The translations under genes were made by a program, and so were the position numbers. Below, one piece after another: positions 1 to 64,000 of a DNA stretch of 64,000 nt. This DNA is from Adenophora triphylla var. japonica (lineage: Eukaryota; Streptophyta; Magnoliopsida; Asterales; Campanulaceae), in contig JAFEMH010001359.1 in the NCBI GenBank assembly GCA_022495995.1, positions 1-64,000 of the forward strand. Reading direction: 5' to 3'. The first letter of the stretch is position 1; each line of letters opens with the position of its first letter. Under the pieces are notes generated by a model that made no database searches, was not told the DNA's origin, and saw nothing but the letters and a program-made list of their open reading frames with translations.

Positions 1-1
1 T

Positions 2-143
2 ATTCATAACCATGTGCAATAATTGCGGCTTTATCTCGAAGTTTGCCGCTCCGGCATTCGGCACAACAATAGGGGATCTAGTTCCGGTGCTTAGGTTAAC
101 AAAGTCCGTAGGGTCCTAGCAGTGTTTGCGGTTCTCCGTCCAT
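2..143 (-). pseudogene. Element F: start of a Ty3/gypsy gag (5' fragment, cut by the window edge)
   Basis: Read on the minus strand, positions 115 to 2 encode a stretch containing SPIVVPNAGAANFEIKPQ. The ANFEIKP core resembles the N-terminal gag segment of plant Athila/Tat-type elements, where a similar NFE-K motif precedes the gag core. A TAG at 118-116 closes this frame upstream. A candidate ATG at 143 lies in another frame, so a frameshift is likely. The fragment is downstream of a tRNA-Asp-type PBS and LTR on the same strand, the expected place for gag. Family assignment rests on this short motif and its position. Confidence 0.45.
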
Positions 144-372
144 GTGTTTTTGTAGAGTTTCTCTAAATCTTCTTAATCTTTCGTGAAAGCTTCTTTGGGT
201 TCCGGATCAAAGTTGTCAACAAATGTCCAGGAACGTTTCATAAACTACAAGAAAAACACTTGAAGAAAAAAATTAAACGTAGCATGTATTATAGGACAAG
301 AAAGCAAAATAGTAAAAATAAAACAAAAACTAAAAATTTTGTAGTAAAGACAAAAATAAAAAGTAAACCGTT
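144..372 (-). other. Element F: untranslated leader between PBS and gag
   Basis: This A-rich stretch (read on the minus strand) separates the primer binding site from the gag-like start. I see no coding signal in it; the short open frame at 260-451 on the plus strand crosses the PBS and LTR end and is not a gene. Confidence 0.5.
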
Positions 373-390
373 GTCCCGACAACGGCGCCA
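373..390 (-). promoter_or_regulatory. Element F: primer binding site (tRNA-Asp type)
   Basis: The minus strand reads TGGCGCCGTTGTCGGGAC, complementary to the 3' end of plant tRNA-Asp and one base different from the better copy at 58339-58356. It lies five bases (agttt) from the LTR end, the same spacing as in that second element. It primes minus-strand DNA synthesis during retrotransposition. Confidence 0.85.
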
Positions 391-395
391 AAACT

Positions 396-1943
396 TGTTC
401 GGTCGAAACCTAACGGTTTATTTAATTCCGCAAGCGCACGGGCTATTGTAATATAGCGGGTGCAAGTACGAGTCGATCCACGAGACGGGGTTTACTTAAG
501 GGATATTTTTGTCTTTAGAAAATATAGAAAGGATTGGGGGTAGATAAAATTTGTTTAGAATAATAGAGAGAGCATAAACGAAAATACTTTAATTGAAATC
601 TTATAAAAACGAAGCATTCTCGGGATTGGAAATCATACACATAATCTTATTCATCAAATTGTCATTGTCTTAGAAATAAAGGTTTTCATAAAAAGCAAGG
701 ATGGTATGTTAGGCCTACGCTATTTCGGGCTAAGACAATAGCGTTTGTATTCTTCACTAATTATGTCCTAACCGTTTGAGAAATCCGTTTATGTTTGCCC
801 CCGCCCTTTTGTCACAAACGGGCATTCGGCTTATCTCTAGTCGACCATAATTAGTAAGAATCCATTAAGGACGGAAGTCAACATACTTTCCATTAAAGGA
901 ACATCCCTAGGCCATTGAACTACTCTCGTGATCAATGACCCTAGTTTCTTTATATGGTTCCGTCAATCGAGATTCTCCGCTAGGTACTTCTCTCAATTGA
1001 CCGAATCATACAAATTGGATATCGCCAAAATGTAAGGCATTTAGAGAATAATATAAAGAGATTGTTTTAGATGAAGAAAGAAGACAAGACTAACCCTTTT
1101 TTAATGATGAATAAGCATGCTGTTGAGTTTCCACCCCCAAGAATATGGGGGATTACTCACAAGCCATTAATGACATAAAAGCATAAATAGAGATTGAGTA
1201 AGAAAGACTTATGATTGCCGAGAATGATGCTTCACTTTTATTGCTTTTCCTCCAAAGGGATTCCAAGAACAAATAATGACTTTGATCTTCAAACTTCTTT
1301 GGATAATTGTTGTTACAAATCTTTGTATCTTCTCTCTATTTAATATCGGTAGTTTCTCTCTAAGAATTCGTATCTAAGGCGATTACAAGGGTCCTATTTA
1401 TAAATGGAAGGAGACTCTTCAATTGGGTGCCATCAAAAGGTGCCTTTACATCTGCGATCCACGACTTGCACGGCCGTGTCAAGGATTTTCACGGCCGTGT
1501 CCTCTTTGCGCGCTGTATTTGGATTTGAATTTGAAGACTTGCACGGCCGCTCCGAGATATAGGCCGCACGGTTGCTCCAAGGTTAGCACGGCCGGAGTCC
1601 TTTCGGTGCTCGGCCACTCCATGGGCCAAGATGGCCGGCCATGGCCTAAGTTGCACGGCCGCTCCTGGTTTCTTTGCACGGCCGCTCCGGCGGTTTTCAG
1701 CTTGGAGTGCTTATTTGCTTGGTGTTCCTTCATATTTTTGGACCAAGATGTCCATGTATCCTTTGTATATATAAAATGACCCTAAAACCTGTCTAAAATG
1801 TATAAAACATACCAAAAACGTAAAATCTAATAAAATAACAAAAGTAAGTAAAAAGTACTAAAAAACTAAATGAAAAGTGATGATTTATTTATGTAAAAGT
1901 ATATAAAAACTAGGATAATTGACTATATAATAGTCACTTATCA
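396..1943 (-). mobile_element. Element F: 5' LTR (minus strand)
   Basis: On the minus strand this begins TGATAAGTGAC at 1943 and ends CA at 396, just before the tRNA-Asp PBS, giving an LTR of about 1.55 kb. A TATA box (TTTATAAATAG, 1405-1394 on the minus strand) marks the U3/R region. U3 upstream of it holds a cluster of CACGGCCG motifs, some as the full palindrome CACGGCCGTG (about 1455-1690). The gag start follows leftwards, so this is the 5' LTR of an element that continues beyond position 1. The partner LTR is not visible, so the target duplication cannot be checked. The 118-aa open frame at 1423-1779 lies in U3 and is not a gene. Confidence 0.8.
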
Positions 1944-1948
1944 ACAAC

Positions 1949-3248
1949 CTGGAAATAAAAAATATTGGAACCTGGAAAATTGCTTGATGAAGCCGTACGG
2001 CTTGATTCTCCTTGAATCCTGGCCGGGCGGCTTCATTAGCAATTCCACCAGGGCAAAAATTGAGGTTAATCTGGCAGCCTTGACAGCTTGGGGCTATTCA
2101 GTTCCAATACTGACCGGGGCTCCCAGAAAATTTACGTGCTTATTTGCTGCATTTCTCCCGTCCCGAAAAATCATTCCTTTAAAACACATTTCTGAAAATT
2201 TCTGTTTTAACTCAAAAAGGAATATTTTTAGGAGGCCGCACACTACGCGCACACTACGCGCACCTTATATATCCTGTACACTTTGCACGTACGTCCCTTT
2301 AACCCGGGGTGGTTGTTCAGTTGCAGTCACGGACAGTATTACGATGCTCCCGGGCGCGCACGGAATCATCCCAAACTCCTCATGGCAGCCAGTGTCGACC
2401 AATGCACAGTCCGTGTCACACATTTTAAAACCGTGACTTTTGGTTGGTTTTTGGTCTAGTCCGTGTCATATAGCCCAGTTGCATAACCCTGTAAAGGTCA
2501 AACCTTTGCCCATGACGGAAGTCGAGATCCTTCGCGCAAGCGAAACTCTGCCGAAATTCCGCCAAAGAAAAATTGGCAGAATCTTGACTCCGGCATTGAC
2601 TTTGACTTTGACCCACACGGGATGTGTAAGAGTTGAGCCCGAGTCCATGCCAAAAATCCAAAAGATCCTTCGCGCAAGCAGAGCTCTGCCGAAATTCCGA
2701 CAAGGAAAAATTGGCAAGATCTTGACCCCGCATTGACTTTGACTTTGACTCACGCACAGCATATGCAACGAAGTTCAATGTGACACTGTGTCATCCGGAT
2801 TTTACCGCTCGACCCAAGCCTATTATCTTCTTGAACAATGCCAAAAAGTCAAAACGTCAATCGTGCAAGCGAAACTCTTCTAAAATTCCGTTAAGGCTGA
2901 AAGACGAGACTTTCCCGGCATTGCCTTGACCATAATCCGCATCGCTCGCGCGTTAAAAGTTCCTATGACCCGCTAGACCCGTTAGGAGCGTTCTTCTCTC
3001 TCGGTCTGTGGGATCCGCGTGCCGTATAGGACCCTCGCCCGGGACTGTCCACCCTGGGAGGTCGAAATACAGGTGAAAAACGAGGGGCTTATAGACGTAG
3101 TGACGGAACCCACTGATCCAGGATCTAGAGTAGTTGCGAAAAAGAAGGGCAAGACCCCCTTTTTCCAACAAAATAGAAATAAATAAAAGACATGGTTTTA
3201 AGTAAACTTGAACAATTAACGAAATCATAATTGCATGGTCCTGTCTCT
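1949..3248 (+). other. Element D: long untranslated leader
   Basis: There is no convincing coding region. Homology with the leaders of C and A (around 19850-20360) is visible by eye: GCACACTACGCGCAC, a ggttggttttt motif, and a GACGTAGTGA / CACTGATCCAGGAT / TTGCGAAAAAGAAG block ending near 3140. Open frames on both strands at 2425-2778 arise from a local duplication and are rejected as genes. Confidence 0.6.
2526..2935 (+). repeat. Element D leader: degenerate tandem duplication (about 138 bp)
   Basis: The block starting GATCCTTCGCGCAAGC at 2526 recurs at 2664, and a more degenerate third copy lies around 2866-2930. Each copy continues with ctctgccgaaattccg and a GACTTTGACTTTGAC tract. Confidence 0.6.
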
Positions 3249-3935
3249 GGAATCCCAAATCGCGACCTCCTCGGTCCGATCTCCTATTTTCCATTTCGAC
3301 CTTTCGTGGTCAAATCCCTAATCGCGGCCTCCTTGGTCCGATCTCCTATTTTCCATCTCGACCTTTCGTGGTCAAATCCCTAATTGCGGCCTCCTCAGTC
3401 CGATCTCCTATTTTCCATCTCGACCTTTCGTGGTCAAATCCCTAATCGCGGCCTCCTCGGTCCGATCTCCGATTTTTCATTTCGACCTTTCGTGGTCAAA
3501 TCCCTAATCGCGATCTCCTCGGTCTGATCTCCGATTTTCCATCTCGACCTTTCGCGGTCAAATCCCTAATCGCGACCTTTTCAGTCCGATCTCCGATTTT
3601 CCATCTCGACCTTTCGCAATCAAATCCCTAATCGCGACCTCCTCGGTCCGATCTCCGATTTTCCATCTCGACCTTTCGCGGTCAAATCCCTAATCGCGAC
3701 CTCCTCGGTCCGATTTTCGATTTTCCATCTCGACCTTTCGCGGTCAAATCCCTAATCGCGACCTCCTCGGTCCGATCTCCAATTTTCCATCCCGACCTTT
3801 CGCGGTTAAATCCCCAATCGCGACCTCCTCGGTCCGATCTCCGATTTTCCATATCGACCTTTCGCGGTCAAATCTCTAGTCGCGACCTCCTCGGTCCGAT
3901 CTCCGATTTTCGATCTCTACCTTTCAAGGTCCAAT
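3249..3935 (+). repeat. Element D leader minisatellite, 62-bp unit, about 11 copies
   Basis: A 62-bp unit containing TCGCGACCTCCTCGGTCCG and TCGACCTTTCGCGGTCAAAT repeats at 3261, 3323 and 3385 and on to about 3935, with a few percent divergence between units. It lies between the conserved leader and the gag start. The other arrays in these elements are in the 3' part, so this placement is unusual. Confidence 0.9.
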
Positions 3936-4232
3936 CTTTCCCGATCAATTAGGCTTAGGAGAAAATGTGTTTTGAGCAAAATTTAAGCAAATAAGTGCAT
4001 GTTACTTGAGCCTTCAGCCTAAACACTTACCTCCGAGTCTAAACCTTACCTACCCCCGAGTCTAAACCTTGCCTATCCCTTTCCCGCAGCGAGAAAGAAG
4101 TGGGTGAGAATACCGGGTCGGCAGCCTGTCAGTGCAGAATCCTCAGATAGCTCGCCAGAATCGTCAGTTTTGTCAGCTTAGAGAGTCAGAATGGCAGATT
4201 TGACAGAAAATAGTGAGGGTACATGAAATCCG
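3936..4232 (+). other. Element D: spacer between minisatellite and gag start
   Basis: This non-coding stretch carries gttttgagcaaaatttaag and a catgttacttgagcc motif that matches C at about 11395-11440. In C the same block lies just upstream of the gag-like frame, which supports treating 4233 as the start of D's gag region. Confidence 0.5.
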
Positions 4233-5662
4233 ATGGTTAGGAAGGAAGAGTTAGTATTGGCTTTGGAAAATGCCCATAAGGTTCATGAAGAGCAGCTGTC
4301 ACTGCTCATCGGTGCTCTCCGACGCCATGGAGTTCAGGTAACAATTGAGGCAAATGGTTCTCTGGTCATTGTCGAAGATGAGATTTCAGAAACAGTGATT
4401 TCAGTCCCTTCATCCTATAACCAATACCCTCCATCCTACAGTCAATACCTTCCTCCATCCACATACGATCCCTTGCCAAGGACCACTACTCTTCAGTCCT
4501 TTCCAACATCCCAAGCCATCAGGGCTCCATCGCCCTCAGCTCCTCAGAACGGATCGGGTTTCATCACACCCGTTCCTCAGTTTCAGTAGTACCTACCAGT
4601 TTATACTCCAGTTTCACATAATCAGTTTGAGCTATGTGGCTATGTTCTGAAGCCCCTATACCCACCTGAATGCAATCATGAGTTGCTAAAAGAAAATTCG
4701 GATGCCTCAAGTTTTGTTTGTCACCTACCGAACTTAGTGAATTCACCCAGTCGGTTTCGCGATCTGCATTTGTGGTTCCTTCTACTGATAAGAGCTTTGT
4801 TGCGAGTTCCAGTAACTCGAATGTTCCCGTTGACCCCCATGTGGCAATATTGATGGAGCAAGTGAAACAGATGCAAGAAAAGCTTGATCTCATGATGAGC
4901 GCCAGTACTCCCCCGACCCAAGATGTCGAACCAGGCAAGGAAATGATTCCACCAAACATAACCCAATGCCACCAGTACCAAGCAGCAACTGCACCCAGCT
5001 CAGCACCCGTTCCTCACAAATGAAAGAGCGTCGTAGCCTCCTTCAGCCAAATCCCACAATGGAACCAATTGGACAATGGAAATCCAAGTCTTGAGAACAA
5101 CAATGTCTCCCAAAAACTCTGCTCCCTTCATTATGACAACGTGGAGATGCCTTTAAGCAAGATGCTGGAAGAGCTAATGAAAGAAAAGCTGATAAAGCCA
5201 CTGAAGAATTGGAAGCCCAAGAACCCCAACGTTCGGTTGGATGAGTCTAAGCATTGTCTTTTCCACCAATACCCCGGGCACGACACTGATGATTGTTGCT
5301 ATTTGAGGTATGAGATCCAGAAATTGATAGAAGATGGGAAGCTCGAGAACCTCCATGGGCCAAAAACAGAAAGCTATGGTAAGAGGTCGATTCAGGAAGT
5401 GCAAGGTCAGAAACGTCGTGTTGATGATTTCGGGATGCCCATGAGCAAAGTTTTTGACGAGTTGATGAGACAAGGCATTCTCACACCTCTCGAGAATTAT
5501 AAGTCGAGAAACCCACGTAACCTTGACAGGACCAAGTTCTGTGAATATCACAATCATCATGGTCACACAATATACAAGTGCCATAATCTGAAGAAAGAAA
5601 TCCAAGGGTTGATCTACGAAGGAGAGCTCAAGTTCCCTGGCAGTCCTGCTAGCGAAGAGTAG
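4233..5662 (+). pseudogene. gag: Element D: gag-like polyprotein with two CHHC zinc knuckles, broken
   Basis: An ATG at 4233 opens 118 codons that start with a helical segment and become Pro/Ser/Tyr-rich, ending at a stop near 4587. After a frameshift, a second frame runs from about 4718 to 5662 and is broken by one TGA at 5021-5023. Its first half has a short coiled-coil-like helix (ILMEQVKQMQEKLDLMM). Its second half (from 5069) has two tandem modules, each with a MPLSKxLEEL-like helix, a proline-rich linker and a CHHC knuckle spaced C-x2-H-x4-H-x4-C (C63, H66, H71, C76 and C158, H161, H166, C171 counted from 5069). Such knuckles are typical of Tat-lineage gag, where they bind nucleic acid in the particle. 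The conserved gag capsid core (Retrotrans_gag) is missing. The frameshift and stop argue against a working full-length product. Confidence 0.75.
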
Positions 5663-6803
5663 CTAGGCTAGGGGTTACCTATCTTTAAGCAAGATTAAGA
5701 AATAAAATAGTCTCTCAGTCAACTTCGTAGGTTTTAGTACTTTCCTCTTTCAATCAAGTCCTCCTCGGACATTGTAATTAATCTTAAATCTTCTATAAAA
5801 GAGTCTTCTTCTTTTCTTGCTAGACTTAAGACATTATTTGCACACCTACATTACATTTAATGAAATGGTTTTATTTTATATGATCATTTGCATTGCTCAA
5901 CAAATAATCTCTCGAAATAATTAACGCTCAGATTAATCGGTGTGAGAAAGTCAACCAATGATCTCCCTATACACTTTTCCTTACCTCATAAAAGGCCTCC
6001 ATCAAGCCATACACTTTCCTTACCACATAAAAACATTCATCAAATCATACGCCTCCTAAATCATGTCATCATCGTCACCTTGACCAAGTCAACAACGGCG
6101 GTAACATCTAGGAACAACAAAAGGTCACTCAGCTTCGAAAGATTGATCCCATGTCGGCAACAACCTAGGAGCTTGCCTTCGACCTCAAGGATATCAAGAA
6201 AACTCAAGCAGAGGCTCGCCTTGACTCTCATGTGTTAAAAAAAAAATAAAAAATATATATATTAATAATAGTGCAAAAAGAGTAATACCCAGCTAGGCTA
6301 AAAACCTTGTAAAGGGTTGTCTTGGCAAAAAACAGGGTTGCACGTAAAAAAAATAAAAAAGAAAAATATAGTGCAAAAAGAGTAATACCCAGCTAGGCTG
6401 AAAACCCTGAAAGGGACGGTCTAGGCAAAAAACAGGGTTGCATATAAAAAAAAGAGAAAAAAAAATGAGGCCAAGGACCCAGCACCGCCAATCAAAAGCT
6501 TGACGGATGGGCAAAATCAAAGCTCGAAGAACAGATGTTGTCGATAACAATGAAGCGGTCAAAGCAAAGGCAGAAGCATATCGTAAGTCCTTAAGCTAGA
6601 TCCAAATTCTTTCTCTCCCGACGAAAGATGACTATCAAGAAGCAACAGAATCGTTGAAGCAGCCGTCCAAAAATGACTTGGTCAAGGAATCATCCCGAGG
6701 CCCATGCCTCATCATCCAACCTCCTCATCCAAGCCTTTCCACCAAAGGAACCACAAATGTTCAAAACCCATTTCCTAAAACCGAACACAGTTCAGTCGAA
6801 GCC

Positions 6804-6851
6804 GAACTACGGCGACCTGAGCTCCTCACAATGAGGGTAACGTAGGCAACC
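6804..6851 (+). other. TACGTAGG stem-loop element, copy 1
   Basis: The sequence begins GAACTACGGCGACCTGAG and ends AACGTAGGCAACC. The outer arms CTACG/CGTAG pair perfectly. The inner arms are CCTCA/TGAGG with a caa loop. The inner arms differ completely from those in the 3' copies but still pair. Confidence 0.65.
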
Positions 6852-7258
6852 AGAAATGGTCCGGTCATAAGCATATTCAAATTCCAGAAAAATCCGGTCC
6901 CATCGAATGACCTTTTCAATAAGCATATTAAAATTCCAGAAAAACCGGTCTCAGCGAATGACCTTTCCCATAAACACATTCAAATCCCAGAAAACCCGGT
7001 CTCATCAATGACCTCCCTATACACAGACCTTTCTTTCACACATAGCCAACCTTGATCCGTGACATTGGTTGACTTTCTCCTCATGGTTAATAAGAATGTT
7101 TTTTCATATCGAGATTAGTGGTTGAATAACTCGAACATTAATAAAGGGTTTTAAGGAATCTTGTGATCATTGTAAATAAAACAAGTTTTCAGATGTCTTG
7201 ACAAGTCTTCCTTTTTTACATCTTAGGAAAGATAGTACTAAACACTGATTTTCTGTCA

Positions 7259-7413
7259 GCAGGGGCTTCCATACACTTTACAAACCTTTCTACGCTTATA
7301 CTCTCTCAAAAGAGTCAAACCTAAAGCGAGTTTTTGTGCCTACGTCGAATAAGGCCATCAAAATAACACAAAATCGGGATTTATTCCCACCTTTCGAAAA
7401 AATATGCCCCTGC
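7259..7413 (+). other. Long-range inverted pair GCAGGGGC/GCCCCTGC in element D
   Basis: GCAGGGGC at 7259-7266 is complementary to GCCCCTGC at 7406-7413, with 139 bases between. The same pair with a similar spacer recurs in C (15334-15488) and A (23448-23576). In all three the left arm is followed by TTCCATACACTTT and an AAAGAGTCAAACC motif. Confidence 0.55.
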
Positions 7414-8375
7414 ATGTATAAATTTCTAAAAATTCCCTTTTTCCACATCTTCTTGCGGTTGACTGAGCGACTAAAGAAAATAAGAGAGCAAGTATGAAAG
7501 GATAGGTTTTTCCTTCTCCTGCTACAATTCGCATTAGGGCTGCCTTGAAACTCTTCAAGGTTGAGGCTTTGCCAAGCCATTTCTTTAGACTGGAGCTTTT
7601 TTGGTCATTTTGGGGTCCGCATCGGGTTCCTCACCATGTCACAAGATGGATTCAGTCTTGGTCAGATTAACCTCAGGATCACTTTTGCAGTACCATTCAT
7701 ATTGGGATTTTTGCTAGGTCATCAGATTGGGGCTTCACCAAGTCACTTCTTCGAAACCTAAAACTTCGCCTACTCAGTTCATCCAACCAGGGCTTTGCCA
7801 ATGAAAGGATCTTTCCTTGATTTAATAGAACCTGGGGTTTTGCAGAATTTTTCTTAGACCGGGGCTTCGATAAGTCACATCCATCCCCTAGAAGAGAGGT
7901 TTGGTCATTTCGACATCTGCTTTAGTCTTTGATTCTAAAAGTCTGTCAGCATCAACTTCAAGTGTCAGAGTTTGATAAAGGGACTTTAGTCAAGACCCGA
8001 GGTTTAAACCCGATCTCAGTCCAAGAGGGAAATTTGGTCCACATGATACCCTTTGGTAGCATTAGCCAAATTTCAGCAACAGCAGCAGCTCATTCCGCAC
8101 CCAAGGGATACGACCCCACCTGCTCGAAACCTGTCTCAAACAGTTCCCAAACACATACATCCAAACACATGCATCCAAACACATTGTTTCATAAAATTCT
8201 CTCACATTGCCTTCCAGCAAAAGAGTCGGCACGTGGCTCATGTGACATGCACAAAGAAAAATAACCTTAATTGATTACCAAATCAAAATAGGAAATACTT
8301 TTGCCCAAAATATTCTCGTTATCTCCAAATGGAATAACGCTTTCTCCCAAGTTTTCCCGTTACATCCAAATGGAT

Positions 8376-8380
8376 ATAAC
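8376..8380 (+). repeat. Target site duplication of element C (left), ATAAC
   Basis: ATAAC directly precedes the LTR start TGTAAGTGCT and recurs at 39072-39076 directly after the second LTR. Five bases is the usual duplication length for Ty3/gypsy integrases. Confidence 0.9.
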
Positions 8381-10214
8381 TGTAAGTGCTCCAATTTGAG
8401 TTGTTAGTATTTTCGTTAGAAAATTAACGAAAGCCCTAACATTTCTAACATTTCTAACAAATCCTAACTTCTCTAACAAAGCAAGAGTAAAGTAGGGATT
8501 GCTATTTAAAGATAAACCAAGAAATGAATCTCAAAAAGCAAAAGAATTGTAAAAAACCCGAATTGGCAAGCTGAAAAACAGCAACAAGATTGAATTTTTG
8601 AATAATATTCTTCCTGTCCAAAGCCTGGAGCAGCATTTAATGCACCAGGGCACGCGTCAATCAGGTCCGCGTGGATCCAAATGAAGTCCACAGTGGCCTA
8701 TAAATTGAACCCTCCTCTCTCAATTTACACAACACAATTCACTCACAGCAACAGCACTCTGGCGAAAAATAGAGAGAAAACAGTGGAAATCCTTAGATTG
8801 CCACCATTTTCTCTTGAATCTTTCCCAAATCCCACTCACTCCAAATACTCTCAAATCAATCCCATTCATACACAAGCCCAAGCTTCAATCACCCCTTAAG
8901 AGGAGGATTAGAGAGAAAACATAGAGGACTTAATTGTTATCTACTTGTTTTCTCTTTGACCAACTCTAATCACAAGCCCTAAACACATTCAAACCCTAAA
9001 CACATTCAAACCATGCCTTGAATCCATTCAAACACAAACACAAGGGAAGATAGGTATAACCTCCCTCTCCCTACCCTAAATCTCTCTCATCCATGCATGC
9101 ACTTTCAAACTCCAAAATGTAGTTTGTTCATCTTCTTGCTCTAGATCCAAGAGGATCACCATGGAAGTTCATCTCCATGGATGATCCTCTACAAGGATCA
9201 ACATTACTTTCAAAGTGTATTTACTTACTTGCAAACACATTTTCAAAACCCTAAAAATCATTTTCATACACAAAATCTTTCTTTCAAAGGATAAAATTCC
9301 CCTTCCCAAGCAAATGAAATGCTTAAAGTCCTAATGTACCCCAAGGATGGCTTGATATAGTAGATCACCACTAAAATTTTTAGTGATCACTAATCAAAGC
9401 CTAGGGAAATGGGGACAAGCATGGATGCCAAACCCCCTTTAAAATCATGTTTTTCTTCAAGAGGAAGTTGATGTCCAGTAGCCTTTCTCTAAGACCTCTG
9501 TCCATGGTCTAATTTTTTGGACATATAGAAACTTGGAAATTGGTGTTAACTACAAAATACTTTTTTTAGCCAACATCCAGATATTTCCAGAAATATTTTT
9601 ACTTTATTTTTTTCGTGAGTAAAACTCCCTTTTTCAAATTTTCTTTTAAAAGTCAGTTCCTCAGTCTCTGGAAATCCAGATTTCATATCTGAGATTTCTA
9701 GAGGGTTTTGGTCCACCAAATCATCTCTAAATGGGAAAGTTCTTTTACAGAAACCTTATTTAAGGTGTTTTGAACAACTTTCATTCTCGGACTTTCCCAA
9801 TATTTTGAATTTTTAAAGCCCTTAAACCCATTTTAAAATCAAGTGTCCACTGCCTTTTTCATTCTAGCAGAATTGGTTTTCAACTTCAAAAGGTCTTTTG
9901 AGTACCAAAACTCAACCCTAAAATCACACCAAAAACCATGGGACTTGTTCAAAGTCTTATAAAGAGTCCTCAATTTTTACTTTTCAGTTTGAACTTATTT
10001 TGGCCAAAAAACACACACACACACACACAAATGGTTTTTAATGCTTGGAAGACTCGTTTTACGAGGCACTTCGGGTGAACACTAACGTTCTTCCCGGAGC
10101 GTAACGTGACCTCCGAACCCAAATCTCTAATCTCGGGCATTTTTCAAAGTTTTGGCCCTCAAAATAAAAATGGCGTGGCGACTCCGTTTGATTTCAAAAA
10201 TCGGGTACATCACA
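8381..10214 (+). mobile_element. Element C: 5' LTR
   Basis: This 1,834-bp LTR starts TGTAAGTGCTCC and ends ACATCACA. A TATA box (CTATAAATT, about 8698-8706) precedes a CA-rich likely transcript start. Near the 3' end is the U5 block shared with A, D and the solo LTR: GTAACGTGACC, CCGAACCCA, then GGCGTGGCGACTCCG. TGGCGACTCCG at 10176-10186 matches the first 11 bases of the true PBS at 10216. An AC microsatellite (about 10010-10028) is shorter than in the other LTR. The two LTRs differ by a few percent by eye, so C is older than A. Confidence 0.92.
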
Positions 10215-10215
10215 G

Positions 10216-10233
10216 TGGCGACTCCGCTGGGGA
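10216..10233 (+). promoter_or_regulatory. Element C: primer binding site (tRNA-Arg type)
   Basis: TGGCGACTCCGCTGGGGA lies one base after the LTR end. This PBS type, complementary to a tRNA-Arg 3' end, is the one described for Ogre elements. Confidence 0.88.
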
Positions 10234-11512
10234 CAAATAAGTTTTATCTTTTCAAAAAAAAAAGAAAAACTTTTGAGGGTCAAGCTTCCGTTCCGGCATT
10301 TGAAACCGTTTGTTGTGTGTGTGTGTTGGTTTTTCACATTTTTGTGTTGTTTTGGTCGCCTCAGAAAAAGTCAAAATTTTGACTATCGGACCCGTTGCCT
10401 TGAATTTTGAATTATGTGTTTATGTGCTTATGTGTTCATTTGCTTTCAAAAAAAAAAATTCAAAAAAAAAGATTTAAAAAAAAAAGATTTAAAAAAAAAA
10501 ATTCAAAAAAAAATCATTTTCAAATAAAAAATCATTTTTGTGCATGCATCATACTTTTTAAGACACATGAAAAATTTCTATTTTACTTAGAAAAAGAAGA
10601 TAGACTGCTTGCACACTACGCGCACGTGACCTTACACTGCACACTACGTCCCTAACCCGGGGAAATCCCTGTAGCGGCCCGTTTGGTCTTATTACGCCTC
10701 TCGGTGCAAGCACGGGACTACCCAAACATCCCATGGAGCCTCGTGTCGACCATGCACTTGTCCGTGACACACTTTGTCCGAGACCCGGTTGGTTTTTAGT
10801 GCGGTACGTGTCATTGCCTGTACGTGTATAGACCTTTCCTTTCAAGCCTTAGTCGGCATACCAAGTCAATATCTTTCGGGACCCTAATCAGTCGAAGTCC
10901 TGCCGGTTTTCCGTCACGGGCTTTGACCGAGATATTGGCCCAGCGTCTTGGACTTTGACTACGGCGGCACAAATTATACACGACTCCCGGCATGACGAGT
11001 CATCAAGGATTAACGATTATTCCATGCCCAATTATGACCTAATTGACGACAAGTCAAGATCAATTGTGGACATTTATCAGTCCGAGTCATGCCGACTTTT
11101 TGTCGAGCCCTCGGGCATGATCTTGACTTTGACGTCATCTTTGTCCGTAATTTACATCGAATGCTCGTTAAAACTCGATTACCCGCCAGACTTTTAGGAT
11201 CGTTTTCATTTTCGGTCGGTGGGACCCGCTTGCCCTATAGGACCCTCGCCGGGCATCCACCTGGGAAGTCGAAATACAGGTGGAATACGAGGGGCTTATA
11301 GACGTAGTGATGGGGCCCACTGATCCAGGATCCAGAGTAGTTTGCGAAAAAGAAGAGCAATCTTTTCCAACCGATTAGGTTTAATAAAATATGTTTTAAG
11401 TAAATTTAAACAAATAATCGCATGTTGCATGAGCCCTAAGCCCAAACACCAACCTGTTCCGCTTTCCCGAGTCTGAACCACACCCTTTTGTGCCTTCCAT
11501 AGTAAGCAAAGT
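10234..11512 (+). other. Element C: untranslated leader
   Basis: The leader has A-rich homopolymer tracts (10450-10540), then the GCACACTACGCGCAC block (10608) and GACTTTGACT tracts. The block GAGGGGCTTATAGACGTAG, CACTGATCCAGGATCC and TTGCGAAAAAGAAGAG at 11290-11360 is shared with D (3085-3155). I see no coding region; short open frames here on both strands are not supported. Confidence 0.6.
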
Positions 11513-13260
11513 TTGGATCAAGACCCCGGGTCATCATTTGCTCAGCTCAGTCATTCCGGAGTCAGATACTTCATCGGTTTCCTCCTTCGCTTCGGCTCAA
11601 AGTTTCAGAATGGCCAACTCGGAGGAGAAGCTGTGGGGACGTACAACTCGCACCCCGAAAATCCGCAAAATGCCGAGCAGTGGAATCAGATGTTGGAACA
11701 GATAAGACAACATCAAGAGGCTCAGATCAGTCAGTTATTGGAAGGTATCAAAAACCAGGGGCTAGCAATTATTCGCAGCCCTAATGGAACCTTTACGGTT
11801 GATGCGAAGATTGGAACTAATTACCCTCCCGGGCATGCCAATTACCGTCAAATGCCCTATTCCCTTTCGTGTGGAACTACTAATGGGCCAAGCATCCCCC
11901 AGCCTATCACTCAGCCTGCCTCTTGGCCTCATTGTATCAATACTCCTCGACAGTCCGATATTGGTCAACTTCCCCCCGGCGCCTCTCAGTTTTCACCTTT
12001 GGGTTTCAATCAGTCTGTTTCGCCGCGGCTTGGAATGGGTCGATTCGCTACTCCAAAACCTCGGTCGGCCCGAGCCATCGATGCAGGAATTGGTCGAGTT
12101 CGGTACATTTCGGCCCTACGGCTCGATACTCCTCAACAGGCCGATCTAGGTCAACTTTGCCCCAGGTGCCTCTCGAGGTCTCACCACCGGGATTGAATCG
12201 GTTGGCTTTCGCCCCACGGCTTGGAAGGGGTCGGTTTACTACTTGAACATCGATGCAGTTCGGGTCATCATCTCGGAATGGGTCGGTTCACGACTTCTCA
12301 AGCCCGGCAGTTTGACATGGCTCCGCAAGCCATTTTGGGACGATTCGCTTCTCGAGGCTCCATGGTTCGAGAGGGGCCGGCTTGCTTCCTCCAATTCTCG
12401 AAGCACACTTGCCCCTATGATACTGCAAGATCACAAGGGCCACCAGGCTCTTATCACCACTTCATCAGGTTTACTGTATTCACAACATCCTCCAAGCTCT
12501 ACCTCGCCCCTCCGGTTGGGAAGTCCGACAAGGTCAAATGCTCCTCATCAAATTCTCCACCCGGCATTACGCAAGTTGCTCCGCTCATCAAGTACGGTAT
12601 GCACATTACCCTTATAGTCACGTTCCTCGGTGTTGTCAAGACACGTTCGGTCCCTCTTGTTACGATGCCTCAAATCTCATATCTTGACGGCCTTTTGGAT
12701 CCGCACTCATTTGCTCCACAGTATCCAACCATTACGAGCCATACATCCTCATCTTCGGCAACTGCCAGGCCTTATGAGGAGGGTTACGGTCATGCTTTTA
12801 ATGCCCAGACTGTCATTCCTCCCACCAGAGTACTTCCTATTGTGGTTTCGTTTGCTAATGCCGATCTTGTGGCGGGGTCATGCAGTCCTAGTGTTCCTAT
12901 TGACTCGTCCAATGGATTATTGGTAGAACCAATTAAGAAAATACAAGAAAAGCCTAGCAACGAAAGTATCGACGATCGCTCGACTCGGGCCATCTCACCA
13001 TACCAATCTTGTGTATCTGACATGAATGAGTCTTACCAAAAGTCAAATCTCGACGCTTACATCGATGGTTACATCAAAAGGGTTCGTGCACGGGGAAGCA
13101 CTACAGGTCGGAACATGTCCCATCGCTATAAACCTTACCCTTCCAATACGGCTGCAACATCCATCAAGGAAAGAAGGCATTGCGTACAAATGACGGCATC
13201 CAAAAGCAACCAAGAAATGGTGGTCCTCAAAGGCAATGAGAACATTTTGATGATTTTGGG
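11513..13260 (+). pseudogene. gag: Element C gag-like block 1, N-terminal Gln/Pro-rich part
   Basis: An open frame from 11513 has no ATG at its start; the first in-frame ATG is at 11693 (MLEQIRQHQEAQISQLLE). It carries a Gln-rich helix, then GTFTVDAKIG and NYRQMP motifs, then low-complexity Pro/Ser/Gln-rich sequence to a stop at 12194. Coding continues in other frames (12221-13276), with HFDDFGMP-type residues just before 13261, so at least one frameshift is present. The NGTFTVD-NYRQMP segment is paralogous to PDGTFTVE-DYRRMP in block 2 (around 16055-16135). No capsid core is recognisable. The block is best read as the degenerate N-terminal half of the gag that ends at 13968. Confidence 0.6.
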
Positions 13261-13968
13261 ATGCCCATGGGCTTAATTTTCAAGGGTTTAGTAAAGGAAG
13301 GCCTTTTGGAGCCTCTCAGGGACTACCATCCAAGGAGCTCAAATACACCCCTAGACATGAGTAAGCACTGCGCCTTCCATAATCATTATGGCCACACGAC
13401 CGACGACTGCACAGTCTTGAAGAGAGCGGTTCAAGGGTTAATCGAAGCGGGCAAGCTTGAGCGCCCCAATGGACCAAAACCGGCAAACCCTGTTCAGAAT
13501 GGTGACCAAGTCAATGACCAAATCTTGAATCAAAGAGCATTAAGAGTTTATTCTCCCCCAAAGGAGAAACCACATCCCGAGGATTTGGGTGTTCCCTTAA
13601 GCAAAGTTTTAAAAAGCTTGATAAAGCAGGGTCTCCTCGAACCCATGAGAAACTATCAGCCCAAGGATCCCAAAATCCCTTTGGACACCACTAAGCATTG
13701 TGCTTTCCACCAGTATCACGGTCATATAACCGACAACTGTACATCTTTGAGAAAGGCAATTCAGGGGTTAATTAAGAAGGGCAAACTCGAGCGCCTCAGT
13801 GATCTCAACCCTGCCAATGATCATTTCCCAAACAACACGAGTGTAAACATGATTGAGTTTTATGATTCAAGCTCCAAGCAAGATGATTTAGTCGAAACAA
13901 ATGTGGAGAATGGTTGGTTTGACTGCAACAAGCATGTGACCATGGCCGGATTTGATGAAGTGCTTTGA
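13261..13968 (+). CDS. gag: Element C gag-like block 1: double CHHC zinc-knuckle module
   Basis: An open frame of 235 codons, itself continuous upstream (FDDFG precedes the ATG). Two tandem modules each have a GxPxxxxxKxLxKxGLLEP helix, a linker, and a CHHC knuckle: C37, H40, H45, C50 and C147, H150, H155, C160. After each knuckle comes a conserved helix, AVQGLIEAGKLER or AIQGLIKKGKLER. The spacing equals that of a retroviral CCHC knuckle with the second Cys replaced by His, as is usual in Tat-lineage gag. The last 50 residues are acidic and specific to this element. Expected role: RNA binding in the virus-like particle. It lacks protease and polymerase domains downstream. Confidence 0.72.
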   Translation: MPMGLIFKGLVKEGLLEPLRDYHPRSSNTPLDMSKHCAFHNHYGHTTDDCTVLKRAVQGLIEAGKLERPNGPKPANPVQNGDQVNDQILNQRALRVYSPPKEKPHPEDLGVPLSKVLKSLIKQGLLEPMRNYQPKDPKIPLDTTKHCAFHQYHGHITDNCTSLRKAIQGLIKKGKLERLSDLNPANDHFPNNTSVNMIEFYDSSSKQDDLVETNVENGWFDCNKHVTMAGFDEVL

Positions 13969-14981
13969 ACTCTCGATCCAATGGCAGAAAAGGCAACCGT
14001 CAGGGCCGGTGAGTGAGGAATTCCTGAAGTTACCAAAGGCGAGCATAGTCTGTCATAGCTTCATGAGGAATCTGCTTCCAATGCTGAAGGGTAGAGACGT
14101 GGTCCAACAACAAAGAGTAGCTAGACTAGGGGCTACCCATCCTTTAATATTAAAACAGTCTTTTAGTCAACCTTCGTAGATTCTAGTATTTTCTTCGTTC
14201 AATCAAGTCCTCCTTGGACATTGTAGTTAATCTTAAATTTTCTATAAAAGAGTCTTTTTATTTTCTTGCTAGACTTGAGACATTATTTGCACACCTACAT
14301 TACATTTAATGAAATGGTTTTATTTTAAATGATCACTCGCATTGCCCAACAAATAATCTCTGGAAATGATTAAGATTTTAATTAATTGGTGCGAGAAAGT
14401 CAACTAATGCCCTCCCTATACACTTTCCTTACCTCACAAAGGCCTCCAACAAGCCATACACTTTCCAAAACATGTCCCCATCATCACCTTGACCAAGTCA
14501 ACGACGGTGGCAGCATCAAAGAACAACAAAAGATCACTCAGCATCGGAAAATTGACCCCATGTCGACAAAAAACCCAGGGGCTTGGCTTCGCCCTCATGT
14601 GCTTCAAAAAAGAAAAAGAGAAAATCCAAGCAAAAGCTTAAAAAAAAAAATCATGCCAAGGATCCAGCACCGCCAATCAGAAACTTGACGAATGGGCAAA
14701 ATTAAAGCCCAAAGAACGGAAGTTGTCGACAACAAGGGAGCAGTTAAAACAACGGCAAAAACATATCATAAGCCCTTAAGCTGCATCCAAAATCTTTCTC
14801 CCCCGATGAAGGACGACGATCAAGAAGCAACGGAATCGCTCAAATATCTGTCAAAATGACTTGTCAAGGAACCACCTCGAGGCCCGTACCTTATCATCCA
14901 AACTTCCTATCCGAGCCTTTTCACCAAAAGTACCCCAAATATTCATCCCCCTTTTGCCAAAGTCAAACACGGTTCAAGCCC

Positions 14982-15029
14982 GAACTACGGCGACCTGAGC
15001 TCCTTATATTAAGGGGAGCGTAGGCAACC
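14982..15029 (+). other. TACGTAGG stem-loop element, copy 2
   Basis: Starts GAACTACGGCGACCTGAGCT and ends GCGTAGGCAACC. The outer arms CTACG/CGTAG pair. The inner arms GCTCCTTA and TAAGGGGAGC pair around a tat loop with a two-base bulge, again different in sequence from copy 1 but complementary. Confidence 0.65.
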
Positions 15030-15333
15030 AGAAATGGTCCGGTCATAAACATATCCAAATCCCAAGAAAATTCGGTCTCATCAATGGCCTCTCCTATACA
15101 CAATCTTTCTTCACAATTCGCCAACTTTACCCTTGGTATTGGTCGACTTTCTCCTCATGATTAATCAAAATGTTTGTTCATATCGAGATTAGAGGTGTGA
15201 GTAACCCGAACATTAATAAAGGGTTTTAAGCAATCTTGTGATCATTTTGAATAAAACATGTTTTCAGATGTCTCGACAAGTCTTCTTTTTCTACATTATA
15301 GGAAAAATAGAGCTAAACACTAATTTTCTGTTA

Positions 15334-15488
15334 GCAGGGGCTTCCATACACTTTTACAAACCTTTCTACACTTATGCTCTCTCAAAAGAGTCAAACCCAA
15401 AGCGAGTTCTTTTATGCCTTCATCAAATGAGGCCAACAAATAATACAAATCGGGGATTCGTCCCCACTTTTCAAAAATATGCCCCTGC
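15334..15488 (+). other. Long-range inverted pair GCAGGGGC/GCCCCTGC in element C
   Basis: Left arm 15334-15341, right arm 15481-15488, 139 bases apart, the same distance as in D. Confidence 0.55.
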
Positions 15489-15944
15489 AGGTATACATTT
15501 CTAAATTGACTAAAGAAAATAATAAAGTAAATATAGAAGGATGGGTTGCCTCTTTTGCTACATGACAATTCAATTTGCATTAGAGCTGCACTGTACTCTT
15601 TGAGGGAGGACTTTCGTCAAGCCATTTGTTTAGAGTGGGGATTCTCTGGTCACGCCGGTTCTTCACTTTGCTACAAGATGGGCTGGGTCTTTGTTTAGAC
15701 TCATCTCAGTATCAGTCTGCAATGCCTACCAGGTTTGTGTCAGATTCACAATCATGAGACAAAGGCTCTACCAAGTCACTTCTTCAAAATCAAGACTTCG
15801 CAAACACATCTCTTAAGACCAAGGCCTTGCCAAGCAAAGTGAGATTTGATCGCCATATAGGTCATGGGTTTGTCAAGCGCAGTTCTTTGATGTCCAAGGA
15901 TGAGGATGGAATTTTAACCAGGACCAGAGATTCATCATATTTCC

Positions 15945-18083
15945 ATGGCTAATATTGGAATCCGAGTCCATAAAACTCCTTGTGCCAATCAGAATGAGGT
16001 TTCGATGTTCATCCTTGGAAGGTGTCAGGAATTTTTGTTTGATGATTGCCCTCAAACCCGATGGGACTTTCACGGTAGAAGAGGAAAAGGATCCCCATCC
16101 CTATCTTGGCCAGACAGATTACCGCCGAATGCCACCACCTTCCTCACATGGAACCTCCACCAGGCCACACTCTTCTCAACCTGTGAATCAGTCATCCTTT
16201 CAGCCTCGGTCTGGTATACATTCACAGTTGATGCAGGACGATCATTTGGGGAAACAAATTGAATTCAGTCCGATTTGGGCCAGTATGGTGTGCCTCAATA
16301 CAGTTGGGGTCAGCTCGATATGTCGCAGTAGTTTGGTATGCCCCAGCAGCTCGGGACAGATCAGTCAGGGGCTTCTCAGTTACATCAGCTTGGTATGACT
16401 TCTCAGTTGGGTTTGGGACGGCGGTCAACTATGGATCAGTTTGAACTTCTAAGCCCCAGCAGTTTGGAATGCCTCGACAGCAACCCAGTTCAAGACAGCC
16501 AGTCCCCGGCACCGCACAAGTCTCACAAGATCCCTTCATGACCGCCTTAATGGGACAGCAAACCCCCAATCCCACTCTCGATCGCCCAAACTACTCCAGG
16601 ATGCCACCACCAGCCTCCTATGGTACTATCTCCTCGATCTTTGGGTTAGCCAGCTCCCCAACTATAGACCACTGGATCCATGCAGCCTGACGGGACAAAT
16701 CAGTTCGCAGTTCCTCAGTAGGAACAAAATCAGTACGGAATGTCTTCTCATGGTGGGGGGTACCTTGGAATGCCACAGCAAATTGGGATCCCGTCTGAGT
16801 TCAGAAACGATCAAGCCGAACCTTCATAACAACAGTTTAGAGTGCCGCAGCAACAGTTTGGGATGCCACCACAGTTTGGTTCGTGACAACAGAATGATGC
16901 TAGTTCAGCTGCTTCTCACTCAGGGATCAATGGGCCACCAAGCCCCTAATCCCTGTCTCATCAGAATCACCGGACCACAGTATCCTCCCGGGTATACACC
17001 ATCACCCCAGCCAAGCGTGCATGCAGTTCAACGAACAAGGGTCACAACCCGTATTTAAGTTTCATGGAAGCTCTAACTACCCGGCCACCTCAGGTCTACC
17101 ACCACCCTCTTTGCCAATTGGAATTTAACAGCAAGCCACTGGGTTCTATCCCTTTGACCGAGGCTCCTACTCACACTCCCAGGGGTAGTCGGGCCAAGGA
17201 CATGTTTTCACCTACATCCCCGGATCGGCCGTTCCCTCCACCAGTCTACCGCCAGTGGTAGCTCCTCTCTCTAGCTCAGTCGCCGGATTGAACACTCTGG
17301 TTCCACCACTGGACCCTCATCTGGTTTTGGTTCATGGAACAGCATAAGGAATTGAAAGCGCAGATTGTTGAATTGACCGCTAAGAAGTCTGCCTTCCGGC
17401 CTACGGACCCGGACTCCATTGTTCCCCTGCCCCACAAATTCGTGATGCCTAAATCTGGATATCTTTGATGGGGGCATGCATGCCAACCCATGCGGACACG
17501 TATACCTTGGCAATGAAGGCCAAAGGGTGCACCAATCAGCAGTTGGCGGACTATTTCAGCCTCTCTTTGAAGTCCAGTGCTTTGAAGTGCTTCTTCCGCT
17601 TAAAACCCGAGGTCAGGGCTACATGGGACCAGATTACAAGTGCCTTCACAGAAAAGTATAAAGTTAATTTTAGAGTTGACTTGCAGACAACAGTGTAGCG
17701 TCCCGACGAGAACATCGGGGATTTTTACGAGCATTGGAACTTGAAACTTAGCGAAATGGCAACTCCTCCTTCTGAAGAGGCATAACTGGACATCTTTCAG
17801 TCATGCTTGAAGCCGCATTTAAGGGCTTCACTTAGCAATTTCCCCTATCCGGATCTGCGGGCAATGGTCAATTCCGGGGCTAAATTTGAGAGGGCTTACA
17901 ATCAGCAGCAAGTTGTTGCACACCTTCTGATATCTGGGTTTCTTCCACCTCCAAAGCCACGACTCCTGACCACTATTCGGGACAGGATTACAACAATGCC
18001 ACTCCTTTCATGCCAAGGAAAGCTGATGTGCCCAAGTCGCGAAGCCTTAAGCTTGAAGATTTCGGAATGCCTCTGAGCGACGT
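15945..18083 (+). pseudogene. gag: Element C gag-like block 2 with gag capsid core, degenerate
   Basis: Coding similarity is spread over several frames with stops. Around 16050-16140 a PDGTFTVE / DYRRMPPP stretch is paralogous to block 1. Next comes Gln/Pro-rich sequence (16300-17260). From about 17330 to 17930 there is a recognisable Retrotrans_gag-type core: HKFVMPK, then TNQQLADYFSLSLKSSALK, WDQITSAFTEKY, and after a stop IGDFYEHWNLKLSEM and LDIFQSCLKPHLR. It ends with LKLEDFGMPLSDVF, the start of the zinc-knuckle module, where element A is inserted at 18084-18088. The remaining knuckle sequence is at 29872-30040. The capsid core present here is what block 1 and element D lack. Confidence 0.65.
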
Positions 18084-18088
18084 CTTTC
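18084..18088 (+). repeat. Target site duplication of element A (left), CTTTC
   Basis: CTTTC precedes the TGTTAGTACC LTR start and recurs at 29867-29871 after the second LTR. Joining the flanks at one copy resumes the gag-like sequence of C. Confidence 0.93.
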
Positions 18089-19648
18089 TGTTAGTACCCG
18101 GTCCGAAAAAAGGGACTGAAGTGCAATTCGGGAAATTCAGGGACTAAACTGGCATTTGGAAGCTTTTGGACCAAGTTGGAATTTATTGGAAATTCATGGA
18201 CTAAACTGGAAAATATGGAAATTTGGGACGAAATTGATATATAAAAATTCCTGGGTCAAAATGAAAGATAAAATCCCAAAGAGCGAAGTGCAAAAGAAGT
18301 CATTAAAGTGGTCAAAGTGGGCTTGGCAATAGCGGAGACGAAACGAATAATATTTATACCAAAATGAGGCCATTTTGCACAAGGTTGGCCGGCCAAGTTC
18401 ATTAAGCACGGCTGAAGGAGGGTCGGCCAGAGGAAGCAATTTGGGGCCAGTTCTAGGCATTTGGGCCAAGGTTGGGCTCAAGAATCAATGTTGGGCCGAT
18501 CGACCAAATCACTGTAGGGCCATTGCAATGTTGGGCCGATCGACCAAATCCAAGTAGTGCTTTTGCAATGTTGGGCCGATCGAACCTTATTTTAAGTGCC
18601 GATCGGACCTTATTTTTAAGGCCGATCGACCCTTTCTTTTTGTGCCGATCGAACCTTATTTTTAAGGCCGATCGACCCTTTCTTTGGCCCAGCCCATTCC
18701 CCAAAGCACTATAAATACGTGTGCTCAGTACCCACTCAAGACACGGTTTTCTTCCCCCACTTTCAACACACGTTCACACACAGGACAGAATTTCGACAGT
18801 TTTCTTCCCCACTTTCGACACACGTTCACACACACAATTTCCACACAATTTCGACACAGTTTTTTTTACACATCATCACACACAATTTATTCCGGTGAAA
18901 CGAGGACTACACTTGTTTCGTCCGTATTTCTCTCCATTCCCTTCGAATCGCCCTAGATTCGATCCCAAAGTCTTGCTACAATTGGTAAGGCTCTTATTAA
19001 TATTTTTGTTTCCTATTATTATTATCATTATTGCCATATTATAATAATACTTGCATGCTTATTATATTTTAATTGTGCCTTTATGCTAGATTTAGGACCT
19101 TTTTAATATATTTAAATATGCATAGCCGAGGATGATCTAAGGTTTCGCCCAAGAAAACCCAATGGATCTAGGAACTATTTCTTACCTTCCACCTTAGTAA
19201 TAATTGTCCCATGATCAACAATCCCCCAAGGATGAACGTTGATTAGTGCACCTTCCGAGGGCCTAAATCAAAGGTTCTAGGGTGTGATCATCAATTAATT
19301 CTTTCTCTCCCCTCCTCCTTATGCATGATCCCGTTTCCTCGATCTATTCCTGTAAACACCGCACACGACCAACACCCCGCATGCTAGAAAGACCGATTCG
19401 TCGGGCAATAGGAGTGATAGCGTTTCTTCTTCTGTTGTAACTTGACCCCCGAACCCAATTAACTGTTTAGCCTTTTTTCAAAGCTTTGGGCTATATCAAA
19501 GTGGCGTGGCGACTCTCAAAATTAAACTAATATTTTAATATGGTTTAAAGCGAGTGTCACTAAATGAATATCCCATTTCGGTACGACATTATATGATTAA
19601 TTATTTCAAACCTTCGAATGCGCGTTGCATCGGGACGGGGTATTCACA
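18089..19648 (+). mobile_element. Element A: 5' LTR
   Basis: This 1,560-bp LTR starts TGTTAGTACCCGG and ends GTATTCACA. U3 carries seven GCCGATCG boxes and a TATA box. U5 contains the conserved GTAACTTGACC, CCGAACCCA and GGCGTGGCGACTCT block; TGGCGACTCT at 19507-19516 duplicates the first ten bases of the PBS at 19650. Confidence 0.93.
18492..18717 (+). promoter_or_regulatory. Element A LTR promoter: seven GCCGATCG boxes and TATA box
   Basis: GCCGATCG starts at 18495, 18535, 18575, 18598, 18621, 18644 and 18667. The first three are 40 bp apart; the last five are exactly 23 bp apart. The core CGATCG is palindromic. A TATA box (CTATAAATA, 18709-18717) follows 35 bp after the last box, and the ACACACGTTCACAC-rich stretch after it is the likely start region. 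The arrangement suggests phased binding sites for a factor, which is inference. Confidence 0.7.
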
Positions 19649-19649
19649 G

Positions 19650-19667
19650 TGGCGACTCTGCTGGGGA
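19650..19667 (+). promoter_or_regulatory. Element A: primer binding site (tRNA-Arg type)
   Basis: TGGCGACTCTGCTGGGGA begins one base after the LTR end. It differs from the PBS of C at one position (T for C). Confidence 0.88.
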
Positions 19668-20803
19668 CTGTTTTGAAACTTTTTCAAACTAAGTGGGTCA
19701 GACTTTCATTTTCTTGTATGGTGTTGTATTTTACTTTCTTTTTCTTTTCCTTCTATTCTTAACTGTTGCATTGCATGCATGCATCTCCTAAAATAAAAAA
19801 AAAAACTTTCAATTTTCTCCTTAAAAAAAAAAAAAATTAGACTTTTTACCTCACACTACCACTAGAGTCCGTGTCACACTGCACAGACACCCTTAACCCT
19901 TCGGAGAAGCCAAAGTGCGGGAAGTGTGGTGATCATGTCGCCTCCTTTCCGAGTCTCACTTGGCCATCCACTCATCAGTGCGCTTCGGCTGCACGGTGGG
20001 AGCCTGAAACCTAACCCTTGTGTCACCCACTTTGCTAGGAGTACACTCCCCGTGACCGGTTGGTTTGACTAGCTTTTTCATGTAGACAATTAATAAGGTC
20101 TTTGTGTTAAGACACTACGAATCAATGATAAGTCAAATCTATAAAGAAAATAAAGGCACTAAAAAAAAATTGATTTTCCTTTTAAAGGACGTACCATGTA
20201 AAGTTTGAATGCTTGATCTTGTCCTATCATGGGTCTGTAGTACTTTCCATAAATATCATATTAAATGTCTATATGAGACGGTTAGTCGTTAGGATCCACC
20301 ACTTTAGGACATTTAGTTAGTTGCGAAAAAGGGGTATCCCTTCCAACCAAGAGTAGGTTCTATAAAAAGTTTTTTGTAAATAAAATGCTTAACTATCCTT
20401 CAATCTAGGACCCTTCAAAGTTCTACCTCTCATCTCTTGAACCTTCCATAGTCTGCTTCCTTAGCCTTAAAACCATCCATAGTTTAGATCCTTTATCTCT
20501 AGCACCCTTGACCAAAGACCAACCAAGGCCAATCCTCACCCAAGCCCAAATTAACTCACCTAGATCACCCTCATTTGACCAAGGATCGAGTCATCTTCCT
20601 CTTTTACATTCATCCCCCTCGAACTACGGTGACCTGAGACTCGTACCTTAAATGGTAAGGGTTACGTAGGCAACTTCAGCCCGGTCAAACTCAAAATTGT
20701 GGAGATCAACTATTTTTTTCTCAAAGATGCCTTAAGATAAATTATAAGTCTAATTCAACTCATTGGTTTGACTCTGCCATATGTTCTTACAGAATTCTAC
20801 ATC
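19668..20803 (+). other. Element A: untranslated leader
   Basis: The leader contains homopolymer A tracts, the GTGTCACACTGCACAG block (19870), a CCGGTTGGTTTGAC motif and a GTTGCGAAAAAGGGGTATCC motif, all aligned with the leaders of C and D. A stem-loop copy lies at 20621-20674. I see no gene before 20804. Confidence 0.6.
20621..20674 (+). other. TACGTAGG stem-loop element, copy 3
   Basis: Starts GAACTACGGTGACCTGAG, ends TTACGTAGGCAAC. Outer arms CTACG/CGTAG; inner arms CCTTA/TAAGG around aatgg. It lies about 130 bases upstream of the gag-like ATG. Confidence 0.65.
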
Positions 20804-21376
20804 ATGTCTCTGGAGAAAAACATTGAAGCCCTCAAAGAAGTCTCAAACATGAGGATGGGAGTGATCAACCTCCTCAAAGACATGCATGAAATTGAGCAAC
20901 ACCATTTGTCTTGCATTCAAGAATACTTGAGAAGAGTTCCTCCTCCTGTTCAATTCCAGAGTCCCTGCCATCCACATGCTTGTGATCCCACTTATGGTTC
21001 AACGCATCAGAATTTCTCATTCAAAATGCCTGCTGTGGCCACCAACCGACGAAGGGCACCAATACCCAAGTCACCCCCAAATTCAATACCCGAGAAGAAG
21101 ATCAACAAGGAGCATTTTGATGACTTAGGAATGCTTGTGGGTGAGTTCTTTGACATTTTGGTGGGAAAGAGTTTGATCAAGCCACTTGAGAATTATGAAC
21201 CGATAAACCCAAGGGAAGACTTAGATACATCCAAGTTTTGCAGATACCACAAGTACGCTGGGCATACCACTGACAAATGTGTGCAACTGAAACGCTCAAT
21301 TCAAAGATTAATCAACCAAGGGAAGGCCCAAGGCCTCATTGATGAAGGAACCCTCACCCTTCGAGGGAAGATTTAG
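20804..21376 (+). CDS. gag: Element A: small gag-like protein with one CHHC zinc knuckle
   Basis: The frame is open without ATG from 20768; the first ATG is at 20804, giving 190 residues. An N-terminal helical, possibly coiled-coil part (residues 1-50, SLEKNIEALKEVSNM and NLLKDMHEIEQHH) is followed by a Pro-rich linker with RRRAPIPKSPP. The C-terminal module has EHFDDLGMLVGEFFDIL, a linker, and the knuckle C146-x2-H149-x4-H154-x4-C159, then an RSIQRLINQGKAQG helix. The frame is intact, unlike the gag remnants of C and D, in keeping with the youth of A. It lacks the capsid core, so it is a shortened gag derivative. A role in RNA binding or packaging is inferred from the knuckle. Confidence 0.75.
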   Translation: MSLEKNIEALKEVSNMRMGVINLLKDMHEIEQHHLSCIQEYLRRVPPPVQFQSPCHPHACDPTYGSTHQNFSFKMPAVATNRRRAPIPKSPPNSIPEKKINKEHFDDLGMLVGEFFDILVGKSLIKPLENYEPINPREDLDTSKFCRYHKYAGHTTDKCVQLKRSIQRLINQGKAQGLIDEGTLTLRGKI

Positions 21377-23447
21377 ATTCATTCAGTCTTGTAGGTTCTA
21401 GTGTGTTTTTTTCATGTCCATTTTTGGCATTGATATATAATGTCCACTTTAGATTAGTTACTTCAATAATAAAAAAGGTCTTTCTTTCTTTTCTCTCTAG
21501 ACTTGAGACATAATCTCGCATTACTTTCAAGAAGATTGTTTTATTTATAATTATCACTTGGTTGCTAATCTCACTGATAAAATTACCGGCTAATAAAGTA
21601 AACAATGAATGAACGCTTTGATTGGAGTAAACAACTCACCATCCCTTCTTCATATACACCATCCCTATACACCCTTCTCTCATACACTCTCTCCATACTC
21701 CCCCATATACTTTTCATACACTCCTTGTACATACCCTTTATACCTTCTCAAGCATACACTTCCCCAAATACACTCTCCCCCGCTTGACATCCTTTTCATA
21801 TGATCAAGATAAACAAAGACCGTTGTTGCTCATCATCAGAAAATAGCTGCTCACGCCACTGCAATTTAAAGAAGATGCAAGGAGTTGTTCTTATCCTTCA
21901 CAAGTGCTACATGAATATCAACTTGGGGCTCACCAGCCCCCAAATCTTGCGTCTCCTCTGATTTTCCATTTGATCGATAAGCTTTCATTGAATATGCTCA
22001 CATATCTTTCTCATGGTCTGAATATATTTTGCCTTACATTAATAAGTCGGTTAAATGAGTTTGCATTTATTTTAAAAATACTCTTTTGAGAATGCTATCC
22101 AGTAGCGATTGAAGCTTAAACCTCTCACCATAGGAAGCCATAACCTTATCCTCACTAAATAAATACCCTTTCATTTCAAGATCGAAAAGTTTTGAAACCC
22201 TAAGGAAGAAGCCCATACTAGGGGCTCCCCTGACCTCCAAGCTCAAGAAAGGCGGAATGCAGAAGAAACTCAGACAAGGGGCTCCCTCGAAGGGACCACC
22301 TCCAAGCCCAAGAGGGAAAAGGTAAAACCATCCTAAGGCATACGCTAGGGGCTATCGCGAGCAAACGAGTCCGAAGGCTTTCCTCGAGAAGAGGGTGTCA
22401 AAAAAAAAAAAAGAGACATCGAGTAAAAGTCCTATCGTGATCAAGTTACCTGCTGAAATCACAACGAACTCGCGAGAAGAAGCAACAAAGATTCCCTCTT
22501 GGACGAATCCCGCAAACCAATTCCAAATTCCATCCTCTCACTTTTAGAGGATTCCATCACCACCCTTGACCTTATCAAAAATCAAAGTTAACCTCACTCT
22601 TAGAGGTTCTGAAGAAGCAGCAACAAGAAAATCCCTTCACCTTAGAAATTCCAAACACATCCCTCAAGCCAACCTCTCAGCAAATGGCCCAGCCGACCTC
22701 TCACTTTAAGAGGTCATGTTAAGCATCACCTAATGGTCGATCGCAACCCAAAGCCCAGCTACAACCTCTACCGGATGGCATTCTCATTCTGAGTCACTTG
22801 TTATCCTATGTGAGCATATTGCATACTCTCGCCAAGTTTGGGAACTCGTCCTATTCTTGAAATTCGTTTATTCGACTCTTCAAACACTGTCTGCAAAAGT
22901 CTCACTGGGGCTTCGCATCCGTGCCTCTCAGCGGCACTCCGGTAAAAGCAAGGAGACGCGTGCCAGGGACTACTCCCCTCGGCTTGTGAGAACAAAGGAG
23001 CAACGAATCTTGAATTGAAAGACAGAAAAATAGAAGGGGCTATAATCAGTCAAATCCCAATTTTTCTTCCACTCCAGTCTTGTTTCTTCCACTCCAGTCT
23101 TTTTTCTATTTTTCATTCTTTCCCATAAAGAAGATCAATGCAGTGGCAGCCCGCACGAAAATTACCACCAAACAGCCCAGAGCAGCGAGCAACAACGGAA
23201 CATCCTACTCCTTCTAAAGTCAGGCCCAATTTCACAATCAATCGATTTTCTCTCTCTTATTCCAACTTCAAATCAAAGCAGTCATTATTTGTTTACTTAC
23301 ATAATTGGAATTTGACAAACCAATCAGTGAGGTCCATTCTCGAGCAACCAAAATATAATTCTGAATAAAACAATTCTTCAAATGTCTCGACAAGTCTTCT
23401 TTTTCTACATCATAGGAAAATAGAGCCAAACACTGTCTTTCTGTCAA

Positions 23448-23576
23448 GCAGGGGCTTCCATACACTTTTCCACACCTTGTGATGCTTATACTCTCCCAAA
23501 AGAGTCAAACCCAAAAAGCGAGAGTGTCATACACGAATTCGGGATCCATTCCCACCTTCGAAAAATGTGCCCCTGC
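23448..23576 (+). other. Long-range inverted pair GCAGGGGC/GCCCCTGC in element A
   Basis: Left arm 23448-23455, right arm 23569-23576, spacer 113 bases. The arms are fully conserved relative to C and D although the spacer has diverged and shortened. Confidence 0.55.
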
Positions 23577-23740
23577 ACATATACATCTCCGAGTCTTGTC
23601 CAACGACTGATTGACTATTGTTCGAAACGAGGGGTCGCCTCCATGGCCGCAAGATGACTCTGTCTGCAATAGGGATACATTAAATCTCTCCAAGCCGGGG
23701 CTTTTGTTAAGCTGTTCTCTCAGGCTTTCTTTACCAGACT

Positions 23741-23910
23741 CCCTTCAGGTTTGCTTTGCATCATCAACTGGGGCTTCGCCATTCCCTTCAGGTTTGCTTT
23801 GCATCATCAACTGGGGCTTCGCCATTCCCTTCAGGTTTGCTTTGCATCATCAACTGGGGCTTCGCCATTCCCTTCAAGTTTGCCTTGCATCATCAACTGG
23901 GGCTTCGCCA
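23741..23910 (+). repeat. 43-bp tandem repeat, 4 copies (element A)
   Basis: Units start at 23741, 23784, 23827 and 23870 and contain CCCTTCAGGTTTGCTTTGC and AACTGGGGCTTCGCCAT. The GGGGCTTCGCCA core also occurs singly in C and D post-gag regions, so the array grew from one shared copy. Confidence 0.9.
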
Positions 23911-24364
23911 TGGTCACCTCATCAAACATCGAGACTCCCTCAACGGAAACAGGATAACGATGCGGTTCTTCAGAAAAGGCCAGGGGCTCTAACAAGAATC
24001 GGAGCTCCAATGAAGTCATATCTAGCAAAAAGGGCATCCCTTGTCATCAAGATCAGCATGTGGCAAACTCTTTGAGTTAGTTAGAAATGTAATTAATCAT
24101 AAGGCCTCCTTATCAAAATAACATACTTTCAAAATGCCACCCTCTTTGGCACCTTGTTTACAAAATCACTCTTTGGTCTCCACAAATTTTCAAAACTCTT
24201 CAAGTCTACCAAAGACGCCTCTCTGTGACTCTCAAGATGACTCGGTCCTACCCCTTATCTCTGGACATCAAACTTATCCAACCCCATCTTCTATCATAAA
24301 ACAGCCTCGCCCTGCTTAAACCATAACCTTTTTGCTCAAATTGCCTTGTTCAGAAGTGCCACAA

Positions 24365-24515
24365 ATCTAAACCCTAGCCTCAAGCCTAGGTGACCAAAAA
24401 CCTCTCAAAACCCTAGCTTCAAGCCTAGGAGACAAGTACCTTTCTAAACCCTAGCCTCAAGCCTAGGTGACAAATGCCTCCCAAAACCCTAGCTTCGAGC
24501 CTAAACCCCTCTCTA
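24365..24515 (+). repeat. About 50-bp repeat with CCCTAGC-TCAAGCCTAGG, 3-4 copies
   Basis: Imperfect units containing AAACCCTAGC and CAAGCCTAGG recur at about 24368, 24411, 24456 and 24486. It resembles telomere-like text only superficially. Confidence 0.6.
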
Positions 24516-24689
24516 AACCATAGGGTAACTGCCTTATACGTACAAAATAGAAAAAAGAAACATTCAAATTAACTCATTAAGCTTGTACATAAAGCATTTG
24601 CATTACATCAGTGAGTCAGCATAAAAAAAAATAGAGTCTGCATGCTTCTTTCCTACTTTTTCCCTACAGGTACTACAAAATAAAAAGTC

Positions 24690-27075
24690 CTAAAGACCCC
24701 GACGGGAGGTCGAAGCGCGACCGCGGGAAAATCTGGATGTCGAGCTACCCTCATCATGGGATCTCCGTCTCCGCTGCGCCGGATCCACGTCCACTGACCT
24801 CCGGGATTGGCAAGAAAGTGCCTGCACTGCACTCCTCAGCAGACGGCTCAGTACATTGGTCTGCCTCACAGCACGCACATAAGAATCCCGGGTAACCTGC
24901 AAAATCAAGCGCGAGAGTTACACCATGGCTAAAACATAATGATCGATGCATAAGAAGGAAAAGTAAGAGGTATACCCCGCCGGCACCGCCTGGAGGAAGC
25001 TGAGCACCCTCGACCTCGTCAGCCTCTGTGGGTGTCAAGTCTACCCTCACCTCCCCGTCGGCCATATGCACAAAGAAATGGTCGGGAAATGGAGGCATAT
25101 CTGCAATCTCGGGATGTCCAGCACCCATCGGCTCGGGGATAACCAAACCACGCCCTATACCGGCCGGCCTCGCGGCCTCGGCGATCCGCCTCACCACTGC
25201 GGTGATCTCGTAAAAGCTCCACAAAGTCCACATAGCCCATATCAAGCCGGCGATAAGCAGGGACCCCAAGTAGATACTCCGCCCTCCTCGCCAATCGGTT
25301 CGGATACCACATGTTCCTGGGAGGATGTTGGGGCGCATAAAGCGGAGCCCACGCATAGTGCTGTCTCGCCACCCGCTCACCCAAGTACATCTCATCAGCA
25401 AGCAGTCCAACCAACAATCTGCGGGAAGCAGTCACATCACGGACAGCACCAACCGTCTCTAAGGCCTCGGAAGTCCAAGGGTAAAGCAAGAACTCGGGCC
25501 TACTGGGACCATCAAGAACAGCCCTCAGCTCAGACTCACGGACCGTCTTCGGGAACCCCTCAATCCGATTCTCCTTCCTCCAGTAGCGCAAGAAGGGCAC
25601 ATCCCGAGTCTGGTCCCGCAAAGTGAACGGCGCGACGCCGAAAATCTCATAGACCCATGCCTGCAAAAGACACGGAAAGCAGATATTGATAAAGACAGAA
25701 GGACAAGTAACAAATAAGAGGACAAATAAAAGTTGGCATACCTCCAGAACAAACTGAAAAGCGTCAAAAGAAGAGGTATTGGACCTCGAGACAGTATCAA
25801 GGGCCCGATACAGCTCGGCCAAGCCGGCCCCTCCCCAAGAGATATCTCGCACTAAGCTCAAATCAGTCAAGGCACCCAACAAAGAGAATCGGCATACTGG
25901 GCCCGAGTTGGGGAAGAGCGCCACTGAGAATCCATACCAAGGGAATCCCCTGACAAGTGCGTCAAGCCCGTACTGGCCAGGCCTGTACTGATCAATAGCA
26001 GCCCTAACCAGCCTGTACAACTTCCCCGCATCAACACCAAAATTCCTACTCGAGCCCAGGCTAGCACCAAACAACTGGACCTGACGAGCCGGATCAGCAT
26101 GAAGAGTATCATCAAAGGGCAGTGCTATGTCTGTGAACCTCAAGCCGGTAAGAACGGCGAAGTCTGTAGGAGTGATCGTGGCCTCTCCCCAACTCAAATG
26201 GAAGGTATGTGTCGTATCCCACCAAAACTCCCGACACGCCTTCACCACTGCAGTGCACTTCCTGGTCTGGCCCATCTGCAGGACCATGTCAAAAAAGGGG
26301 GCCAACCCCAAGCTCCGTACCCTCTCACGAGGACCACCCTCACCAGCCGGCAGAAGCGCCCACAACTCCCCGACCGCCTTAAGGGAGCTGCGTCCCTTCA
26401 TCTTCTTCCCCTGCAGGTAAACACAGCACAGGTATGTGTCATTACTCGCATTTAAAATAATAAACACTTTGTACATGCATGAATTATTCTGTTGTTAAAT
26501 AAAAAAAAAATTTGTACCTTCATCCCGACACGGGATCGAAGTCCCGTGGACCCGTGAAATTCCAAGCCCGGATAAAAGTCAGACTGGTTGTGCAACAGAA
26601 AATGCAGCCTCGAGGGACGATAATTGCGCGAAGCCCACCGCCTCCTAGCCTCAATGTCCCCGCCAGCATCACTCCTATCGCTCTCCCCGGCGTCAGGATC
26701 ACCTTCCTCTTCATCATCATCGCCGCCGTTACCACCGCCATTGCCGCCGTGACCGCCACCGCGCGCCATGATCGCTGCCGCCACCGCCGCCGTGATCGCC
26801 ACGTAATCGCCGCCGTGACCCCCGTGACTGCCGCCATGGCTGCCATCATCACCACCACCATAACCTCCATAACCACCATCAAAACCACCACCCTTATTAC
26901 CATAACCGCTCCCAAAACCACCAGAACCGTGGCTGCCCCCGGCACCATGGCCACTAGCACCAACTCCGCCGCCATAGCCAAAGAAAGCATCACCCATACC
27001 ACCGGTATATGAGTCCAAGGATTGATCATCCGGTCGATTGAGCAAAAACTCCAAGGCGGCAACATCAGGATCCAT
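24690..27075 (-). CDS. Antisense four-exon gene: plant mobile domain (PMD) protein with Gly-rich N-terminus, inside element A
   Basis: ATG at 27075. Exons 27075-26518, 26410-25742, 25660-24976 and 24896-24690 are separated by short GT-AG introns (107, 81 and 79 bp), all phase 0 and all with clear pyrimidine-rich 3' ends. Exon 1: Gly/His-rich repeats then an acidic DDDEEEGDPD stretch. Exon 2: PMD hallmarks WWDTTHTFHLSWGEATITPT and DFAVLTGL, later DISWGGAGLAELYRALD. Exon 3 continues AWVYEIFG and a WYPNRLARRAEYL region. Exon 4 is Arg/Ser-rich with RRRRS, a possible nuclear signal, and ends at a TAG. About 705 residues. Exon 3 has one excess base near 25210-25215, so the frame is broken once unless it is a sequence error. 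PMD proteins (MAIN/MAIL1 family) act in plant silencing and development, and PMDs also occur in transposable elements. Exons are much richer in G+C than the flanks. Confidence 0.8.
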
Positions 27076-27360
27076 GGCAATCCCTTGCAAACTTGACACA
27101 AAACAAAGGAGGAACTCGAAGGTTTTCAGGCGAAAAAGTTTCAGAGCTCGACGGAGAAGAAGAAGGCGTAAAAGGTAGAAGAAGACGTGCGGATTTAAAG
27201 GCCGATCGGCCGAAGATCTGGCCAATAAGAGGAAGGGCCGATCGGCCCTTTATTTTGTGTTTCTTCTGATCGAGCGAACGGTCAGGATTCCATCTCAGCG
27301 ACGCGGATCCACGTCAATCGTCCTTAGCCAATCAGGAGGAAGGGCCGATCGACCCTTCAT
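27076..27360 (-). promoter_or_regulatory. Promoter region of the antisense PMD gene
   Basis: On the minus strand a TTTAAAT TATA-like box (27199-27193) lies 118 bp before the ATG. Upstream are GCCGATCGGC (27201-27210), GGGCCGATCGGCCC (27235-27248) and GGGCCGATCGACCC (27342-27355), plus two CCAAT boxes seen as CCAAT on the plus strand (27222-27226, 27328-27332). The GCCGATCG boxes are the same as those in the LTR promoter of this element, suggesting joint control. Confidence 0.6.
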
Positions 27361-27474
27361 TTTCCATGCCTCGGTAAGCATCGCCTTGGTCCAAGTGTTT
27401 GACCAGGCTTTTAATAAAATCGTTTTTTCAAGAATATACTCTTTTTATTATTATCAGTCAAATTCCTATTTAGT

Positions 27475-27688
27475 TCGGGGTGACTCCCACGAGTCAAAAT
27501 TATTATTTTTCTAGGTGACTCCTACGTAGTCAAAATTATTCTTTTCGGTGACTCCCACGTAGTCATATTTCTATTTTCGGGGTGACTCCCACAGAGTCAA
27601 ATTTCTATTTTTTCGGGGTGACTCCCACAGAGTCAAATTTCTATTTTTTCGGGGTGACTCCCACAGAGTCAAATTTCTATTTTTTTGG
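27475..27688 (+). repeat. 34-36-bp tandem repeat, about 6 copies (element A 3' region)
   Basis: Units contain GGTGACTCCCACAGAGTCAA and TTTCTATTTTTTC; starts at 27547, 27581, 27617 and 27653. Each holds the small inverted repeat TGACTC/GAGTCA. Confidence 0.88.
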
Positions 27689-28020
27689 GGTGACGACCGC
27701 AGAGTCAGACGTTGGGTGACGACCGCAGAGTCAGACTTTGGGTGACGACCGCAGAGTCAGACATTGGGGTGACGACCGCAGAGTCAGACGTTGGGTGACG
27801 ACCGCAGAGTCAGACGTTGGGGTGACGACCGCGAGAGTCGAGACGTTGGGTGGACGACCGCAGAGTCGACGTTGGGTGACGACCCAGAAGTCAGACGTTG
27901 GGTGACGACCGCAGAGTCAGACGTTGGGGTGACGACCGCAGAGTCAGACGTTGGGTGACGACCGCAGAGTCAGACGTTGGGTGACGATCGCAGAGTCAGA
28001 CGTTGGGTGATTCCCACACA
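27689..28020 (+). repeat. 26-27-bp tandem repeat, about 12 copies (element A 3' region)
   Basis: The unit GGTGACGACCGCAGAGTCAG plus ACGTTG is derived from the preceding array (shared GGTGAC and AGAGTCA) but shorter, so one array seems to have evolved from the other. Confidence 0.88.
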
Positions 28021-28085
28021 ATCATATCTTCGGTTTGAGACGCCGCACGTCCGCCATTCTCGGGTACTAAACGCCCACTCTTTCT

Positions 28086-28129
28086 GAACTACGACTTGGC
28101 TTGATTCCTCTTGGGATACGTAGGTAGCC
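28086..28129 (+). other. TACGTAGG stem-loop element, copy 4
   Basis: Starts GAACTACGACTTGGCTTGAT, ends ATACGTAGGTAGCCC. Outer arms CTACG/CGTAG, inner arms ATTCC/GGGAT around ctctt. Confidence 0.65.
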
Positions 28130-28250
28130 CGACGTGGGTTCAGCCGCTCGACCTACTTGGTCATCTTCCATTTGTGACTCAGCTCGAGTCCAAACCTCAC
28201 ATCCGCAAAATCATTGTCTTACCTCCTGAAATCCCTTTTTCAGGACGGAT

Positions 28251-28305
28251 CCTATTTTTATCGTCGACCCCACTTGTCTTACAAGAAGCGTCGCCGAGGG
28301 GCTAC
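28251..28305 (+). promoter_or_regulatory. Element A: polypurine tract with upstream hairpin
   Basis: The PPT GCCGAGGGGCTAC lies directly before the 3' LTR start TGTTAG. Upstream, GACCCC can pair with the GGGGC of the PPT, and within that the perfect hairpin CTTGT-ctt-ACAAG. The same layout with different inner arms is seen before the PPTs of C and D. Confidence 0.7.
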
Positions 28306-29866
28306 TGTTAGTACCCGGTCCGAAAAAAGGGACTGAAGTGCAATTCGGGAAATTCAGGGACTAAACTGGCATTTGGAAGCTTTTGGACCAAGTTGGAATT
28401 TATTGGAAATTCAGGGACTAAACTGGAAAATATGGAAATTTGGGACGAAATTGATATATAAAAATTCCTGGGTCAAAATGAAAGATAAAATCCCAAAGAG
28501 CGAAGTGCAAAAGAAGTCATTAAAGTGGTCAAAGTGGGCTTGGCAATAGCGGAGACGAAACGAATAATATTTATACCAAAATGAGGCCATTTTGCACAAG
28601 GTTGGCCGGCCAAGTTCATTAAGCACGGCTGAAGGAGGGCCGGCCAGGAGGAAGCAATTTGGGGCCAGTTCTAGGCATTTGGGCCAAGGTTGGGCTCAAG
28701 AATCAATGTTGGGCCGATCGACCAAATCACTGTAGGGCCATTGCAATGTTGGGCCGATCGACCAAATCTAAGTAGTGCTTTTGCAATGTTGGGCCGATCG
28801 AACCTTATTTTAAGTGTCGATCGGACCTTATTTTTAAGGCCGATCGACCCTTTCTTTTTGTGCCGATCGAACCTTATTTTTAAGGCCGATCGACCCTTTC
28901 TTTGGCCCAGCCCATTCCCCAAAGCACTATAAATACGTGTGCTCAGTACCCACTCAAGACACGGTTTTCTTCCCCCACTTTCAACACACGTTCACACACA
29001 GGACAGAATTTCGACAGTTTTCTTCCCCACTTTCGACACACGTTCACACACACAATTTCCACACAATTTCGACACAGTTTTTTTTACACATCATCACACA
29101 CAATTTATTCCGGTGAAACGAGGACTACACTTGTTTCGTCCGTATTTCTCTCCATTCCCTTCGTATCGCCCTAGATTCGATCCCAAAGTCTTGCTACAAT
29201 TGGTAAGGCTCTTATTAATATTTTTGTTTCCTATTATTATTATCATTATTGCCATATTATAATAATACTTGCATGCTTATTATATTTTAATTGTGCCTTT
29301 ATGCTAGATTTAGGACCTTTTTAATATATTTAAATATGCATAGCCGAGGATGATCTAAGGTTTCGCCCAAGAAAACCCAATGGATCTAGGAACTATTTCT
29401 TACCTTCCACCTTAGTAATAATTGTCCCATGATCAACAATCCCCCAAGGATGAACGTTGATTAGTGCACCTTCCGAGGGCCTAAATCAAAGGTTCTAGGG
29501 TGTGATCATCAATTAATTCTTTCTCTCCCCTCCTCCTTATGCATGATCCCGTTTCCTCGATCTATTCCTGTAAACACCGCACACGACCAACACCCCGCAT
29601 GCTAGAAAGACCGATTCGTCGGGCAATAGGAGTGATAGCGTTTCTTCTTCTGTTGTAACTTGACCCCCGAACCCAATTAACTGTTTAGCCTTTTTTCAAA
29701 GCTTTGGGCTATATCAAAGTGGCGTGGCGACTCTCAAAATTAAACTAATATTTTAATATGGTTTAAAGCGAGTGTCACTAAATGAATATCCCATTTCGGT
29801 ACGACATTATATGATTAATTATTTCAAACCTCCGAATGCGCGTTGCATCGGGACGGGGTATTCACA
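28306..29866 (+). mobile_element. Element A: 3' LTR
   Basis: This 1,561-bp copy of 18089-19648 differs at about six substitutions and a one-base indel (in CCAGGAGGAAGC). The seven GCCGATCG boxes are kept except one changed to GTCGATCG near 28816. The PBS look-alike is at 29725-29734. Confidence 0.93.
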
Positions 29867-29871
29867 CTTTC
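29867..29871 (+). repeat. Target site duplication of element A (right), CTTTC
   Basis: Matches 18084-18088. Confidence 0.93.
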
Positions 29872-30050
29872 AGGGATTTGTGAAGGAAGGTTTGACCAGA
29901 CAACCATCAGCCCATGCATCCCGGTGTCCCTTTGGACACAACTAAACTCTGTGCTTCCCACTAGTATGCTCCTGAAAAAGGGCAGTGTGAGAACTGATCG
30001 AAAAAGGGGTACCCCAAGGACCCAATACAATCAACAATCCATTCACTAAA
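29872..30050 (+). pseudogene. gag: Element C gag-like block 2, continuation after element A
   Basis: After removal of A, the sequence continues the zinc-knuckle module with a GFVKEGL helix and a degenerate knuckle region. Stops and missing Cys/His residues show it is decayed. It demonstrates that A landed in a coding-derived region of C. Confidence 0.55.
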
Positions 30051-31247
30051 AAAAAAACAGTGGGGTGAATATGATTGAAGCCATGAACAAGCCAAGTGCC
30101 ACTATGGCTAACAGTTCCCATATGGAAGACACTCTTCGAAGAGAGGATTCTAGTTTCATAGTCATTATCAAAGATAGGTTTCTCACTTCATGACAACTTC
30201 ACCTTGAAGGCTCTCACGTTGATCGATTGGCTCGGCACTTCATCAGTATGTCAGTTTTACAGTCAAACCTCTAACTGGACCTCTGTAGTGACGCTTTGTC
30301 AAACCTGGGGCTTCATCAAATCATTCAGAGAAAGATTCCGTGGCTTTCGCCATGTCTCTTCCACGGAATGGGGCTTTATCAAGTCACACCTATCTTCAGA
30401 AGAAAGGCCAAGTCACCTCAACAACTATCTTGGAGTTTCAGCTTTAGAACTTGGTATATGGCAACTCCCTGCATCCATCAAAGGTTGAGAACTGGGAATC
30501 TCCTCATATCAGCATTTCGCCAGGTCATTCTCCAAATTTATGTCAAGTCACAACTAACCCAAGCGAAAGGGGATTCATTCATATCAACATACTTTGATGC
30601 TAGAGCCTGTCAGCATCAGCTTCAAACGTCCGAGACTGAAAAGAAATTTCAATTGAGACCCGGGGTTCAAATCCAACTTCATCCCAAGATCAAAATTGAC
30701 CTCATCAACGACATGCAATTCAGTCCGCGACCTAAGGATATCACCCCACCAGCTCAAAACTAGTCCCAAACAGTCCACAACACATACAAAACCTCTCACC
30801 GCATGCATCCCCACAAAATCTCCCCAGGGCTCATGTAGCATGCAAAACATGAATCAATAAAAAAAAAACCTAAGCTATTGCGAATCATTTTTAGTTCCAT
30901 GCATGCATCCATCATCATGAATGTCATATGTGCATTTGTCCCTCTGCTAACAAATGTAGCAATTCAAGCATGAAAGACCAATTTTCCATCACTACCCGAA
31001 GCCACCTCAAGCAAAGAAAGATGGTCTCCACCAAGCGTAATTCCACAATAACTTCAACAAATGACTGATACCTCGACATTAGGACAACACCACCTTCGCT
31101 CCAGTTGCAGCGCATCAAGTCCGTGAAGACAGCCTCCAGCATCTACAGTTTGGCAAAGATAGTCCCCATGTCTATAGCTTGGCAAAGACGAGCTCCGGCA
31201 ACCCCCAACATCCACAAATATATGAAGACCGCCTCCAGTGTCTACAA
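30051..31247 (+). other. Element C: non-coding region
   Basis: 30600-30800 matches D 7935-8180 (GTCAGCATCA-CTTCAA, ACCCGGGGTT, CCCACCAGCTC). The rest shows GGGGCTTCATCAA-type fragments related to those in A and D. I see no gene. Confidence 0.5.
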
Positions 31248-31885
31248 TCGGTCAGGGACGCCAAGTTCTCAAATACAATCCGGTCAGGGACGCCAAGTTC
31301 TCGAATACAATTTGGTCAGAAACGCCAAATTCTCAAACGCAAATCGGTTAGGGACGCCAAGTTCTCAAATACAATTCGGTCAGGGACGCCAAGTTCTCAA
31401 ACGCAAATCGGTCAGGGACGCCAAGTTCTCAAATACAATTCGGTCAGGGACGCCAAGTTCTCAAACGCAAATTGGTCAGGGACGCCAAGTTCTCAAATAC
31501 AATTCGGTCAGAGATGCCAAGTTCTCAAATGCAAATCGGTCAGGAACGCCAAGTTCTCAAATACAATTCGGTCAGAGACGCCAAGTTCTCAAACGCAAAT
31601 CGGTCAGGGACGCCAAGTTCTCAAATACAATTCGGTCAGAGACGCCAAGTTCTCAAACGCAAATCGGTCAGGGACGCCAAGTTCTCAAAATGCAAATCGG
31701 TCAGGGACGCCAAGTTCTCATCGGTCAGGGACGCCAAGTTCTCAAAATGCAAATCGGTCAGGGACGCCAAGTTCTCGAATGCAAACCGGGCCGTGGACGC
31801 CTGTGTTCTCAAATGCGAATGGGTCGTGGACGCCAAGTTCTCAAATGCAATTCGATCGTAGACACCAAGTTCTCAAAGGCTAGTA
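31248..31885 (+). repeat. 32-bp minisatellite, about 20 copies (element C)
   Basis: The unit GGTCAGGGACGCCAAGTTCT followed by CAAATACAATTC alternates with a CAAACGCAAATC form; the CCAAGTTCTC core recurs at 31261, 31293 and on. Because 32 is not a multiple of three, long repetitive open frames appear in three phases (for example 31105-31893); these are by-products. Confidence 0.92.
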
Positions 31886-32418
31886 GGTCGTGACGTCAAG
31901 TTTTCAAATGCCAATCCGTCGAGGTACCTCACGCCCCTAAATGTTTCAACATCTCGATCGGATACATCAAGACTCTCAACACTATCAACTACCACACGAC
32001 CCTCGCGACTTGCTCTCCCGCAGTAAGCACAAAGAAAGGTACGTTAGTCCCTCAACATATCTCAAAAATATGCATACAAATGTTTGCATGATTACCCATA
32101 GCTTGACTATCTCTATCTCCGTAAATAGCGACTTAAGCTTTAGCTCCTTAAGGTGACAAACCTCCGAATTATCAAAAGACCTGTGATCTTAGACCTGTTC
32201 CTAAGCTATCCAGCCGATTTCGAACTACGTCCGAGGCTTGATTCCCACTCGGGATACGTAGGTAGCCTACCATAGGTCCAAAACGCTTGACCAACACGGT
32301 CACCCTTTTCCCCGATAATTATCGTAAGCTCTAATCTTCCCCAGCGAGAATGCCCTCAAATAGTCTCCCTCAACCTCGATTTAGGCCCCCATATAGGTTC
32401 ATACTCCTGAGCTAAATC
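31886..32418 (+). other. Element C: spacer after the 32-bp array
   Basis: No gene is evident. It holds stem-loop copy 5 (32222-32268) and AGGTTCATACTCCTGA repeated twice near 32395-32440. Confidence 0.5.
32222..32268 (+). other. TACGTAGG stem-loop element, copy 5
   Basis: Starts GAACTACGTCCGAGGCTTGA, ends ATACGTAGGTAGCCTAC. Inner arms ATTCC/GGGAT around cactc. Confidence 0.65.
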
Positions 32419-33590
32419 TCAACTTAGGTTCATACTCCTGAACTGAGTCTTCATCTTGTTCAGCTGCTCCGTCACGAAATTGTTTCCGCCCTGCAATAAA
32501 AAAAAGAGAGAGAAACAAAAATGTCAAAAAAAAATTTCATTTGGCATTCGCATTCAAAAAAAAAAAAGCATACACATGCATCATAGACATAAAGTTTTGT
32601 AGAAAATCGGGCAGCATAACAGCATACAACGGACCTAGCCCAATTTTTCTCGCACAAAAAAAAGAGTTTTTCAGCAAGTACCATTCATTCATACAGAAAG
32701 CATGTCAACGGAAGTAAAAACTCCGTCCCATTTTTCATAAAATAGCACAAATAAACAGTTTTTCCACAAGTCATTCATTCAATCAACGGAATCAAAAATC
32801 CGTCCCACTTTTCAAAAAAAAAATCCTATGCATACATACATTCATATCATTCATCATCCCATTGCAAAAAATAAAAAATAATCCTACAAGAGGCATACAT
32901 GCATACATTCATGTCCGTCCCGAATTCGGGCAAATTCCTTATCATTTTATATTTCAAAAAAAACCAAAAAAAAAAGGCAAAATGCCCATTCTTTTTAAAC
33001 ACAATGCATACATGCAAATCTCAATTTCAAATGTCAAGAACATTATTTTCAAATTTCAAATCACAATTTTCGAATTTTCAATTTTCAAAAAAAAATGGCG
33101 GAAATGCCAGTTCTTTTTCGAAACAAAGTGCATATTTGGGTTACCCATCTACTCATTACAATCATCAAAATCAAGGTTCAAAGCCAAGAACATAATTTTC
33201 GAATTTTCATTGCAATTTTCGGATCTTAAAAAAAAAAAAAATTGGCAAAATGCCCATTCTTTTTTCAAACAAAATGCATATTTTGATTACCCACATACTC
33301 ATTACAACATGCAAAGCATCAAAATCAAAATCCAAGGCCAAGAGCATCACAATTTTCGAATTTTCAAAAAAAAAAAAAACCACCAAAAATCGACAAAGGA
33401 AGTAAAGAGATTTGAAGTATACCGTTCGGAGACTCGGATCAGTGGCCCAATGTAGCCACGCATCGGGGTAGGGCTCCTCCGCAATCGATTGCGAAAGTGT
33501 GTAATGCCTCCTCATTCGAACGAGCTCTAATCGTCTCTCCGCGACCGGGCCACGTCCTTGGCCTTGAATGGCTACTCCCCCGTGTTCCAT
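32419..33590 (-). CDS. Element C: candidate two-exon antisense small gene (79 aa)
   Basis: ATG at 33590. Exon 1 (33590-33423) encodes 56 residues: Gly-rich start, then RRLELVRMRRHYTLSQSI and YPDAWLHWATDPSLRT. A donor ACG|GTATAC follows. A 932-bp intron, very rich in T on this strand, ends at TTTATTGCAG. Exon 2 (32490-32419) continues in phase 0 with NNFVTEQLNKMKTQF and a TGA. I do not recognise the product. Support comes from the matching phase, the splice sites, a G+C-rich exon 1 in A+T-rich surroundings, and a TTTAAAT promoter placed as in the antisense PMD gene of A. It could be the 5' remnant of a longer antisense gene with the rest deleted. The splicing is predicted, not shown. Confidence 0.4.
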
Positions 33591-33760
33591 TGCTTGAAAA
33601 ATCAAAGAAAATGGAAGAATTTTGAAGCTTTTTGGACCAAAAATGGTGGATTTCTCGGTTTTGTCTCTTTCTCTCTCGTAAATGCAGAAAGAACCGGAAA
33701 AGGTGAGGAAGAAGAAGGAGGGCGGTGGCCCTCATTTAAACCCATCTGGGACTCAAACCC
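33591..33760 (-). promoter_or_regulatory. Candidate promoter of the antisense gene in element C
   Basis: On the minus strand a TTTAAAT box (33740-33734) lies 144 bp before the ATG at 33590, followed by a pyrimidine-rich CCTCCTTCTTCTTCCTC tract as expected of a plant 5' leader. No GCCGATCG box is present here, unlike in A. Confidence 0.4.
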
Positions 33761-33894
33761 ATCCGCGCGGATCAGTTTGAATGGTCAAAAAGACCATTTT
33801 GCCCTTTAAAATTCCAGGACTCTGCAGCTTAGTCCTCAACTTAACAGAGTTAACCAAAGTTAACCAAAGTTAACCCTCTTTCAAAGGAACCTTC

Positions 33895-35330
33895 ACGGCA
33901 GTCAAACGTAAGTCCGATTTCCCCGAGAAAGCTAACGGAATCCCTTTTCTTTCATCAATTTCATCAACGGCAGTCAAACGTAAGTCCGATTTCCCCGAGA
34001 AAGCTAACGGAATCCCGTTTCTTTCATCAAAATCCTCAACGGCAGTCAAACGTAAGTCCGATTTCTCCGAGAAAGATAACGGAATCCCGTTTCTTTCATC
34101 AAAATCATCAACGGCAGTCAAACGTAAGTCCGATTTCTCCGAGAAAGATAACGGAATCCCGTTTCTTTCATCAAAATCATCAGCGGCAGTCAAACGTAAG
34201 TCCGATTTCTCCGAGAAAGATAACGGAATCCCGTTTCTTTCATCAAAATCATCAATGGCAGTCAAACGTAAGTCAAACGTAAGTCCGATTTCTCCGAGAA
34301 GGATAACGGAATCCCGTTTCTTTCATCAAAAATCATCAACGGCAGTCAAACGTAAGTCCGATTTCTCCGAGAAAGATAACGGAATCCCGTTTCTTTCATC
34401 AAAATCATCAACGGCAGTCAAACGTAAGTCCGATTTCACCGAGAGATAACGGAATCCCGTTTCTTTCATCAAAATCATCAACGGCAGCCAAACGTAAGTC
34501 CGATTTCTCCGAGAAAGATAACGGAATCCCGTTTCTTTCATCAAAATCATCACGCGCAGCCAAACGTAAGTCCGATTTCTCCGAGAAAGATAACGGAATC
34601 CCGTTTCTTTCATCAAAATCATCCACGGCAGTCAAACGTAAGTCCGATTTCTCCGAGAAAGATAACGGAATCCGGTTTCTTTCATCAAAAATCATCAACG
34701 GCAGTCAAACGTAAGTCCGATTTCTCCGAGAAAGATAACGGAATCCCGTTCCTTTCATCAAAATCATCAACGGCAGTCAAACGTAAGTCCGATTTCTCCG
34801 AGAAAGATAACGAAATCCCGTTCCTTTCATCAAAATCATCAACGGCAGTCAAACGTATGTCCGATTTCTCCGAGAAAGATAACGGAATCCCGTTTCTTTC
34901 ATCAAAATCATCAACGGCAGTCAAACGTAAGTCCGATTTCTCCGAGAAAGATAACGGAATCCCGTTTCTTTCATCAAAATCATCAACGGAAGTCAAACGT
35001 AAGTCCGATTTCTCCGAGAAAGATAATGGAATCCCGTTTCTTTCATCAAAATCATCAACGGCAGTCAAACGTAAGTCCGATTTCCCCGAGAAAGATAACG
35101 GAATCCCGTTTCTTTCATCAAAATCATCAACGGCAGTCGAATGTAAGTCTGATTTTCTCTAAGAAAGATAACGGAATCCCGTTTCTTTCATCAAAATCAT
35201 CAACGGCAGTCAAACGTAAGTCCGATTTCTCTGAAAAAGCTAACGGAATCCCGTTTCTTTCCTCATTATCCTCAACGGCCGTAAAACGTAAGCCCATCTT
35301 CCCTAGCAAAGGCTAACAAAATCCCTGACG
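33895..35330 (+). repeat. 72-bp minisatellite, about 19-20 copies (element C)
   Basis: The unit contains ACGGCAGTCAAACGTAAGTC, CGATTTCTCCGAGAAAGATA and ACGGAATCCCGTTTCTTTC, with starts 72 bp apart (34039, 34111). The unit is 24 codons long, so several strand/frame combinations stay open; the resulting Asp/Glu- or Ser/Lys-rich open frames are not supported as genes. The last units (35270-35400) are degenerate. Confidence 0.92.
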
Positions 35331-35432
35331 AAGTTGACAAAATCACGTTTCTTTCCTCATTATCACCAACGGCCGTAAAGCGTAAGCCCGATTCTTCCCC
35401 AACGAAAGCCAACGAAATCCCGAGCAGCTTTC

Positions 35433-35476
35433 GAACTACGACTGGCTTGATTCCCACTAGGGATACGTAGGTAGCC
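35433..35476 (+). other. TACGTAGG stem-loop element, copy 6
   Basis: Starts GAACTACGACTGGCTTGATT, ends ATACGTAGGTAGCC. Inner arms ATTCC/GGGAT around cacta. Confidence 0.65.
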
Positions 35477-35619
35477 TATCATTAGGTCCAGCCACACGAC
35501 CAAAACGGTCACCCTCTCCTTCGGCAGCAGACGAAGTCCACCGAAGGACCATCCATCCCAAACCATTAAGGGAAAACATTTCAAATCAAGGTCCGAGGCA
35601 CCTAAAAAGCCATCATCAT

Positions 35620-36450
35620 CAAGGTTCGAGGAACCTAAGACGCCATCATCAAGGTTCGAGGCACCTAAGATGCCATCATTAAGGTTCAAGGCACCTAAAA
35701 TGCCATCATCAAGGTTTGAGGCACCTAAGACGCCATCACCAAGGTTCGAGGCACCTAAGACGCCATCATCAAGGTTCGAGGCACCTAAGATGCCATCATC
35801 AAGGTTCGAGGCACCTAAGACGCCATCATCAAGGTTCGAGGCACCTAAGATGCCATCATCAAGGTTCGAGGCACCTAAGATGCCATCACCAAGGTTCGAG
35901 GCACCTAAGATGCCATCATCAAGGTTCGAGGCACCTAAGACGCCATCATCAAGGTTCGAGGCACCTAAGACGCCATCATCAAGGTTCGAGGCACCTAAGA
36001 CGCCATCATCAAGGTTCGAGGCACCTAAGACGCCATCATCAAGGTTCGAGGCACCTAAGACGCCATCACCAAGGTTCGAGGCACCTAAGACGCCATTACC
36101 AAGGTTCGAGGCACCTAAGACTCCATCATCAAGGTTCGAGGCACCTAAGACGCAATCATCAAGGTTTGAGGCACCTAAGATGCCATCATCAAGGTTTGAG
36201 GCACCTAAGACGCCATCACCAAGGTTCGAGGCACCTAAGATGCCATCACCAAGGTTCGAGGCACCTAAGACGCCATCATCAAGGTTCGAGGCACCTAAGA
36301 CGCCATCATCAAGGTTCGAGGCACCTAAGACGCCATCATCAAGGTTTGAGGCACCTAAGATGCCATCACCAAGGTTCGAGGCACCTAAGACGCCATCATC
36401 AAGGTTCGAGGCACCTAAGACGCCATCATTAAGGTTTGAGGCACCTAAAA
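35620..36450 (+). repeat. 30-bp minisatellite, about 28 copies (element C)
   Basis: The unit AAGGTTCGAGGCACCTAAGA plus CGCCATCATC repeats with an exact 30-bp period and only a few variant positions. Being ten codons, it leaves frames open on both strands for up to 376 codons (EAPKTPSSRF on plus, LGASNLDDGV on minus). I see no start context or composition that marks these as genes. Confidence 0.95.
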
Positions 36451-36522
36451 TGCTATCACACACAACACTAGGAAAGCGATAAATTGCAATCATCCCCTAA
36501 TTCGACAAACCGAAATCATTAC

Positions 36523-36765
36523 CAGGGCGACTTCCCAAAAATAGTCAAATCATAGGGCGACTTCCCAAAAATAGTCAAATCATAGGGCGACTCCCCAAAA
36601 ATAGTCAGATCTTAGGGCGACTCCCCAAAAATAGTCAAATCTTAGGTCGACTTCCCAAAAATAGTCAAATCCTAGGGCGACTTCCCAAAAATAGTCAAAT
36701 CATAGGGTGACTTCCCAAAAATAGTCAAATCTTAGGGCGACTTTCCTAAAATAGTCACTCTAGGG
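36523..36765 (+). repeat. 30-bp minisatellite, about 8 copies (element C)
   Basis: The unit AGGGCGACTTCCCAAAAATA plus GTCAAATCAT repeats at exactly 30 bp. The same period as the neighbouring array but an unrelated sequence. Confidence 0.92.
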
Positions 36766-36793
36766 TCGACGTCTGAAGATAGACGAAAGACCC

Positions 36794-37112
36794 GAACTAC
36801 GACTGACTTGATTCCCCAATCGGGATACGTAGGTAGCCTATCGTTAGGTTCAGCCATCAGACCAAAATGGTCATTCCTTCCCCAGCAGAGCGGATACACA
36901 ATTTCAGCCATCAGACCAAAATGGTCATTCCTTCCCCAGCAGAGCGGATACACAATTTCAGCCACCAGACCAAAATGGTCATCTCTTATCCCCAGCAGAG
37001 TTTCTTTCAAAGAACGCGTAACTCGCCAGGTTGACATCCTAAAACAGTCACTCCAGGGTCAAAGACCCGAACTACGACCGGCTTGATTCCCGTTCAGGAT
37101 ACGTAGGTAGCC
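36794..37112 (+). other. TACGTAGG stem-loop copies 7 and 8 with a 54-bp repeat between
   Basis: Copy 7 is 36794-36839 (inner arms ATTCC/GGGAT, loop ccaatc). Copy 8 is 37069-37112 (ATTCC against AGGAT, weaker pairing). Between them a 54-bp unit with CAGACCAAAATGGTCATTCC and CCCCAGCAGAG occurs about three times from 36851. Confidence 0.65.
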
Positions 37113-37164
37113 TATCGCTAGGTCCATCCACTCGATCACTTGATCATCCTATCAAATATGGAGC

Positions 37165-37219
37165 CTTACTCTTATCGACGACCCCGCTTCCTTCGAAAAC
37201 GCCGTCGCCGAGGGGCTAC
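37165..37219 (+). promoter_or_regulatory. Element C: polypurine tract with upstream hairpin
   Basis: GTCGCCGAGGGGCTAC (37204-37219) ends directly at the LTR. Upstream, TTATCGACGACCCC aligns with A and D. CCCC can pair with the GGGG of the PPT; the inner hairpin is weaker here (TTC-cttc-GAA). Confidence 0.68.
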
Positions 37220-38845
37220 TGTAAGTGCTCCAATTTGAGTTGTTAGTATTTTCGTTAGAAAATTAACGAAAGCCCTAACATTTCTAACACTTCTAACAAA
37301 TCCTAACTTCTCTAACAAAGCAAGAGTAAAGTAGGGATTGCCATTGAAAGATAAACCAAGAAAATAATCTCAAAAAGCAAAAGAATTGTAAAAAACCCGA
37401 ATTGGCAAGCTGAAAAACAGCAACCAGTTTGAATTTTTGAATAATATTCTTCATGTCCAAAGCCTGGAGCAGCATTTAATGCACCAGGGCATGCGTCAAT
37501 CAGGTCCGCGCGGATCCAAATGAAGTCCACAGTGGCCTATAAATTGAACCCTCCTCTTTTAGTTTACACAACACAATTCACTCACAGCAACAGCACTCTG
37601 GCGAAAAATAGAGAGAAAACAGTGGGAATCCTTAGATTGCCACCATTTTCTCTTGAATCTTTCCCAAATCCCACTCACTCCAAATACTCTCAAATCACTC
37701 CCATTCATACACAAGCCCAAGCTTCAATCACCCCTTAAGAGGAGGATTAGAGAGAAAACATAGAGGACTTAATTGTTATCTACTTGTTTTCTCTTTGACC
37801 AACTCTAATCACAAGCCCTAAACACATTCAAACCCTAAACACATTCAAACCAAGCCTTGAATCCATTCAAACACAAACACAAGAGAAGATAGGTATAACC
37901 TCCCTCTCCCTACCCTAAATCTCTCTCATCCATGCATGCACTTTCAAACTTCAAAATGTAGTTTGTTCATCTTCTTGCTCTAGATCCAAGAGGATCACCA
38001 TGGAAGTTCATCTCCATGGATGATCCTCTACAAGGATCAACATTACTTTCAAAGTGTATTTACTTACTTGCAAACACATTTTCAAAACCCTAAAAATCAT
38101 TTTCATACACAAAATCTTTCTTTCAAAGGATAAAATTCTCCTTCCCAAGCAAATGAAATGCTTAAAGTCCTAATATACCCCAAGGATGGCTTGATATAGT
38201 AGATCAGCACTAAAATGTTTAGTGATCACTAATCAAAGCCTAGGGAAATGGGGACAAGCATGGATCCCAAACCCCCTTTAAAATCACGTTTTTCTTCAAG
38301 AGGAAGTTGCTGTCCAGTAGCCTTTCTCTAAGACCTCTGTCCATGGTCTAATTTTTTGGACATACAGAAACTTGGAATTTGGTATTTACTACAAAAATAA
38401 TTTTTGTAGCTAACATCCAGAGATTTCCATACATATTTTTAATTTATTTTTTTCGTGAGTAAAACTCCCTTTTTCAAATTTTCTTTTAAAAGTCAGTTCC
38501 TCAGTCTCTGGAAATCCAGATTTCATATCTGAGATTTCCAGAAGGTTTTGGTCCACCAAATCATCTCCAAATGGGAAAGTTCTTTTACAGAAACCTTATT
38601 TAAGGTGTTTTGAACAACTTTAATTCTCGGACTTTCCCCAGATTTTGAAGTTTTAAAGCCCTTAAACCCATTTTAAAATCAAGTGTCCACTGCCTTTTTC
38701 ATTCTGGCAGAATTGGTTTTCAACTTCAAAAGGTCTTTTGAGTACCAAAACTCAACCCTAAAATCACACCAAAAATCATGGGACTTGTTCAAAGTCTTAC
38801 AAAGAGTCCTCAATTTTTACTTTTCAGTTTGAACTTATTTTGGCC

Positions 38846-38885
<40 letters not shown>

Positions 38886-39071
38886 AATGGTTTTTTAATG
38901 CTTGGAAGACTCGATTTACGAGGCACTTCGGGTGAACACTAACGTTCTTCCCGGAGCGTAACGTGACCTCCGAACCCAAATCTCTAATCTCGGGCATTTT
39001 TCAAAGTTTTGGCCCTCAAAATAAGAATGGCGTGGCGACTCCGTTTGATTTCAAAAATCGGGTACATCACA
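37220..39071 (+). mobile_element. Element C: 3' LTR
   Basis: This 1,852-bp copy of 8381-10214 carries a longer AC microsatellite (about 38849-38877) and scattered substitutions. TATA and U5 blocks are conserved; the PBS look-alike is at 39033-39043. It ends ACATCACA followed by the ATAAC duplication (39072-39076). Confidence 0.92.
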
Positions 39072-39076
39072 ATAAC
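39072..39076 (+). repeat. Target site duplication of element C (right), ATAAC
   Basis: Matches 8376-8380. The flanks join inside a CCGTTATC-AAATGGGATAAC repeat of element D. Confidence 0.9.
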
Positions 39077-39262
39077 GTTGTCTCCTAAAAATCCTCCGTT
39101 ATCACCAAATGGGATAATTTTTCCTCCAGGAAACCCTCCGTTATTGCCAAATGGGATAACGTTTCCTCCGGGAAATCCTCCGTTATCGCCAAATAGGATA
39201 ACGTCTCCTCCAGGAAACCTTCCGTTATCGCCAAATGGGATAACGTTTCTTGTTAAAAATCT
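39077..39262 (+). repeat. 42-bp minisatellite, 4-5 copies (element D)
   Basis: Units with CCTCCGTTATCGCCAAATGG and GATAACGTTTCCTCC repeat at 42 bp. Its left end lies before the C insertion (about 8320-8380), so C integrated inside the array. Confidence 0.88.
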
Positions 39263-39284
39263 CAGTTATTGCCAGAAGGCAATA

Positions 39285-40085
39285 ACATTTCGACCTCTCT
39301 CGCGATCTCCGTTATTCCCGAATGAAGGAATAATATTTCGCTATCCTTTTCGATCTCCGTTATTTCCGAAGGAAGGAATAACATTTCGACCTCTCTCGCG
39401 ATCTCCGTTATTCCCGAATGAAGGAATAACATTTCGCCATCTTTTTCGATCTCCGTTATTCCCGAAGGAAGGAATAATATTTCGACCTCTCTCGCGATCT
39501 CCGTTATTCCCGAATGAAGGAATAACATTTCGCCATCTCTTTCAATCTCCGTTATACCCGAAGGAAGGAATAACATTTCGACCTCTCTCGCGATCTCCGT
39601 TATTCCCGAATGAAGGAATAACATTTCGCCATCTCTTTCGACCTCCGTTATTCCAGAAGGAAGGAATAACATTTTGACCTCTCTCGCGATTTCCGTTATT
39701 CCCGAATGAAGGAATAACATTTCGCCATCTCTTTCGATCTCCGTTATTCCCGAAGAAAGGAATAACATTTCTCCCTCTCTCGCGATCTCCGTTATTCCCG
39801 AATGAAGGAATAACATTTCGCCATCTCTTTCGATCTCCGTTATTCCCGAAGGAAGGAATAACATGTCGACCTCTCTCGCGATCTACGTTATTCCCGAATG
39901 AAGGAATAACATTTCGCTATCTCGCGATCTCCGTTATTCCCGAATGAAGGAATAACATTTTGCTATCTCTTTCGATGTCCGTTATTCCCGAAGGAAGGAA
40001 TAACATTTCGACCTCTCTCGCGATCTCCGTTATTCCCGAATGAAGGAATAACATTTCGCTATCTCTCGCGATCTCCGTTATCACC
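39285..40085 (+). repeat. 48-bp minisatellite in alternating pairs, about 16 copies (element D)
   Basis: Units with GATCTCCGTTATTCCCGAAT and GAAGGAATAACATTTCG repeat at 48 bp (39309, 39357). Successive units alternate between CCATCTCTTTC and ACCTCTCTCGC endings and between CCGAATGAAGG and CCGAAGGAAGG, giving a 96-bp higher-order period. It derives from the preceding 42-bp unit (shared CTCCGTTAT and ATAAC). Confidence 0.9.
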
Positions 40086-40340
40086 AAATGGGATAACGTC
40101 TCATCCGGGAAATTTCTCGTTATCTCCAAATGGAATATATATTTTCCCAAATCATCATCTGTAGCCCGGAAGTCTATAAATCACCCGGTTCGGAAGACTG
40201 CATAAATTTTTCAAATCATTGTCCGTAGCCCGGAAGGCTTTAAATTACCCGGTTCGGAAGACCGTATAAATTTCCCAAATCGTATAAATTTCTCCCAAAA
40301 ATCTCCTATATCTCTGTTAGAATTAAATCAAATAAGGAAA
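40086..40340 (+). other. Element D: short duplicated segment between arrays
   Basis: About 70-bp units with GTAGCCCGGAAG and CACCCGGTTCGGAAGAC occur twice (about 40160 and 40230). Nothing else is recognisable. Confidence 0.6.
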
Positions 40341-40344
40341 CAGC

Positions 40345-41745
40345 CCCCGAGTTGTCAAGATTCAACTTCAGCTACCTCTATCTCTGATTCGAAAGAGATA
40401 GTGAAGTACGCTTTAGTTTTTCCAACTTCAACTACCTGTATCTCTGATTCGAAAGGGATTGAGAAGTACGCTCAAGTTTTTCCAAAATTCAGTTACCTCT
40501 ATCTCTGATTCGAAAGGGATTGAGAAGTACGCTCAAGTTTTTCCAAACTTCGGCTACCTCTATCTCTTATTCGAAAGGGATTGAGAAGTACGCTCAAGTT
40601 TTTCCAAACTTCAGCTACCTCTATCTCTGATTCGAAAGGGATTGAGAAGTACGCTCAAGTTTTTCCAAACTTCAGCTACCTCTATCTCTGATTCGAAAGG
40701 GATTGAGAAGTACGCTCAAGTTTTTCCAAACTTCAGCTACCTCTATCTCTGATTCGAAAGGGATTGAGAAGTACGCTCAAGTTTTTCCGAACTTCAGCTA
40801 CCTCTATCTCTGATTTGAAAGGGATTGAGATGTACGCTCAAGTTTTTCCAACTTCAACTACCTCTATCTCTGATTCGAAAGGGATTGAGAAGTATGCTCA
40901 AGTTTTTCCAAACTTCAGCTACCTCTATCTCTGATTCGAAAGGGATTGAGAAGTACACTCAAGTTTTTCCAAACTTCAGCTACCTCTATCTCTGATTTGA
41001 AAGGGATTGAGATGTACGCTCAAGTTTTTCCAAACTTCAGCTACCTCTATCTCTGATTCGAAAGAGATTGCGAAGTACGCTCAAGTTTTTCCAACTTAAG
41101 CTACCTCTATCTCTGTTTCGAAAGAGATAGTGAAGTACGCTCAAGTTTCTCCAAACTTTAGCTACCTCTATCCCATAGATAGTGAAGTACGCTTCAGTTT
41201 CTCCAAACTTTAGCTACCACTATCTCTAATTCGAAAGGGATTGAGAAGTACGCTCAAGTTTTTACAAACTTCAGCTACCTCTATCTCTGATTCGAAAGAG
41301 ATTGAGAAGTACGCTCAAGTTTTTCCAAACTTCAGCTACCTCTATCTCTGATTCGAAAGGGATTGAGAAGTATGCTCAAGTTTTTCCAAACTTCAGCTAC
41401 CTCTATCTCTGATTCGAAAGAGATTGTGAAGTACGCTCACGTTTTTCCAACTTAAGCTACCTCTATCTCTGGTTCGAAAGAGATAGTGAAGTACGCTTCA
41501 GTTTCTCCAAACTTTAGCTACCTCTATCCCATAGATAGTGAAGTACTCTTCAGTTTCTCCAAACTTTAGCTACCTCTATCTCTGATTCGAAAGAGATCGA
41601 GAAGTACGCTTTTAGCTACCCCTATCTCATAGATAGTGAAGTACGCTTAAGTTTTCAAACCTTAGCTACCTCTATCCAATAGATAGTGAAGTACGCTTAA
41701 GTTTTCCCAAACTTTAGCTGCCTCTATCTCTGTTCGAAAGAGGTA
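40345..41745 (+). repeat. 61-bp minisatellite, about 23 copies (element D)
   Basis: Units with CAGCTACCTCTATCTCTGAT, TCGAAAGGGATTGAGAAGTA and CGCTCAAGTTTTTCC repeat at 61 bp. Some units lose the middle (CTCTATCCCATAGATAGTGA, around 41170 and 41525), where the variant TATCCCATAGATA is itself an imperfect inverted repeat. Confidence 0.92.
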
Positions 41746-41767
41746 GTGACATAAGCTTTAGTTTCCC

Positions 41768-42215
41768 CAGGTGACAACCTCCATTAATTGTCAAACCAGG
41801 TGACAACCTCTATTAATTGTCAATCAGGTGACAACCTCCATTAATTGTCAATCAGGTGACAACCTCCATTAATTGTCAAATCAGGTGACTCCTCCATGAA
41901 TCGTCAAAACCTCAAGGATCCTAGACACTGTTCCTAACTATCTAGTGAGACTTGAACTACGACCAAGGCTTGATTCATCCGGGATACGTAGGTAGCCTTT
42001 CATAAAGGTCCAGCTATCCGACCACAATGGTCACCCTTTTCATTCATCACTCCTCAGTGGTGCATGAGCCTTTCATAAAGGTTCAGCCATCCGACCACAT
42101 TGGTCACCCTTTTCCTTCATCACTCCTCAGTGGTGAAGTAGCCCCTCAAGAGAGGTCCAGATATCCGACCACATTGGTTACTCCCTTCATCTGGCATATC
42201 CCCAGTAGGATCAGT
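41768..42215 (+). repeat. Short arrays of about 30 bp and about 73 bp, plus stem-loop copy 9
   Basis: 41768-41905: about five units of CAGGTGACAACCTCCATTAA-TTGTCAA. 41954-41998: stem-loop copy 9 (inner arms ATTC/GGGAT). 41992-42215: three units with AGCCTTTCATAAAGGT and CCGACCACATTGGTCACCC at 75 and 71 bp. Confidence 0.75.
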
Positions 42216-42279
42216 CATTTGACCTCCTAGGTCACTTTCTTTCTATCTCCCTAGCAAGAGGCCAGTCTCTCTTCCCCTT

Positions 42280-42570
42280 TCCCCAGCGGATCTTTTCCGA
42301 ACTACGACCTGGCTTGATTCCTCCGGGATACGTAGGTAGCCTACTTTAGGTTCATCCAATTCGTCACATATGACACCCTTTTCCCCATCGAATCTTTTTC
42401 GAACTACGACCTGGCTTGATTCCTCCGGGATACGTAGGTAGCCAACTTTAGGTTCAGCCAATTCGACACATAGGACATCCCTTTCCCCAGCGGATCTTTT
42501 CCGAACTACGATCATGGCTTGATTCCTTCAGGATACGTAGGTAGCCTTCCAAAGGTTCAGCCACTTGACC
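42280..42570 (+). repeat. 102-bp tandem triplication of the TACGTAGG stem-loop (copies 10-12)
   Basis: Stem-loops at 42299, 42401 and 42503 are exactly 102 bp apart, each preceded by CCCCAGCGGATCTTTTCC or a close variant. Inner arms: ATTCC/GGGAT with a tcc loop in copies 10 and 11; ATTCC against AGGAT in copy 12. Here the structured element has itself been amplified. Confidence 0.85.
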
Positions 42571-42611
42571 ACCTTGGTCACCCAATCCGTCTCGGCAGTT
42601 CGCCAGATTGG

Positions 42612-42667
42612 ATCCTTTTTTATCGACAACCCCACTCGCCCTGCAAGTGACGTTGCCGAGGGGCTTC
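42612..42667 (+). promoter_or_regulatory. Element D: polypurine tract with upstream hairpin
   Basis: TGCCGAGGGGCTTC ends at 42667, directly before the 3' LTR. Upstream, TTATCGACAACCCC and CACT-cgccctgca-AGTG give the same outer and inner pairing as in A, with different inner bases. Confidence 0.68.
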
Positions 42668-44781
42668 TGTAAGTACCCAAATCTGGCTCATACCTTCCCG
42701 TTAAGTTTCCCGGCAATTCCCCGGACTTTCCTAAAGTTCAGGGGCAATTTGGGAACTTTTCCAAACTTTCCAAGGAAGGAAGGACCTGCTAGGAATTAAA
42801 ATTCCAAGCAGGACCTCGTTGGAAAGAAGGGTCCAGAATCGCCACCTTGCATGTTTCTAGAAAAATCTGGACCGACCGCAAATGAAGCCACACGGCCTCT
42901 TTCGCCTTTTACCAGGCATCTTTAAATGAAATGATTTTCTCATTTTACAGAAAGAAAGGCACACTCTCTTTCTCTCTCAAGACGTAGACTCCCTCTCTCT
43001 CTCTCTCTAACCGGTTTCCAGGGAGCTTTCTCTCTCTATACGCTAAAATGGCGACCTAGCTCGGGCTCCCTCTCCCTAATCATCTTCCTCAGCATTTCTC
43101 CATCATCCCAAGACCCATCACCGAGCTCTCTTTCTATCTACCCAAATCAGCGCCACCGGTGACCTTCCTCACCGTTCCCTCTCCCTACTCCGGCCGAACG
43201 GAAACCCCACCCAACTCTCCCTAAATCGCTTCTCAACCTAGATCTAAACCCTTCCTCATCGTTCTCTGTTCCAGACCCCAAGCCCATTCACCGCTATTAA
43301 CAATGCCTGGCCAAGAAATCGACGCCTTCTTCTCCTTCGATTTCTCTATATCAATTTCTCCCCTATTACAGAACTTAAACCCATCCACTAGGTATCGAGT
43401 TCCACTACTTCCAGCCAAGTTTCCATTAATTCCGATCATCACCTCCACTAGCTCTGGCTCCTCTTTCAGTTCTTAGCGTTACACCGCCAGGTTTACTACA
43501 GAGACTCCTCTGTCTCCATCAGAATACACACGCACACATATTTACAAACTGCAAATATACTCCATCCGAGATTTGAATCTCATTCTGAAGCCGATTGGAA
43601 GGCTCTATATACCGACGTGGTATGGAGAGTGTGGACACTACGAGGGTAACAATCTTAACCTTATTCTCTCTCTATTTTCATTGTGTAATGAAGCTCCCAT
43701 GATTAACAGGTAGTATAGAATCTGGGCATAATGATTTTGTTATAATCTCAGTTAACATTGTAGTATCTGATCATGTATTTATCATAGTGAGCTATTTGAT
43801 TCCGGACTTGGTTGAACATGTTTAGTTTTGGTCTCTGGGATGTTCAATCAGGTTCCACACCGTAAATGTGTTTTACATTTGATCATTGAAATGTAGTAGC
43901 TGGGATGTGCATTTTGAAATCATTTATTTAGTTTCATACATCTTGGAATCAATGGCTCAGTAGCTGTTTGTTGAAATGCCCCAACCCTCCTTCCTTTTCT
44001 CTATTTTCATTACTTGATGTAATTGCTATGTTTAATATGTTGCTCGGTCTAGAATCTGATCAGATTTGTATTGCCATGCCTAGTCTGCAGTTGTTTAGAA
44101 TCTGATTGGATATGTTATGCTCTGATATCTAGACATTCTGATCATGTATTTATCGTAGTAGTTATACGTGTTCTTGTATTGATGTTGAGCATTGTGCATG
44201 AATCACTAAGGTGAGTGTGGATCGTCTCATATCCACATTCATCTAAGCTTGGATCTCTCCTTGAGGTCGTAGTAACCTGTTGTTCATATCTGTTAATCTC
44301 AATGGCTATCGATTTCCAGTCTATGTAATCAGCTTTTGTGAAACTTCTGCAAGTGAGCTTGTTGTGTCACGCGACACACTTGACCATCCGAGGTCCTGTG
44401 TCGGGCGACACATGTGGCCACTCTGCAGTTGGTCCATTTCAGTCGTAAGTTGTTCATTTCAATGTAATTGGGATGTGGCCCCCCGTACCAAGTGGCTCAC
44501 AAGATGTAATTCTCTCATTTCATCAATAATACAAAGCATCAAAATGCATTTTTATCACATTATGTCTTACACATTTGCACACAATTATGAATGAATTGGA
44601 TGTTGAACAATAGAAAGACTCGTATACGAGGCGAGTTGGGTGAAAGCCAAACGTTCTTCCCAACACGTAATCTGACCCCCGAACCCATTTTCTCTTTGCA
44701 AAAGGTTTTCAATATTTTCCTTTAAAACGGCGTGGCGACTCCCATATATTTTTCTAAAATTTTTCGGTGAGCGTACATTCA
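42668..44781 (+). mobile_element. Element D: 3' LTR
   Basis: About 2.11 kb, starting TGTAAGTACCC after the PPT and ending GTACATTCA. It has a CT microsatellite (about 42988-43010). U5 shows GTAATCTGACCCCCGAACCCA-type text and GGCGTGGCGACTCC, with TGGCGACTC at 44733-44741. TGTCACGCGACACA and TGTGTCGGGCGACACA dyads lie at about 44365-44412. The flank on the right is integrase coding sequence of E, so D integrated there; the left duplication is outside the window. Confidence 0.85.
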
Positions 44782-45586
44782 CCCGCCCGTGGTAACTGCA
44801 AATACATGATCATTGCAGTCGACTACTTCTCCAAGTGGATAGAAGCAAAGGCCTTAGCTAAAATTACAGAGGAGAATGCAATTAACTTCGTCCATGACTT
44901 TATCTGGTGTCGCTTTAGGGTCCCACACACTATCATCTCTGACCACGGACTCCAATTCTCTAAGGCTTTTACAGCAGAATTGAACATACTAGGAGTCAGA
45001 TACATCAAGTCCTCTGTAAGTCGGCCTCAATGTAATGGACAAGCGGAAGCAGAAAACAAACTGGTGCTAACAGCCCTAACCAAAACCTAAAGGGAAGTGA
45101 TGGTAGATGGTTGGACGAAATTCCATTTGCCTTGTGGGCAGTTCGCACAACCAACCGGAGGCCAACCGGGGAAACCCCATTTGCCTAACTCTTGGCTCTG
45201 AGGCTATGTCACCAACAGAGATGGCCATCCCCACAACCCAAAATACCAACTATGACGAGCAAGTCAAACAAGTCAATAGCCTGCTAGGCCTAGACTTAGT
45301 AGATGAAAGGAGGCTGGCTACTCAGATGAGAATGGTGAATTTCAAACAAAAGACTAAACCCTACCATGACAAAAGAGTACACAAAAGAATATTTCAAGTT
45401 GGGGACTTGGTAATTAGAAAAATTGAAGCTACGGGCAGGAAAGCTGAGTAGAACAAGTTCTCCCCAAATTGGGAAGGTCCTTACATCCGTACTCAAGTCA
45501 TTAGAGAAGAGGCCTACAAAATGAAGACCCCAGATGGAATAGAGCTAAAACATCCATGGCGCTACGACCATCTCCGGAGATATTAG
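44782..45586 (+). pseudogene. pol: Element E: Ty3/gypsy integrase, C-terminal half of pol
   Basis: This begins within the integrase catalytic core: YMIIAVDYFSKWIEAKA (first catalytic Asp), IISDHGLQFSKAF (second Asp) and NGQAEAENK (catalytic Glu) about 35 residues later. After a stop near 45088 the match continues in other frames with RWLDEIPFALWAVRTT, then LGSEAMSPTEM, YHDKRVHKRIFQVGDLVIRK, and finally NWEGPY and HPWRYDHLRRY followed by TAG at 45584-45586. The GPY/F-type ending is usual for Ty3/gypsy integrases. There are at least two frameshifts and several stops. The N-terminal zinc-binding part is to the left of D, outside the window. The enzyme joined element DNA to the chromosome; this copy is dead. 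Confidence 0.9.
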
Positions 45587-46699
45587 CACTAGTTTATAAG
45601 TCTATTTTTTGTGAAGTAGATTAGATTTAAATTCTTTGCTTTTTATTGCTTACGAATAGAGTAGGATTGCAGTTTGATGTAATCAGTTTCAATTAATAAA
45701 TTTAGCATTTGTCAAAAAATAACTCAGCAAAGGCTAAGACGAGCAAGCTACTACTCACACCTTGGATGAAATGTCCAATTTCTAAAGATGAGCAGCCTAT
45801 ACTGCTCGCACCTTGGATGAAATGTCCAAGTCCTAAAGACGAGCAACCTACTACTCGCACCTTGGATGAAATGTCCAAGTCCTAAAGACGAGCAGCCTAC
45901 TGCTCGCACCTTGGATGAAATGTCCAAGTCCTAAGATGAGCAGCATACTGCTCGCACCTTAGGTGAAATGCCTAAGTTACTAAGATGAGCAACCCACTAC
46001 TCGCACATTAGGAGAAATGCCTAAGTTACTAATACGAGCAGCCTACTGCTCGCACCTTAGGCGAAATGACTAAGTTACTAATACGAGCAGCCTACTGCTC
46101 GCACCTTAGGTAAAATGCATAAGTTACTAAGACGGGCATCCATTGCTCGCACCTTAGAAAAGATGCCTAAGACGTTCACAAATGTCTATGTCAATCAAAA
46201 TACTTTGTAAAAGCAAGATTAGCATACTCGGCGTAATGGAACAAGACACCTAAATCGGGCACCTAACTCCAACTAAAAAGGCAAGATGCCCAAGTGTTTC
46301 TGTCAAGCAGCCTCCTCGACTTTAAGAAATCAAAATGCCTAAGTACAAAGACGGGCAAGTTACCTCAGAAAAATGGTGAAATGCCTATGTCGATCACCCT
46401 CCTTGATATAAAGGAGTTAAAGGTCATACATTACACAACATACATTTAACAAACACAAGCAATACAAAAGAATTTCAAAACAAGCATGGAAGAAAAAAGT
46501 ACATCATATTAAAAGACTAACAAAGCCTCCCTAAAAAGGGGCCAAGGCTGGCAGTCAAATGTATTACCCCCTCAAAATGGGCTAAGGCAGTTAAAGCAGA
46601 AAAATTAAAGGGGTGGAGCTTGTTCAGATTACATCAACAAAAATTACAAAAGAAAAAAAAGGTGGAACTTGTTCATATTACTTCACCAATTAAAAGAAA
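45587..46699 (+). other. Element E: 3' untranslated region
   Basis: This follows the pol stop. It contains the 49-bp array (45729-46170) and then A-rich sequence up to the end of the antisense gene. No sense-strand gene is visible. Confidence 0.6.
45729..46170 (+). repeat. 49-bp minisatellite with a hairpin in each unit, about 9 copies (element E)
   Basis: The unit has CGAGCAGCCTACTGCTCG, CACCTTGGATGAAATGTCC and AAGTCCTAAAGA; starts 45841 and 45890 are 49 bp apart. CGAGCAG/CTGCTCG forms a perfect 7-bp stem with a ccta loop in the standard unit. Later units replace GGATG by AGGTG or AGGCG. Confidence 0.88.
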
Positions 46700-49609
46700 T
46701 CAAGGCTTGTCCCCATCCCTAAATAAATCATCCTGCTCGACTTCTCCTTCTAGGAAGGTGACCTGCCCGGCTTGACCTTCCTCGACCTCCTCCTCCTCGT
46801 CTCCTGAAGCCTCCTCATCTTTAATCTTCTGAATAAGGGCATTAATATTTTGAGGGTCAACAGGAGGAGGGACCCAAGCTGCTCGGCCTTCTCTGGAGTC
46901 CTGGGCGGCAATAACCTTGAGAGCATTTTTAGAATAAGGCACCAGGGAGTGCCCTGACCGGGCAAGGTCATCATAAGCATCCTGGCAGATGAGCCGGGCA
47001 AGTAAGCCCACATCGGCATTAAGGTTTGGGTCCACCATGGCCCTTCTAGATAAATGAAGATAACTATCAGAATACATTGTGGATGTTTTCTCTGCCAGGG
47101 CTTGTTTGAAGGTCGGGCTAACCTTATATTGGGCAATGGCATCTGCTACCTGGAAGGAAAGCTGGCCTCCAACAGTTTGTACCGGGCACCAGAGTTCTCA
47201 AAATTCTTTTTTAGCTCGGCCCTTATCTTCTCGAGCTCCTCCTGCTCGACCTTGTTCACTTCCTCGGCCTTAGCCAATGCCTCCTTGGCCGCCCTCTCCG
47301 CCTCCACGGCTTTAGCCTTGGCCGCCTTTTGGGCATCCACTTCCCCCCTCAACGACCTCAAGAGCTCCACGGCCTTTTGCAGGTCGGCTTTATCTTTCTC
47401 TGCCTGCCTCTCAAGCTTCTGTTCAAGCTCGTCGGAGGTTTTGCTCCTAATTGCCTCATAGGCCGTGACCGTGGCAAGCTGTACAAGAAGAAAAAACATT
47501 ATTAAAAAATTACAAGTGTTATGTTGAGGGAATAACTACAATATGACGACAAAGCTTACCTCACTGACAAGGAGGCCCTTCCTATTAGCCAAGTGCTCCC
47601 TACTTGGCTTAGTATCGATGAAGTGGTCCAGAAGATCATCATACATTGCTCGATGAATGACAGATCGTCCCAGCCTCAACTTGGGGCCCTTTCGGGCAAG
47701 CACATCCAGACCTTTGATTGAAGGGGGTTGGCATAAGTCACTGGCCACCTACTCGGCCTTGACATATGTTTTGACATGCCGAGCAGTAGCCTCAGATAAG
47801 GAGGGACCAGTAGAAATCCTCTTGGAGGAGAGCTCCTCGGACACGACCTCCACCCTTGGTCTTTATTGACATGGGGTCCGCTACCCGTCTTCAGTGTCAT
47901 CGGTTTCCTCCAAACCGGCTTATCTTAGAACCTCTCCAACATCGTGGGTCATCTCTTGGGCCCCTTGCTCCTCCCCGGTCTGGGCCTCCTGCCTATCAAG
48001 TTCCTCCTCAGGGGGTGCTCCTGCTCCCCCAACTAGTTTAAGGGGCAAGGCCCTAGATTCCTTAGTAGACAAAATGGCTTAACGAGAAATGGCGTATTCT
48101 CATCTTTTGCTCTTAGGCGAGGACCTGGACGTCCTCCTTTTCAAATTCATATGTGCCTGGGAATCCAAAACTTCATCCTCCATTTGTTATATTTGCTCCT
48201 CGGTGAGGTCTGCAAGGAGAAGAACAAACAAAATTTGTAAAATGACGACGAGAAAGGAGAAAATCATGTTACATAAAATGCAAGTATTAAGACGTGAGAA
48301 AGGAAATTGCAGTCATAGACATCATTCTCGGATAAACAACGGTTCTCATACAACTCATATGTCACACTGGAAGTGAAATACAAGAAATGGGTTTGATTTT
48401 TGACCAGAGAGATTTGATTTTTGAATCGATTTAGAAATCGGATGATGAGTTTGGGATTCCAGGATATAGTGCTCGCCCGGTGATAATCAAATTCTTCCCG
48501 CAGCCCATAATTTACCGGAGCTATTCCAGCGAACGCAGTGGTTTCTGACCAGGACCCGATATAGGTCATTTTTTGACCGGTAGTGATCGAACCGCCGAAT
48601 TGGAAAAATTAGGTGCAATCATATCGCTTTGTATCGGCTAAGTTCACGATTTGGAGATAAGCGGACTCGAACAGATGACATCCGTCGTAGGGTAAACCAC
48701 CGCCTCTCAGGTCCCCCGACTGATTCTACCATAGAGGCCAACGATAGACAATAAATCCCCCCTGAACACAGCTTACAACTTTCATCGTACTGTGCTCTCC
48801 AAAGAGATTGACAAGATCTCCTTCTTTAATAGCACTGGACGGGGACGAGGGGCATCTGCCCATCAAGGGGACCAGGCATAATGCCGGCATGTACATAATA
48901 GCGTTAGTCAGTTTCCAAACTTGACCAACACAGAGTCCCTACCTGGGCAAACTGTTCCAACCTCTCAACCAAACGGTCACTCCATTCGGGCCTCCATACT
49001 TGCTCGGGCACTAAGGGAAACCTAGAAGGAGCAGCAAACTCCCAACCTTGCATGCTCTCCACCTGGATAACGTGATTGTTCCAGCCATACACCTTGCTCG
49101 ACACTGGATATATTTAGGCAGTTAGGGTCACTTCTCACCACTAAGACACAGGTGTCCTCTTTATAACTCACCAAGAAAAACCTATGAAAAACGAACTGTC
49201 AAGGCTCAAAACTGAGACTACATCGTAACACAATAAAGCCGGTCAAATACCTCACGACATTAGCTCCTATTATAGTGGGGACGGCCTACATGTCCTCTAA
49301 AAACTCCCAGATGAACGGGTCAACGGGAAGACGGAGACCTAGTTGAAATTGCATATAGAAAAAAGAAACATGGTTCAAACTGTATAAAAATCCTTCAAAG
49401 CATCTTTATCATGGGTAGGTGCACCGGGGACATAAGTTAAGCGGTACTCGTCCCTAGATACCCCAAACTTATCATGTAACTCCTCGATCATGGGGTCCCC
49501 GACTTTGACTTGTCTAGCCCTATGTGTACCAGAACTTCCTCTTTGGGACCTACCATGGCCTCTTGAACGGGCACCAGCATATGCCCCCTTGGCAAAAGCA
49601 TCAACAGTC
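46700..49609 (-). pseudogene. Element E antisense gene, 3' part: Transposase_28-like protein with coiled coil
   Basis: On the minus strand a conserved block starts at 49609 (VDAFAKGAYAGARSRG, then GDPMIEELHDKFGVSRDEYR). After a probable intron near 49360 comes LRLPVDPFIWEFLEDM and NVVRYLTGFIVLRC, which resembles the putative gypsy-type transposon domain (Transposase_28). Further down are GWNNHVIQVESMQGWEF (49085), a KGPKLRLGRSVIHRAMYDD exon ending at SE|GTAAGC (47557), a long charged coiled coil (47480-47150, ELEQKLERQAEKDKADLQ), and VADAIAQYKVSPTFKQAL to YDDLARSGHSLVPYSKN, ending in an acidic tail and TGA at 46702-46700. Frameshifts near 47152 and elsewhere, and stops around 49300-49260, show decay. 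Exons are richer in G+C than the surroundings. The family assignment is by memory of its motifs. Confidence 0.6.
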
Positions 49610-49614
49610 CTCCC
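49610..49614 (+). repeat. Target site duplication of the solo LTR (left), CTCCC
   Basis: CTCCC precedes TGTGAGTACC and recurs at 51395-51399. Confidence 0.9.
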
Positions 49615-51394
49615 TGTGAGTACCCCGATCCGAACTCAAGTTTTGGATTCAATTTAATTAAATTTGGGCTTATACAAATTGCTAAAAAGCAATTAGGGTC
49701 CAAAAATCCCAGCAGCCCACCAATTCATTGGGCCTGCCAGCCACTTGGCCCATTATGGCCAAAAGATGTACGCTGTCGGACGACATGGACATTAAGGCGG
49801 TTTAACTGCCTATGTCGTGCGACATAAGAAGTCCCAGAGCCCACCAATCCATTGGGCCTGCCAGCCACTTGGCCCATTATGGCCAAAATGTGTACGCTGT
49901 CGTCCGACAAGGGCCACTAAGGCGGTTTAACTGCCTATGTCGGACGACATAAGAAGCCCCATCAGGATGCCTATAAATAGAAGGCATGGCTAGTCATTTG
50001 AGGAGGAGGAAAAGGAGAGAAGGAAGAGAACCAAAAAGTGAGGGCCAAGTTCTGAGAGGAATACCAGAAAAATAGGGGAAACTCTTGCCAAATAGAGTCC
50101 CTCCCTCTCTCCTCACACACACACACTCACCTCTCTCCTCACACACACACACCTCAAGGTCAAGACTCCAAGAAGCTTCCTTTGGTGGTAATTGAATGGG
50201 TAGACACCATACTATTGGTGATCCTACTTCGTGGACTACAATAGGTAGACCCTAAACCTCTCTCTCCCTTTAAATAAAGTCTTTAAATATACCTTGCATG
50301 CATATTTGCTCTCTTACCATGTATAAATTGGGATTTTGCATGACAAAGGTGGTGGAGGAGTGAATCTTCAATATTCACTTCTCCCCACCTCAGATCTGGA
50401 CATTTGGTGGTACACACACCAATAAAGCTTCAATCTTTGCCTAGCTACATTGGGTTAGGAAGTGATGGCTACTTCAAAGTGGCCATAAAATATGTGATTT
50501 ATCACATTTGGTCACTAAAGCCATGTGATCTTCCCATAATACCCACATTATAGTTTTATATTACTGTTTATAATCAATAAAGATGCTTGGTTTGCTTGGG
50601 GAACAAAGGAGGAACCAAACAGATCGAAGGGCACTGAAATAGGCTCCCATGTCGTGCGACATAGGTCTCCATGGAGATCCCGTGTCATACGACATGGGAC
50701 TCCCAAGGCCGCAAAGCCATTCTTGGACTTCGGGACCAAGCTAGGCCCATCCCTTTGGGACTCAAAGCCTACCCAAGCATCTTCTGGTTCATAAGCTACT
50801 ATTTGGGTGCCTAAACTCAGTTTGGGCACAACCCACTTGACGGAAGAGGATCACCACGTGACATAGAAGACTTCAAAAGACTCTATGTCATGTGACATCC
50901 GCGTCGACAAAGCCTATCGTGACTTTGTCCACTCCCATCAACCCCAAACTGGGTTCTAGACCACTAAATAGTGTCCTAAATGAGCGAAATAATGTCTTTT
51001 CATTTCTCGAGTAACTTTACCTCTGTAAGGGACAATCTGTCTCAAAACCTCTGCCTTGTGATAAAAGATATCACGTGTAAAAAGGGTGCGGACCCCTATC
51101 ATGGCTCGCAAGTTGTATTCAGTTCCATACCATTAATGAAATCTAAGGCTTGCACACTTTACTTGTTTACACACATCGCACACACACTTTAAATGTCCAT
51201 ATTTGTCCAAATGTTGATTGAAAGTCCCGAAAGGGTCGTGTTGGGTGAACTCTCTAGTTCTTCCCAACACGTAACCAGACTCCCGGACCCAAAATCTCTT
51301 AAAATTAGGTTTTTCAATGTTTTCCTCTAAAAACGGCGTGGCGTCTCAAAAAAAAAGAGAAAATACTTCTTGTTTTCGGGCGAGCGTTCATTCA
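49615..51394 (+). mobile_element. Solo LTR, 1.78 kb, inserted in the antisense gene of element E
   Basis: Starts TGTGAGTACCCCG, ends GCGTTCATTCA, flanked by CTCCC. A TATA box (CTATAAATAG, about 49972-49981) and a U5 block (GTAACCAGACTCC, GGCGTGGCGTCTC at 51335-51347) identify it as a relative of the LTRs of D and C. The PBS look-alike TGGCGTCTC has one change. With no internal sequence and a clean duplication, it is a solo LTR left by LTR-LTR recombination. Confidence 0.9.
49711..49955 (+). repeat. 123-bp tandem duplication in U3 of the solo LTR, with CG-centred dyads
   Basis: Two copies contain CCCACCAAT-CATTGGGCC, CACTTGGCCCATTATGGCC and AAGGCGGTTTAACTGCC. Each carries dyads of the type TGTCGGACGACA, ATGTCGTGCGACAT or TGTCGTCCGACA (49773, 49811, 49897, 49933). 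Further such dyads lie downstream of TATA (about 50649, 50681, 50881). Confidence 0.8.
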
Positions 51395-51399
51395 CTCCC

Positions 51400-51847
51400 T
51401 GACGAGGAAGGACGAACTGAAGGACTAGCAGAACCTTGACCTCTTCCCGATATATCTGAAGAATAAACAACGAAATAAGTGTTGGACAAAGGCATAGTTA
51501 ATGACAAGGGTGAGGAAGTATCCCTCCCCGTTTTACTCATCAATGTAGAGGAGGGAACCTCACCTAACATTGGACACTCTAAGTGATTGGCCTTCAGGTA
51601 GTACAAATTAATATGGTTGAGAATTTCTGTCCAACTTTGGAACACCATGACATTGGGGGAGTCAACATTAAGACGGTCAATCTTAAATCGACTAGGATAA
51701 GCAACATCAGTCCCAGGAGTTTGGTAAAATCTCCCAAATCTCATTCAAACTCACCATCCATGGACCATCAACCCGTTGGTAGATCCGAAGGTTTTTGGTG
51801 TGGTAACAATACAAGACGTTTGAATTGCTTCTCCACGTTCTAGCCAT
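51400..51847 (-). pseudogene. Element E antisense gene, 5' part
   Basis: ATG at 51847 on the minus strand starts MARTWRSNSN and continues to VDGPWMVSLNEIWEIL. A one-base shift near 51710-51720 leads to VAYPSRFKIDRLNVD, VMVFQSWTEILNHINLYY and a Ser-rich stretch (DISGRGQGSASPSVRPSS). This runs directly into the 49609 block if the solo LTR and one CTCCC are left out, so the insertion split one exon. I do not recognise a domain in this N-terminal part. Confidence 0.5.
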
Positions 51848-52160
51848 GTCGAGGAAGTAAGAAGAAGTGGTTACAAAGGAAGTTTGAGACCCAAAGTACG
51901 GACAACAATGGCGGTTCAAACCCAGGCAAAAACCCCAAACAAGATTCAAACGAAAAAACGTACAAAAACAGTTGAGAATGGAGAAATTACCTGTTGATGA
52001 AGATGAAATTGGAAAGATGGAATAAAGCGAACTCAAATCACCAATAAATTAAGCACCAAATGTCAAGAACTCTCCAAACAATTCGCACCTTATGGGTTCT
52101 TCTCAAGTCTTAACGGTGATAAAAGATTGAAATTGAAGAGGATTTGACCTTTTATACCCA
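51848..52160 (-). promoter_or_regulatory. Promoter and 5' leader of the element E antisense gene
   Basis: A TATAAAA box on the minus strand (52156-52150) lies about 300 bp before the ATG. A consensus-like donor (CAACAG|GTAATT, exon end at 51991) suggests an intron in the leader; the acceptor was not assigned. Confidence 0.5.
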
Positions 52161-53090
52161 GATCCAAACGGATACGAATTGACAAAATGGGTCATCACAT
52201 ATTCCCATCTCCGCATTTAATACATTTGACCTTGTAAAAATATACATTTTTACCTTATATTCAAAATATATTTACAATAATAACACTAGTATTTTTTTTA
52301 TTTTTTAAAAACATGGTGGTCGACCAACCCCCTTTGTCTCTTCCTAGCCTTGCCACTGTTCATAGTCACTACTCTTATCCAAAAATCTCACTGTGATTCG
52401 AGGATAGAGTGGGAGTGGGAGTGGGAGTGGGAGTGGGGTTTATGATGCAGACTTGATTACAACTGGAATAATTATATGTTCCAATTATTAAAATATTGTG
52501 GATTTTTCAATCTTAAAATGTGAGTCTTATTCTAAAGTATGTGGATTTTTCAATCTTAATATGTGAGTCTTATTCTAAAGTATGTGGATTTTTCAATCTT
52601 AATATGTGAGTCTTATTCTAAAATTGCCCTCTCAACGATAAGGACAATTTTTTTTACTTATTATGTTTCGAAAAAAATTGTATCATTCTGATTTTTATTA
52701 TCAATTCAATGAAATTTTGATCATTACTTTATGATTTTACTATTCTTATGCAAATATAAAATTGTTATTAATTCACTATAAGAAACACTATCCTAAACAA
52801 TTTTTAGAATTATATCAAAATAATTAGATTTTAATAAAATTATGTTTAAAATTTAATTGATTTAATTATAAAATCAAAATTAGACTAACTTTATGAAACA
52901 AAAGAAATATTAAAAAAATTGTAATACAAATATCGATGAGAGGATGATGCATGAATCCCTAGGTTATGAAGCAAGACTGTTTTTCAGAGATTTCAAAATA
53001 GTAAAATTTGAAGCCTAGATAAACGATTTTTTTTTAATTATTCCATTTTAAATTAATATTTATCCAAATGATATCAGGAAAAATTTATGT
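52161..53090 (+). other. A+T-rich non-coding stretch with small repeats
   Basis: I see no gene. A GGGAGT microsatellite lies at about 52409-52436. A 43-bp tandem repeat with TGTGGATTTTTCAATCTTAA and GTGAGTCTTATTCTAAA occurs three times at about 52497-52623. The rest has no recognisable element, and the end of E is not clear. Confidence 0.55.
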
Positions 53091-53111
53091 ACCAAAATGA
53101 TCATTTTATGT

Positions 53112-53310
53112 GAAGTCGGCATTGGCAATGTCGTTTTTAGCTTGAAGTCGGCACTACCAATGCCAACTTTAGTCAGTCAAAAGTCAGCCCATTGGTGGTT
53201 AGTTAATTGCATTAATTAGGTTATCCGGTTTAAGTGAAGTCCTCATTGTCAATACCGACTTCAATTAGGGTTTTAGTGAAGTCGGCATTGACAATGCCGA
53301 CTTCAAGCCA
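53112..53310 (+). repeat. Cluster of GAAGTCGGCATTG dyads upstream of the MULE gene
   Basis: GAAGTCGGCATTG is followed by its complement CAATGCCGACTTC around one base at about 53278-53304, a nearly perfect 27-bp palindrome. Weaker versions are at about 53115, 53141 and 53237. They lie between A+T-rich sequence and the transposase start, possibly in or near the terminal region of the MULE. Confidence 0.6.
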
Positions 53311-53635
53311 AATAAAATCCCCTCACAGCCTCTTCTTTCTCATTCTTTCATAACCATTTCTCTGTCCATTCTCATTCTTTCATAACCTTTTCTCTGTCCA
53401 TTTCAATTTCAAAGCTCAACATTCTTCAATATTTTGTGAATTAAGCATTATTTAAGGTACATTTTATTCTTTTTTATATATTTTAATTTGTATAATGTGA
53501 TTGTAAACTAGAGTTAGTGTTGTTTTTTTTATATGTTTTGATTGTCGAATTAATTGTTATATTTTGATTTGTATAATGTGATTTGTTGCTTTTTTATATA
53601 TTTTGATTGTTAAATTAATTTGTTTAGGAAAAAAT

Positions 53636-56010
53636 ATGAGTGGACTTCCACTTATTTTCATGTGCTACTGGAGAGGAGATGATGAACACCCGTTTGGAGA
53701 TAGTAATCTTGAACAGGGACCGAAATTTCCACTTAGGGCAAAAACTCGTTGGAGTTACAAATAATTGATTAGGAAGTTATATAAGAAAATTGATATAGAT
53801 CCAAGGGATTGTAAGTTGAAAGTTATTTGTAGATATCCTCATATGATGGGCAATGGGTTTGCAAATTACATTCCGCTTGAAGTCGAGGATGATATGTGTG
53901 TGAAAGTCATGTTTGATGTTTCTGCTCAATTAAGTGGGATTGGTAGCTTGCAGTTGTATATTATCATGAAATTTGGATTTTTTGACAATAATTTGCGTTC
54001 TGATGAGGTTGAAACACGTGAGGAGCTGATACAAAATGATAACTACCTTGAGAGAGATGCTTTTGGTTTTGAAACACATTGGAAAGAGGAAAGGGAAGTG
54101 GAATCGGAAGTGGAAGCAAAATTGGACGTGGAAGGGGAAGGGGAAGAGGTAGATGAACGTGAAAATGATGATGATTCAGATTATGAAAGTCATATCCTTG
54201 CAGTAAGTTCTGATGCTGATTCTGAATATGAAGATTGTTCGAGTCCAACTGATAACGAGAATGAGGGTGATGATGGGGAAGGTGGTGATGTAGGAGCACA
54301 GATGATTACTTTTCAAGGTGAACCGCAAAATCAAATGTATGTAAGAGGAGACTATCAATTTTACCGTGATATTGGTGAAGGGTCAGAGAATTGTGATAAT
54401 AGTGAATACAAGTTTGCAGAATGGAATGCGGAGAGTGATGGAATCGCTAAAGGTATTCGCTTCTCAGACAAGATTGATGTACAATACCAAATAAAGAAGT
54501 ACCATATTAAGAAGAATATGAGGTTCAAGGTGAGAAAGAGCACACCGCAAAAGTGGACTATTGAGTGTTTGGTGAAACAGTTCCCCTGCAATTTCTATGT
54601 GAATGTGAGTCTGAAGAAGGGTGGGTACTGGGAAGTAACTAAGTACAAGGGTCCACATTCTTGCTTGGCTTCAGATGTTAGCGGCGATCATCCTAATTTA
54701 GATGCTAAATTTATAGGACGAGAAGTTTTCGATCTTGTCAAGGCTGATCCAGAGTACAAGATTAAGCTTATCATGATAAATATAAAATCAGATTATGGTA
54801 AGGATGTTTCATATCAGAAGGCATGGTGTGGTAAACAAAAAGCCATCGCTCAAGCATATGGGGACTGAGATGAATCTTATAGAAAGTTGCCACGTTTGTT
54901 AGCAGCTATTCAAAAGTAGAACCCTTCAACCATTGTGGAGTTTTCTAATTGTCCTGAAGCTGGTCCTCCAGGTTCATTTGACCGTGTGTTCTGGGCATTT
55001 GGCCCTTGTTTGGAAGCATTCTCTCATTGTCGTCCTGTCATTTATGTTGATGGCACATTCTTGCATGGAAGATATAAAGGGGTAATACTTATTACTATGG
55101 GTGTCGATGCAAATGATAGTTTACTTCCACTTGCTTTTGCTCTTGTTGAAAAAGAGGACCATGAAAACTGGTCTTGGTTCTGACATCTTGTTTGCAGACA
55201 TGTTATTAGGATTCATGAAGTTTGTTTGATATCTGATCGCCACAATGGGATCCTTGCCACTATTGGAGAAAATGGATGGCCACGAACTGTTGTGCACAGG
55301 TGGTGCATGTTGCATTTACGAGCTAATTTCCTTTACACTCATAAGGGTGTTGGCTTAAAAGATCTTTTTTGGCGTGCTGTTAGCGCCACCCAGGAACGGA
55401 AGATGAAATATTTCTTGGCTCAGATTCGTATAATCAATCGCGAGGCAGTTAAATGGTTTGAGTTTTTAGATGCTAAAAAGTGGTCAATGGCGCATGATGG
55501 TGGATATAAGTACGACATTAAGACTACCAATTTGTCTGAGGTTTTTAATGGTGTCATGAAAGGAGCACGAGGGATGCCTATTTCGGGTATTGTTGAGATG
55601 GCCTTCTATAGGTGTGTGGAATACTTTCAAAATAGACTCTCGGTATCAATAAGGGCTTTAGGGGGTATCCTGGTAACCCCAACATAAATGCGAGACTGCA
55701 ATTCAGTCAAAGGGTCCAACAAAAATATGACTTCAACTTGAAGAAGGCCAGCTATCATAGTGTTAGAAGGTTTAACAATACTCCAGTAGGTGTTTATCAA
55801 GTTACAACTGGGCGACGCGGTGAAAGGGGTGGAAGGATTCAAGTGGTGGAATTGGGTCCTCGAACATGCACTGGTGGTAAATGGGTGCAATATCATTACC
55901 CTTGTTCGCATGCTCTTGCCTGCTTCAAAGCCCAACATATTGTGGTTTAAATTTTGTTGATTCTTTTTACAGTCTTGAGGCGTACTACAATACATGGAGG
56001 GGCACTTTTA
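53636..56010 (+). pseudogene. Mutator-like (MULE) transposase pseudogene
   Basis: ATG at 53636; a TAA interrupts at 53762. The long frame that follows encodes an N-terminal domain, an acidic linker (54060-54300) and a MuDR-type DNA-binding domain (GIRFSDKIDVQYQIKKYHIK, then C-x6-C and HSC zinc ligands near 54570-54665). After a TGA at 54866-54868 the catalytic domain follows: VIYVDGTFLHGRYKG (first Asp), LISDRHNGI (second Asp), WCMLHLRANF, and NLSEVFNGVMKGARG (catalytic Glu). A stop at 55181 and a frameshift near 55680 break it further. A SWIM zinc-finger remnant, YPCSHALACF, ends near 55930. Similarity (FVDSFYSLEAYYNTW) fades at about 56010, where a copia sequence begins on the other strand. 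The protein normally cuts and moves Mutator-type DNA transposons; this copy is inactive. Confidence 0.88.
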
Positions 56011-56552
56011 ATCCGTTCAGAATTGCTCTCACTAGGCAAAAACTTATCTCTAGTTTGTTTGGATTTGCGACAAATTTCACAAACATCTTTATTAGCACTA
56101 TTTCGACTAACAAAAGGAAGTAAACTAACTACTTTGATTGATGGATGTCCCAACCGCTGTTGCCATAACTCATGATTTACAAATTCCTTAGCGCTGCAGA
56201 CTCGTGCTTAGTAGACTTCATCAAGTAGTACAGACCTTCGCTTTGTTCACCTGCACCAATCAACGTCTTCGGTTCAGTCCTGTATTACACAAAGTTTGTC
56301 AGAAAATTGCACAAAATTATTTGAGTCACAAAGCAACTGAGAGACATACAATATATTGCAATTGAATGATGGAGCATATAAAACATTTTGTATAACAAGT
56401 TTAGGCCCAATTTTAACATCGCCTTCTTTTGTGGAAATGATGTGCTTCCCATTAGGCAATCCTACTTGACTAGATTCAATTTCGCGAACATTTCCAAGCA
56501 AAGCAAGGTTTCCTGTTATATGTCGATTAGCCCCGATATCCACTAGCTAAGG
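56010..56552 (-). pseudogene. pol: Ty1/copia pol fragment: protease start and GAG-pre-integrase domain
   Basis: On the minus strand from 56543: DIGANRHITGN, the protease active-site region (usually D-S-G-A), then VGLPNGKHI, VLYAPSFNCNILYVSQL, and around 56150-56030 MGHPSIKVV and CEICRKSKQTRDKF, the zinc-binding His/Cys pattern of the GAG-pre-integrase domain. Stops are present. The match ends at about 56010-56030, where MULE sequence starts. The missing integrase and RT were lost at that junction. It joins the gag at 62492 once the 56558-62486 insertion is removed. Confidence 0.85.
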
Positions 56553-56557
56553 CTCAT
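56553..56557 (+). repeat. Target site duplication (left), CTCAT
   Basis: CTCAT precedes the LTR start TGATAGATTTG and recurs at 62487-62491. Confidence 0.9.
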
Positions 56558-58333
56558 TGATAGATTTGTTTTCACCCATCCAAAAGATATATCTTTAGAC
56601 TTATTTGATGCTCAAACTTGGGTATTTTTGATGGTTTTTTGGAGTGTTTATGAATAAAGGGAATGAAAGGAGAAATTCCCGAAATATGATTAAAAAGGAT
56701 ACGAAAAGGAATGATCGAGAACGGATCGGAAAAGGAGGAAAAAATGGAAATTATAGAAGGACAAAGTGGATATGATCCTGAAAAATCGTTACCATTGGAT
56801 AGTAATCATTGAAAGCTTTCCAACGATATATGGGATGTCCCAATCAGAGTCCGTATGAAGAATTTGTAACCTTCGAAAGTTTGTCGAATTCTGAGTGGCC
56901 GCACACCATAACACGGTGCGCCCGCACACATGGGAACGAAACTCGAGGGAGCTGCAGCCCACTTGTGCGTCGCCGCACAGCCAAGGACCTTAGTATAATT
57001 TTACAAAATTGAGGGACCCGTTGGGAATTAATTTCAAGGATTTTTTATGGTATTTTTGCATAATTGGAGGACTTTTCTAGAATTTCTAAAATCTCAAGGA
57101 CTTTAAGAGAATTTTTGGCTAGCACCTTGGATTTTCCTTTTTCAGTAAAGAATCCTTATGTTTTTCTAATTTTGACAACTCATTCATCCTAGTATATATA
57201 CAACAACTCTAGTAATATTTTTGTATATTTTTACAATCCTTTTACAACCTTATACATATGTTTTAATTCTTTTCTTTAATTGTAAATAAGATTTTAAGTT
57301 TTAAATTCGAGAATTCCATAGAAGGTTTATGCAATTTATTGAAGGTTTGTTGATATTATTCGTGGACATGACCGGCTAATTCTTTTTTTCTACGGATTGG
57401 AGTTAATGTATATCAATCATTTATACTCTAATTAATCTTGTGATCAATCAAAGGTTAGGTTAATGAAAAGTATTCTTAAATTAGGGTTTTCTAATCTACA
57501 ATCACATGTGTAGATCCGATTGGCTTTTAAACTAAATTTGTGTGCGGTTATTGACAAGTGATTGTTTGATTCATACAAAGAAAAACTTTTGAATTAATAT
57601 AAATTAGGTTTTGACAATTGATTGCAAACAAAAATTGTACTTTCTTGATTTCTAAGGTTTTAATGGGTTATTTAATATTATGTTTACTTTGCAGAAAATA
57701 TGATATTTTGAGAAAACTAAATTGTGGACGTGTTAACACCCAATTTTACTAAAGAGAATGAACCACCAACTATGATTGATTGTATTATTAAATTGCATTT
57801 TAGTGAGATATACTCCCTCTGTCCCATTACAAATCACACACTTTCCTTTTTGGGCATCCCACTACAAAATCACACACTTCCTAAAATGGAAAGTTTTTAT
57901 CACTATTTCTTCCACTCATTCTCTCTCCTACATTATTTTAATACTCACAACACCATTATAATTTACTATTCCCTCTACTCATTCTCTCTCCTATTTTACT
58001 TTTACACTCACAACATTTATATCATTATTTTTTTCCTTAATCTACGTGTGAACAGTAACTGTCCGAATTGTAATGGGACGGAGGGAGTATATGAATACAT
58101 TCCGTAGAACCTTTTCGTTTGGAATTATGTATTTCTTTCCTTATTTGTTTAATTGTTTTAGGATTTAATTAAAAGCAAAACCCAAATCTTCAATTTCTTA
58201 TTTAATTATTGTAAGTCGAATTGTGAATACACAAGTCCCTGTGGATTCGACCCTTGTTAATTGCATACTAATACATCGATAATTATTCGTGCACTTGCGA
58301 GGTAATTTATAACAAGTGGGTTTTTCCCTGCCA
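56558..58333 (+). mobile_element. 5' LTR of the 5.9-kb element (contains a MITE)
   Basis: Begins TGATAGATTTG, ends CCCTGCCA. Without the MITE and its TA duplication it is about 1.5 kb, matching the other LTR. A TATA-like TATATATACAACAAC lies at about 57193. U3 carries CCGCACA/TGTGCG-type motifs (56899-56990). Confidence 0.9.
57813..58087. mobile_element. Stowaway-like MITE, 275 bp
   Basis: Terminal inverted repeats CTCCCTCTGTCCCATTACAA and TTGTAATGGGACGGAGGGAG differ at one base and are flanked by TA (57811-57812, 58088-58089). The CTCCCTCCGTCCC end is the plant Stowaway/Tc1-mariner signature. The second LTR has an empty site (around 62236), so insertion came after the retrotransposon. It has no coding capacity. 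Confidence 0.95.
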
Positions 58334-58338
58334 AATTT

Positions 58339-58356
58339 TGGCGCCGTTGCCGGGGA
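58339..58356 (+). promoter_or_regulatory. Primer binding site (tRNA-Asp type)
   Basis: TGGCGCCGTTGCCGGGGA, five bases after the LTR end. Confidence 0.92.
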
Positions 58357-58873
58357 CTTATTTGTAATCCACATTTAGATTTTCAGCATTGTAAATAAGT
58401 TTTCTTTTATTTTTCTTAATTCTCCTTTGTTATTAATTTTTTATTTTTTTCTTTATTTTATTTTTTATAAAATTATTGTGTGAGATACTTTTATAGGGAT
58501 GTATGGAATGAGTACCTATAATGAGGTGGTCGAAGAGAAATTGTTGCAATAATTAACCAATTTGTCTGAACAATTATAACAATTAACAATGCTAGTTGTA
58601 AATTGAAATTTTACAAACTATAATATTCAAGATGCATGTTCTATTGTGGTGTTTATTCCCATGTTACTAATGGTTTTTCATATATGACATATTTTCCTGA
58701 GTATTTTCCATAGGTATAAGAGAGCTTCCCTTTCCCATATTGACAATCGTTACTTGGGTCATGCCCAAACTCTCATAAACAAGATTGGACAAATCAACTA
58801 TCAACTCTAATTTGGAGAGTGAATGATGAGGGGGAAGAGGTAGTATACGATCCAACTTGTTAGCCAAGCTATT
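58357..58873 (+). other. Leader of the 5.9-kb element
   Basis: A+T-rich, with no gene visible. Confidence 0.5.
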
Positions 58874-59383
58874 ATGATGACCTACCATCACTTAGAGGGC
58901 AACTTTTGGAGGAAGCAACCTTTGGAAAACGCAACGGAGGATTTTGTCTGTGAGATCCCCATTCTTGACTCTAAGGATAAATCAACTATGTATAGTTCAA
59001 GTTGGCCGATGGAGAAGGTAGAGAAAACATGGCATAAGCAAATTTGTGATGAGATCGAATTTGCCCTATATGGTGGTGAGAAGATGGATACTAAGGATGT
59101 TAACAATGCAGATGAAGATTTTCAACCCCTTAGCAATCCCAATGAAAACTTGACTATCATTATTGTACCTTCTCCTCCTTCTTATGTTGGTAAAAAATAT
59201 GGTAAGAGGCCACAAGTGGAAAAATCCAAGTTACCTAAATGTCAAAAATTTCCTCTAGTTCTAAATGACATGAAAAAAAGGGAAATATATATGGGGCTTA
59301 ATCTGAAAATAAAGTCCAACGAAAATGCAAAGTGGGCCAAAGTACGGAAAGTCAAATCCAAACGTGGGCAACGGTCGGGCTAA
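58874..59383 (+). CDS. Uncharacterised open frame (169 aa) of the 5.9-kb element
   Basis: Starts at ATG 58874 and ends with a Lys/Arg-rich tail at the TAA at 59381-59383. It has an acidic middle (DTKDVNNADEDFQPL) and a basic C-terminus (VRKVKSKRGQRSG). No capsid core, zinc knuckle or pol motif is visible, and I do not recognise a domain. Directly after it comes GCGCTTATTGGGAGGCAACC, a sequence common after the coding part of short Athila/Tat-like non-autonomous plant elements. It may be a residue of a longer polyprotein. Confidence 0.45.
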   Translation: MMTYHHLEGNFWRKQPLENATEDFVCEIPILDSKDKSTMYSSSWPMEKVEKTWHKQICDEIEFALYGGEKMDTKDVNNADEDFQPLSNPNENLTIIIVPSPPSYVGKKYGKRPQVEKSKLPKCQKFPLVLNDMKKREIYMGLNLKIKSNENAKWAKVRKVKSKRGQRSG

Positions 59384-60958
59384 AGACCTTAACCAAATGC
59401 GCTTATTGGGAGGCAACCCAACTAGTTACATTTTTATTGCTTTATTTTATTTGTTTATTGTGTCATATCATCATTTGAACCCAAGACATATTTTTGTTCT
59501 TTATTCTATGAGTTCATAACATATCTTGAGTTTGGGGGTAGATATCTCTTTGAGTTTGTGGATTTATAGGGGAGTGTATAAATTGTCACAATCCAAAAAA
59601 ATAGAAGAAATTAAAAAAAATGTTCTTTTCATATTTTAAATTGTTGACTAAAGTCTATGATGATTTGAGTGTGCTTTAATTAAAATCTTGAGTGTTATTA
59701 TTAATATGGGGATATAATTGCATTAAAACATGTAAAATATAATTATTTCACCCTTCACTTCACTTCTATACTATACTTTCTTGATAATTGTTACCAACTT
59801 AGGAGATTTTTATATAATCACTTTGGCATTCTCGGGTACCATAGAACATGTTTGCATGATTATCAATAACACATCAATTAGGCTACTCAGGAAGTGATAA
59901 ATAACTATTTTCTTTGAACCCTATTGATAGTCTTTAACTTTATAGTCACTTATAACCCTTTTTGATATTTAAGGAGAATGGAAATCTCTCACAAAGTGAG
60001 AGTTTATGTTAGAGCGCCATTCGCCTTCTTTTGGTACCCACATTATCCTAACATTTTAAACTTATACATTATTTTCTAACTTTTTCAAGAAAGTGAAACT
60101 AGTGAATGATTGAAAAATTATGGGTTATACTTGAGAAATCAAAGTATTGAGTGGAAAAGGGTCAACAAAATAAAGAAAAGGGTTATTTATTGAAAAAGAG
60201 AGGCAAGTGCAATGTATTGAATGATTAATATTCTTCATGATTTATATGTATGCAAAGCAAAGCAAAGAAAAGAAAAAAATTAAGAAAAAATATGAAAAGC
60301 CTTGATCTCTCTTATGTTAAAAGTGGGAAGTGACCAAAAAATGAAGAAAAGAAGATTATCAACCCCATGTGTGAAAATATGCAAAATTATAAGTTTGGGG
60401 GTTGAAATATTGGGTTGACATGGGTGAGCGGATTAATATACTCAAGTGAGGAAATATTTTGAACACTTTCTAGTTTCACTTGATTGACTTCATATTTTTT
60501 ACCTTCATTTGGAACCGTAAACATAGCACGCGATTGTTGCAATACATTACAATCCATAAAGTTATATTTGATCCCTTAATAGTAGCCGGGTTGACAATTG
60601 TGTTCAAACATTTATATAAGTGTCCTTGTGTAAAATTTCATCTTGTTAACATTGATTTATAACATAACACAAGTAACCATAAAAAATAGCTTACTTTGGT
60701 AACATTGATCTCCCATTTATTCATTCATTATATCATTATTTGGTGGAAAATTGTAAGTTAAATGCATCCATTTAAATATAATCTCATGTTTATAATAACT
60801 CTTTTAGATTACGTGTGTTGTAAAGAATTCTTAAACTTGTTTGGCCGACAAACTTTTAGATTTTTGAACAATCCAAAAATATTTTCTTTGTTTTAGTTTA
60901 GTTAGTAGTTCTATTTTTATTATTAATTTATTTTACTTGAGTATTATGAGCAAAAGAT
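59384..60958 (+). other. Non-coding 3' interior of the 5.9-kb element
   Basis: A+T-rich, no gene. GAGTTTGGGGGTAGAT (59528) and AAGTTTGGGGGTTGA (60390) are additional polypurine-tract-like sequences. Confidence 0.5.
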
Positions 60959-60973
60959 AAGTTTGGGGGTATT
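60959..60973 (+). promoter_or_regulatory. Polypurine tract of the 5.9-kb element
   Basis: AAGTTTGGGGGTATT directly precedes the 3' LTR start TGATGGATG; it primes plus-strand DNA synthesis. Confidence 0.8.
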
Positions 60974-62486
60974 TGATGGATGTATTTTCACCCATGCAAA
61001 AGACATATCTTTAGACTTATTTGATGCTCAACCTTGGGTGTTTTTGATGGTTTTTTGGAGTGTTTATAAATACAGGAAATGAAAGGAGAAAGTCCCGGAA
61101 TATGATTAAAAAGGATACGCAAATGAATGATCGAGAACAGAGCGGCAAATTAGGAAACAATGGAAATTATAGAAAGGCAAATTGGAGATGACCCTGAGAA
61201 ATCATTAACATTAGATAGTACTCGTCGAGAGCTTTCCAATGACATGTGACACATCCCAATTGAAGTACGTATAAAGAAGTTATAACCTCCGTAAGTTTGC
61301 TGAATTCTGAGCGGCCGCACAACATAACACGGTGCGCCCGCACACATGGGAACGAAACTCGAAGGTAGCTGCGCCCCACTTGTGCGATCACACACCAATT
61401 TTTGTGCGGCCTCACATCCAAGGACCTTAGGGTAATTTTACATAAAAAATTGAGGGACCTGTTGGTAATTAATTCCAGGGGCTTTTTGGGTATTTTTATA
61501 TACTTGGAGTACTTTTCTATAATTTCTAAAATCTCAGGGACCTTAAGGGAATTTTCGGCTAGCACCTAGGATTTTCCTTTTTCATTAAGGAATCCTTATG
61601 TTTTCCTAATTTTGACACCTCCTTCATCCTAGTATATATACAACAACCCTAGCCATATTTTTGTATATTTTTTACAACCTTTTGCATATTTTTATTATTT
61701 TCTTTAATTGTAAACAATATATTATGTTTTTAATTCAATAATTCTATAAAAGGTTTATGCAATTTATTGAAGATTTGTTGATGTTATTCATGGACATGAC
61801 AGGCTAATTCTTTCTTTATTCGGATTGGAGCTAATGTATATCAATGCTTTATAATCTAATTAATCTTGTGATCTATCAAAGGTTGAGTTTATCAAAACTA
61901 TTCTTAAATTAGGATTTTCCAAGCAACAATCACATGTATAGATGTGATTGGCTTTAAATTAAATTTATTTGCGGTGATTGACAAATGATTATTTAATCCA
62001 TACAAAGGCAATCTTTTAAATGAATATAAATTAGATTTTGACAAGTGATTGCAAATCAAAATTATAGTTTCTAGATTTATAGGGTTTTAATGGTTTATTG
62101 AATATTATGTGGAATTTGCAAAAAAATATGATATTTTGAGAACGCTAAATTGTGGATGTGTAAACGCCCAATTTTACTAAAGATAATGAACCCCCAGTTA
62201 TGATTGATTGCATTATTAAATTGCATATTGGGAAGATATATATTAATCAATTTCGTAGAACCTTCTTGTTTGGAATTCAGTAATTCTTTTATTAGTTGTT
62301 TAATTGTTTTAGAAGTTAATTAAAACCAAAACCTTAATCTTTAATTTATTGTTTAATTTTTGGAAGTCGAATTGTGAATACACAAGTACATGTGGATTCG
62401 ACCCTTGCTAAGTGTATACTACTAAATCGATAACTCGTGTACTTGCGTGAGGTAATTTATAACAAGTGGGTTTTTTGTCCCCGCCA
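60974..62486 (+). mobile_element. 3' LTR of the 5.9-kb element
   Basis: 1,513 bp, TGATGGATGTATT to CCCCGCCA, lacking the MITE. Followed by the CTCAT duplication at 62487-62491. Confidence 0.92.
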
Positions 62487-62491
62487 CTCAT

Positions 62492-63643
62492 CATTCATCT
62501 TAACATTCATGCGCTCATTACTTTTGACATTGGTTTGCACCATGGCTTTGAAGCTGTTTCACTATTCACTTGTGAGTCCCAATAGTTGAGCGCGCTCTGC
62601 ATCTGTCATCTCTATGCCATCATCATCTTTTACTTGTACAGTGTTGGCTCGAGTGCTCCTGTTCGACAAAAGTCCCGGGGAACTTATAGTGGGTCCTTAT
62701 AGATGTTGCCGAAAGAATCGCGCCCTCTCGCTCCTCCAGCGATTGTCCTGACATTCTGACCTTTCTTTCTCTTTCCATTTCGTGAGAATTGCTCACCCCA
62801 CCATTCCGGATATCGAACAAGCTTGAAACAAAAGTCAGTTTCTTGTCACTTTTTCTTGCAATGTCCATAAGTAACATTTCCAATCTCTTTGCGCTCCCCC
62901 TGGATTTCAGACCCAAGTGTTGGTGTGCACCACAAAGCTCATAGTTCTGAGTACTCTCTCGCGCTCCCCTTGACACGCTCCTCTCTCACCACCATTGAAT
63001 AAATTTTTTTTACGATAGGAATAGGCTCTGAGTTCAAAATATTTGATTTTACATTCTCGAACTTAGGTGTCTCGAGTCCTATAACAAACTGATGTAGTCG
63101 CTCCTCGTCCCTTTGTTGGGTGAGTCTCAAGTTGATCTCACATCTGCATCCGGTGCAAGAACAAGCTGAAACCTTGTCATAGTCATTCAATTCATCCCAC
63201 TACTTCTTAATTCGACCATAGTAAGCAGCCACACTCTCATTTTTCTGTTGCTTACAATTAGGTAGGTCACACTTGATCTGTTGTACCCCTGGCCCATTGC
63301 CAATCGAGAACCTTTGCTCCAAGACGTCCCACAAAATCCTTGCCTCCTCCACGTAAGTCACTGTGGATCGAAGATTCGGTTCAATGGTGTTGAAGATCCA
63401 TGACACCACCATCGAGTTCATCTTCCGCCAAAGCTCTAGTTCGTCCGCCTTTGTCAGACGATCAATTGTTCCATCGATGAAACTGGTTTTCATCTTGGCT
63501 CTCAACGAACCCTTGAAAACATGATCCCTTTCTTCATAGTTTTCTCCTTTCAATTGGACATGAGTGAGAATATGTCCGGGATTGTCACTCGATGAAAGGA
63601 AGTAGAGGGTTCTTTTCTCACTACTCTCGGCAGCCATTTGCAT
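62492..63643 (-). pseudogene. gag: Ty1/copia gag (minus strand), with degenerate CCHC knuckle
   Basis: ATG at 63643; a frame of 147 codons has the copia gag start (NPGHILTHVQLKGENYEEWxR-like text and LWDVLEQRFSIGNGP, then QQIKCDLPNCKQQKNESV). One TAG near 63199 falls where Leu usually stands before WDEL, and the frame resumes with NDYDKVSACSCTGCRC and LHQFVIGLE. A frameshift follows. At about 62870-62780 the zinc-knuckle region reads CKKK to CFKLVRYPEWWGEQF with one ligand region damaged. The copy is interrupted at 62491 by the 5.9-kb element and resumes at 56552. It encodes the particle protein of a copia element and is no longer functional. Confidence 0.85.
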
Positions 63644-63676
63644 TGAGTTGTGTTTAGGTTTAAGGTTTCGAGATCA

Positions 63677-63690
63677 CCACTGTGATACCA
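63677..63690 (-). promoter_or_regulatory. Ty1/copia primer binding site (initiator tRNA-Met type)
   Basis: The minus strand reads TGGTATCACAGTGG. TGGTATCA matches the first bases of the usual TGGTATCAGAGC site, and the rest has diverged. Confidence 0.75.
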
Positions 63691-63691
63691 A

Positions 63692-64000
63692 GTTAGAAAT
63701 CAAGAGTGGGAGAGAGAAGAATTTTCTCTGTTCATTTCAATGTCGTCAATGGCTTTATATACAACCTAGAGATCTTGATAAGATCTTGATACAAATCAAT
63801 CTCTACATCACAATATCAATCACTACAATTTCCCCAACTACTTGATATACAATATCAATCGCTACAATTACGCTAACTAATTGATATAAATAAGGACAAG
63901 ATATGTAGAAAGAGACTGAGATATACGTGAGATCATGCAGAGCTCTAGAGCTCTCCTTTGCTCTGCGCGCCCTTGCAGCTCCCCTAGCGCCCTATCTCTT
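63692..64000 (-). mobile_element. Ty1/copia 5' LTR (minus strand, cut by the window edge)
   Basis: On the minus strand this precedes the PBS and ends with TTTCTAAC. TATATAAAGCC at about 63762-63752 on the minus strand is the likely TATA box. The remaining LTR lies beyond position 64000. Confidence 0.75.

Follow-up and report, generated by a model that had tools for sequence, protein, structure and literature searches.

That Gypsy retrotransposons may carry plant mobile domain (PMD) genes is already known (PMC6317226, PMC5418596). A survey of 2019 found a PMD in 57% of Ogre elements (PMC6317226), and the clades PMD-A1 and PMD-A2 are described as exclusively Gypsy-encoded (PMC6317226, PMC5418596, PMC9289625). 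As far as the accessible text of the literature covering Ogre/Gypsy PMD goes, no established function is given for these ORFs (PMC6317226); an anti-silencing role has already been put forward in print (PMC8616336), and the accessible parts of two other papers (PMC13317346 and PMC11152179) contain nothing on Gypsy-borne PMD. The host PMD proteins MAIN and MAIL1, in turn, silence transposons (PMC5418596, PMC7156037). Genes in antisense orientation between the pol region and the 3' LTR are found in Grande (gene23), RIRE2 and Retand; the gene of Grande has its own promoter, and Retand has tandem repeats beside the gene as well as non-autonomous members (PMC7264820, PMC11963269).

We have analysed 64,000 nucleotides of Adenophora triphylla var. 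japonica (hereafter the window), in which a PF10536 gene is likewise found as an extra ORF of a probable Tat/Ogre-type LTR element, with the difference from the PMD-bearing Ogre/Gypsy elements above that this one is pol-less yet retains the PMD gene. Neither a four-exon structure, nor purifying selection at the level of copies, nor a motif common to the LTR and the gene promoter appears in the accessible text on those elements (PMC6317226, PMC5418596, PMC9289625). With Grande, RIRE2 and Retand the locus shares the antisense placement, with Grande the own promoter and with Retand the adjacent tandem repeats and the non-autonomous condition; however, their genes encode other proteins (TRP28 in Retand), and the available portions of the sources mention no such common motif (PMC7264820, PMC11963269). 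The PMD gene is, we think, probably an accessory gene that is selected, spliced, acting in trans and co-regulated with the LTR of its element.

The element and its relatives

The element is complete and spans 18089-29866, with the PMD gene antisense in its interior. Its LTRs (TG..CA, plus strand; 18089..19648 and 28306..29866, the second with the same motif array as the first) are 99.55% identical, differing by 6 substitutions and 1 indel, and a 5-bp target duplication, CTTTC, flanks the element at both ends (18084-18088 and 29867-29871). Together with correctly placed sequences resembling a primer binding site and a polypurine tract, this is the anatomy of an LTR retrotransposon. The putative primer binding site, TGGCGACTCTGCTGGGGA (19650..19667, plus strand), possibly of the tRNA-Arg type, recurs nearly unchanged at the same place in an enclosing element, and a literature search with its first nine bases found nothing; the putative polypurine tract, GTCGCCGAGGGGCTAC (28290..28305, plus strand), is identical to that before the enclosing element's 3' LTR. 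The TATA box of the 5' LTR, TATAAATA, is at 18710..18717 on the plus strand. Tandem arrays of 36-bp and 26-bp units occupy 27456..28010, the first with TGACTC..GAGTCA inverted repeats; Pfam matches in or near tandem repeats (Ribosomal_S5_C, Cas9_b_hairpin, Vault, DUF765) were taken as low-complexity artefacts. Both a PMD extra ORF and tandem repeats in the 3' region are Tat/Ogre features, and the best explanation of the sequence is that the element belongs, as a non-autonomous member, to a Tat/Ogre-type Ty3/gypsy family. It is an insertion into an older LTR element (8381..39071, plus strand; LTRs 8381-10214 and 37220-39071, 96.4% identical; target duplication ATAAC), in which we found no PMD, no GCCGATCG and no pol domain.

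A first-pass annotation of this DNA had called the element very young and pol-less. The second term holds for this copy: a Pfam scan of the interior that did find PMD in the antisense frames detected no domain at E <= 0.1 on the sense side, in any of the three frames. It needs correction in that a gag remnant is present and a related copy has pol. The remnant, instead of the gag-pol coding capacity of an autonomous element, is an ORF (20741..21373, plus strand) with a C-terminal zinc-knuckle module 40-46% identical to the gag modules at 5087-5632 and 13183-13803; it has no Pfam match. The pol-less interior of the window element recurs in a second copy (92.5% alike over 5119 columns). A third, with a related LTR and a PMD gene, encodes reverse transcriptase (RT; E 5.8e-27), RNase H and integrase, and is 94.6% alike in R-U5 over 776 columns. 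It has 4 stops from the RT start to the integrase end in the scanned frame, and a sub-threshold RVT_3 match (E 0.0055) lies between RNase H and integrase, the place of aRH. In view of these two copies, the absence of pol is a derived state, belonging to the non-autonomous type.

The gene (24693-27075, minus strand) has the four exons proposed for it earlier. Exon 1 (27075-26518, 558 nt) encodes the Gly-rich N terminus, exons 2 (26410-25742, 669 nt) and 3 (25660-24976, 685 nt) the PMD, and exon 4 (24896-24693) an Arg/Ser-rich tail and the stop. The introns (26411..26517, 107 nt; 25661..25741, 81 nt; 24897..24975, 79 nt) are all GT-AG and phase 0, with 29-39% G+C vs 55-59% in exons 1-3. These traits had all been named in the first-pass annotation and they hold, as does its single frameshift: exon 3 measures 3n+1 and the frame is broken in the window copy. 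The family assignment also withstood a profile search, as the whole gene matches Pfam PMD (PF10536) with E 8.4e-23 and 81.5 bits, against a curated cut-off of 34.9, and has no other Pfam match above a cut-off. Exon 2 alone covers profile positions 12-175 (E 1.4e-15) and exon 3 alone 182-285 (E 0.0085, below the cut-off by itself), so that intron 2 falls between the two parts. On the minus strand, 24976-26410 contains an open frame of up to 463 codons, vs a maximum of 308 in 300 Markov shuffles. AlphaFold2 on the single sequence gave a pLDDT of 34.6. A large protein search with the ORF yielded none at E <= 0.001 among 7995 scored candidates, the PDB no sequence match up to E 1, and the viral and genome contig collections no confirmed relative. 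None of the collections searched returned a named plant PMD sequence; they presumably contain few plant sequences, so that these misses carry little weight.

A motif common to the LTR and the PMD promoter

The predicted TTTAAAT/CCAAT promoter of the gene could be located, with the TATA-like TTTAAAT at 27199-27193 (minus strand) and inverted CCAAT boxes (ATTGG) at 27226-27222 and 27332-27328. It also contains three palindromic GGCCGATCGGCC-type sites (27200-27211, 27236-27247 and 27343-27354, minus strand), and in three copies an array of motifs of this type directly precedes the TATA box of the LTR. In the window the U3 array consists of seven CGATCG-centred sites of the GGCCGATCGACC type (18494..18677, plus strand), the last five in 23-bp steps and the final one beginning 39 bp before CACTATAAATA starts; this distance of 39 bp from the last site to the TATA element is found in three LTRs. 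For the string GCCGATCG we counted 18 strand-hits across the window vs 0.5 expected, every one of them in the element's LTRs or the PMD promoter; 20 other loci, with 150,903 bases in all, contain none. Outside these places the window is free of the motif's 8-base core; it does contain six CGATCG sites that lack the full core.

Among 30 aligned copies, 27 have at least one exact core in the PMD promoter. In the promoter footprint (the three copies without a promoter motif excluded) core conservation is 0.954 vs 0.862, a value reached by 149 of 20,000 random window triples, and the CpGs of the motif are kept at 0.97 vs 0.77 on average; 7 of the 18 promoter CpGs outside the motif are equally well kept (0.96-1.0). 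In total 8-mers common to U3 and promoter the pair is unexceptional (34 of 1173 control windows reach 19), and the link is thus one of a single specific motif and not of overall 8-mer sharing. A literature search for the string GCCGATCGGC gave no retrotransposon link among the matches listed, and the arrangement is new here.

What might bind these sites? We consider it doubtful that the PMD protein (or a complex containing it) recognises the GGCCGATCGGCC-type palindromes of the LTR and of its own promoter and maintains these CpG-bearing promoters in an active or unsilenced state; its DNA binding is putative. A host factor could also be what binds the motif. Sites for host factors are common acquisitions of plant LTRs, and in a scenario that comes close to an even call the accessory gene is selected, but the motif is a host transcription factor site, recruited twice or copied from the LTR to the gene promoter, and PMD does another job, e.g., nuclear import or chromatin targeting. 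The motif does lie near the TATA boxes of both promoters, and some LTR and gene-promoter sites are alike over some 20-28 bp around the core, so one may have been copied from the other; Grande, too, has nuclear accessory proteins for which no targets are known (PMC7264820). However, the related enclosing element, with the same type of primer binding site and polypurine tract and no PMD, does not have the motif, and its absence from the other loci would be odd for a common host site. This scenario is compatible with all the observed parts of a selected, co-regulated accessory gene and differs in the role of the protein; indeed, the alternatives that we consider here and below are not all exclusive.

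Copies, selection and origin

All 40 scored matches (the best of 3148 first-look candidates in the host genome, window included) carry exon 2 almost in full, with 93-100% identity, so the gene does recur in other copies, as the first-pass reading required. For dN/dS we used the copies nearest by exon 2, leaving out the seven of 30 in which it differs from 669 nt. Exon 2 gave 0.111 (23 gap-free copies compared in 253 pairs; 0.066-0.152 in a codon bootstrap of 40 pairs drawn at random) and 0.137 with transversions alone; the values were 0.19 for exon 3 (11 copies), 0.19 for exon 4 (21) and 0.31 for exon 1 (22), none of them near the 1 that would have spoken against a maintained gene. Variable sites of exon 2 common to two or more copies are 49 synonymous and 19 non-synonymous, singletons 31 and 41, a pattern that fits, as expected, selection on active lineages that would have been relaxed after insertion. 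The introns have diverged less (p 0.06-0.12) than the synonymous sites (0.17), and for this reason CpG decay may have raised dS; relative to introns, dN is ca. 0.16-0.31, still below 1. Exon 1 comes in 21 distinct lengths and is a multiple of three in 24 of the 30 copies, intron 1 in 10. These comparisons support a genuine gene under purifying selection. Intact frames are rare among the copies: by the alignment used, all four exons are open in two of the 30, and 28, including that of the window, are broken somewhere, so that most of the copies now in existence are unable to produce the protein.

Each of the three introns is GT-AG in 29 of the 30 aligned copies, and the codon boundary and phase of intron 2 are identical in all nine very divergent PMD genes whose alignment reaches the boundary, although the intron is not universal, since the genome's best PMD matches cross the domain in one open frame. 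Because the introns are kept and one of them has an old position, the earlier proposal that the gene did not enter by way of a spliced mRNA is supported by our alignments. It might have arrived with a PMD-carrying DNA transposon that inserted into an ancestral element, the gene being kept for a transposase-related job. The PMD gene L013 of the host genome is indeed flanked by 353-bp inverted arms at 99% and by the direct repeat CCGATTCTCC, weaker arms are found at L011 and L016, and all three have intron 2. We regard this origin as unlikely: no inverted repeats of at least 60 nt (20-base seed) were detected in 14000-40000, and the PMD copies of MULEs have been argued to be captured from host genes (PMC5418596).

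Less likely still is that the antisense transcript matters and not the protein, by pairing with the genomic RNA and feeding siRNA control of copy number. The idea has been proposed for antisense ORFs (PMC7264820), and 175 phased-siRNA loci are reported at PMD genes in the tea plant (PMC10673657), but such a role needs no constraint on the protein, and constraint of this kind is what the dN/dS of 0.11-0.31 and the exon 1 indels, mostly multiples of three, indicate. RNA and protein roles of the gene may coexist. A host PMD gene recently caught by chance in a defective element and now a decaying passenger, as LTR elements are known to capture genes (PMC7264820) and as the broken frames and missing pol could suggest, was rejected as very improbable on copy number and dN/dS, for a Bs1-type transduced gene has one or few copies and no conservation, whereas this one has its introns and is present throughout the scored matches of a multi-copy family, the pol-bearing relative included.

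Possible action and comparison with known systems

In the accessory-gene explanation that we favour, the host polymerase would transcribe the PMD gene from its own promoter, nuclear splicing would take out the three introns, and the protein would act in trans for the element family, with pol-bearing relatives supplying replication to the non-autonomous element. Gene and element would be switched together via the GGCCGATCGGCC-type sites in both promoters, and what the protein does would most likely be to act on the transcription or silencing of these promoters. That the gene may influence the silencing or transcription of its own element had been suggested in the first-pass annotation, and the shared motif gives this suggestion a concrete form. 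Purifying selection at the level of copies implies that an element-borne PMD protein does something for the element. The motif is a concrete place for probing transcriptional against anti-silencing control, and the occurrence of both a pol-less element that keeps PMD and a pol-bearing relative amounts to a natural experiment on action in cis or in trans.

The domain family of the gene is that of the MAIN / MAIL1 / PP7L module of Arabidopsis; MAIN and MAIL1 are, however, host genes of clade PMD-C (PMC5418596, PMC7156037), and the homology to a silencing pathway that had been claimed stands only at the level of the family (PF10536). If PMD self-regulation were true, MAIN and MAIL1 would seem to share ancestry with an anti-silencing factor of an element. 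The arrangement is also reminiscent of the VANC system of VANDALs, in which an element protein goes with a short motif in dense, often tandem non-coding arrays that is rare in other elements (PMC5735166); as anatomy this is seen here too, in near-private motif arrays of the element's non-coding regions across the window and the loci examined. VANDALs, however, are class II (DNA) transposons with another protein family and another motif, and VANC binding and demethylation have been demonstrated (PMC5735166), whereas for the window PMD such activities are hypothetical. Here the carrier is an LTR element, and its protein has PMD and not VANC as its Pfam match; with self-regulation by PMD it would be the LTR-retrotransposon counterpart of the VANC system.

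The PMD gene and the element that carries it

The antisense four-exon PMD gene lies within a young LTR retrotransposon (18089-29866, plus strand; LTRs at 18089-19648 and 28306-29866, with TG..CA ends) that is flanked by a 5 bp target-site duplication, CTTTC. The two LTRs are 99.55% identical (six substitutions and one indel); with 1.3e-8 substitutions per site per year as the rate, the six differences over ca. 1560 LTR sites correspond to an age of about 0.15 million years. No Pfam family was found at E ≤ 0.1 in the three sense frames of the interior (X at stops); the opposite strand, treated likewise, gave PMD at 3.1e-21, a positive control for the scan. The first-pass annotation was thus right both in seeing a PMD gene in a young element and in calling this element pol-less. 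An ORF at 20741-21373 has a C-terminal zinc-knuckle module that is 40-46% identical to four further gag modules of the window, although the Pfam search did not detect it. A gag remnant thus persists, and “gag-less” would be the wrong label. Tandem arrays of 36 and 26 bp occupy 27456-28010, between the PMD promoter and the 3' LTR, and the 36-bp unit carries a TGACTC..GAGTCA inverted repeat.

The exons of the gene, all on the minus strand, are 27075-26518, 26410-25742, 25660-24976 and 24896-24693, separated by introns of 107, 81 and 79 nt, each GT-AG and phase 0. The frame open through intron 2 matches PMD at E 8.4e-23; taken singly, exons 2 and 3 match profile positions 12-175 (E 1.4e-15) and 182-285 (E 0.0085), respectively. 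Exon 3 is 685 nt long in the window copy and the reading frame is therefore broken, which bears out the frameshift noticed earlier. On the plus-strand genomic RNA the antisense introns read CT..AC and, by established splice-site rules, are not expected to be spliced; the earlier proposal that antisense placement preserves the introns fits this expectation.

The young element is enclosed by an older one (8381-39071; LTRs 96.4% identical, target-site duplication ATAAC), ca. 18.9 kb once the insert is subtracted. The two have nearly the same primer-binding-site sequence and identical 16 bases before the 3' LTR. Neither RT nor integrase was seen in four scans of the internal halves of the enclosing element, on both strands; a weak gag (E 0.02) was the sole match not taken as a repeat artefact. 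Its 3' half contains several long tandem arrays, with units of 30, 32 and 72 bp. Related neighbouring elements carry gag zinc-knuckle modules, two in tandem at each of 5087-5632 and 13183-13803. Elsewhere, 48687-48799 (minus) matches a group II intron in Rfam (E 3.7e-07), perhaps an organelle-derived insertion, and an ORF at 53765-54868 (plus) has a sub-threshold match to the MuDR DNA-binding domain (E 0.00086).

Copies, selection and the age of the gene

In the host genome (2.48 Gb, 8432 contigs) at least 149 PMD matches were found, 115 of 36,013 first-look candidates having been scored. Searching the DNA with exon 2 yielded 3148 such candidates, and in all of the best 40, which were scored and include the window copy, exon 2 was nearly whole, at 93-100% identity. 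Other copies with the gene, as the first-pass annotation had proposed to look for, do exist. Among the 30 copies read, the window copy included, all four exons are open by alignment in only two and not in the other 28, and most present-day copies are hence dead. GT-AG ends are found at each intron in 29 of the 30. Exon 1 has 21 different lengths, a multiple of three in 24 copies; intron 1 length is a multiple of three in 10.

For exon 2, dN/dS was 0.111 (253 pairs among 23 copies; a gap-free 669-nt exon was required, dropping seven of the 30), with a codon bootstrap of 0.066-0.152 over 40 random pairs. Since methylated elements lose C at CpG, we repeated the estimate with transversions only and obtained 0.137. 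Intron divergence (p) was 0.062, 0.080 and 0.122 and synonymous divergence higher, 0.17; dN was 0.019, a ratio to intron divergence of ca. 0.16-0.31, well under 1. Exons 3, 4 and 1 gave dN/dS values of 0.19 (11 copies), 0.19 (21) and 0.31 (22), respectively. Exon 2 variants common to at least two copies were 49 synonymous vs. 19 non-synonymous, and singletons 31 vs. 41 (site totals 161 and 508). This pattern points to a gene constrained in active lineages and relaxed after insertion. The PMD gene is not debris but a conserved accessory gene.

We also fetched ten more distant PMD genes (L009-L018), and tblastn aligned every one of them with exon 2, at 23-29% identity. Nine of these alignments extend to the last exon 2 codon, and in each of them GTAT follows it directly. 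Intron 2 is therefore an old intron of PMD genes, and the gene did not come from a processed mRNA, in line with what the first-pass annotation had concluded from its retained introns. The intron is not universal: L001-L005, among the best profile matches, span the domain in one open frame. One distant gene (L013:2668-6936, contig C15) is bounded by inverted repeats of 353 bp that are 99% alike and flanked by a 10-bp direct repeat, CCGATTCTCC; L011 and L016 have weaker inverted-repeat arms. PMD genes between such long inverted repeats look like cargo of MULE-type transposons. Contigs C739, C2537 and C3696 contain clusters of several PMD-domain open frames (464-840 codons, without internal stops) spanning tens of kilobases.

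Relatives of the element and a motif common to LTRs and PMD promoter

Pol content was examined in two relatives, on contigs C1451 and C727. The C1451 copy (L023, L052) is 92.5% identical to the interior of the window element over 5119 columns, up to 23911, and pol domains are absent from its three sense frames (outside a 358-base gap between the two loci); as it shares the pol-less interior, this type has transposed at least twice. The C727 copy (L022, L051, L053) has RT (5.8e-27), RNase H (6.8e-23) and integrase (3.6e-9), and RVT_3 gives a weak, sub-cut-off match (0.0055) in a different frame. These run in the order RT, RNase H, RVT_3, integrase and are followed downstream by the antisense PMD gene; the scanned frame has four stops from RT start to integrase end. 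Its 3' LTR has an R-U5 94.6% identical to that of the window, and the LTR start and preceding bases are the same. The window-type flank (24245-24545) is present over at least half its length in 25 of the 30 copies and wholly missing from four.

The sequence GCCGATCG or its complement gives 18 strand-hits in the window, seven in the 5' LTR, six in the 3' LTR, five (three sites) in the PMD promoter and none elsewhere, vs. 0.5 on average and three at most in 20 Markov sequences; the LTR counts are interdependent, since the sites form a tandem array and the two LTRs duplicate each other. The six-base core CGATCG by itself occurs at six further places. Allowing up to two mismatches, GGCCGATCGRCC, which contains the commonest U3 8-mer, matches 32 times (3.6 expected), and 31 of these matches fall within the LTRs or PMD promoter. 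The motif was absent from twenty other loci (150,903 bases, some overlap).

At least one exact core is found in the PMD promoter of 27 of the 30 copies. In these 27, the major-allele frequency averages 0.954 over the three 12-base promoter cores, vs. 0.862 over the remainder of the 345 bases; of 20,000 triples of 12-base windows drawn at random, 149 were as conserved as the cores. Mean retention is 0.97 for motif CpGs and 0.77 for the 18 other promoter CpGs, although seven of the latter are kept at ≥0.96. In the LTRs of the window, C1451 and C727 copies, the last five sites stand at 23-bp steps and the last begins 39 bp upstream of CACTATAAATA, although divergence is seen in the sequence that precedes the array. 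An array of GCCGATCG also follows the PMD gene closely on its 3' side in two of the 30 copies, L036 and the pol-bearing C727 copy (L022; L051:6535-6630). This distribution is what shared control of the LTR and PMD promoters would look like, and both the PMD protein and a host factor are candidate binders.

Comparison with known systems

A PMD gene in a Gypsy element belongs to a class already known. PMD ranked first by frequency among the extra domains that a screen of plant LTR elements recorded (PMC9289625), and PMD-A clades are described as exclusively Gypsy-encoded, with MULE captures within PMD-C, in PMC5418596, where an anti-silencing role of the MULE PMD is a speculation; counter-silencing has likewise been proposed for TE-encoded PMD (PMC8616336). 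Antisense accessory genes have been described, one (Grande) with its own promoter (PMC7264820), and so have VANC and VANC motif arrays (PMC5735166). Among the matches listed, judged by title and start of abstract, we found no report of selection measured across copies of a Gypsy PMD, nor of a motif common to LTR and PMD promoter; the shared conserved motif, together with the evidence of selection, is what makes the system worth following up. In Ogre, the extra ORFs of 57% of elements carry PMD (PMC6317226). The domain order that the same paper gives for Ogre and Retand is that of the C727 copy, in which the RVT_3 match is sub-threshold.
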